A DNA stretch of 37,155 nucleotides, taken from the NCBI GenBank assembly GCA_028685815.1, contig JAQUDG010000011.1, positions 1 to 37,155 of the forward strand, given 5' to 3'. Both the position numbers and the translations under genes were made by a program. Origin of the DNA: Desulfuromonas sp. (GTDB lineage Bacteria; Desulfobacterota; Desulfuromonadia; Desulfuromonadales; Desulfuromonadaceae). The stretch's first letter is position 1. Every line of letters starts with the position of its first letter. This document shows positions 1 to 37,155 of this stretch, one piece after another. A model generated the notes under the pieces. That model made no database searches, was not told the origin of the DNA, and saw nothing but the letters and a program-made list of their open reading frames with translations.

Positions 1-1
1 C

Positions 2-454
2 CGTGTTGCGGAGGGGGTGAAGCTATTCTCTTTGTACAAGTTCCGCACTATGAATGCAGATGCAGAAAAAGCGACAGGGGCTGTCTGGGCTGCAGAAAAT
101 GATCCCAGGATTACAAAGATAGGGGCATTTCTAAGGAAAAGTCGAATCGACGAATTGCCTCAGCTTTGCAACGTATTTATGGGAGAGATGAGCTTTGTCG
201 GACCGCGTCCTGAACGCCCTGAGTTTGTTGAGGATTTATCCACCAAGATTCCCTACTATTTCGCGCGCCACACGATAAAACCAGGAATAACAGGGTGGGC
301 GCAGGTTCTGTATCCCTATGGAGCTTCCGAGGAGGACGCCAAAGAAAAGTTACGTTACGACCTTTATTACCTAAAAAACTACTCATTGATATTGGATATT
401 CTCATAGTGCTAGAGACAATTAAGGTTGTGCTTCTGGGACGCGGAGGTAGATGA
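2..454 (+). CDS. Priming sugar transferase, EPS type (5'-truncated)
   Basis: C-terminal catalytic part of a bacterial sugar transferase (WcaJ/EpsB/PssY type), which moves a sugar-1-phosphate from a nucleotide sugar to undecaprenyl phosphate and so starts each EPS repeat unit at the inner membrane. Visible signatures are LYKFRTM near the start, NDPRITKIGAFLRKSRIDEL, then MSFVGPRPERP and PGITGWAQ, in the family order. The frame is open to the left edge, so the membrane-spanning N-terminal region lies outside the window; an internal GTG at 17 is not the real start because the conserved block begins upstream of it. The wording around GPRPERP fits the exosortase-associated subgroup (TIGR03013). 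The stop at 452-454 is immediately followed by the export gene. Function is well supported; the sugar is unknown. Confidence 0.93.
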   Translation, partial: RVAEGVKLFSLYKFRTMNADAEKATGAVWAAENDPRITKIGAFLRKSRIDELPQLCNVFMGEMSFVGPRPERPEFVEDLSTKIPYYFARHTIKPGITGWAQVLYPYGASEEDAKEKLRYDLYYLKNYSLILDILIVLETIKVVLLGRGGR

Positions 455-455
455 A

Positions 456-1259
456 ATGAAAAACATTTTTCTTGGAGTTGTTTGGATTGTTGCCCTGCTC
501 GCACCAGTTGCGCAGGCGGGTGATTATGTGATCGGTGCGGGGGATGGTTTGAGTATTTCCGTCTGGGGGACACCGGAACTAAGTGTGGGCACAATAGTCA
601 GGCCAGACGGGAAAATTACCCTGCCGGCTGTGGGGGATGTTTCCGCCGCTAAGATGACTCCGACGCAGCTTGGGCAAAAATTAACTCTAGTGTTGGCTGA
701 TTATGTCAAGAGTCCGATCGTTACGGTAACTGTAGACAAGGTAACCAATAACCGCGTCTATATTTCCGGAGGAGGAATTCCAGCTCAGGTGCGCTATATG
801 AGCGGAAGTACATCGCTGTTCAAGTTATTATGCGGCCTTGAAGGGATAGCAAATTCTGACTTGCAACTCGCCTTTGTGATGCGTAGCGATGAAAAGCTCG
901 ACGTGGATATGTACGACTTGTTTAGCCGTGGAAACCTTAGCGCTGATATCGCCCTGAAACCCGAGGACATTCTTTTTCTCCCCACTAACGAGTTGAACAA
1001 AGTCTATGTCGTTGGGGCAGTAGTTAACCCGCAGGCCATTGTATTTCGGGATGGTCTGAGCATTTTGGATGTAATTCTGGAATCAGGCGGATTTACTAAG
1101 TTTGCCAAGACAAGTGCCGTCTTAATTCTGCGTAAACAGGAGGGAGAGCGCACACGTATAAAGCTTAATATGGATAGTCTTATGAAGGATGGAGTGCTCA
1201 GTGAAAATATTCCGATGCAGCGTGGAGACTATGTGCTAGTCCGCGAAGGGATGTTTTAG
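456..1259 (+). CDS. Polysaccharide export protein, Wza-like (XrtA-system type)
   Basis: A 267-residue periplasmic/outer-membrane export protein. Residues 1-20 form a signal peptide ending in VAQAG. A Poly_export domain follows (about 22-95, with YVIGAGDGLSISVWG and RPDGKITLPAVGDV), then two SLBB-like segments (about 100-180 and 185-265). ATG 456 is chosen because GGAGG at 443-447 sits 8 bases upstream and a signal peptide begins exactly there; an in-frame upstream GTG at 426 lies inside the previous gene. No lipobox cysteine is seen at the signal-peptide cleavage region, so it may not be a lipoprotein as Wza is. By family, it forms or contacts the outer-membrane channel for EPS. Located one base after the priming transferase, it is clearly in the same operon. 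Confidence 0.92.
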   Translation: MKNIFLGVVWIVALLAPVAQAGDYVIGAGDGLSISVWGTPELSVGTIVRPDGKITLPAVGDVSAAKMTPTQLGQKLTLVLADYVKSPIVTVTVDKVTNNRVYISGGGIPAQVRYMSGSTSLFKLLCGLEGIANSDLQLAFVMRSDEKLDVDMYDLFSRGNLSADIALKPEDILFLPTNELNKVYVVGAVVNPQAIVFRDGLSILDVILESGGFTKFAKTSAVLILRKQEGERTRIKLNMDSLMKDGVLSENIPMQRGDYVLVREGMF

Positions 1260-1304
1260 GTTCATGAGCAACTATAGGCACACGCGAAAACTGGACGAGG
1301 ACTT

Positions 1305-2879
1305 ATGAATTCATACTATGCGCAGGTAAAAATTTATCTGCAGATACTCTATAACAGGCGCTATCTGTTTTTGCTTATCACCGTTACCCTAAGTCTCGCA
1401 ATTATGGTTGGCAGCCTCTTTTCTCCTAAAAAATATGAGGCAAAAAGTACTGTATTTATAGAGAAAAACGTAGTGAATAGCCTTTTGCAGGGGCTTACCG
1501 TAACACCCTCCATGAATGATCGTATCCGTGTTCTACGCTACCATATGCTGAGCCGAGATATTATCTCTAGGGTTCTCAAAAAGATGGATATGGATGAAAA
1601 AACGCGTACCCCTGCAGCATTTGAAGGGCTCATCCGGCAGTGCCAAGAAACCACCAAGATCAACATGAAGGGTAATGACCTGTTTTTTGTCTCTCTGGTC
1701 AATTCAGATCCAGGATTTGCCAGAGATTATATCAACACCCTTGTGAATACCTATGTCGAAGAAAATATTTCCTCTAAACGTGAAGAGTCGTTTGGAGCCG
1801 ACCGATTTCTTTCAGAGCAAGTGGGGTTTTATAAGCAGAAACTTAATAAAGTTGAAGACGAAATCTATAACTATCGTAAGAAAACCGGGATTTTTTCCAG
1901 TGTAACCGAAGCCTCAATTGTTGAGTTCGTTGATAAGCTAGAAGAGGAAATACGCTCTTTGCAGGGGAAAAAGAATGAGCTCATGGCGACGGCAAAGACT
2001 ATCCGTGAGCAGTTGGCTTCCATGCAGGATGCGGCCTCCACTAGGGGTGCAGGCCTTGGCGGGTTTGACATGTTTGGCGGTTCAAGAGACGAAATGCGGA
2101 TGGAAACTCTGCAGGCTCAACTTGATGCATTATTGTTTATGTACAACGATTCTTACCCGGGCGTAGTCAGGTTACGGCATCAGATTGAAGAGTTGGAGAA
2201 GAGCCTCGCGCTTAATTTATCCCCACCAGTTGAGCCTGTGCCCGGGGTATTTAATCCTGTCGAAGATCCAATTTTTGTCGACCTTAAAATGCGCATGAAT
2301 ACCGCTCAGTCTGATCTTAATGCCTTAAAAGCACGCGAACAGGAGTTGAACGCACAAGTTTTCACCAACAAGGAAATGTTGGAGAAGTTCCCGCAGGATA
2401 AAAAAGTTCTTGCCGAAATGGAGCGCGAGCGGAGCATGGTGAAAAATGTATACGAGACTTTGCAGCAGCGCGTAGGGATGGCCGAGGTCTCAAAACAGAT
2501 GGAAGTGGCTGATAAAGCAACAACCTTCAGAATTGTTGACCCCGCAATCTTGCCCACCATTCCAGTGGGAACCAAACGCCTGAAAAAAATGTTTTTTGGA
2601 ATTTTAGTTGGTATTGGGGCTGCGATAGGGGCTGTTGTGGTGCGGGAACAGTTAGATGATACCGTGCGTAATGCGGATGTTCTGCGGAGCAAAGGGATAA
2701 CGGTTCTTGCCGAGATTCCTCTTATGTTCAGCGAAGATGATACTTCAAAACTAAAAAAATGGGACAGGCTAGTTTACGCGTATTCAGGCCTGTGCCTGGG
2801 GTTGATATTACTAATTCTGCTACATGATTTTCTCCGATTGTCTGTTCTGGATCGACTGGTTGCAACTTTGCCGATATGA
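1305..2879 (+). CDS. Chain-length determinant, Wzz/PCP family (XrtA-system type)
   Basis: A 524-residue inner-membrane polysaccharide co-polymerase. The order is a Wzz N-terminal domain with a membrane helix at about 20-38, a long periplasmic coiled-coil-rich region (about 150-410, Glu/Lys/Gln-rich, for example KLEEEIRSLQGKKNEL), a second helix at about 429-446 and a third at about 490-508. The proline-rich stretch before helix 2 (ILPTIPVGTKRLKK) is typical. No kinase domain is fused; the BY-kinase is the next gene, as in the pepcterm_ChnLen family (TIGR03007). An ACGAGG ribosome site lies at 1295-1300, before ATG 1305. By family it sets polymer length and couples polymerisation to export, with the BY-kinase as its cytoplasmic partner. 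Confidence 0.92.
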   Translation: MNSYYAQVKIYLQILYNRRYLFLLITVTLSLAIMVGSLFSPKKYEAKSTVFIEKNVVNSLLQGLTVTPSMNDRIRVLRYHMLSRDIISRVLKKMDMDEKTRTPAAFEGLIRQCQETTKINMKGNDLFFVSLVNSDPGFARDYINTLVNTYVEENISSKREESFGADRFLSEQVGFYKQKLNKVEDEIYNYRKKTGIFSSVTEASIVEFVDKLEEEIRSLQGKKNELMATAKTIREQLASMQDAASTRGAGLGGFDMFGGSRDEMRMETLQAQLDALLFMYNDSYPGVVRLRHQIEELEKSLALNLSPPVEPVPGVFNPVEDPIFVDLKMRMNTAQSDLNALKAREQELNAQVFTNKEMLEKFPQDKKVLAEMERERSMVKNVYETLQQRVGMAEVSKQMEVADKATTFRIVDPAILPTIPVGTKRLKKMFFGILVGIGAAIGAVVVREQLDDTVRNADVLRSKGITVLAEIPLMFSEDDTSKLKKWDRLVYAYSGLCLGLILLILLHDFLRLSVLDRLVATLPI

Positions 2880-2915
2880 CCGCAACTCCTCTCCATATAA
2901 CAGTATTTTATGCTG

Positions 2916-2932
2916 TTGGCACGTAAGTTCTA
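2916..2932 (+). promoter_or_regulatory. Weak sigma-54-like promoter match
   Basis: The 145-base gap between the chain-length gene and the kinase contains TTGGCACG, a very good -24 element. The -12 position reads TTCT instead of the expected TTGC, so the conserved GC dinucleotide is missing. It is recorded because sigma-54 control is known in XrtA/PEP-CTERM systems. On sequence alone it is a weak match. Confidence 0.2.
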
Positions 2933-2962
2933 GATAGGATTATGCAGATATCTTGAGCGCTA

Positions 2963-2981
2963 TTGCATTTTTTAAGTGCAA
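2963..2981. promoter_or_regulatory. Inverted repeat in gap before BY-kinase (possible operator)
   Basis: TTGCATTT and AAGTGCAA form an 8-pair inverted repeat (one G-T pair) around a 3-base loop, 44 bases before the kinase start. No long T-run follows directly, so an operator or small RNA hairpin is likelier than a terminator. The function is a guess. Confidence 0.35.
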
Positions 2982-3024
2982 AATCTATTCAAGGATATAT
3001 AGGGCCATCAAAGAAGGATAATCA

Positions 3025-3897
3025 ATGAGTCGAATTGATAAGGCGCTCGAAATTGCGGCGCAAAAACGCAAGGCAGCAGATTCTGGTAAAAGGTCTGAAG
3101 TAGAGCCAGAAGTTGGGGCAAGGGAGGATGATCTGGGGGCGCGCACGGCGGCCCTCAGCCCAAGAACAGCAATGCCAGTTCTACAGCCAAAGGTGCCAAT
3201 TCATGGAGCGGACAACCCCTTTCTGGTTGCCGCGCATAGTGCGGGAAATGGCGCCTCGGAACAATATCGCAAACTCAAATCATCCCTGGTAAAGCTGAGT
3301 CAACTGGGGCGTTTTGAAAATTCATTGATGGTAACCAGTGCGGTAGGTGGAGAGGGGAAAACGCTGACCTCGCTGAATCTGGCCATCACCTTGGCGCAGG
3401 AATATGATCACACCGTCTTGCTGGTAGAAGCAGATATCCGCTCCCCCTCTGTTCTTAAATATTTGGGCATGCAAGCAGAGATGGGTCTTACCGATTGTAT
3501 CCTTGATGGAGTCGATGTTGGAGAAGTGTTGATTAAAACCGATATTGGCAATCTCACGATTTTGCCCGCAGGGCGCATGGTTCCGAATCCAGTGGAACTT
3601 TTTTCCTCCAAAAAAATGCAAGACTTGCTTGAGGAGATTAAAAATCGGTATGCCAATCGCTACATAATAGTGGATACCACTCCTTTGTTGCCATTTGCGG
3701 AACCTCAATACATTGCGAATGTTGTCGATGGGGTTTTGCTTGTAGTCCGAGAGGGATACACCTCTATGGATAAACTGAACAAGTCTCTAGGATTGCTGAA
3801 AAACCACAACTTGCTTGGCGTGATATGCAATGCGGTTAGGCAAACCAAGGAGTACAAATACGGGTATTACGGTTACTACGGATATAAAGACAACTAA
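3025..3897 (+). CDS. BY-kinase / CpsD-like tyrosine kinase of EPS system
   Basis: A 290-residue cytoplasmic ATPase of the bacterial tyrosine kinase type. Walker A is SAVGGEGKT at 105-113, Walker A' is VLLVEADIRSP at 131-141 and Walker B is YIIVDTTP at 213-220. The C-terminus carries a tyrosine cluster (Y277, 279, 281, 282, 284, 285, 287 within a Tyr/Gly-rich tail), the usual autophosphorylation region. The first 80 residues are a charged, low-complexity linker typical of stand-alone XrtA-associated kinases (TIGR03018). ATG 3025 follows AAGAAGGA with good spacing. By family, it cycles phosphorylation to drive assembly of the chain-length/export complex. A 145-base gap upstream suggests it may have its own control. 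Confidence 0.93.
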   Translation: MSRIDKALEIAAQKRKAADSGKRSEVEPEVGAREDDLGARTAALSPRTAMPVLQPKVPIHGADNPFLVAAHSAGNGASEQYRKLKSSLVKLSQLGRFENSLMVTSAVGGEGKTLTSLNLAITLAQEYDHTVLLVEADIRSPSVLKYLGMQAEMGLTDCILDGVDVGEVLIKTDIGNLTILPAGRMVPNPVELFSSKKMQDLLEEIKNRYANRYIIVDTTPLLPFAEPQYIANVVDGVLLVVREGYTSMDKLNKSLGLLKNHNLLGVICNAVRQTKEYKYGYYGYYGYKDN

Positions 3898-3907
3898 TTA
3901 GGCCAGT

Positions 3908-3950
3908 GGACTAGGCGACATTGAGTTCAAAGCCTAGCCCGTTGTTTTTT
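3908..3950 (+). terminator. Candidate rho-independent terminator after BY-kinase
   Basis: CTAGGC (3911-3916) pairs with GCCTAG (3932-3937); after a one-base mismatch, two more G-C pairs extend the stem. A run of six T follows at 3945-3950. The 15-base loop is long, so termination may be partial. If real, it would separate the kinase from the barrel gene. Confidence 0.4.
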
Positions 3951-4026
3951 CCATGTATGGGTACACAAAATCAACAAGTTTTTATCGTCGCAACGGAGAT
4001 ATGCCATTCAATTTGGAAAGACACTT

Positions 4027-5265
4027 TTGGCCCTGTTTGTCGCATATCTACCGATGTGCTCCGTAGCTTGGAGCGATATTCGGGTCGCGCCTTTTTTTTC
4101 TCTGCGTGAAGAGTATAACGACAATATTGATTTAGAATATAAGGCGAAAAGTGACTTTATCACGCTGGCAACTGCAGGATTAGCGATTGGCTGGGAAGCC
4201 CGGTTTTTTGAGCTTGATCTTCACCTTGGCCTCGAATATGAAAAATATCTTGAATACAGCGAAAAAGACGATCTACGTCCGAGTCAAGGTACGCGATTGG
4301 AATCACTCTTTAATCTTTATCGCGACATTGTGTTTTTGCGTATCAGTGATACCTACGAACGGGTGGCAATCGACGAGGGGAACAAAGGGGGAATAGGGAA
4401 TAATCTTACCAATCTCACCGACAGTAACCGCTTGGAAATAAACCCATTTATGCTCCTTGACCTCACCAGCACCCTTCAATTCCGCTTAGATTATTTGTAT
4501 CAAAACCTCTGGTACGACAAAGCGGAAGGGGACGACGCAGAATTTCATCGTTACAGCACCACCCTAACCAAAGCACTGACGCCACATATCAGCGCCAGCG
4601 TTAACGGAGGTTTTACCCAGTACCGCCCCAAAGATCCGTTTGATCCATTTTCAAATGACACCGGAGCGGAAAGATATGATCGACGTGATATCGGCGTGGG
4701 CTTGTACTGGCAACCGCTTGAGCAGCTTGTTTTTGGTGCAAATTACGGGCGTGCCTGGCTCGATTACGCGTTCAGTAACGATTACGATACCAACCTGATG
4801 GGAATACGCATGGATTACCAGCTCTCTAGAATACACTGGCTGGCCCTTGCCTATCAGGAAGGAATAACCGCCAGCGTAAAAGATGGGGCGCGCAAACAAA
4901 AGGAGTATTCTTGTGCCCTTGGGTATCACGACCGCATCCTGGCTACTATTGAACTCTTTAGCCGGCGTGAGGATTACCTTGAACGCAAGCGCAGCGATGA
5001 TGTCTGGGGGGGGAGTTTCAGCGCAGAGGTTCCCTTGAGCGCTAAATATGGGGTGAGGACTTTATTACGCTATGCGGATTATGAAGAAGACTCCCCCATC
5101 TATGCCGAAGAGCATCAGCGCTATGGGGCGCTTGTTGCCTTATACCGTGAACTGCGCGTGGGACGTGCTTCACTTGGATATACCTATAATCGCAATGATT
5201 CAAACCATAAATTAGAAAATTACACTAACAACATAATTTACGTGCAACTGGCGCTGCATTGGTAG
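4027..5265 (+). CDS. Outer-membrane beta-barrel protein of XrtA-type EPS system
   Basis: A protein of about 412 residues rich in alternating aromatic/polar strands (for example LQFRLDYLYQNLWYD), ending in tryptophan (VQLALHW), a typical outer-membrane barrel end. Its place between the BY-kinase and the AAA ATPase, and its size, match the TIGR03016 family of exosortase-A EPS loci; it probably takes part in polymer passage through the outer membrane. The start is uncertain. TTG 4027 is the only usual start codon in this frame after the stop at 3922-3924, and it gives a signal peptide with no positive n-region. The codons just upstream encode a convincing basic n-region (KFLSSQRRYAIQFGK), so the true start is probably earlier, through a rare codon or a frameshift near the AAAA tract at about 3967. 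Confidence 0.8.
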   Translation: MALFVAYLPMCSVAWSDIRVAPFFSLREEYNDNIDLEYKAKSDFITLATAGLAIGWEARFFELDLHLGLEYEKYLEYSEKDDLRPSQGTRLESLFNLYRDIVFLRISDTYERVAIDEGNKGGIGNNLTNLTDSNRLEINPFMLLDLTSTLQFRLDYLYQNLWYDKAEGDDAEFHRYSTTLTKALTPHISASVNGGFTQYRPKDPFDPFSNDTGAERYDRRDIGVGLYWQPLEQLVFGANYGRAWLDYAFSNDYDTNLMGIRMDYQLSRIHWLALAYQEGITASVKDGARKQKEYSCALGYHDRILATIELFSRREDYLERKRSDDVWGGSFSAEVPLSAKYGVRTLLRYADYEEDSPIYAEEHQRYGALVALYRELRVGRASLGYTYNRNDSNHKLENYTNNIIYVQLALHW

Positions 5266-5310
5266 CGTGCCCTTTACGTTGCGGACAATCAATTACTCAC
5301 AGGTGCGTGG

Positions 5311-6402
5311 ATGTATGAAGCCTACTTTGGATTAAGCACCAAACCGTTTGAGCTGGTGCCGAACCCTCATTTTCTATTTAAGAGCCATTCGCATAAAAAG
5401 GCGATTAATTACCTGACCTATGGCTTGCAGGAGGGGGCTGGTTTTATCTTGCTTGCAGGTGAGGTAGGTTCGGGAAAAACTACGCTTATCCGTAATCTTA
5501 TCAACGATCTAGATGAAGATATCGCTCTTTGTCGGGTATTTAATACCCGGGCAGATGCAGCTCAGATACTGGCTATGATCAATGAGGATTTCGGACTTGA
5601 AGTTGAAGGGAAAGATAAGGTCGCACTGCTACGGGATCTCAATGATCATCTTGTCGTTCTGCACGCAGAAGGACGGCGGGCCCTTATCATTATCGACGAA
5701 GCGCAAAATTTATCTGTAGAGGTTCTGGAAGAGATCCGCTTGCTGTCTAACCTCGAAGCCGACACGGTTAAGCTGGTGCAGATCATTCTGGTTGGGCAAC
5801 CTGAGCTGGTGGAATTGATCATCCGACCGGAGTTGCGTCAGTTGCGCCAGCGCATAGGAATTCACTGTCAGCTCGAACCTCTGACCCGCGAGGAGGTAGA
5901 GGGCTATATATATCACCGGTTGGAGACTGCCGGGAATCGTGAAGCCGTGATCTGGCACGCAGGGGCATTTGATCTTATGTACCACTACAGTGGGGGGGTC
6001 CCTCGATTGATCAATCAGTTTTGTGACTTTGCTCTCCTGTGCGTGTTTGCGGAGCAGGGTCGAGAGTTGAGTCTGGAAATGCTCAAAGAGGTGATCGGAG
6101 ATATCACCTGGGATAAAACCGGATCAACGGGGGAGGCAGGTGGGGCAATTTATCCCACACCGCAGCAAAACGTTTCGGATTGGCAACAACTGGCAGATTT
6201 TCTTACTCGAATTGAGAGAGTGTGGGGAGAAGATGGAGCTGTTTTAGCTCATCTGGAGACGCGTGAAGAGCGTACGTTGCGCTTAGAGTTACACCAGATG
6301 CAGTTGAAGCAGATGCAGAGGATAGACATTCTTCTTGAGAGAATTGCGGAACACCTGGGGGCACCGTCTGCCTCGTCAATATCTCAGGAGAGGGAGAACT
6401 GA
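5311..6402 (+). CDS. AAA ATPase, ExeA/MshM-like, XrtA-associated
   Basis: A 363-residue ATPase. It starts with YEAYFGLSTKPFELVPNP, the standard opening of the ExeA/GspA-like AAA family. Walker A is GEVGSGKTT at 50-58, Walker B is LIIIDEAQNL at about 125-134, and ILVGQPEL follows as the sensor region. The C-terminal about 90 residues are an extension with a Gln/Leu-rich, coiled-coil-like tail. This matches the exosortase-associated ATPase family (TIGR03015). By family it probably energises or organises envelope assembly; its exact target is not known. Two bases separate its stop from the deacetylase start, so they are co-transcribed. Confidence 0.92.
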   Translation: MYEAYFGLSTKPFELVPNPHFLFKSHSHKKAINYLTYGLQEGAGFILLAGEVGSGKTTLIRNLINDLDEDIALCRVFNTRADAAQILAMINEDFGLEVEGKDKVALLRDLNDHLVVLHAEGRRALIIIDEAQNLSVEVLEEIRLLSNLEADTVKLVQIILVGQPELVELIIRPELRQLRQRIGIHCQLEPLTREEVEGYIYHRLETAGNREAVIWHAGAFDLMYHYSGGVPRLINQFCDFALLCVFAEQGRELSLEMLKEVIGDITWDKTGSTGEAGGAIYPTPQQNVSDWQQLADFLTRIERVWGEDGAVLAHLETREERTLRLELHQMQLKQMQRIDILLERIAEHLGAPSASSISQEREN

Positions 6403-6404
6403 GC

Positions 6405-7313
6405 ATGAAGGCTGACATTGATGTGGCCCAAAAACGCCCCATAACGAACATGCTCAGCATCGATGTGGAAGATTACTTTCAAGTCTCTGCGTTTGAAAAG
6501 GTATCGCCCCCGGCAACGTGGCAGGATCGGGAATGGCGCTTTGAAGCCAACACCGACAGGATACTTGAATTGTTGGAACAACATCAAACCCACGCCACTT
6601 TTTTTGTGTTGAGCTGGGTTGCGCAGCGCTGTCCCGATCTTATTCGACGTATTGTTGCTGCCGGTCATGAGCTTGCAAGTCACGGACATGGACATCGACG
6701 TGTCAACACGTTATCCCGCGAGGAATTCCGCCACGATATACGCTACGCCAAGAATAAACTCGAACAAATTTCTGGGGAGTGCGTTACTGGTTACCGCGCA
6801 CCGAGTTATTCTATTTCGCCTCATACGCCTTGGGCTTTCGATGAACTACTCGAAGCCGGATACCGCTACGATTCAAGCATCTTTCCGGTTAAACACGATT
6901 TTTATGGTTTGGCTGACTGGCCACGTTTTGCCGGGTTCGCCGTTAGAGACACACACGGAGCTTGGCGCGCCGGAGCATCTGAAGATGTGCAGCCTGCGAT
7001 CAGAGAGTTGCCTATCTCCACGTTGCGTCTGGGCGGGAGAAATCTGCCCATTGCTGGTGGTGGTTATTTCCGCCTTCTGCCTTACGGCGTAACTCGGTGG
7101 GGTTTGCGCCAGCTGAATAATAAGGAAGAGCAGCCCTTTGTTTTCTATCTCCATCCGTGGGAGTTAGATCCAGAGCAACCGCGTATGCGAGGAGCGGGAT
7201 GGAAAAGTAACTTCAGGCATTACCTCAATCTGAGCAAGACCGAGGCGCGTTTTGCGCGGTTAATGCAGGATTTTCACTTTGATACCATTAAAGCGGGACT
7301 GAATGTGACATGA
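6405..7313 (+). CDS. Polysaccharide deacetylase with DUF3473 tail (XrtA type)
   Basis: A 302-residue carbohydrate esterase family 4 protein, expected to remove N- or O-acetyl groups from the polymer. Metal and catalytic motifs are present: LSIDVEDYF (D20, E22, D23), the histidine motif SHGHGH (H93, H97) and RAPSYS (131-136). The end carries YLHPWELDPEQPR, characteristic of the DUF3473 tail in the pepcterm_polyde family (TIGR03006). There is no signal peptide, as usual for this subgroup, so it may act in the cytoplasm on lipid-linked intermediates. ATG 6405 follows AGGAGAGGGA at 6387-6396. Its last four bases overlap the next gene (ATGA), pointing to translational coupling. Confidence 0.93.
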   Translation: MKADIDVAQKRPITNMLSIDVEDYFQVSAFEKVSPPATWQDREWRFEANTDRILELLEQHQTHATFFVLSWVAQRCPDLIRRIVAAGHELASHGHGHRRVNTLSREEFRHDIRYAKNKLEQISGECVTGYRAPSYSISPHTPWAFDELLEAGYRYDSSIFPVKHDFYGLADWPRFAGFAVRDTHGAWRAGASEDVQPAIRELPISTLRLGGRNLPIAGGGYFRLLPYGVTRWGLRQLNNKEEQPFVFYLHPWELDPEQPRMRGAGWKSNFRHYLNLSKTEARFARLMQDFHFDTIKAGLNVT

Positions 7314-8368
7314 AGCAGCTACGATTCCGCCTGGCAACGCAAGCTGACCGCGTAGTCTGGGATGCATATGTGACAGAACATCCTGATGGGTTGCCCTATC
7401 AGTTATGGGCTTGGCGCCAGGCGGTCGAGGAGGCCTACGCCTATCAGTCCCATTATCTCTTGGCGGAGTCGGAAGATAATATTTGCGGAGTCTTGCCACT
7501 CATTGCCTTTTGCGTGCCGTTACGTGGTACGCGCCTAATCTCTTTGCCTTACTGTGATGCGGGAGGTGTTGTAGCCGATACCGCGGAAATAGCGACAGCC
7601 TTGGTTAGATATGCGACCGAAACAACGCAGAGGGAATGCTTAATACGTTGCGCCATGCCGCTGTTACCGCAACAGGCCAATCTTACCTCCAAGGTGAGGA
7701 TGATTCTCCAACTACCTGCAGACAGCTCAACGCTTCTTGCCTCCATGAAGGCCAAAGTGCGCAGCCAGATAAACAAACCGCAGCGTGATGGTCTTACGGC
7801 AAAACTGGGGCAGATGGAGCTGATACATGAATTCTATATGGTTTTTGCAGAAAACATGCGCGATCTCGGATCTCCGGTGCATAGCCGCCACTGGATTGAA
7901 GCTATCGTTAGCGCCTACGGTGAACAGTGCCGAATCGCGGTGGTATATACGCCACAGGGAGAGGTTGCCGCAGCCGGAATTATTTTGCTCCACCCCAATT
8001 TGGTGGTGATCCCTTGGGCTTCGGCGCGGCAGCGCTTCAATAAAATGAACCCCAACATGTTGTTGTATTGGACGTTTCTATCTTTTGCGTGTGACCACGG
8101 CTACCCGCAGTTTGACTTTGGGCGCTCAACACCCGACGAAGGAACCTATCGGTTTAAAAAACAGTGGGGTGCAAGTCCGCAACCGCTTTACTGGTATGAA
8201 TTGCCCACACAACTCGGGCAGGGCGCGGAAGCACAGACTGAATCGCCGTCTTTACGTCAGCGGGCAATAAATCGAGGTACAAGCCTGGTAGCAAAGTTGT
8301 GGCAGAAACTGCCGCTCCCTGTTGCCAACGCCCTTGGGCCCAAAGTTAGAAAGTATATTTCGTTATGA
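7310..8368 (+). CDS. FemAB-like acyl/aminoacyltransferase (XrtA type)
   Basis: A 352-residue protein with two GNAT-like halves. The central VRSQINKPQRDGL and the later FDFGRSTPDEGTYRFKKQWG are hallmark stretches of the exosortase-associated FemAB family (TIGR03019). Related Fem proteins transfer amino acids from aminoacyl-tRNA to peptidoglycan precursors; the substrate of this subgroup is not established, and an aminoacyl or acyl group placed on the EPS unit is plausible. The gene overlaps the deacetylase upstream and the glycosyltransferase downstream by four bases each (ATGA), so all three are translated as a coupled set. Confidence 0.9.
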   Translation: MKQLRFRLATQADRVVWDAYVTEHPDGLPYQLWAWRQAVEEAYAYQSHYLLAESEDNICGVLPLIAFCVPLRGTRLISLPYCDAGGVVADTAEIATALVRYATETTQRECLIRCAMPLLPQQANLTSKVRMILQLPADSSTLLASMKAKVRSQINKPQRDGLTAKLGQMELIHEFYMVFAENMRDLGSPVHSRHWIEAIVSAYGEQCRIAVVYTPQGEVAAAGIILLHPNLVVIPWASARQRFNKMNPNMLLYWTFLSFACDHGYPQFDFGRSTPDEGTYRFKKQWGASPQPLYWYELPTQLGQGAEAQTESPSLRQRAINRGTSLVAKLWQKLPLPVANALGPKVRKYISL

Positions 8369-9585
8369 AAAAAAAAGTTGTCGTCCTCGCTCATCGCATC
8401 CCCTATCCACCAGATAAGGGCGATAAAATAAGAACCTGGCATATATTGCAGCATCTAGCCCAGCACTATCGGGTCACCCTGATCTGTCTTATTGATGATC
8501 CACAGGATTGCCAATATATCCCAGTGCTGCAGCAAGTAGTTCAGCAGGTGCATTATCTGGTGCGTACGCCGAAGTCGATGCGTCTTCACGCTGGAATGGC
8601 GCTGATTACGGGGCGGTCCTTCTCGCAAGAGTGTTTTTATGCGGGTGCTCTGCAACAAATATTTGATGACTATCTTGCGACCCAGACCCCTGCTGCGATT
8701 CTGTGTTTTTGTTCCTCTACGGCAGACTACGTATTTCGCTCTCGCTATTGGCCGCAACGCTTTCATCAGATCACCCTGTTAGACGACCTGATCGACGTCG
8801 ATTCGGAGAAATGGCTGGAATATGCCGAAAAGAAAAGCGGCTTTATGCGTTGGCTATATCGACGCGAAGCTCGACTGGTACGCGCTCTAGAGCAGCGTAT
8901 CGTTAGCGACTTTGATCGGGTTTTTCTAGTCAGTGAGGAAGAGAAAAAGGTTTTGGGCGAACACATGCCGGTGGATAAAGTCGAGGCATTATCGAACGGG
9001 GTCGATCTCGACTATTTCTCTCTGGCTGGTGTAGAGCAGCAACATTTTGCCACCGCACCATCCAAGCTGGTCTTTTCCGGGGCCATGGATTATTGGCCTA
9101 ATATCGAGGGTGCGGTGTGGTTTGCCGAACAAATTTTTCCACTGGTGCGTCAGCAGGTGCCCGCAGCTTCGTTCTGTATTGCGGGGCGCAATCCTACCCC
9201 AGCTATCCGCGCGCTGGAAAGAATTCCCGGCGTGGAGGTGACTGGCACGGTTCCCGATATGCGTGCATATTTGGCGACCGCCACGATCTGTGTGGTGCCT
9301 TTACTGATCGCACGTGGAATTCAGAATAAGGTTCTCGAAGCTATGGCTATGGAGCGGCCTGTAGTAGCGACCAGAGGCGCAGCAACAGGGACTAGCGCCG
9401 TCAATGGTGAGGAGTTGCTTATTGCCGATGACGCGGAAACGATGGCTGCCGTGATTGTCGAACTTCTGCATGATGAAGTGCGGCGCAAGGAGTTGGGGCG
9501 CAAAGCCAGAGCATATGTGGAGCGGGAACATAGCTGGGCCTCTCACCTGCAGCGTTTGAGTAAAATTATCGACACTGCTTCTTGA
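8365..9585 (+). CDS. Glycosyltransferase, exosortase-associated stp1 type
   Basis: A 406-residue cytoplasmic GT4-family, GT-B-fold glycosyltransferase. The N-terminal LAHRIPYPPDKGDKIRTWH is diagnostic of the stp1 family (TIGR03087) of PEP-CTERM/EpsH1-type EPS loci. The donor-binding half has ALSNGVDLDYF, then VVPLLIARGIQNKVLEAMAM and PVVATRGAATG, with the Glu of the EX7E-like motif in NKVLEA. It probably adds one sugar of the repeat unit from a nucleotide-sugar donor; the sugar is unknown. Its start overlaps the FemAB stop (ATGA). Confidence 0.93.
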   Translation: MKKKVVVLAHRIPYPPDKGDKIRTWHILQHLAQHYRVTLICLIDDPQDCQYIPVLQQVVQQVHYLVRTPKSMRLHAGMALITGRSFSQECFYAGALQQIFDDYLATQTPAAILCFCSSTADYVFRSRYWPQRFHQITLLDDLIDVDSEKWLEYAEKKSGFMRWLYRREARLVRALEQRIVSDFDRVFLVSEEEKKVLGEHMPVDKVEALSNGVDLDYFSLAGVEQQHFATAPSKLVFSGAMDYWPNIEGAVWFAEQIFPLVRQQVPAASFCIAGRNPTPAIRALERIPGVEVTGTVPDMRAYLATATICVVPLLIARGIQNKVLEAMAMERPVVATRGAATGTSAVNGEELLIADDAETMAAVIVELLHDEVRRKELGRKARAYVEREHSWASHLQRLSKIIDTAS

Positions 9586-9608
9586 GTGGCTACATAAAAC
9601 TTTAAATT

Positions 9609-9614
9609 GAAGGG
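9609..9614 (+). promoter_or_regulatory. Ribosome binding site that decides TTG start at 9622
   Basis: GAAGGG lies seven bases before TTG 9622. The other in-frame TTG, at 9607, overlaps this site and lies upstream of the family's usual opening, so 9622 is preferred. Confidence 0.55.
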
Positions 9615-9621
9615 TTTTAAG

Positions 9622-10875
9622 TTGAAAATTCTCCATATTCTCGATCATAGCTTGCCGTTACACAGCGGTTATACCTTTCGGAGCCAGAATTTGTTTCGCG
9701 CTCAACGCAGCCTGGGCTACGAGCCGGTGATTGTCACTTCGCCAAAACATGAACAGAGCTGGAAGGGCGCATGGAGTGACAAGGAAGAGATCAACGGCTT
9801 TACCTATTATCGCAGTGGCGCCACCCGCTCGTTGCCGGGGCCGATCACCAGCGAGACATGGTTGATGTATGTCTTGGCGCGTCGCATCTATCAAGTTGCA
9901 CTGCAAGAAAAGCCCGACATTTTGCATGCGCACTCGCCGGTGCTCAATGCCATTGCGGCGAGGTGGGTGGCACGTAAGCTCAAATTACCGCTGGTGTATG
10001 AAATTCGCGCTTTCTGGGAAGATGCTGCCGTTGATCACGGCACCACGCATGAAGGTTCATTGCGTTATCGCTTGACCAAGAACGTTGAGACCATGGTATG
10101 CCGCCGCGCGGACCATATTGCCATCCTGTGTGATGGCCTGAAGGATGATCTGGTTCAGCGCGGCATTCCCGCGCAGAAAATTACCCCGGTCTTCAACGGG
10201 GTCAATCCGGATGATTTTAAACCTTGCGCCGCCGATGCAGAGTACCGGCAGCAGTGGGCGCTTTCCGGTAAAAAGGTGATCGGTTTCATCGGCTCATTTT
10301 ATCGCTACGAAGGGCTTGATCTGTTGGTACGTGCGTTTGCCCGTATCGCCGCACATCAGCCGGATACGCTGCTGTTGCTGGTTGGTGGCGGCGAAATGGA
10401 GGCCGAGTTGAACGAATTGATTGCGGCGCTGGGGTTGACGGAACGTGTAGTGCTACCGGGGAGAATTCCGCATGAACGGGTACCGGGTGTCTACGCCATG
10501 ATCGATATCCTGGCCTATCCCCGCTACTCCATGCGCCTGACCGAACTGGTCACACCACTCAAACCCTTGGAAGCAATGGCCATGGGTAAAGTATTGGTGG
10601 CTAGTGATGTGGGTGGACATAAAGAGCTGATACGTGCTGGCGAGACCGGGGTGCTGTTCAAGGCCGGCGATGAAGAGGCGCTGGCGTTGAGTTTGCAGAC
10701 TCTACTCGATAATGACGAGCTGCGCGAGAAGTTGCAGCAGCAGGGATTGAACTGGGTGCGCGAACATCACTGCTGGCATCAGACTACAGCTGTATATCAA
10801 GATATCTACGCGCACCTCTGTGATCAAATCTGTGCCCCTGGAAACGCCGATGCTCCTCATCAGGTGCGCGGATGA
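9622..10875 (+). CDS. Glycosyltransferase, exosortase A-associated stp3 type
   Basis: A 417-residue GT4-family glycosyltransferase. The opening KILHILDHSLPLHSGYTFR is the signature of the exosortase A-associated stp3 family (TIGR04063), whose members begin directly at this motif; this supports TTG 9622 as start. Further signatures are HAHSPVLNAIAARWVARK, YEIRAFWEDAAVDHGT, PVFNGVNPDDF and ELVTPLKPLEAMAMGK, the last carrying the donor-site acidic motif. It acts in the cytoplasm on the lipid-linked growing unit. It starts 36 bases after stp1 and overlaps the following glycosyltransferase by four bases (ATGA). The sugar donor cannot be read from sequence. Confidence 0.92.
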   Translation: MKILHILDHSLPLHSGYTFRSQNLFRAQRSLGYEPVIVTSPKHEQSWKGAWSDKEEINGFTYYRSGATRSLPGPITSETWLMYVLARRIYQVALQEKPDILHAHSPVLNAIAARWVARKLKLPLVYEIRAFWEDAAVDHGTTHEGSLRYRLTKNVETMVCRRADHIAILCDGLKDDLVQRGIPAQKITPVFNGVNPDDFKPCAADAEYRQQWALSGKKVIGFIGSFYRYEGLDLLVRAFARIAAHQPDTLLLLVGGGEMEAELNELIAALGLTERVVLPGRIPHERVPGVYAMIDILAYPRYSMRLTELVTPLKPLEAMAMGKVLVASDVGGHKELIRAGETGVLFKAGDEEALALSLQTLLDNDELREKLQQQGLNWVREHHCWHQTTAVYQDIYAHLCDQICAPGNADAPHQVRG

Positions 10876-12026
10876 AGGTGCTTTCGTTCTCATATTGTTT
10901 CCCCAATATGAACAACCCTTCTTGGGGGATTTTTGTGTATCAACGTCTTGCCGCCATGGCACAGCATGCTGAGCTGAAAGCGTGTGCTCCAGTGCCATGG
11001 TTCCCTTTGCTCGCGCAAGCGCCAGATCAAGAAAAAGAACAGCGTTGGAATGCTCTGGCTGTTTTCCGGCCGCGCTTTTTCTATATCCCCAAATTTCTTA
11101 AAAATTACGACGCCAGATTTTATGCTGCTGGATTGCATCCCTGGCTCGATTCGCTGCGGCAAAGTTGGCAGCCGGATATCCTAGATGCCCACTTTATCTG
11201 GCCGGATGGGGTTGGGGTTGCCCTACTGGCGCAAAAATTCAAAATACCATACGTGATTACGTTGCGCGGCAAGCTGTATGAATGTCTGAAAAGTGTCAAT
11301 CAAGCGCGTCAATGCAGTCGAGCATTGCAGGGGGCGCAGGCGATTATCAGCGTCTCGTCACGCATGGCTGCAGAGGCGGTAGGTCTGGGGGCGGATGCAC
11401 AGCGTGTAGTGGTTATCCCTAATGGGGTGGATCTGGAGCACTTTCAGGTTCGAGATCAGCAGGAGTGTCGCCAGAAGCTCAACTTGCCCCTCACTGGACG
11501 CCTACTGGTGACCGTAGCCCATCTCGGGCATCGAAAAGGGCATCACGAAGTGATCGAAGCATTAGCTTCTCTGCCCGATGATGTCCGCCTGGTTATTGTA
11601 GGTGGCGGGGCGCAAGGGGGGAGTGAGGAACAGCTGCTGGATGTGGCTCGAACCCATGGCGTTGCCGAACGTCTGATCTTGCCCGGACGTCAGCCGTATG
11701 AACTAATCCCTTATTTTTACGCCGCCGCAGATGCCAGTGTGCTCGCTTCTTACCGGGAAGGGTGCCCCAATGCTGTGCTTGAAAGTCTTGCCTGCGGTAC
11801 GCCAGTGGTTGCGACCGATGTCGGCGCCGTGCCCGATATTCTGCCCCAACCACAGTGCGGACGTATGGTGGCGCCGCAGGAGGTTGCTCCTTTACAACAT
11901 GCCCTGCGTGAGGTTCTGGAAACCAAGTGGAATGCATCAATGGTTCGATCCGCCAGCGGCGTACGCAGTTGGGAACAGGTGGCAGAGGAAGTTATGCGGG
12001 TTTTTCAGAAAGTCCTTAGTCCTTAG
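10872..12026 (+). CDS. Glycosyltransferase family 4
   Basis: A 384-residue GT-B-fold enzyme. The N-terminal acceptor half begins VLSFSYCFPN; the C-terminal donor half has VVVIPNGVDLEHF, TVAHLGHRKGHHEVIEAL and EGCPNAVLESLACGTPVVAT, the canonical GT4 block with the EX7E-like acidic pair. It probably transfers a sugar from a nucleotide donor to the EPS lipid intermediate. Start ATG 10872 overlaps the previous stop (ATGA), giving coupled translation. It does not carry the opening signatures of the stp1-3 subgroups, so only the broad family is called. Confidence 0.9.
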   Translation: MKVLSFSYCFPNMNNPSWGIFVYQRLAAMAQHAELKACAPVPWFPLLAQAPDQEKEQRWNALAVFRPRFFYIPKFLKNYDARFYAAGLHPWLDSLRQSWQPDILDAHFIWPDGVGVALLAQKFKIPYVITLRGKLYECLKSVNQARQCSRALQGAQAIISVSSRMAAEAVGLGADAQRVVVIPNGVDLEHFQVRDQQECRQKLNLPLTGRLLVTVAHLGHRKGHHEVIEALASLPDDVRLVIVGGGAQGGSEEQLLDVARTHGVAERLILPGRQPYELIPYFYAAADASVLASYREGCPNAVLESLACGTPVVATDVGAVPDILPQPQCGRMVAPQEVAPLQHALREVLETKWNASMVRSASGVRSWEQVAEEVMRVFQKVLSP

Positions 12027-12039
12027 AACTGGAGTTTTC

Positions 12040-13284
12040 ATGCAACAGGTTAAACCATTTAATCCAAAATTGAAGCAACAGGATCGCAACCGCCGAGTTC
12101 TCGCCATCGTTGGGGATACTCAGGTCGGGTTGTGGGTGGTGCGCAGCTTAGCGCGCAATGGCCTTGAAGTGCATGCCATCACCAATACCTCGCAAGGTCA
12201 ATCAGCCCATAGTCGCTACAGCGCCAGTGCCTGGACTCTAGAGAACAAACCGCATCAACCAGATTTCGCCGCGGAAATTCTTGCATTGGCTTGCCAGCTC
12301 GATGTTGGGTCCATCATGCCGGTTTCAGAAGGGATGCATAATCGTCTTATCTCCTTGCGTGAGCAACTCGATGCTGCGCAGATCCATCTTTTTTCCCCGT
12401 CGCGTGAGAACTTTGATAAGGCCACCGACAAGGATTATGTCCATCAGCAGTGTCTTGAACTGAATATCCCCGTAGCTAAGGGAATGCGCCTTGATGAATT
12501 TATGTTGGCCGGGCCGGAAACGGCGCTGCAGTATCCGCTGGTGTTACGCACTCGCAGGCAAAATGTCGATGCCGGGAAAGTGCCCGTCAAAGCAGCCTAT
12601 GCGCGCAATCTAGAAGAATTGCTTAAGTTGCAGCGCCAGTATGAAGCGTTTGCCGACAATGTTTTAGTACAGGAATACCATCCGGGGGCGGAGGAGCATG
12701 TGCAAATCTTGATGCACGAAGGCGAGATGTTTCAGAGTGGTGACTACATTGGTGAGCATCACATGCCTCTGGCCGGAGGGGTCACCGTACAGCGCATCAG
12801 CTGTCATCATCAGCCAGTGATTGATGACACGGTTAAGTTGCTTAAAGCCCTCAACTGGCAGGGGATTGCCGGGGTGCAGTTCCATTACGAACCCTCAACA
12901 GGGAAGTATATCTTTCTGGAGATCAATCCGCGCTTCAGCGGGGGATTGCCGACGGTGGTTATGGCCGGGTTTGAGGCACCTTTTAATCTATGGCAAAGCT
13001 ATTTTGAACCGGAAAAGATGGGTAAAACTCCCTATAAACTCGGATTGCGTTCCAGGATTCTCGGCGGTGAAGCCAACTGGCTTCTAGGCCAACTCCGTCG
13101 AGACGAGTTGCCCCCTGGGCAAACCCACCTCGGGCGCATTGAGGCGATTCTGACGGTGCTGTGGCACTGCGGCCCCTGGACCAAGGACGATTCATGGCTG
13201 TTCACCGATCCAAAACCATTCTTTGCTGATTTCAAGCAGATGCTCAAAAAACTCGGCGCGCGCGGGCACGAGATTGTGAATTAA
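12040..13284 (+). CDS. ATP-grasp ligase-like protein
   Basis: A 414-residue cytoplasmic protein of the ATP-grasp superfamily (carboxylate-amine/thiol ligases). The N-terminal Rossmann-like part reads VLAIVGDTQVGLWVVRSLA, followed by an ATP-grasp core with PLVLRTRRQN, VLVQEYHPGAEEHVQ and the metal-binding FLEINPRFSGG. ATG 12040 is chosen because GGAG at 12031-12034 precedes it; the frame is open further upstream only as overlap with the glycosyltransferase. Such enzymes activate a carboxylate as an acyl-phosphate and join it to an amine. Together with the PaaK-like, FemAB and Asn-synthetase-like genes it suggests amide chemistry on the sugar or a linked amino acid. The true substrate is unknown; carbamoyl-phosphate-synthase-like relatives are the nearest general description. 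Confidence 0.85.
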   Translation: MQQVKPFNPKLKQQDRNRRVLAIVGDTQVGLWVVRSLARNGLEVHAITNTSQGQSAHSRYSASAWTLENKPHQPDFAAEILALACQLDVGSIMPVSEGMHNRLISLREQLDAAQIHLFSPSRENFDKATDKDYVHQQCLELNIPVAKGMRLDEFMLAGPETALQYPLVLRTRRQNVDAGKVPVKAAYARNLEELLKLQRQYEAFADNVLVQEYHPGAEEHVQILMHEGEMFQSGDYIGEHHMPLAGGVTVQRISCHHQPVIDDTVKLLKALNWQGIAGVQFHYEPSTGKYIFLEINPRFSGGLPTVVMAGFEAPFNLWQSYFEPEKMGKTPYKLGLRSRILGGEANWLLGQLRRDELPPGQTHLGRIEAILTVLWHCGPWTKDDSWLFTDPKPFFADFKQMLKKLGARGHEIVN

Positions 13285-13326
13285 ACACGGACATAAGCAA
13301 ATCATTGGCAAAAAAGCGAGGTTTTT

Positions 13327-14706
13327 ATGTTCCCAGTTGTTGCACGTCAACTCTTTAAATGGCAAGAACGCCTACTCGGCCGGGATAGCTTTGCGATTCT
13401 GGCGCAATTGCTGGAGTCTGAACGCTGGGAGCAGGAGCGCTTGCAGGAATTGCAAGTCGCGCGCCTGCAGCGAAGTGTTCAACTAGCCTACCAACACACT
13501 GCGTTCTGGCGCACCCTCATGGAGCAAAATCAGCTGCAACCGCAAATGGTGCAGTCCTTGGCGGATCTGCAGCGTTTTCCATTTTTGGACAAAGAGATCA
13601 TTCGTGCTCACCGCGAGGAGATGGTCTGGAAAGATGAGGGCAAGCGTGTGCAGTTGGTGCGTACCAGTGGTTCCACCAACGAGGCGCTGGAGTTTTACAC
13701 CTCTTCCACGCGTGAAGCGCAGATCAATGCGGCGCGCATGCGCGGACATGAGTGGGTGGGGATGCGGCGCGGAGAAAAAGAGCTATATTACTGGGGTTCT
13801 CCCATTGAGTTGAGCAAGCAAGACCGGATCAAGCGTGTGCGGGATTGGTTGATTAACGATGCGTTGACCAACGGCTTTGAAGTAACCCCTGCGCGTTTGA
13901 AGAGCTATTTCGCCCAATGGCTCAAGTGGCAGCCCAAATGTATTTTCGGCTATCCAAGCACCTTTGTCCTTACGGTCAGTATGGCGCAAACACTGGGGAT
14001 CGATCTAACGGAACTGAAAAGCCGAGGCCTGAAACTTATTTCCACCACCAGCGAATTGCTCTCCAGCGTGGATCGACAGTTGATCGAGCGGGGCTTCGGG
14101 GTGCCGGTTTATGATTCCTACGGATTACGCGAGGCGGGCCTCATCGGACATGAGTGCACCCACGGCACCATGCACTGCATGGATGAGCAGGTGCTTCTCG
14201 AAACCATTGACCCCGAAACCTTGCAACCCACAGAGGGTGAAGGGGAGCTGGTGGCCACCAATATTGTTGGCCCGGCATTTCCCCTGTTTCGATATCGCAC
14301 CGGCGACATCGTCACCCTGTCGCATCAGCCCTGTGCTTGTGGCCGGACCCTCTCCTCCATCACCATCAGCGGTGGGCGTGCGGTTGAGTTTATCGTCACC
14401 AAAGCGGGGAAGTGGGTGGTTGGGTATTCGTTTATCTATATTGCGCGCGCGGTCAAAGGGATCGTTAAATTTCAGGTGATTCAGGAGAAGCTTGGTGCCA
14501 TCTTGATTCGCCTGGTGGTTAATGAGCAGTTTCCTCCCGATGGTATTGAACAGGTCAAAATTAAAGCGGCTCAGCGCATGGGTGGGGATGATTGGATTCA
14601 TGTCGAACTGGTTGAGGATATCAAGGCGGCACGCTCGGGTAAATATCGACCGGTGATCAGCAAGGTGGCCGAAGAGATGTATCGAAAGAGAGAGTTTTCT
14701 GTTTAG
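13327..14706 (+). CDS. PaaK/CapK-like adenylate-forming enzyme
   Basis: A 459-residue member of the phenylacetate-CoA ligase-like family (CapK type), found in many capsule and EPS loci. The nucleotide-binding loop is VRTSGSTNEALEF (about 111-123); later come VYDSYGLREAGLIGHEC, FPLFRYRTGD and a PCACGRT cysteine pair, all in the family order. These enzymes adenylate a carboxylic acid, usually before thioester formation; the role of the CapK branch is not established. The start ATG 13327 follows GCGAGG. It is 42 bases after the ATP-grasp gene and in the same direction, so the two probably act on one modification. Family assignment is strong; the substrate is unknown. Confidence 0.88.
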   Translation: MFPVVARQLFKWQERLLGRDSFAILAQLLESERWEQERLQELQVARLQRSVQLAYQHTAFWRTLMEQNQLQPQMVQSLADLQRFPFLDKEIIRAHREEMVWKDEGKRVQLVRTSGSTNEALEFYTSSTREAQINAARMRGHEWVGMRRGEKELYYWGSPIELSKQDRIKRVRDWLINDALTNGFEVTPARLKSYFAQWLKWQPKCIFGYPSTFVLTVSMAQTLGIDLTELKSRGLKLISTTSELLSSVDRQLIERGFGVPVYDSYGLREAGLIGHECTHGTMHCMDEQVLLETIDPETLQPTEGEGELVATNIVGPAFPLFRYRTGDIVTLSHQPCACGRTLSSITISGGRAVEFIVTKAGKWVVGYSFIYIARAVKGIVKFQVIQEKLGAILIRLVVNEQFPPDGIEQVKIKAAQRMGGDDWIHVELVEDIKAARSGKYRPVISKVAEEMYRKREFSV

Positions 14707-14747
14707 CCGCCGATTTACTTTTTTTAGTGACCAACAAGGGGCAAAAA

Positions 14748-15533
14748 ATGAAATTCATGCTTGCCGTTGATTGTGAAGGGGTCGCGTGTGTTGTCGGTGA
14801 GCCCGGCACCTCTTTGAGCCACTCCGCCAATATGGAGTTTGCGCGGCAGGAGGCGACCCGGGAGACCAATGCAGCGCTGCGCGCCCTGTTTGAGTGTGGG
14901 GCGCAGCAGGTTGCGGTCTGGGATAATCATGGCGATGGAGCGAACCTGCTCTTTGAGCAACTGGATTCGCGCTGTGAAATTGTGCTCGGAACTGGCTTTG
15001 CGCGGCGCTTTCCCCAGTTGGATGCCAGTTATGCTGGGGTATTGCTGCTTGGTTATCATGCCAAGGCGGGGAGCCCGTGTGGCGTTCTGGCGCACACCTA
15101 TTGTTCCGCAGCGTACCGTAGCATTCGGGTCAATGGGTTGGAGGTGGGGGAGATTGCCCTGGATGCAGCAGTGGCGGGCGAGCTGGGTGTGCCGGTTATC
15201 TGTGTTGTCAGCGACCAGCAGGGTTGTGCGGAAGCGCTACATCATATGCCGTGGCTGGAGGCGGTGGTCACAAAAGAAGGTTTTGGGCGCCATTGCGCCC
15301 TTAGCAAGCATCCTGCCGTGGTTGAAAATGAGATTGAACACGCTGTACAACGCGCTATCCGGACATTGATGGAAAAAAAACCGTTTACGTTTCCGACCCC
15401 GCTGCAGATGGAACTGCAGTTCACCACGTGGAGCCGATGTCTGAAAGCGAAAATTCGGCGTTCCGGCTGGCGCATTAACAGCACGAAAACGTTGCAAAAA
15501 ACCTTGTCGAGCATGCTGGAATGGCAGTGTTGA
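14748..15533 (+). CDS. M55 family D-aminopeptidase-like (DppA-like)
   Basis: A 261-residue zinc aminopeptidase-like protein. The opening KFMLAVDCEGVACVVG matches M55. Residues D8, E10, H61 (in WDNHGDG), H104 (in GYHAKAG) and E135 (in NGLEVGEIALDA) sit almost where the zinc ligands of Bacillus subtilis DppA are known (D8, E10, H60, H104, E133). HTY at 116-118 marks the catalytic loop; the position matching the DppA nucleophile Cys115 appears to be Ala115, with Cys111 and Cys119 nearby, so activity should not be assumed. AAGGGG precedes ATG 14748; an upstream in-frame GTG at 14727 lacks a site. There is no signal peptide. A cytoplasmic peptidase for D-amino-acid peptides inside an EPS operon is unusual. 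Confidence 0.87.
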   Translation: MKFMLAVDCEGVACVVGEPGTSLSHSANMEFARQEATRETNAALRALFECGAQQVAVWDNHGDGANLLFEQLDSRCEIVLGTGFARRFPQLDASYAGVLLLGYHAKAGSPCGVLAHTYCSAAYRSIRVNGLEVGEIALDAAVAGELGVPVICVVSDQQGCAEALHHMPWLEAVVTKEGFGRHCALSKHPAVVENEIEHAVQRAIRTLMEKKPFTFPTPLQMELQFTTWSRCLKAKIRRSGWRINSTKTLQKTLSSMLEWQC

Positions 15534-15594
15534 AACGATATTTTTCAAGGCGATATGCTTGGATGGAGGATCAGGAAAATCATGGGAATTACGT

Positions 15595-15601
15595 GGAGGG
15601 A
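15595..15601 (+). promoter_or_regulatory. Ribosome binding site that decides ATG start at 15609
   Basis: GGAGGGA lies seven bases before ATG 15609 and is the best site in the region. Two earlier in-frame ATGs (15555, 15582) would put extra residues ahead of a signal peptide. Confidence 0.65.
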
Positions 15602-15608
15602 ACTTGTA

Positions 15609-17666
15609 ATGTCAAGAATTGAAGTTTGCTCCCTAACGCTATGTTTTTTAGTTGTTTTGGCAGGAGTTCCGGGTTTTGCATCAGGTGCTTTGGCAGCCAT
15701 TTATCCATCCCCATCTCAGGTACTGGTGCTATATAACGCCGATTGGCACGGGGACGAACCGCTGACTGCACCGGGACAAGATTCACTTGAGATCGCAACC
15801 CACTACGTGGATATGCACACCGACCAGACCAGTGGTGAAAAACCTTATATATTGGGACTGCACTGCAAGCACGGAATTAAAATTATCGACAAAGTCCACC
15901 ATCTTGATTCCGACCATCTAGCGGAAGACAGTGCCGATAATCAGGCGGGTGTTGTGTTTAAGCGTAACTCACTGTTTGGGCCAACGCTGCGCGAGGATCA
16001 GTTGCGCGACAGCAGTCTGGTGGAGTTTGTTCTCCCGGGAGGTCACTCATCCTGGCAGATGGACAGCCTGCAGATGACCCTAGTGCCCGAAAAAGGAAAA
16101 GATCTGGTCCTGGTCAAAGATGGCTCGATTGTGGCGCAAGGGAAAATTGCTCTCAACAGCACCGATGCTTGGACTGTTCGCCTAGATGGAAAAAGTTTTG
16201 CCGCCGGCACGTTGACTCTCAAAGCTTCCTGTACTGACAAGAAAGGCAAGGTACATTCTTGGAAGGCTGACTATGTTGACATTGATGCGGTGGAACTTTC
16301 ACATACAGGGCGCGACGGTAAACGTGATGATAAAAACTTTCTTGAAGATGTGGCTCAGCCCGTCAAAGAATTTCTTGAAGATCCGCAACATGCGCGTCCT
16401 GATGGCACCCTGCTCAAGGATCACATCTTGTTTATGGTGGTGTGTTACGGGCTGCCGCGTACTGCCGTCGCCCCGTATGGCATCGCGCGTGGAATAACAA
16501 ATCAGATCAACAACTTTGGCTCTATTCTCGATTTCGGGCAACGCCTGCAATTACTCTATTACGATCTAGACAAGGTTTCTGGGTGCAAAATTCAGAGCTA
16601 CCGTTTTGCAGGAAAGGAACCTTTCAGTGCTTATTTTCTGCGCTCTCCACAAGCGTGGCCCTTGTTAGGTACCGCCAACCTTTTCGCCCATCCTCAGCTT
16701 TACACCGCCAACCCTACGTTCGATAGTGGTCCTCAACCTTTAGCTTATACCGTAGCAAACCGCAGTCAGCATCCGGAGCGTTTTCTCTACTTTGTCAGCC
16801 GCATCGATGCTCCCGATCCATTGCAGGCCAAAACCCTGATTGGTCGTGCCGTGTATGCCTCAACGTATGCTTCCCCCAACATGGGGATACTGCCTGAACA
16901 GGGTTATCCTCAAACTAAAAAACGCACAGGTTATCTGTCCCGTTCTAAGACTGGGATGGATTTGTGGGAGCAGGGCTACCGCCATTTATATTACGGCGGC
17001 AAGAGCAAAAATCTGCTGGAATGGGGGCGACTTGCTCCGGAAGAAGGATTTTTAAACGAAGATACTTCCTATCTCCCCGGGGGCGTTGCCGCAACGGTGA
17101 TTTCGCACAATGGCTGGAACAAGGGAGAGATGCGCACGGACCTGGCACGTGGCGTGAGCGCAACGGCAGGTGCGGCCAAGGTCTATCGCGGAGCTCCGCA
17201 TATCCACAATAAAAGCTGGTGGGATGATGCGGTTTTTTATCCGGCATTATCACGCGGCAAAACCCTGGGGGAAGCCTGGTTGATGAATCAAATGAACTTG
17301 GGGTGGATTACAACATTTGTGGGAGATCCACTCATGAAATTGCCCGCAACACCGATTCTTCCCCACGCGCCTAAATATATTGACGCGGATAACGATGTCA
17401 GCTTTCAGGTGGTAAAGGGTGCGCACGCAAAAGAAGTCTGGCTGCAAGTGGATTTAGGTACCACCGCAGCGCACCCGCAAGTGGCTCAACTTCAAGCAGT
17501 GTCCCCAGAAGGGAAGAAGATGATCAGTCCAACCTTTGATGCGCGGCCGACCCTTTATCTGGGAGATAAGGCTGTTTGCGGGGAAAACTGGTTACTGACG
17601 CTGATGGATCCATTTGGGAGAAAATACACGCAAAGTATCGTGGTTGATTGTGTAGGGACACCATAG
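15609..17666 (+). CDS. Exported TIGR03790-like protein (possible cysteine-peptidase fold)
   Basis: A 685-residue exported protein. The signal peptide is residues 1-30 (basic start, hydrophobic core, ending LAA). The N-terminal part (VLVLYNADW, then SLEIATHYVD and LGLHC), the middle HILFMVVCYGLP (272-283) with VAPYGIARGITNQ, and the end GEAWLMNQMNLGW with VGDPLMKLP (571-579) resemble the uncharacterised TIGR03790 family, which as I recall occurs mainly in exosortase-carrying genomes. Residues about 115-235 look like an inserted beta-rich domain. The C-terminal ISHNGW and GDPL segments recall C25/caspase-like proteins, but I cannot identify a catalytic Cys/His pair with confidence. A further beta-rich C-terminal domain (about 590-685) follows. 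It lies 75 bases after M55 in the same direction. Function unknown; a periplasmic or outer-surface role is likely. Confidence 0.7.
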   Translation: MSRIEVCSLTLCFLVVLAGVPGFASGALAAIYPSPSQVLVLYNADWHGDEPLTAPGQDSLEIATHYVDMHTDQTSGEKPYILGLHCKHGIKIIDKVHHLDSDHLAEDSADNQAGVVFKRNSLFGPTLREDQLRDSSLVEFVLPGGHSSWQMDSLQMTLVPEKGKDLVLVKDGSIVAQGKIALNSTDAWTVRLDGKSFAAGTLTLKASCTDKKGKVHSWKADYVDIDAVELSHTGRDGKRDDKNFLEDVAQPVKEFLEDPQHARPDGTLLKDHILFMVVCYGLPRTAVAPYGIARGITNQINNFGSILDFGQRLQLLYYDLDKVSGCKIQSYRFAGKEPFSAYFLRSPQAWPLLGTANLFAHPQLYTANPTFDSGPQPLAYTVANRSQHPERFLYFVSRIDAPDPLQAKTLIGRAVYASTYASPNMGILPEQGYPQTKKRTGYLSRSKTGMDLWEQGYRHLYYGGKSKNLLEWGRLAPEEGFLNEDTSYLPGGVAATVISHNGWNKGEMRTDLARGVSATAGAAKVYRGAPHIHNKSWWDDAVFYPALSRGKTLGEAWLMNQMNLGWITTFVGDPLMKLPATPILPHAPKYIDADNDVSFQVVKGAHAKEVWLQVDLGTTAAHPQVAQLQAVSPEGKKMISPTFDARPTLYLGDKAVCGENWLLTLMDPFGRKYTQSIVVDCVGTP

Positions 17667-17766
17667 GCATAAACGGAATCGGACAATAGAATATATCCCA
17701 TGTTGATTTTAAGCAAAATTGGCACAGTTTGTGAGTATAAAAATTTTAACAGTCAAGGCGATACGC

Positions 17767-18942
17767 ATGGTTACCTGGATTAATGGATATATCGGTCGGC
17801 ATAATGTCGGTGATGAAGCGATTCTCGCTTCTGTACTTCAACATCTTCCTCAAAATGCCAAACCCGTTGTCTTTTCAAGCAATCCTGCGCACACGCGCTT
17901 GGTGCATGGGGTCAGGTCGCTTTTACTGCCGCCTATCGATTTTGCTGCCGGCAAGGCCGGCCTCTGGTATGGCAAAGGCTATTGGGCCAGACATGGGGTT
18001 GAGCTGCTTTTGGCGCGGCTAAATGTGGGTGGGCAGATTTACTGCGGGGGGGGCATGCTCAATGACCATGTGCCGGGCCGCATGGTAAAGCGCCATGCGA
18101 CAGTGCGCGCTATGGCCAAATTGTCCGGGAACCGGCCGGTTGCTTTTTTGGCTGTTGGGGCTGATTTGATGACCCGCGAATCTGACCGGTTGGCCGCGCG
18201 TGAATTGATTGAGGATTTGGTGACATATTGCTCCGTGCGTGACCAGCAGAGTTATCAGGCCTTGCTTGAACTTGGGATCAACCCCCAGCGTGTTCATTTG
18301 GCCGAAGATGTTGTCTTCGCAATGAAAGTGCAGGAGCTGCCAATATCTACGGCACGGGTAAAATCGGATCTTGGCATAAACTTTCGTCCTCTCTTCGATG
18401 AGGCCCATAACCGAGATGCCACCGCTAAACATCGCGCCGCCTATAAAGCTCGATGTATTGACTTGGTTGCCGCTTTGTCAAAAGAGCACGAAAGCATCGC
18501 TTTGATTCCATTCGGACCCGATGATTTCACGTTTTTGAGTGCTATTGGTGCAACCGCTGGGGTTCCCGTGGAGCCATGGACCGATAACCCCATGGCAATT
18601 CTTCAGCGTGTGGCTCAATGCCGTGCGTTCATCGGCATGCGATACCATGCCGTGGTATTTTCTCTGATTGCTGGCGTTCCTTGCGTGCCTTTGGTGTATG
18701 CCCCCAAAGTTGGGGCGCTTGGCGAGCAGATGGGGGTTCGTCAAGAGCTGGTCATGGTCGGCAATGGCGAAGAGATGCCCGACTCCCTGTTTGAAGTTCA
18801 TGATGTCCGAAATATCCTTGGGGACTTGATGCGCGATCGACAATCCGTACTGCGCAACTATGCCGCACTTGCTAAGACAAAAAGCGAGGTAGCGCGCGAA
18901 GACATGGTGCGCTGCTGGCAGGTTTTAGCCCGTGGCAAATAA
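17767..18942 (+). CDS. Polysaccharide pyruvyltransferase family protein
   Basis: A 391-residue protein with the family marks VTWINGYIGRHNVGDEAIL at the start, IYCGGGMLND (here with GGGM in place of the usual glycine-rich loop) and FIGMRYHAVVFSLIAGVPC near the end. By family it adds a pyruvate ketal from phosphoenolpyruvate to a sugar of the repeat unit, giving the polymer a negative charge; some relatives have diverged to sugar transfer, so the exact reaction is inferred. ATG 17767 is chosen for its fit to the conserved start; longer in-frame starts upstream add nothing recognisable. It begins a new cluster after a 100-base gap and precedes the GT9 gene by 27 bases. Confidence 0.85.
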   Translation: MVTWINGYIGRHNVGDEAILASVLQHLPQNAKPVVFSSNPAHTRLVHGVRSLLLPPIDFAAGKAGLWYGKGYWARHGVELLLARLNVGGQIYCGGGMLNDHVPGRMVKRHATVRAMAKLSGNRPVAFLAVGADLMTRESDRLAARELIEDLVTYCSVRDQQSYQALLELGINPQRVHLAEDVVFAMKVQELPISTARVKSDLGINFRPLFDEAHNRDATAKHRAAYKARCIDLVAALSKEHESIALIPFGPDDFTFLSAIGATAGVPVEPWTDNPMAILQRVAQCRAFIGMRYHAVVFSLIAGVPCVPLVYAPKVGALGEQMGVRQELVMVGNGEEMPDSLFEVHDVRNILGDLMRDRQSVLRNYAALAKTKSEVAREDMVRCWQVLARGK

Positions 18943-18969
18943 TAGCTCGATAAAGGGGAAGTGAATTTT

Positions 18970-20070
18970 ATGAAATTTGAACTTGCGTTGGATTGTCGCA
19001 ACTATATGGGAGACCGTCCCTGCCGTTTCAAGCAACGCTGCACCTGCAGCAATTATTCGCCCATGGGCCATCGCATCCTAATCATTAAACTGGGTGCCTT
19101 GGGCGACGTGGTGCGCACTGCCTGCTTGCTGCCCACATTAAAGCGCTACTATCCAAGTTCCCATATTACTTGGATCAGTCTGCCCAACGGGGTGCGCATC
19201 CTCAAAAATCATCCCTTTATCGACCAGTTGTTTGCCTTTGATGCTGAAGGGGTCACGGCGGTGCAGAATCAGACTTTTGATCTGGTGATCTCCCTCGATA
19301 AGGAACCCGGTCCCACTGGCCTATGCAACGCTCTGCGCTCCCCCGATAAGCGCGGCATCAAAATGTCCGAGTGGGGGACGGCGATGCCGACGGATACTCG
19401 AGTCGAGACGTATTTTGAGTTGGGCTTGGATGACGACCTCAAGTTTCGCCACAATACCAAGACCTATCCCGAACTGATCCATGAAGCTTTAGGATTCGAT
19501 TATGTGCGCGAACCTTATCGCCTTTACCCTGACGAAGCTGCTATCAACCGCGCCAAGGAACTTTTCGCCCCTTGGAAAGCAGGCGATCGCCCCATCATCG
19601 GGTTGAACACTGGCGCTGGGCGGGTTTTTGCCCATAAGGCTCCGGGGAGCGACCGCTGGGTTGAAGTGGCTCGATTACTGCTCGATGCGGGATATGGCGT
19701 GGCTTTGCTCGGCGGGCCGGACGAGCAGGAGCTGAACGAATGGATCAATGCCCAATGTGACGGAAGACTGCATGCCACAGGAACTCGCAATGCTGAGCTG
19801 GAATTCACCGCGATTGTTGGTCAGTGCGCCGCGGTGGCGACGGGCGATACCCTCGGGCTACACGTCGCTGTTTCACAAAACGTGCCGACCGTGGCCCTGT
19901 TTGGGCCGACCTGCGCGCAGGAGATCGACCTCTTCGACTGTGGAGTGACGCTGGTTACCGAACTCCCCTGCGCCCCTTGTTACCGGCGTAATTGCGACAT
20001 TGAGCCGCATTGCATGGATTTGATCAAGGCTGAAGCGATTGTCGCAGCGTTGAAAAATTTGGTGCAATAA
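18970..20070 (+). CDS. Glycosyltransferase family 9 (heptosyltransferase-like), Cys-rich ends
   Basis: A 366-residue GT9 protein. The core opens MGHRILIIKLGALGDVVRT (about 32-50), the classical ADP-heptose:LPS transferase start. Donor-side signatures include GLNTGAG, LLGGPDEQEL and ATGDTLGLHVA, then VPTVALFGPT. Ahead of the core is a 31-residue extension with four cysteines (C9, C18, C24, C26), and the end has CAPCYRRNCDIEPHC. Such cysteine pairs are seen in heptosyltransferases of delta-proteobacterial type. ATG 18970 lies about 11 bases after AAAGGGG; GTG 18961 is too close to that site. It may add heptose or another sugar to the EPS or to a lipid A-core acceptor. Confidence 0.88.
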   Translation: MKFELALDCRNYMGDRPCRFKQRCTCSNYSPMGHRILIIKLGALGDVVRTACLLPTLKRYYPSSHITWISLPNGVRILKNHPFIDQLFAFDAEGVTAVQNQTFDLVISLDKEPGPTGLCNALRSPDKRGIKMSEWGTAMPTDTRVETYFELGLDDDLKFRHNTKTYPELIHEALGFDYVREPYRLYPDEAAINRAKELFAPWKAGDRPIIGLNTGAGRVFAHKAPGSDRWVEVARLLLDAGYGVALLGGPDEQELNEWINAQCDGRLHATGTRNAELEFTAIVGQCAAVATGDTLGLHVAVSQNVPTVALFGPTCAQEIDLFDCGVTLVTELPCAPCYRRNCDIEPHCMDLIKAEAIVAALKNLVQ

Positions 20071-20107
20071 CCTTGAAGACACTGATTCTATTAGAATTGT
20101 TGCGCCC

Positions 20108-21661
20108 ATGAGCGGCACGCGTTCACAACTGGGCAACCTTGCTATCAACTGGGGCGGACACGCTTTGGCTCTAGTAGTAATGTTTTTTCTGTCTCCCTAC
20201 GTGATCGGTAAACTTGATGCGGTGAATTATGGCATCTGGAGCTTGCTGAGTGTTCTTGCCGGCTATATGGGGCTTTTTGACATCGGCGTGCGCGGCAGTG
20301 TCGGGCGACATATCGCTTTGTACTTGGGCAAGAAGGATAGGGTGGGTGTCGATGAAACCATCCGCGCTGGCTTCGGGATTTTTACCATCACTGGCTGCCT
20401 GATTCTGCTGGCTGGCGTTTTACTGGGCTGGCTATTCCCGGTGTTGTTCAAAGGCGTCTCATCAGAACATTACAGCACGGTTCGATACTTGCTGCCCCTG
20501 ATGGTAGTCAATATTTGGTTTTCTGTCGTAGCCGCGATCTACTCCAGTGTGCTGACCGCCCATGATCGCTTCGATATTGCCAGGAGTATCGATATGTTGG
20601 CGTTGCTGATGCGAACCATGGCGACGGTATACACCCTGCATATTGGCTGGGGGCTTTGGGGCCTGGCGGGGGCGATTATATTAGCCAATGTTTTCGCCCT
20701 GGTCGCCAATCGCATTGCGGCCGGGATTATCTACGAGGGGCTGCGGAGTTTTCCCTTTTTATTTTCGCGCACCCGGATGAAAGAGCTCTTTGGGTACGGC
20801 GTTTTTTCTTTTATCTCCAGCGTTGCCGTTAAGGTTATCGGGCAAAGCGACCTAGTGATCGTCGGAGCTGTATTGAGCGTTGCATCGGTGCGCGAATACA
20901 GTGTCGGGGCTATGTTGGTTTATTATTCCGCGCCTTTCATCAGTATGATCAGCGGTACATTTTTCCCTGCGGTGCAGCGCAAAGTCGCAAGTGGAGCGCG
21001 ACAGGAAGTTCAGCACCTTTTATACAAGCAGCTGAAGATTTCCATGTGTTTCGGCCTGCTAGCTTATATCGGCTTGGCGTTTTATTCGCATACTTTTATC
21101 CGCTTGTGGATGTTGCAGGATGGCTTCGATCTGACCTCCGTCGCCGAGGCGGCTACGGTCATGACGATCCTGGCCCTATCCAAGCTCCCCTCACTGTATT
21201 TGATTCCCTGTCAGAGCGTATTGAATGCTATGGGCCATGTGCGTTTCAATGCCATGCGCGCCATTACCGAAGCCAGCGTCAATTTGATGCTGTCGCTGTT
21301 TTTCGTCCTGGCCTTGGGGTGGGGGCTGGCTGGCGTGGCTGCTGGAACCTTGGTGGCGCGATTGCTGGTGGCAAGCATCTCGGTGCCCGTGTTTCTTTCG
21401 CGCAGGATGTCTTTTTCGCTGCAAACGTTTTTGACTAAGGTAATTCTGCCGGGAGCAGTGGCGGCAGGGTGTTTTGCGCTGGTCTGCCTTGGGCTGATAA
21501 ATCTGTGGCCAATGGCCACTTGGGTTGATTTTGTTATGCAAGTGGGTTCGGCGGTTGCAGTGTGGTGTGTGATTGCGCTTTTTCTATTGCTGCCGAAAGA
21601 GAACAGAGTGGGAATGAAAAACACCTTGTTTCGCTGCTTCGCAAAGAAAAGCGAACTTTGA
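20108..21661 (+). CDS. Wzx-like oligosaccharide flippase
   Basis: A 517-residue polytopic membrane protein of the MOP/polysaccharide-biosynthesis superfamily, with about 12-14 hydrophobic segments and the family pattern LSPYVIGKLDAVNYGIWSLL followed by LFDIGVRGSVGRHIAL. By family it flips lipid-linked repeat units from the cytoplasmic to the periplasmic face of the inner membrane, feeding the Wzy-like protein encoded at 25522. ATG 20108 has no clear ribosome site, but the N-terminal helix order is right. It lies 37 bases after GT9 and in the same direction, in agreement with a Wzx/Wzy-dependent pathway. Confidence 0.92.
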   Translation: MSGTRSQLGNLAINWGGHALALVVMFFLSPYVIGKLDAVNYGIWSLLSVLAGYMGLFDIGVRGSVGRHIALYLGKKDRVGVDETIRAGFGIFTITGCLILLAGVLLGWLFPVLFKGVSSEHYSTVRYLLPLMVVNIWFSVVAAIYSSVLTAHDRFDIARSIDMLALLMRTMATVYTLHIGWGLWGLAGAIILANVFALVANRIAAGIIYEGLRSFPFLFSRTRMKELFGYGVFSFISSVAVKVIGQSDLVIVGAVLSVASVREYSVGAMLVYYSAPFISMISGTFFPAVQRKVASGARQEVQHLLYKQLKISMCFGLLAYIGLAFYSHTFIRLWMLQDGFDLTSVAEAATVMTILALSKLPSLYLIPCQSVLNAMGHVRFNAMRAITEASVNLMLSLFFVLALGWGLAGVAAGTLVARLLVASISVPVFLSRRMSFSLQTFLTKVILPGAVAAGCFALVCLGLINLWPMATWVDFVMQVGSAVAVWCVIALFLLLPKENRVGMKNTLFRCFAKKSEL

Positions 21662-21678
21662 CTATTGTGTGACGATTG

Positions 21679-21684
21679 TAGGAG
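21679..21684 (+). promoter_or_regulatory. Ribosome binding site favouring TTG start at 21691
   Basis: TAGGAG is six bases before TTG 21691 and fifteen before ATG 21700, so the TTG is preferred. The choice adds only three residues. Confidence 0.45.
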
Positions 21685-21690
21685 TGTTGA

Positions 21691-23163
21691 TTGTCTGTGA
21701 TGAATCTTGAATTTCAGCTTAAAGAAACTTGGCCCAAACTGGCCTGGGTCGCGGTGCTCGAACCGGAACAGGAACAGGAACAGGAACGTCTCGTGGTTCA
21801 ACACGGACCACTGGTCGAGGTGCGTCAGGATTGGACTGTAGAGGGCGTTTGGGATGGCGATTTTGAATCGGGAGATTTTGACCAAACAGATGCGATTTTC
21901 GGGACTGGCATTCGCAGAAGGGGTAATGATGTTGTTTTTGTCGGTTCGTCGACCGGCATCGACCGGCTCTGGTACGTTCAGAAAGCGAGTAAAATCTTTG
22001 TCAGCAACACCTTACCAGGTTTGCTTGAGCTTTCTGGCTTAGCTCTGCGGCACGATTATGCGTTTTATACCGAGGATTTGGTTACGGTTCAGAAAATCGG
22101 GGTCTTTAATCACATAAATACCATCCCTACGGATAGTGAACCGCTGCAGATCGTCTACTTTAAGAATCTTCTTTATCGGGAAGGGCGGATCGAGAAAATT
22201 GAAAAGCCAGAGATAGCTCCTCATTTCTCCGATTTTGCCGCCTACGAAGACTATCTGAAAACACTCGCTCTCAAGCTCGGCACTAACGCTAGGGACCCGG
22301 GCCGGTCGTTTCCTATCGAGATGCTGGTGGGTCTTTCCTCTGGATATGATTCCATCGCTACCGCGATTGTTTCTCGTTATGCCGGTTGCACCAAGGCGGC
22401 GTCCATCATTAATCCATCGAGCTTCTGGCGCGGGTCGGATTCTGGAAAGCATATCGCTGACCATCTAGGCATGACCTGCCAACTCCATCGACACGTCAAA
22501 AAAAATTATCGGCATGAAATCGCCCTCTGGGCGGGGGCCGGTATCCCTGGGTCGCGCAATTTTTCTCTGTTCGACTACCCGAAGCCGCTGTGTTTGTTTT
22601 TTAGCGGCGGTTACGGGGATGTGATGTGGGATCTGAAGATCAAAAGAAAAATTGAACCGCGTGGAGGTATCAACGAACTCCTGTGCGAGTTCCGCCTCAT
22701 CGAAGGGGTTTTTGTCAGCGTGGTCCCTTGGTGGGGTATCCGTAGGTCGGAAGACGTCCGAAGAATTACCAGCTCGGAAGAAATGTTGCCCTGGATGATA
22801 GGGAACGACTACGATCGGCCGATTGCCCGCAGAATCATTGAGGAAGCAGGCATCCTCCGAGGTGCATTCGCCACCCGCAAGAAGAACACCTCATCGACCC
22901 GCCCTTTGCGCTGGCCGTCAGGTGCGGAGGCTAGGAACAGTTTTGCGCGGCATCTCATACTAAAGGGTATGCCTGTACCCGGTCCGTTCAAAATCAAGAT
23001 GTATGCTTTGCTCTCTATGCTCTCCAATTTGACCTACCAAAACATCGGGAAACCCCTGAAAGTTAAGAAATGGTGGAAGCCCTGGCTCAGCTTCCCGGGG
23101 CGAACCCAGCTTTTTGTCTGGGCCAATCATGAGCTTAGGGACCGCTATTATCGAGGTAAGTAG
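21691..23163 (+). CDS. Asparagine-synthetase-like protein (PP-loop ATPase)
   Basis: A 490-residue protein related to the asparagine synthase family. The N-terminal half (1-180) resembles a glutaminase-like domain (FVGSSTGIDRLWY) but has no N-terminal catalytic cysteine, so ammonia from glutamine is unlikely. The synthetase half has the PP-loop VGLSSGYDSIA (213-223; the usual SGGxDS is SSGYDS) and a late SGGYGDVMWD, reminiscent of the family's acidic loop. By family such proteins adenylate a carboxylate and form an amide, or in diverged members a beta-lactam or other ring. The start TTG 21691 is chosen for its ribosome site. The neighbours are a flippase and GT4 genes, so it probably modifies the sugar or an attached acid. 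No closer match is recognised. Confidence 0.7.
   Translation: MSVMNLEFQLKETWPKLAWVAVLEPEQEQEQERLVVQHGPLVEVRQDWTVEGVWDGDFESGDFDQTDAIFGTGIRRRGNDVVFVGSSTGIDRLWYVQKASKIFVSNTLPGLLELSGLALRHDYAFYTEDLVTVQKIGVFNHINTIPTDSEPLQIVYFKNLLYREGRIEKIEKPEIAPHFSDFAAYEDYLKTLALKLGTNARDPGRSFPIEMLVGLSSGYDSIATAIVSRYAGCTKAASIINPSSFWRGSDSGKHIADHLGMTCQLHRHVKKNYRHEIALWAGAGIPGSRNFSLFDYPKPLCLFFSGGYGDVMWDLKIKRKIEPRGGINELLCEFRLIEGVFVSVVPWWGIRRSEDVRRITSSEEMLPWMIGNDYDRPIARRIIEEAGILRGAFATRKKNTSSTRPLRWPSGAEARNSFARHLILKGMPVPGPFKIKMYALLSMLSNLTYQNIGKPLKVKKWWKPWLSFPGRTQLFVWANHELRDRYYRGK
21765..21788 (+). repeat. Short tandem repeat, GGAACA x3 plus one variant
   Basis: Three perfect copies of GGAACA followed by GGAACG lie in frame in the Asn-synthetase-like gene and encode an alternating Glu/Gln stretch (EPEQEQEQE). 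The unit is six bases, so copy changes would keep the frame and alter only the length of this linker. Confidence 0.8.
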
Positions 23164-23201
23164 TTTTATCCGGCGTCGTTTGCAAGAAGAAGGGAAAGTG
23201 T

Positions 23202-24323
23202 ATGCGATTATGTGTTGATGCTCGAACCACCTTTGCCCATCACCCGCGCGGTACAGGAAAGAACCTAGTTGATTTATACCGAAAAATCGCCAAGGTGCGC
23301 AGTGACTGGAATTTTGTCATGTTTCATCGTGGTCGCAACGGGAAGAATCCCTTTGCGGGCTGCACCAACATTACCGATCAGACCATCGACATCAGGGGTG
23401 ACCGCTGGGGGCTGTGGTCCCATGTGCGCTTGCCCTTGGCAGTGCGTGCCGCCAAGGGTGATTTGTTCCATGCCCCAGCTAACATTGGACCTTGGTGTCC
23501 CGGTGCGCCGATGGTGGCTACCATTCACGATTTGATCCCTCTTGAACCACATCTGCTTACTCCTGATTCTGCCCGTTGGGGGGAATCGGTGCGTCGCACA
23601 GCGCGTAAAGCACGTCGGATTCTGACTCCGAGCGCCTACAGTAAGCAGAAGATTGTGGAATTTTGCGACATCCCAGAGGATCGAGTGGTGGTTAATCCCT
23701 GGGCTCCTGACGGCAAGTGCAAACGGGTGGAGGATGCTGCACAGCTCGCGGCGGTGAGGGGCAAGTATGGCCTGCGCTTGGAGTCTCCGTATGCCTTTGG
23801 TTTCGGCTCAGACATGCCCCGCAAGAACACCGAGAAAGTGTTGAGAGCTTGGGCGCAATTGCCTCAACAGGGGCGGAATGAACGGCAATTGCTGCTGGTC
23901 GGTATCCGCGAGCCGGCCCTCTCCCACTTTCAAACCTTGGCGGATGAGCTTGGGCTTGCCGAGAGCTGTCGGCTGCACGGTTTTGCCGACGAGTCGGACC
24001 TTGCAGCGTTGTTGAGTGGCGCCGCCATGCTGGTCTTCCCCTCGTTGAGTGAGGGATTTGGCCTGCCCCTTCTGGATGCGTTTGCCTGCGGCGCAGCAGT
24101 GTTGACCAGTAATCTGTCGAGTCTGCCCGAGGTGGCAGGAGATGCGGGGTTATTGGTTGATCCGCATAGCGTGGAAAGCATTGCCGAGGGGATGCGACAG
24201 ATGTTGAGCGACGAACCGATGCGGCAGGAATTAGTTGCCCGAGGATTTGAACGGGTGAAAGCCTACACCTGGGGAGCCTGTGCCCAGCGGGTGATAGGTG
24301 TGTTCGAGGACGCCGCGATATAA
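23202..24323 (+). CDS. Glycosyltransferase family 4 (mannosyltransferase-like)
   Basis: A 373-residue GT4-family enzyme. It has LCVDARTTFAHHPRGTGKN at the start, the glycine-rich acceptor-side loop of this group, and the donor block FPSLSEGFGLPLLDAFACGA, followed by SSLPEVAGDAGLLVDP. The Glu pair of the GT4 EX7E motif is in EGFGLPLLDA in slightly altered form (D in place of the second E). A strong AAGAAGGGAAA ribosome site precedes ATG 23202. It is probably a cytoplasmic enzyme adding one sugar to the unit; the donor is unknown (GDP-mannose is common in the group). Confidence 0.9.
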   Translation: MRLCVDARTTFAHHPRGTGKNLVDLYRKIAKVRSDWNFVMFHRGRNGKNPFAGCTNITDQTIDIRGDRWGLWSHVRLPLAVRAAKGDLFHAPANIGPWCPGAPMVATIHDLIPLEPHLLTPDSARWGESVRRTARKARRILTPSAYSKQKIVEFCDIPEDRVVVNPWAPDGKCKRVEDAAQLAAVRGKYGLRLESPYAFGFGSDMPRKNTEKVLRAWAQLPQQGRNERQLLLVGIREPALSHFQTLADELGLAESCRLHGFADESDLAALLSGAAMLVFPSLSEGFGLPLLDAFACGAAVLTSNLSSLPEVAGDAGLLVDPHSVESIAEGMRQMLSDEPMRQELVARGFERVKAYTWGACAQRVIGVFEDAAI

Positions 24324-24353
24324 AGACTCCCATATTTTGAAAGGAACCTGCCG

Positions 24354-25514
24354 ATGAAATGGCTTTTTATAACATCTCAATTCCCTTGGCCAATCATTCA
24401 CGGTCGCTGGCTCAGGGTTTATCATTTGGCCAGAACCCTAGTGCAAATGGATGAATCTGTAACCATTCTATCTTGTATGGAAAGTGACGAGGGGATCAGT
24501 GCTTACGCCGAGGTCGGGGTTGGCGTGGAGCGAGGAATCGGGCGCAAGCATATTGACAAAGGCAAGGGTAGGTTGCTTTTTTCACCTTTTGCCTATGACG
24601 AGGAATTCGCCAATAAAATACACCATAATTCATCTGGATACGATGTTGTGGTGCTCTGCGGCAGTCGCGTGCTTCAGTATGCGGACGAGGTAGCAACCTC
24701 GGCAAAAATAGTTTTCGATATGGTTGACGACCCATTTTTGGAATTCGGTCGGCGGCGCTTGCTCAAGACAGAAAAGCTTATTGACCGACTTCGTTTACAG
24801 CGTAACCAATGGGGGCAGGCCAACCTTGAGCGAAAAATGCTGAAGCGTGTTCAATTTACCTCTTTTGTCAGCAAAGAAGATTGCGAGAGTTTCAACCAGC
24901 GCCACCCCTCACTGCAGACCATGTTTGTGCCCAATGGAGTGGACATTGCATATTTCAATAACCCTGCCGGGGAACTAGCCAATGTGGACGCTGAAAACCC
25001 TACTGTGGTGTTCACGGGTCATATGAGCAACCCCAATAACGAAACGGCGGCAAAGTATCTAGTGCAAGACATTGCACCCCTTATTTGGAAGGAGCTGCCC
25101 CAGGTTCATGTGCAGATTGTCGGCTCCGAGCCCTCGGCGGCGGTGCAGGCTCTAGCTTCCGAGCGGGTGAGCGTGACCGGGCGAGTTGAAGACATGCGCC
25201 CCTATTTGTGGAATGCAGGCGTTCTGCTTCTTTCCATGCGCAGCGGCACGGGAATTAAGAATAAATTGCTTGAAGCCTGGGCTGCTAATGCGCCCGTAGT
25301 GGCTACGCCTTTGGCCTGTCAGGGGGTGCCAGCCGTGGATGGTGAAAACCTCTTGCTTGGGAATACCCCTGCAGCCCTTGCCGCTGCAGCCTGCCTGTTG
25401 CTAAAGGATCGAGAAAAAAGAAAGCAAATTGCCGACCGAGGTCGGGAGACAGTGGTAAGCGAACTGACCTGGGATGCGGCGGCGGCACGCCTGATCCGGG
25501 CCTTTGGCGGGTAG
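24354..25514 (+). CDS. Glycosyltransferase, diverged stp1-like GT4
   Basis: A 386-residue GT4 enzyme. Its opening FITSQFPWPIIHGRWLRVYH parallels the stp1 start of the gene at 8365, and its donor block GTGIKNKLLEAWAANAPVVA matches the same region of that gene in form, so the two appear to be distant paralogues. FVPNGVDIAYF and TGHMSNPNNE are further GT4 marks. The ribosome site AAAGGAA is at good spacing before ATG 24354. It lies 30 bases after the preceding glycosyltransferase and seven before the polymerase/ligase gene, in one operon. The donor sugar cannot be told. Confidence 0.88.
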   Translation: MKWLFITSQFPWPIIHGRWLRVYHLARTLVQMDESVTILSCMESDEGISAYAEVGVGVERGIGRKHIDKGKGRLLFSPFAYDEEFANKIHHNSSGYDVVVLCGSRVLQYADEVATSAKIVFDMVDDPFLEFGRRRLLKTEKLIDRLRLQRNQWGQANLERKMLKRVQFTSFVSKEDCESFNQRHPSLQTMFVPNGVDIAYFNNPAGELANVDAENPTVVFTGHMSNPNNETAAKYLVQDIAPLIWKELPQVHVQIVGSEPSAAVQALASERVSVTGRVEDMRPYLWNAGVLLLSMRSGTGIKNKLLEAWAANAPVVATPLACQGVPAVDGENLLLGNTPAALAAAACLLLKDREKRKQIADRGRETVVSELTWDAAAARLIRAFGG

Positions 25515-25521
25515 GTGACCA

Positions 25522-26877
25522 ATGGGATTGCGAACGCTACTCTTTGCCAGCTTGTTTGCCTTTGCCCTGCTCGGGGCTTTATATAATCCACTGGTTGGGC
25601 TGATTGGCTATATGGGGCATTACTGTATCGGTCCAGAGCGGCAATGGTGGCATGCGCCGTTATCTGGCTATAACATGAGATATTCCTTTTTGTTGGCAAT
25701 CGTATCTGCGTTCAGCATCCTCATCAATCGTAGTAAGCTGGCATATGGGCAGTTATTGGTTAAACAGGAATGGCTGGTTTGGACGTTTCTCGAGGTGGTC
25801 TGGTTGGCGGCTATTACTTCGTCGGTCTCAGTTGGGCGCTACTCGACGGTCGACCACCCGACCATGAAAATGCTCAAAATATCTTTTTTCCTTTTGATGC
25901 TCTCCCATGTGGCAACAGATAGAAAAAAACTGAAAATTGTCACCTGGAGTTTTGTCATTTTCGCTCTTATTCTCGGAATGCAGGCTTATGAGGTGCCTTT
26001 ACGGGCGTTCAGTCATGGTCGACTAGAATCGGTGGGAGGGGCAGATTTCGGCGACGCCAACCGTTTTGGCGGCTTTATGGCCGGAATGCTCTTTATCATA
26101 GGGTGTCAGTTTTTGAATTGCCGGCGGTTTTGGGAGCGGGCACTGGTATTTCTCGCGGGTGGATTCGCCGCTAACGCGATTATCCTCACCCGTTGTCGCG
26201 GTGCAATGTTGGGACTGGCCGTGGGGATGCTGGTAGCGCTGACTTTTTCGGCACCGCGCTATCGGAAGATAATAGTGATCGGCCTCATCACGGCAGGCTT
26301 AGGGTTTGCTCATCTCTCTGATGAGGCCTTTGTCGAGCGCAGCAGTACCATTGTTGTTGATGCGGGTGAGGAACGTGATGCTTCCGCTTCGTCGCGCTTG
26401 GAGATTTGGGAGGGGGGGCTAAAGATGCTTATGGCCCATCCACTGCTAGGGGTCGGACCGGGAAATTTTTACCAAAATATTGGCAATTATCAGCCGCTAC
26501 ATCCAGGACGCGATGCCCACAACACCTTGGTACGTTGCGCAGGCGAGCTGGGATTAGTTGGCCTTTCGATTTTTATCTGGCTAGTTTTCAATGCGTTTCT
26601 GGTTTTGCGCAAGTGTATTCGTGATGCTTCCATTTTCCCTCCTGAGGTTGAGAAGGATTTCCAGCTCATGAGTATGGGGTATATGGCCGCATTGTTTGCA
26701 ATTTTGGCCTACGGAATGACTGGTACTCTGGTTTATACCGAATATCTTTGGTGGTTGTTGATCATCCCGGTGTGCCTGCAACGCGCGTTCGATAATGAAA
26801 TAGAAGCGCAGCGATTACTTTCTGCAACCTCAGATACTTTAGGCGAGGACAACGTCAGAGGGAGGTTAGATGTCTGA
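25522..26877 (+). CDS. O-antigen ligase/Wzy-like polymerase (exosortase A-associated type)
   Basis: A 451-residue membrane protein with about 10-11 hydrophobic helices and the Wzy_C/WaaL signature loop: LLGVGPGNFYQNIGNY followed by HNTLVRCAGELGLVGL (about 310-350). By family it is either the polymerase joining Wzx-flipped repeat units in the periplasm or a ligase moving the glycan to an acceptor. The N-terminal LFASLFAFALLGALYNPLVG resembles the exosortase A-associated O-glycosylation ligase group (TIGR03097). It is the only Wzy/ligase candidate in the window, so it is probably the polymerase here. Start ATG 25522 follows AGGTGA; its end overlaps the next gene by eight bases. Confidence 0.85.
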   Translation: MGLRTLLFASLFAFALLGALYNPLVGLIGYMGHYCIGPERQWWHAPLSGYNMRYSFLLAIVSAFSILINRSKLAYGQLLVKQEWLVWTFLEVVWLAAITSSVSVGRYSTVDHPTMKMLKISFFLLMLSHVATDRKKLKIVTWSFVIFALILGMQAYEVPLRAFSHGRLESVGGADFGDANRFGGFMAGMLFIIGCQFLNCRRFWERALVFLAGGFAANAIILTRCRGAMLGLAVGMLVALTFSAPRYRKIIVIGLITAGLGFAHLSDEAFVERSSTIVVDAGEERDASASSRLEIWEGGLKMLMAHPLLGVGPGNFYQNIGNYQPLHPGRDAHNTLVRCAGELGLVGLSIFIWLVFNAFLVLRKCIRDASIFPPEVEKDFQLMSMGYMAALFAILAYGMTGTLVYTEYLWWLLIIPVCLQRAFDNEIEAQRLLSATSDTLGEDNVRGRLDV

Positions 26878-27970
26878 ACATAATAAAAAAATTCACGTTT
26901 TGCATGTGCTGCCAGGGCTGCTGGCGGGGGGGATGGAACTGACCACAGCTCGTGTTATCAGAGGGCTGAATGGTGATGAGTTTCGTCACTCCATTGCCTG
27001 CCTCAAGGCCGAGCCGGAGATTGCCGAACAGATTCCCGCCGACGTTGATATTCATTTTTTTCATACTAAGTCTAACGAACCTCAACTTCCTTTTCGCCTA
27101 GCCCGTCTGATCCACAAAATCAAGCCTGATGTGATTCACGCCCGCAACTGGGGGGCCTGGCCAGATGTGGCCGTGGGGCGATTTCTGACTTGGCCGGTGG
27201 TGCCGCTCATCTACAGTTTTCATGGTCTGGGTAAGGCGGGGTACATGCCTTGGCGGCGCCGCGCTGCATCGATGGTGCTGGTGCGTATGACTACTCACCT
27301 CTTTACCGTGAGTCGTCAATCTCGCGACTTGATGGTTGACCATTGGGGCTGGCCGTTAGAACGTACCGCGGTCATTCCAAATGGGGTCGATACCACCCGG
27401 TTTTTCCCTGCTCCCTCGCCGCGGGGGGCGCGTTTGATAATTGGCTCGGTCGGCAATTTGCGTCCGGTCAAAAACCATCGCCTTATTCTTGAAGCCGCCG
27501 CGCCGCTAGTTAAAGAAGGGCTTGATCTGGAAATTCGTATCGCCGGTGAAGGGGAGGAGCGTGCTGCATTAACAGAGCTGGCCGCCGCCCTCGGCCTCGG
27601 TGATCGCCTACGCTTGCCTGGGCGCATCGAGAATACGCCCCAGTTCCTTAACGAACTGGATCTCTTTGTCCTCTCAAGTGACAGTGAGCAGCATCCCAAT
27701 GCCCTCAATGAGGCCATGGCCTGTGGCATCCCCTCCATCGGCACTCGAGTGGGGTGCGTGGAGGACCTGCTGGATGGAGGGCGCTGCGGGGTCATTATCG
27801 AACCTGGCGATGTGGATGGATTGACTCGAACGCTGCGAAACTATCTTACTGACTCCGACCTTCGCCAAACCTGCGCCAACCTCGGGCTACAACACATCCT
27901 GGAGAATTATACCCTAGAGCTGATGTTACAGCGCTACCGGGAAATGTACACGACGTTTGCCAAGCCGTAG
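26870..27970 (+). CDS. Glycosyltransferase, exosortase-associated stp2 type
   Basis: A 366-residue GT4 glycosyltransferase. The opening VLHVLPGLLAGGMELTTARV, HARNWGAWPDVAVGRFLT, IYSFHG and VIPNGVDTTRFFP fit the stp2 family (TIGR03088), and the donor block is SEQHPNALNEAMACGIPS. With the stp1 and stp3 types upstream, all three exosortase-linked sugar transferases are present. The start ATG 26870 overlaps the ligase stop by eight bases and has GAGGGAGG before it, giving coupled translation. It is the last plus-strand glycosyltransferase in the window. Confidence 0.9.
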   Translation: MSEHNKKIHVLHVLPGLLAGGMELTTARVIRGLNGDEFRHSIACLKAEPEIAEQIPADVDIHFFHTKSNEPQLPFRLARLIHKIKPDVIHARNWGAWPDVAVGRFLTWPVVPLIYSFHGLGKAGYMPWRRRAASMVLVRMTTHLFTVSRQSRDLMVDHWGWPLERTAVIPNGVDTTRFFPAPSPRGARLIIGSVGNLRPVKNHRLILEAAAPLVKEGLDLEIRIAGEGEERAALTELAAALGLGDRLRLPGRIENTPQFLNELDLFVLSSDSEQHPNALNEAMACGIPSIGTRVGCVEDLLDGGRCGVIIEPGDVDGLTRTLRNYLTDSDLRQTCANLGLQHILENYTLELMLQRYREMYTTFAKP

Positions 27971-28010
27971 GCACCGCTTTTTCAACCAAATATAAACTAG
28001 GGTGTATTTT

Positions 28011-28044
28011 GCATAAGGCTCATTGTTGATATCGCCGCATAAGG
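28011..28044 (+). repeat. Direct repeat GCATAAGG, two copies
   Basis: GCATAAGG occurs at 28011-28018 and 28037-28044, 26 bases apart, in the 157-base gap before the second deacetylase. This could be a paired protein-binding site; two eight-base copies can also arise by chance. Nothing else is clear in the gap. Confidence 0.3.
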
Positions 28045-28127
28045 TGCAATCCTTGAACTTTCTGTTTTAATGTTTCTGTATTGCTTGGGGACGGATTTGT
28101 TTTTTGGGTGTAGCGAGGAGAGGGTTT

Positions 28128-29135
28128 ATGCTTCCTGGTATTTTTATTACCTTTGATGTCGAATGTTCCATGGGTGGAGCGTGGGGGAGTCCCAGCGTAA
28201 AACCCGTTTCTCCCCGCTTGGGGATGATGGGAGAGTACGGTGGGCGGCAGCTCGGTGTGCCGCTGATCTGCGATATTTTGGCGCGCAACGACCTCAAGGC
28301 GACCTTTTTCCTCGAACCTTTCAATGCCGATCTTGGCTGGCCGGGCGAGACCGAGCCGGTGGCACAGTATCTGATGGAGCGCGGTCAGGATGTACAATTA
28401 CATATACATCCAAACCATGTTCATTACGGCTTGATCCAGGCTGGCAAAGAGATTCGCCGCACTGACCAGATGGCCGACTTGGATCGAGAGCAGCAGCGGA
28501 AAATGATCGTGAGTGGGGCCGATTTACTTGAAAAGTGGTGTGGCACCAGGCCTATCGCTTTTCGCGCTGGCAACATGGGGGCCTCGGAAGAAACCTTGGC
28601 GGCGCTGTTCGAAGCGGGATTGTGGATTGACAGTAGCTATGCCTTCCCCTATGTCGGCGGACAATGCCGCTTCCTCGATCCGGAACGCTATAATGGCTCG
28701 AAGTGGTACGGCGAGGTGCTGGAGGTGGCCCTCTCTGCCTACGAGCAGCCGAAACTGCCGGGTATGTATCCGGCCAAGCCGGTAGATCTCATGGGTTCCT
28801 CTTTTGAGGAGTGCCGGGACGCAGTACGCATGATCTGTGAAGCCGGCGGCGACTCGGTGTTGATCCTGCATAGCTTCAGTCTCTTCAAGGTGCGGGACAT
28901 GCAGTACAGTGGAGGTAAACTCAACCGAGTGGTGACACGGCGTTTCGAACGGTTCTGTGAGTGGTTTGACGCTAACCGTCACCAGTACCCGCCTCGTACC
29001 TTCTCCGAACTGGGACGGCTGGTGAAGGAAGAAGGATATCAACCGAAAGCTGTGCCCCCATGCTTAGTTAATAAACCACTACGCGCCCTGACGCGTAAGA
29101 TTGTACAGGGGCTGAATAATTTTTACTGGTTCTGA
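28128..29135 (+). CDS. Polysaccharide deacetylase family protein (second)
   Basis: A 335-residue CE4-like protein. ITFDVECS gives the acidic metal motif (D10, E12), LHIHPNHV the histidine pair (H92, H94 or H97) and FRAGNMGAS the arginine motif (R146). The late ILHSFSL resembles the family's last His motif. ATG 28128 follows GAGGAGAGG at 28115-28123; an earlier GTG in frame has no such site. There is no signal peptide, so it is probably cytoplasmic, acting on lipid-linked intermediates or on a nucleotide-sugar-derived unit. It differs from the gene at 6405 in lacking the DUF3473 tail. Its 157-base upstream gap suggests its own promoter. Confidence 0.85.
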   Translation: MLPGIFITFDVECSMGGAWGSPSVKPVSPRLGMMGEYGGRQLGVPLICDILARNDLKATFFLEPFNADLGWPGETEPVAQYLMERGQDVQLHIHPNHVHYGLIQAGKEIRRTDQMADLDREQQRKMIVSGADLLEKWCGTRPIAFRAGNMGASEETLAALFEAGLWIDSSYAFPYVGGQCRFLDPERYNGSKWYGEVLEVALSAYEQPKLPGMYPAKPVDLMGSSFEECRDAVRMICEAGGDSVLILHSFSLFKVRDMQYSGGKLNRVVTRRFERFCEWFDANRHQYPPRTFSELGRLVKEEGYQPKAVPPCLVNKPLRALTRKIVQGLNNFYWF

Positions 29136-29325
29136 TTGAGACAGAGTCAAACTGCAAAATCGGAACGGCTTCTTTGGAGTTTTGTCTCGATATATTAAGT
29201 GGTTAAAGTTTTTGGTCCGCTGTTGTAAGTGTTTGTTCGTGGAATCTTGAATATTGTGGGGTAGTTTTAAGTTCACAGGCAAAGCGTGCATGGTTGGGGA
29301 ATATTTTGAGAGGTATAAGCTTTAA

Positions 29326-29979
29326 ATGCTGCGCACCAAACGAATATGTTGCGACCAGCTGGGGGGGAGGATGGTTTTAAGGTTCAAATTGGGGAAAACT
29401 ATAGTTTCGATGTTGCTCTTTAGTGCCCTATTTGTGTCTTTATCGGTGGCACTGTCAACGACTATACTTGCGCAGCCGGAAGCTGCATCGCAGGAGGTAA
29501 AGATGCTGGTTGCTAATGCAGAGAAGTGCCTGCGGCAGGAATCACACAAGTATTTGGCTATTGACTACGTCAACCGGGCCATTGCACTGCAGCCAACAAA
29601 TCTGAAGCTCTTTTATTATCGCGCTTTTGTATATGGGAAGCTGAAGTATTACACAGAGGCGCTCAAGAATCTGAATTTTGTGGCACAAAATGACCCCGCA
29701 GGGCGTAAAAAGTATCAGGCCGAGTGTTATGCGGCCATGGGGGACTATAATAAAGCGCTTGTGGCTTATAGAACATTTTTGAGAAAAGCCCGCAAGTCGG
29801 GAAAGATTTGGTATCACTGCGCCGAATTGCTCTGGTTTCTTGGGGATCGGGAGCAGGCTCTAGGGGTGGTCGAAAACGGACTGCAAACAGGGTCACACTG
29901 GCAAGGTAAATTTGAAGCGCTACGGAATAAAATTATAGCCGGGCAGCAAGTGCAACTCCATACCCCCTTCAGTAATTAA
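29326..29979 (+). CDS. Exported small TPR protein
   Basis: A 217-residue protein. There is a basic N-terminus and hydrophobic helix at about 27-48 (a signal peptide or anchor ending TTILAQPE), then three to four tetratricopeptide-like helical repeats (about 60-185): DYVNRAIALQPTNLKLFYYR, YYTEALKNLNFVAQNDP, GDYNKALVAYRTFLRK, GDREQALGVVENGLQ. TPR proteins scaffold protein complexes; small exported ones occur in EPS loci beside synthesis proteins. The 29326 start has GAGAGG upstream; ATG 29371 would trim the N-terminus but has no proper spacing. It is followed 19 bases later by the beta-helix gene, so they probably act together at the envelope. Confidence 0.75.
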   Translation: MLRTKRICCDQLGGRMVLRFKLGKTIVSMLLFSALFVSLSVALSTTILAQPEAASQEVKMLVANAEKCLRQESHKYLAIDYVNRAIALQPTNLKLFYYRAFVYGKLKYYTEALKNLNFVAQNDPAGRKKYQAECYAAMGDYNKALVAYRTFLRKARKSGKIWYHCAELLWFLGDREQALGVVENGLQTGSHWQGKFEALRNKIIAGQQVQLHTPFSN

Positions 29980-29998
29980 CCTTAAAATAGGTGGAGTT

Positions 29999-31264
29999 AT
30001 GCCTATAAACTGCCGTAAAATTGTTTTATCGGTATTTTTAGCACTGCTCACTTTTCTGGAGAGCCTGTGTTACTCACAGGTATATCAGGTGCGTGAAGCT
30101 TGCGAACTTAAGGCAGGGTTAAGTCAACTCAAACCTGGCGATGAACTGCATATTCTCCCCGGAACCTATAGCGGGTTTTTTTTAAGAAACATCCACGGAA
30201 CTGCCGCCGCGCCAATAATTATTCAGGCAGAAGATCCAAATAACCCTCCGATTTTTAAAAGGGGGTCCGAAGGGATGAAGCTCAGCAGTTGTTCCTATCT
30301 TAAATTCAAGAACCTAATTTTCCAGAACTTTCCCACCAACGGCATCAATATTGACGATGATGAAAAAAAAGCTGCATCCCACCATCTTATTCTGGAACAT
30401 ATTCAGGTATTGGATACCGGCGGCAAAGGGAATCAGGATGCGGTGAAGATGAGTGGAGTCACAAATTTTGTGCTACGCCAGTGCCGTATTAAAGGCTGGG
30501 GCGGTTCGGCGGTCGATCTGGTGGGGTGTAGTAACGGCATCATCGAAGGTTGCGCGATCAGTGGCAAACAGGGCTTTCGGGGTGGTAACGGGATTCAGCT
30601 CAAGGGTGGGTCGCACGCCATTCTGGTACAGAATAATCTGTTCAGAGAGGCGGGGCAGCGCATGGTTCAAGTTGGTGGTTTGACTGGCAAGACATCCTTT
30701 CGTCCCACAGTTGGAGACTTCGAGGCAAAAGATATAACCATTGCCGGAAATACCTTCATTGGTGCAGAAGCCCAGATCGCTTGGGTGACGGCCCAGGATA
30801 GCCATGTGCATCACAACCTGTTTTTTCTGCCGGAGAAGTGGGTGGGGCGCATTTCACAGGAAACGCAAGATCGGCAGTTTAAGCCCTGCCAGCGTGGTTT
30901 GTTTGAACGTAATGTGATAGTCACCGACCAACGGGTCAAGGTGTTTTTCAATGTCGGACCGGGGACAGCGCCAGAGAGTTTTGCCTTTCGCGAAAACCTC
31001 TGGTTTCGCCCTGAAGCAGGTAATCGCCCGAATCTCCCTACGTTTGAAAAAGATGGGGTCTACGAGGTTGACCCAATGATTCTCGGCACCGATGCTGGAG
31101 GGTTGCAGATAAATTCTGCGGCACCGCAATTGCAATATATCGGCCCGATAGGCTATCAATCTTGGCCACGTGGAGAAGATTTTGCGGATATTCGGGTGCC
31201 GGTAGTGGAAATACCCGAAGTGACATATTCGGGCGTGGACTGGATTAAGGGTCTTATACAGTAG
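29999..31264 (+). CDS. Exported right-handed parallel beta-helix protein
   Basis: A 421-residue protein with a signal peptide (residues 1-26). The first segment GDELHILPGTYSGFFLRN with GTAAAPIIIQAED is the usual start of pectate-lyase/chondroitinase-like beta-helix proteins. Repeating coils run from about 90 to 330 (LKFKNLIFQNFPTNGINIDD, VLRQCRIKGWGGSAVDL, IIEGCAISGKQG, ILVQNNLFREAGQRM). This fold is common in polysaccharide lyases, C5 epimerases and phage tail spikes; I cannot identify catalytic residues. In an EPS locus a polymer-trimming or epimerising enzyme is likely. AGGTGGAG is well placed before ATG 29999. It ends the plus-strand set, convergent with the minus-strand regulator 30 bases away. 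Confidence 0.8.
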   Translation: MPINCRKIVLSVFLALLTFLESLCYSQVYQVREACELKAGLSQLKPGDELHILPGTYSGFFLRNIHGTAAAPIIIQAEDPNNPPIFKRGSEGMKLSSCSYLKFKNLIFQNFPTNGINIDDDEKKAASHHLILEHIQVLDTGGKGNQDAVKMSGVTNFVLRQCRIKGWGGSAVDLVGCSNGIIEGCAISGKQGFRGGNGIQLKGGSHAILVQNNLFREAGQRMVQVGGLTGKTSFRPTVGDFEAKDITIAGNTFIGAEAQIAWVTAQDSHVHHNLFFLPEKWVGRISQETQDRQFKPCQRGLFERNVIVTDQRVKVFFNVGPGTAPESFAFRENLWFRPEAGNRPNLPTFEKDGVYEVDPMILGTDAGGLQINSAAPQLQYIGPIGYQSWPRGEDFADIRVPVVEIPEVTYSGVDWIKGLIQ

Positions 31265-31293
31265 CGGTACCGTTAGAGGGCAGCTTTAATCAG

Positions 31294-33540
31294 CTAGGTC
31301 GAGCGTAGCTGGTCTTGGTGATTCAACACCCCGTCCTTGGCTTGTCTTAAATAGCTTAACAGCTGGGTAAATGCTTGCGGTCGGCAATATAGATACCCCT
31401 GGATAAACTTGCCACCGGCGAGTTGTAGCACCGTCTTTTGTTCGTCTGTTTCAACCCCTTCGGCTATACATTTAATTTTCAGCGCTGCAGTTAAAGTTAA
31501 GATTGCTGTAATTATTGGAGGAGTGCTTTGATTCGAGGAAAGGTCGCGAATAAAAGAGCGATCAATCTTCAGGGTCGAAACAGGCAGAGTCTGCAGGTAG
31601 CTAAGTGAAGAGTACCCAGTGCCAAAATCATCAATAGCGATGCCGATGCCGGCATTAGCCAGATCAGTCAGAATCTCAACGGTTTTTTGCATATTCTGCA
31701 TGATGCTATTTTCAGTGATTTCGATTTCAAGATAGTTTTGTTGCAAGCCGTAGTGTGAAGTGGTTTGGAGAACTTGTTTTTTGAAGTTGGTGTTATTCAA
31801 TTGTTGTGCCGAGATATTTATCGCTACCTTAAGCCCTTTAATGCCATTGTCTTCAAGGTGGCGGGCATCCTGACAGGCACGTTCCAGAACCCATTGCCCG
31901 ATTTTGCAGATCAGATCGCTCTTCTCCGCCAGAGGAATAAAGGCACTAGGGGCTAGAAAGCCTCGTTGCGGATGATTCCAGCGGATCAACGCTTCTAGCC
32001 CGATAACGCGGTGTTCAAGGATATCGACCTGGGGTTGGTAATATAGTTCAAATTCGCCATTATTCAGAGCACGACGCAGGGCACTTTCCTGTTCTAAATC
32101 TGTTTCTCCCACGTTTTTAAAAGATTGTGTGTAAAAGCTGTAGCTGTTGCGACTGTTTCCTTTTACATAACATTTCGCCAGATAGGCATTGTGGATTAAT
32201 TCTTCCTTGGAAATGCCATCTTCAGGGTATATGGCAACGCCTATGCTGAAGGTAAGGAGCACCTCCTGCCCCTGATAATGGATGGGTGTGGAGCAGCCAT
32301 CCATAATTTCTTGCGCTACGGCAGAGGCGTCTCCATGCTCATTTATGTTTGTCAGTAGCAGCATGAATTCATTGCCACTGATGCGCGCAAGGGTATCTCC
32401 TTCACGCAGATTTGTGCTGAGGCGCTGGGTAACCTGCTGTAAGATTTTGTCCCCGGCGAGGTGACCTAAGCTGTCATTTATTATTTTAAACCGATCGATA
32501 TCCAGAAACAGTATGCCGATAAGGTTGTTAGCTCTTCGAGCTTGAGCCATGGCCATCTTCAGGCGGTCATGCAGAAGGGCACGATTAGGAAGACCTGTCA
32601 GGTAATCATGGTGCTCATGGTGCTGAAGTAGAGCCTCATTACGTTTATGTTCGGTTATGTCGCGTATAACACCATAAATACCTACAAACTCTGCATCCTG
32701 TTCTGTGCCGATAGAGGTGTAAACCCCAGTGGTTGTAATTTCTACGGGGATTGCTCGGGCTTCGACAAAGCGCTGTTCATTGTTTTGGTGATTGAGTAGG
32801 CGCAACTCCACACTGTTGTCGGGGCAGGCAGCAGCGCGCCAGTTGTTGAAAATATGATGCGCCTTTTCTAGGTCTTCGGGGAGCACTATTGCTGAGTAAT
32901 GTTTCCCGATGAGGCTTTCTTCGACACATCCAAGTAATGAGCGTACACGCTGGTTGACAAAGGAGAAGTTCCCCCTTTCATCAAGCATGTAGATCATGTC
33001 AGGTGAGGTGTTGACGATGAAGCGATGCAGTGATTCCGAGCCCTTGAGTTCATCTTGAATGTGCGTATAGCGGTGCTGGGTTCTGGCGTTGGTAATCTCT
33101 TTGGCGATTGTTTTCAGTAGGGTTTGTGGCAGGTATGGTTTACGAATGAAATCGCACGCCCCATTGCGTAGCGACTGCGCGGCATGCTCAAAGGTTGAAT
33201 TGCCACTGATAACTATTAGGCGTGTATGGATTTGGTTGGCATGAATGTGGCGCATGATATCCAGACCAGAACCGTCAGGCAAGTTCAGATCGACAAGTGC
33301 CAGAGTGAATTTTTTTGTGTGTAATAAGTGAATGGCTTCCGCTACGGAAGCAGCCTGGGTTGTGGGATGGCCCAGAGGGGATAACAGCTCGCATATGCTT
33401 TGGCGCGCCCGAGGTTCATCGTCAATAACCAGGATGGAGATTTCCAGCTCAGGTGTGCTTGCGTCAGAGATGGCTGGTTTGTCGGGGACGATTACAGCTT
33501 TAGATCCAGGACATTGAGGCACAGAAGGTCTCTGGGGCAT
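31294..33540 (-). CDS. Response regulator with PAS, degenerate GGDEF and EAL domains
   Basis: A 748-residue cytoplasmic protein. A receiver domain (34-150) has the acidic pair D40/D41, phosphoacceptor D84 (LVDLNLPDG) and K134. A PAS domain covers about 172-300. The GGDEF domain (about 305-470) has the motif changed to SGNEF (388-392), with the catalytic acidic residue replaced by Asn, so cyclase activity is unlikely. The EAL domain (about 485-735) keeps the key residues: E516 in LEALIRW, N575, E610, DDFGTGYS (D637, D638), K658, E694 and Q714. It should therefore hydrolyse c-di-GMP when phosphorylated. AAAGGAGA precedes the ATG at 33540. It sits 67 bases after the histidine kinase in the same direction, its probable partner. 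Confidence 0.92.
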   Translation of the reverse strand: MPQRPSVPQCPGSKAVIVPDKPAISDASTPELEISILVIDDEPRARQSICELLSPLGHPTTQAASVAEAIHLLHTKKFTLALVDLNLPDGSGLDIMRHIHANQIHTRLIVISGNSTFEHAAQSLRNGACDFIRKPYLPQTLLKTIAKEITNARTQHRYTHIQDELKGSESLHRFIVNTSPDMIYMLDERGNFSFVNQRVRSLLGCVEESLIGKHYSAIVLPEDLEKAHHIFNNWRAAACPDNSVELRLLNHQNNEQRFVEARAIPVEITTTGVYTSIGTEQDAEFVGIYGVIRDITEHKRNEALLQHHEHHDYLTGLPNRALLHDRLKMAMAQARRANNLIGILFLDIDRFKIINDSLGHLAGDKILQQVTQRLSTNLREGDTLARISGNEFMLLLTNINEHGDASAVAQEIMDGCSTPIHYQGQEVLLTFSIGVAIYPEDGISKEELIHNAYLAKCYVKGNSRNSYSFYTQSFKNVGETDLEQESALRRALNNGEFELYYQPQVDILEHRVIGLEALIRWNHPQRGFLAPSAFIPLAEKSDLICKIGQWVLERACQDARHLEDNGIKGLKVAINISAQQLNNTNFKKQVLQTTSHYGLQQNYLEIEITENSIMQNMQKTVEILTDLANAGIGIAIDDFGTGYSSLSYLQTLPVSTLKIDRSFIRDLSSNQSTPPIITAILTLTAALKIKCIAEGVETDEQKTVLQLAGGKFIQGYLYCRPQAFTQLLSYLRQAKDGVLNHQDQLRST

Positions 33541-33607
33541 GGAGCAAATCTCCTTTTACTGCACAAGTTTGTAGGTGTTCAATCCTGTGGTTGTTTGGTA
33601 AAAGCGC

Positions 33608-35728
33608 TCATGCCAGAACTCGAGGGAGAAAAATTTGAAAACGGGTTCCTGCTTCCGAACTGGAGCAACTTATTTCGCCATCAATCTCATCCAGGAGGTG
33701 TTTCACTATGCTCAACCCCAGCCCAGAATGGCCTTGTTTGGTGCTGCGTACCGGCTTAAAAATATCAGCCAAGATTTCATTGTCAATCCCGGGGCCATTA
33801 TCTCTGACTTCTATTTCGACGTATTGGCGCCGGTTCTTGTAGACCCTGTCCCTAGTTGTAAGCCATACCTCTCCCTGCGGTGGCAGGGCTTCGGCAGCGT
33901 TTTTTAGCAGGTTCATCAAAATTTGCTTCACATTACTACCAACACTTGCGATGGGTTTAAGCTCAGCATCAAGATCAACGTTCAACTTTAGTTGCCGAGG
34001 TTTAAACAGCGTGCTGTAGAGTAACGTATACAGTGTATCAATTAATTCATTTATTTGAATATGACTTCTTTTCTGCCCTTTTTCAACTGCGTGTATATCC
34101 TCCAATCCGGATACTAGGATACCAATCCTGCCGATCTCTTCTTGGATGATTTTTATTTGTTCCCTGGCTTTTTCCGTATCTAGCTGCTGGAGTAAGAGAA
34201 ATAGATAATTATTTATGATGGATAGTGGGTTGTTTATTTCATGAGCGGTCGCGCGCAGGTTATACGCAAGTTCATCACGTTCCAGTTCTTGGTATCGGAG
34301 CTGCTCGTCTACCACGCTTAGTGCAGCACCAGCGACCCTTCCTGCGAGCTGAAGCAGCGAGGGCGCAGTGGAAAATTGTTGCCATTGGTTCGGTGACATT
34401 GGCGTAACAATGATTCCCTTCTTATGCGGCCCAGACCGTATGGGGACAAAGCATAAAGACTTGCAGCCGAGCAGATTTTTCAGCTGGCGCTCTGGTAATG
34501 AGAATATGTTCTTTTGTTCTTCGGGGCTGTAATATGCTTTATCTTCCTGCAATGCTTTGAGAATCATGCTGGTCTCATTCCCAAAGCTGATTGAGATCTG
34601 GTGCAATTCAGGGCGTATCCCGAGGTCGTCGTACCCGTAAAGGGAGTTTGAAGTGTTTTCGACGAGCAGAAAGCACAGATCTGGCATCCCGAACAGCAGA
34701 TTGAAATTCAAGCGCAGCTGATTGAAGATTTTCTTCCGGCCTGCATAATTTGCCGGAGGAATTCTCCCAGCATTTACCAGAGCATGGTTTTTCACCTGCA
34801 ACCGCAGGCTACGCTGTTGTTGAGTCTGACTCTTCATCAGTAACTCCGGGCCAGACTCCGATAGGCCTTCTTCATTCTGAGGCGAAAAACGGGAAATAAC
34901 TGAATCAGTCTGTTTCCGAGCGCGCTCGGTGACTTGTTGGATAATATCGCTATTGAGCCCGAAAAGCCGTGATGCTGCATAGATCACTTCTGCAGACTGT
35001 ACATTCTGCGTATCGCATAGAATGGAACTCAGGGCCAGAATGCGTACCAGTGGGGTACCTTCTAGGAGACTGTCTGTTGGGAGGGTCTGAAATTTAATCG
35101 CATCAGCTATGAATGGACATATCTGCTGGGCTATCTGCAAATCCTGAATTATTCTGGCGCCAATTTCGCTTGAAGTCGCTTTGAAAAGTCCATGTTCGAT
35201 CTTTTCAGCCCTTTTTAATTCAAGGGTTACATCTATTTCTTCAAGGTAGCGTTGGGGAAAATTGCTCAGTAGGGTCCATTGCCCTATCCGGTGCAGTAGG
35301 CCAGCCAAGTAGACTTCGTGTCTGGGCTCGCAACCTGTCAGTGCCGCCATCTCTTCAGCAATATTGGCGCATAGAACCGAGCGGTACCACAGGATGGTAA
35401 CCGGCACTTCTAACTGCTTATTCAGGTGAGTAAATATTTGTTCAGTAGCACATAAAAGTGCTATCTGGAAGACAGGTTCTATGCCGATAACCACCAGTAA
35501 TTGCAGCACATCCGATATTTTATTCCATTGCCGGAAATAAACAGAATTGGCTAGGCTGAATATTCTGGCGCAAACAATCGGATCTTGGCGGATGATATGG
35601 GCTAGATCCTCGATTTCTACAATCGGATGGGTAGAAAGTTTAATTAGTTCAAGCAGCGTATGCGGGATCGTGGGCTGAATTTCCAGCTTGAGGTTGTCAT
35701 ATAGCGAATTAGTCATAGTTTTATCCAC
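33608..35728 (-). CDS. HDOD domain sensor histidine kinase
   Basis: A 706-residue protein. An HDOD domain spans about 12-215 (LLHRIGQW in place of the HD pair, so it is a signalling and not a hydrolase version). A GAF-like region follows (about 330-480), then a histidine kinase core: HisKA with H496 in ATAHEINNPLS, N-box NLLKNAAEA (606-614), G1 DNGPGI (643-648) and G2 GHSGLGLS. No transmembrane helix is seen, so it is probably a cytoplasmic sensor. HDOD kinases are common in Geobacter-like bacteria. GTG 35728 has GGAAG nine bases upstream; ATG 35716, four codons later, has no site. It probably phosphorylates the adjacent regulator. Confidence 0.9.
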   Translation of the reverse strand: MDKTMTNSLYDNLKLEIQPTIPHTLLELIKLSTHPIVEIEDLAHIIRQDPIVCARIFSLANSVYFRQWNKISDVLQLLVVIGIEPVFQIALLCATEQIFTHLNKQLEVPVTILWYRSVLCANIAEEMAALTGCEPRHEVYLAGLLHRIGQWTLLSNFPQRYLEEIDVTLELKRAEKIEHGLFKATSSEIGARIIQDLQIAQQICPFIADAIKFQTLPTDSLLEGTPLVRILALSSILCDTQNVQSAEVIYAASRLFGLNSDIIQQVTERARKQTDSVISRFSPQNEEGLSESGPELLMKSQTQQQRSLRLQVKNHALVNAGRIPPANYAGRKKIFNQLRLNFNLLFGMPDLCFLLVENTSNSLYGYDDLGIRPELHQISISFGNETSMILKALQEDKAYYSPEEQKNIFSLPERQLKNLLGCKSLCFVPIRSGPHKKGIIVTPMSPNQWQQFSTAPSLLQLAGRVAGAALSVVDEQLRYQELERDELAYNLRATAHEINNPLSIINNYLFLLLQQLDTEKAREQIKIIQEEIGRIGILVSGLEDIHAVEKGQKRSHIQINELIDTLYTLLYSTLFKPRQLKLNVDLDAELKPIASVGSNVKQILMNLLKNAAEALPPQGEVWLTTRDRVYKNRRQYVEIEVRDNGPGIDNEILADIFKPVRSTKQGHSGLGLSIVKHLLDEIDGEISCSSSEAGTRFQIFLPRVLA

Positions 35729-35774
35729 AGGCCAACTTCCACAAAAATGTCTTGGGTCAGTATGGCATTGATTT

Positions 35775-36854
35775 TTAGCTTTTATTTAGCAAGAGACGGA
35801 CGATTTTTTTAAAGTGGGCGGGGCGGATGCGCCGCATGTTCTCCCAAGTTGCTTTTTTGACAATGGGAAGCATCGCCCTTACTCGGTAAGACTCTCTGTT
35901 GTATTGGGGCACGGTTATCCCCTTACGCAGCAATTTATTGGCGCTGTTGCGGTATTTCTCCCCTCTGCGACTGCGGTCGAGAATAATGTCGTGCCCAGTG
36001 TCTAATACTGGAAATGTTTCAACGTGCCTGATCTGCTTTTTGTCGAGCTCGAGGACGATTATTGAGCTGGTGCGCTCAAATCGGTCCCAGCTTAGGGTAT
36101 CGCCATCCTCCCAGTAGACACAGTTGGCAAGGAAATTTCCTAGGGAGTAGGCGATAAAACCATGCTGGTAATGTTCTGTTCCCTGCAATACGTGTGGATG
36201 GTGCCCCAGGATAGCGGTCGCACCTGAATCTATAAAGCAGCGCGCTTGTATAATCTGCTTCGGAGCGGGAAAACGAAAACGTTCATCCCCCCAGTGGGGT
36301 ACAAAAAACACATGATCATGCGTTTGTTTTAAGCCATTAATTGTAGCGCGGATAACGTTATCGTCAAACGGTGGGACTCCGCTTTGCTCAGCAGAGGCAA
36401 AGCGCTTAACCCCAGTGGAGGGGGAGACTGCCGCAAAAAAAGCGATGCGGATATCGTTGATGGAGAGGGTGATTGGGGCGCACGCTTTGGCGGAATCAAG
36501 TCCTGCCCCGAAAAACTTTATCCCTAACTGGTTGAGTTTTGTTTCGATCTTCTCAAAACCTGGGTCAAAAGCATCAAACGCGTGGTTGTTTGCTAGGGTC
36601 ACCAGGTTTATATGTGTGTGCTGTAGCGATTCTAATTGTTGCTCTGTGGTAAAGACTCTGGGCTCAGTGGAGATATATGGCTCCGCAGGCAGGGTGCATT
36701 CGAGGTTAGCCAACACCACATCGCAGGTAGCGAAGAGGTTGCATATTTCTGGAGACAAGGCTTCCAGTCCACGACCCGGAGTTCGGGAAGAGCGGGGCGT
36801 GGTTAGCAGGAGGTCTCCAACGGCTGCGATGCGCAAGGTGTCCTTTTTTCCCAT
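35775..36854 (-). CDS. CapA family protein (PGA_cap metallophosphatase fold)
   Basis: A 359-residue protein of the CapA/PgsA family. Motifs in order: AAVGDLLLTTPRS, VVLANLECTLP, LVTLANNHAFDAFDPGF, FVPHWGDERF, AILGHHPHVLQG and IAYSLGNFLAN; these carry the conserved Asp, Asn and His residues of calcineurin-like metal sites. The CapA family is linked to capsule and poly-gamma-glutamate production, but its catalytic role is not settled. No clear signal peptide is seen in this reading. ATG 36854 is preferred, four bases after the VanZ-like stop; an in-frame TTG at 36869 would overlap that gene and has no ribosome site. Neighbours on the same strand are the kinase and regulator. Confidence 0.9.
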   Translation of the reverse strand: MGKKDTLRIAAVGDLLLTTPRSSRTPGRGLEALSPEICNLFATCDVVLANLECTLPAEPYISTEPRVFTTEQQLESLQHTHINLVTLANNHAFDAFDPGFEKIETKLNQLGIKFFGAGLDSAKACAPITLSINDIRIAFFAAVSPSTGVKRFASAEQSGVPPFDDNVIRATINGLKQTHDHVFFVPHWGDERFRFPAPKQIIQARCFIDSGATAILGHHPHVLQGTEHYQHGFIAYSLGNFLANCVYWEDGDTLSWDRFERTSSIIVLELDKKQIRHVETFPVLDTGHDIILDRSRRGEKYRNSANKLLRKGITVPQYNRESYRVRAMLPIVKKATWENMRRIRPAHFKKIVRLLLNKS

Positions 36855-36858
36855 AGCT

Positions 36859-37155
36859 TTAAGTGCCAATTTTATTAGGGGCGCAATCTAGGTTGCGGGT
36901 ATTAAATAGCGGAATCCACATGGATAAAGCGCCACCAAGCATATAAGAATAAATATCTGTCATGGACGCAGTTCTTGATGCAAGGAAGAGCTGTCCACCC
37001 TCATGGAGCACACCGAGTAATCCGGTAAGAATAATTGCGAGCGTTACGTTTGCGATGGTTTTATCGCGGATGTCAAAACGTAGCCGCACAAAATATACAA
37101 GGGTAATTGAGAGTAAGATGGTTTGTACGAACAGGCGCACATGGTTAAGGCTTGC
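36859..37155 (-). CDS. VanZ-like membrane protein (truncated by window edge)
   Basis: The last 98 residues of a membrane protein; the frame is open to the right edge, so the start is outside. Three hydrophobic helices are visible and the conserved stretch EGGQLFLASRTASMTDIYSY followed by MLGGALSMWI matches VanZ-like proteins (Glu-Gln motif, Arg, Asp-Ile). A GTG at 37140 is not taken as start because the family has further helices before this part. VanZ-like genes occur in EPS/exosortase neighbourhoods, but their role is unclear. The stop is four bases before the CapA start, so both are probably one operon with the kinase. Confidence 0.65.
   Translation of the reverse strand, partial: ASLNHVRLFVQTILLSITLVYFVRLRFDIRDKTIANVTLAIILTGLLGVLHEGGQLFLASRTASMTDIYSYMLGGALSMWIPLFNTRNLDCAPNKIGT

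What the first reader, a model, noticed from the sequence alone, without database searches (positions are those of the whole stretch)
12040..17666. Candidate undescribed amide/peptide-modification module in an EPS locus
Four consecutive genes encode an ATP-grasp ligase, a PaaK/CapK-like adenylating enzyme, an M55 D-aminopeptidase-like protein and an exported TIGR03790-like protein. With the FemAB gene at 7310 and the Asn-synthetase-like gene at 21691, the locus holds at least five families that make or break amide or peptide bonds. A shared role in attaching an amino acid or acid by an amide bond to a sugar (for example a uronic acid or amino sugar), with the secreted protein and peptidase editing the product, would explain them. 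This is inference; each family is known, the combination I do not recognise.
Basis: partly seen in the sequence, partly recalled or inferred. Interest (0 to 1): 0.7.

Follow-up and report, generated by a model that had tools for sequence, protein, structure and literature searches.

The report
Conserved sugar-modification module in EPS loci
Inside a polysaccharide (slime) gene cluster lies a set of about five enzyme genes that travel together across distantly related anaerobic bacteria and that probably swap the acetyl group on an amino sugar for another acid or amino acid; the set appears undescribed, but its chemistry has a published precedent and its product is unknown.

Summary
The four genes are real, consecutive and tightly spaced, inside an XrtA/PEP-CTERM-type exopolysaccharide locus. 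In 11 other genomes (five families, three classes) the recurring unit is GT4 (10872) – ATP-grasp (12040) – polysaccharide deacetylase – PaaK-like (13327) – M55 (14748), partly cut by contig ends in some drafts. In this window the deacetylase alone lies elsewhere, at 28104. Among 84 good genomes of the order, close homologues of ATP-grasp, deacetylase, PaaK and M55 occur in exactly the same seven. ATP-grasp, deacetylase and PaaK are more conserved than most EPS export genes, while repeat-unit genes around them are swapped. The TIGR03790-like protein is a looser partner: it occurs in XrtA loci without the module. FemAB (TIGR03019) and its neighbouring deacetylase (TIGR03006) belong to the general XrtA core; Veith 2020 proposes an aminoacyl-sugar role for such a pair. 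The 'Asn-synthetase-like' gene matches no family model. Best reading: a second deacetylate-then-reacylate unit acting in the cytoplasm on a conserved amino sugar. Active-site residues are intact in ATP-grasp and M55; substrates are inferred. New variant of a known kind; function unproven.

The parts
10872..12026 (+). GT4 glycosyltransferase (TuaC-like), first gene of the conserved module
   Evidence: PF00534; next to ATP-grasp in G005, G007, G009, G012, G013, G061, G084, G125 and G070, and in G525 with FemAB between
12040..13284 (+). CPS-like ATP-grasp ligase
   Evidence: PF15632 and CPSase_L_D2 above cut-off; 63-85% identical in 11 other genomes; Q276/E290/N292/R294 invariant and aligned to the VQF...EVNPR motif of carbamoyl phosphate synthetase 1a9x
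13327..14706 (+). PaaK/CapK-like adenylate-forming enzyme
   Evidence: PDB profile match 4r1l phenylacetate-CoA ligase E 3.5e-30; motifs TSGSTN, YRTGD, SGKYR invariant; 68-84% identical in relatives
14748..15533 (+). M55 D-aminopeptidase-like metallohydrolase, predicted cytoplasmic
   Evidence: PF04951 219 bits; PDB 1hi9 DppA E 1.8e-30; D15, H68, H111, H123, E142 invariant and position 17 E or D
15555..17666 (+). Exported long TIGR03790-like protein; loose partner of the module
   Evidence: N-terminal hydrophobic segment; TIGR03790 sub-cut-off; hhalign to canonical TIGR03790 E 7e-13; present in XrtA loci lacking the module
28104..29135 (+). Second polysaccharide deacetylase (DAC2), module member displaced in this genome
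   Evidence: PF01522 28.7 bits; lies between ATP-grasp and PaaK in the other genomes with that stretch assembled; same seven-genome distribution
6405..7313 (+). XrtA-system polysaccharide deacetylase (TIGR03006), overlaps FemAB; XrtA core, not part of the module
   Evidence: TIGR03006 401.7 bits, cut-off 276
7310..8368 (+). FemAB XrtA/PEP-CTERM-associated (TIGR03019); general XrtA core
   Evidence: 276.8 bits, cut-off 260
29999..31264 (+). Exported beta-helix protein, usual neighbour of the module
   Evidence: PF13229/PF14592; next to or near M55 in G061, G068, G084
35775..36869 (-). PGA_cap (CapA-like) protein, usual divergent neighbour of the module
   Evidence: PF09587 170 bits; 47-56% identical near the module in 8 genomes

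Best explanation
A cytoplasmic 'deacetylate and re-acylate' unit of an XrtA-type EPS locus. The GT4 adds an N-acetylated amino sugar to the lipid-linked glycan. The second deacetylase (28104) removes the acetyl group. PaaK activates a carboxylic acid as adenylate or thioester. The ATP-grasp ligase joins an acid or amino acid to the freed amine through an acyl phosphate. The M55 metallohydrolase trims or proofreads a (D-)aminoacyl amide. Shown: linkage, co-occurrence, intact motifs, no export signal on these proteins. Inferred: order of steps, substrates, and that the sugar is a conserved unit rather than the variable repeat.
For: Identical presence of ATP-grasp, DAC2, PaaK and M55 in 7 of 84 good genomes of the order (1/C(84,7) = 2e-10, or 3e-6 at genus level). 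Same order in families f1, f15 and f8 and, with small changes, in two genomes of other classes, G440 and Desulfobacter latus G525. Catalytic residues conserved in ATP-grasp and M55. A deacetylase would supply a free amine. Module genes are conserved while Wzx, AsnB-like, GT and Wzy genes are exchanged. Published precedent for deacetylase plus amino-acid transfer on a sugar of an exported glycan: VimE/VimA, PMC7468200. A deacetylase is needed for floc formation in Thauera (PMC4784049), and CapK was hit in a biofilm-suppressor screen in a PEP-CTERM EPS cluster of Rubrivivax (PMC3684757).
Against: No biochemical data. ATP-grasp matches only broad CPS-like models, so its substrate, and even amide formation, is unproven. 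PF01522 proteins can act on other substrates. Two activating enzymes (PaaK and ATP-grasp) are more than one amide needs. M55 could serve cell-wall recycling.
Confidence: 0.4

Rival explanations
1. The genes serve several unrelated steps of EPS production (sugar acylation, precursor supply, amino acid salvage) and are linked only because all belong to one horizontally moving EPS island.
For: EPS islands are mosaic; the repeat-unit cassette here is swapped; DAC2 sits elsewhere in this window; GT_TuaC is only 42% identical in G061.
Against: Exact co-occurrence, and much higher conservation and fixed order of these genes than of most EPS neighbours.
Confidence: 0.27
2. The module makes a conserved amino-acid-modified linking sugar, used as the nucleophile that exosortase attaches to PEP-CTERM proteins, in parallel with or instead of the FemAB/TIGR03006 pair.
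For: XrtA was found in all six tested good module-bearing genomes of the order, and seven of the nine same-family genomes without an exosortase hit lack the module, the other two being drafts under 90% complete; Veith 2020 speculates that XrtA systems use an amino-acid-modified sugar; the module is conserved although repeat units vary.
Against: XrtA genomes without the module exist (G051, G059), so it cannot be generally required; the FemAB pair is already the better candidate.
Confidence: 0.1
3. The module makes a small amide or peptide conjugate that is not attached to the polysaccharide; M55 degrades it.
For: ATP-grasp and adenylating enzymes also occur in dipeptide and secondary-metabolite synthesis; the M55 relative DppA hydrolyses D-amino-acid peptides (established knowledge; relationship).
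Against: In every genome where the surroundings were assembled the unit lies among EPS genes with a GT4 and a deacetylase.
Confidence: 0.1
4. One reading: the four consecutive genes, with FemAB and Asn-synthetase, form one amide pathway, with the secreted T3790 and M55 editing the product.
For: T3790 is near M55 in f1 genomes; PaaK-like and canonical TIGR03790 genes lie within about 5 kb in G018, G027, G043, G051 and G084.
Against: T3790 occurs without the module; M55 lacks an export signal; 21691 has no Asn-synthetase match.
Confidence: 0.08

Closest known systems
Wbp/Vim linking-sugar pathway (VimE deacetylase, VimA FemAB-like aminoacyl transferase, WbpS amidotransferase), Veith 2020, PMC7468200
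   Same: Deacetylase followed by attachment of an amino acid to a sugar amine; same wider setting of sortase-linked glycans; the window's TIGR03006-TIGR03019 pair matches it directly.
   Different: The module adds ATP-grasp, PaaK-like and M55 enzymes and a second deacetylase; no Asn-synthetase match here; Wbp genes not tested.
XrtA/PEP-CTERM EPS loci (Haft 2006, PMC1569441; TIGR03006/03007/03016/03018/03019/03027/03087/04063)
   Same: The window carries this core above curated cut-offs; XrtA is in the genome; a CapK-like gene appears in the Haft profile table.
   Different: The GT4-ATP-grasp-DAC2-PaaK-M55 unit is not mentioned in the papers found and is absent from other XrtA loci such as G051.
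Rubrivivax gelatinosus and Thauera MZ1T floc/biofilm EPS clusters (PMC3684757, PMC4784049)
   Same: PEP-CTERM-type EPS clusters with CapK, deacetylase and asparagine synthase genes, several with mutant phenotypes.
   Different: No ATP-grasp or M55 gene was noted in the passages read; distribution there not tested.
B. subtilis DppA (M55, PDB 1hi9)
   Same: Fold family and metal and catalytic residues.
   Different: Here the gene is in a glycan operon; substrate unknown; DppA equivalog cut-off not met.
TIGR03790 family
   Same: Homologous over about 300 residues.
   Different: Below cut-off, about 700 aa with extra parts, and lacks the conserved HIASxEC motif.

Membership tests
XrtA/PEP-CTERM EPS locus | Core TIGR families of the EPS locus above cut-off | tested here: met
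   TIGR03027, 03007, 03018, 03016, 03019, 03087, 04063 and 03006 above cut-off
XrtA/PEP-CTERM EPS locus | Exosortase in the genome | tested here: met
   PF09721 on G000:C143, 242.8 bits; not in the window itself
XrtA/PEP-CTERM EPS locus | PEP-CTERM target proteins | not tested
Wbp/Vim-type aminoacyl sugar pathway | CE4 deacetylase next to a VimA/TIGR03019 transferase | tested here: met
   6405-7313 (TIGR03006) overlaps 7310-8368 (TIGR03019)
Wbp/Vim-type aminoacyl sugar pathway | WbpS/AsnB-type amidotransferase | tested here: inconclusive
   21691 gene has no family hit and no hhalign match to an AsnB-like protein of G007; AlphaFold model too poor
Wbp/Vim-type aminoacyl sugar pathway | Amino acid on a sugar of the product | not testable with these tools
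   Needs chemistry
ATP-grasp (carbamoyl phosphate synthetase-like) | Domain match and metal/nucleotide ligands | tested here: met
   Q276/E290/N292/R294
Phenylacetate-CoA ligase PaaK | Curated PaaK equivalog cut-off | tested here: not met
   TIGR02155 81.6 of 646 bits; superfamily motifs present
M55 D-aminopeptidase | Zn ligands and catalytic His as in DppA | tested here: met
   residue roles of DppA from established knowledge; position 17 is E or D
DppA equivalog | NF058634 cut-off | tested here: not met
   124 of 430 bits
TIGR03790 | Curated cut-off 67 bits | tested here: not met
   45.3 bits; homology by hhalign
Glutamine-dependent asparagine synthetase (21691) | Asn_synthase / GATase match | tested here: not met

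The most novel reading that the evidence does not exclude
An undescribed five-enzyme pathway (GT4, ATP-grasp, deacetylase, PaaK-like, M55) makes a conserved acid- or amino-acid-bearing sugar that caps or links different exopolysaccharides, possibly serving as the attachment point for exosortase-processed proteins.
Probability: 0.12. Interest if true: 0.75.

Novelty: new variant of a known kind. Interest (0 to 1): 0.5.

Why it matters
It turns a vague quartet into a defined gene set with exact co-occurrence and a cultured carrier (Desulfobacter latus), so a sugar modification in XrtA-type EPS becomes directly testable. If the product is an amino-acid-bearing sugar, it would bear on the open question of what exosortase attaches PEP-CTERM proteins to.

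Tried and rejected
(1) AlphaFold models of T3790 (pLDDT 38) and of the 21691 protein (pLDDT 44) were too poor, so no fold search was run. (2) The guess that TIGR03790 is a clan-CD (C25-like) peptidase: PDB profile searches with long and canonical forms and a Pfam scan of 20 canonical members gave nothing; dropped as unsupported. (3) Asn synthetase at 21691: no support. (4) T3790 as a strict module member: rejected. (5) Literature searches for the gene combination found nothing; most subscription journals are not held. (6) Plasmid searches gave only distant ATP-grasp, M55, PaaK and deacetylase relatives under 60% identity. (7) Phyla outside the window's own were not sampled with whole-genome searches, so wider distribution is open.

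Full report
What is there. The window is a whole contig (G000:C58) of a 2.6 Mb draft genome. Its nearest named homologues are Desulfuromonadales-type MAGs. It carries an XrtA/PEP-CTERM exopolysaccharide locus: TIGR03027, 03007, 03018, 03016, 03006, 03019, 03087 and 04063 all score above their cut-offs. The exosortase gene lies on another contig. The four genes of the finding are consecutive and closely spaced. ATP-grasp and M55 are secure, PaaK-like is secure at superfamily level, and T3790 is a long, divergent relative of TIGR03790.

The conserved unit is different from the quartet. I fetched the neighbourhoods of the close homologues and mapped the window's proteins on them. The recurring order is GT4 - ATP-grasp - [EEP phosphodiesterase in G061, G068, G125] - polysaccharide deacetylase - PaaK - M55, often followed by a TPR protein, a beta-helix protein and a divergent PGA_cap gene. 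It is complete in G005, G007, G009, G061 and G084. It is cut by contig ends in G012, G013, G068, G125 and G070. Desulfobacter latus (G525) has it with FemAB inserted and M55 inverted. G440 has ATP-grasp, deacetylase and PaaK together with M55 nearby; its ATP-grasp lies close to the contig end. In this window the deacetylase lies instead at 28104. Its closest relatives are in G061/G068 (80%) rather than in the same family (73-74%), and it sits beside a glycosyltransferase cassette that is also closest to G061. It probably came in with that cassette (inference).

Strength of linkage. In the 84 genomes of the order that are at least 90% complete and at most 5% contaminated, close homologues (57% identity or more) of ATP-grasp, deacetylase, PaaK and M55 are found in the same seven genomes and in no other. 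By chance this is about 2e-10 per pair, or 3e-6 when counted by genus; shared descent makes these figures optimistic. Of the nine same-family genomes without an exosortase hit, seven lack all four genes; the two exceptions, G012 and G013, are drafts under 90% complete. G051 and G059 have exosortase but no ATP-grasp module. Phylum-wide the ATP-grasp subfamily is rare: 2 of 395 sampled genomes in each of two overlapping samples.

What varies and what does not. ATP-grasp, deacetylase and PaaK keep 63-85% identity across families and classes, more than most XrtA export genes in the same comparison (40-53% in G061 for PolyExp, ChnLen, TyrK and OM3016). The repeat-unit genes (GT9, GTa, GTb, Wzy, GTc) are 67-87% identical to G061, a different family, and only 25-44% identical, or absent, in the same family. 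So the module acts on something common to different polysaccharides (inference).

T3790. It sits beside or near M55 or PaaK in f1 genomes. It occurs in an XrtA locus without the module (G051), and is about 17 kb from the ATP-grasp gene in G525; in G061 it lies on a different contig from the module. In G084 a canonical TIGR03790 gene lies about 4 kb from PaaK. In G018, G027, G043 and G051 a 36-38% PaaK relative lies within 5 kb of a canonical TIGR03790 gene. There is therefore a wider PaaK-TIGR03790 association, but no strict membership. The long form lacks the HIASxEC motif of canonical members. Its function stays unknown.

FemAB and 'Asn synthetase'. FemAB overlaps TIGR03006 by 4 bp. Veith et al. 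2020 (PMC7468200) showed that the sugar linking T9SS cargo carries serine or glycine, assigned deacetylation to VimE and amino acid transfer to VimA (which matches TIGR03019), and speculated that XrtA systems make an amino-acid-modified sugar. The amide idea therefore has a precedent, but in the XrtA core, not in the quartet. The gene at 21691 has no detectable Asn-synthetase match.

Mechanism. ATP-grasp retains the CPS-type VQF...EINPR motif, M55 the DppA metal and catalytic residues, PaaK the adenylation motifs, and the deacetylase TFDxE and HxH motifs. None of these four has an N-terminal export signal by a simple hydropathy scan. Together with a GT4 this suggests cytoplasmic deacetylation and re-acylation of an amino sugar before export. 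Steps and substrates are inferred; I put this at 0.4.

Verdict. A real, apparently undescribed, conserved module. Its chemistry is most likely a variant of known sugar N-acylation. The finding was right about linkage for three of its four genes, missed the deacetylase and GT4, and overstated FemAB, Asn synthetase and T3790 as members.

Noticed in passing
18961-27970: Repeat-unit genes GT9, GTa, GTb, Wzy, GTc are 67-87% identical to G061 of another family but replaced in same-family genomes: a serotype-like cassette swap.
   Followed up: partly
21691-23163: Protein with an SSGYDS motif and 43-54% homologues in several EPS loci, yet no Pfam or NCBIfam match: an unassigned family.
   Followed up: partly
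L048:10002-11033, L049, L052, L068:17639-18589: Membrane-anchored EEP phosphodiesterase (weakly VanJ-like) inside the module, overlapping its neighbours by about 10 bp in two genomes, and near it in D. latus.
   Followed up: partly
35775-36869: PGA_cap protein lies divergently near the module in 8 genomes at 47-56% identity; weak NF038314 match.
   Followed up: no
L050:10443-11690, L056:4127-5305, L080:11231-12394: Canonical TIGR03790 proteins carry a conserved HIASxEC motif and in several genomes lie next to xrtA or a PaaK-like gene.
   Followed up: partly
L068:7226-7564: Truncated ATP-grasp copy upstream of the full one in D. latus.
   Followed up: no
L064: A Vibrio alfacsensis plasmid carries XrtA/PEP-CTERM EPS genes (prsT, prsK, prsR, a PEP-CTERM protein) with a different, roughly 590-aa ATP-grasp protein.
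   Followed up: no
31294-35728: GGDEF-EAL response regulator and HDOD histidine kinase genes end the locus on the - strand, with no close match beside the module in relatives.
   Followed up: no
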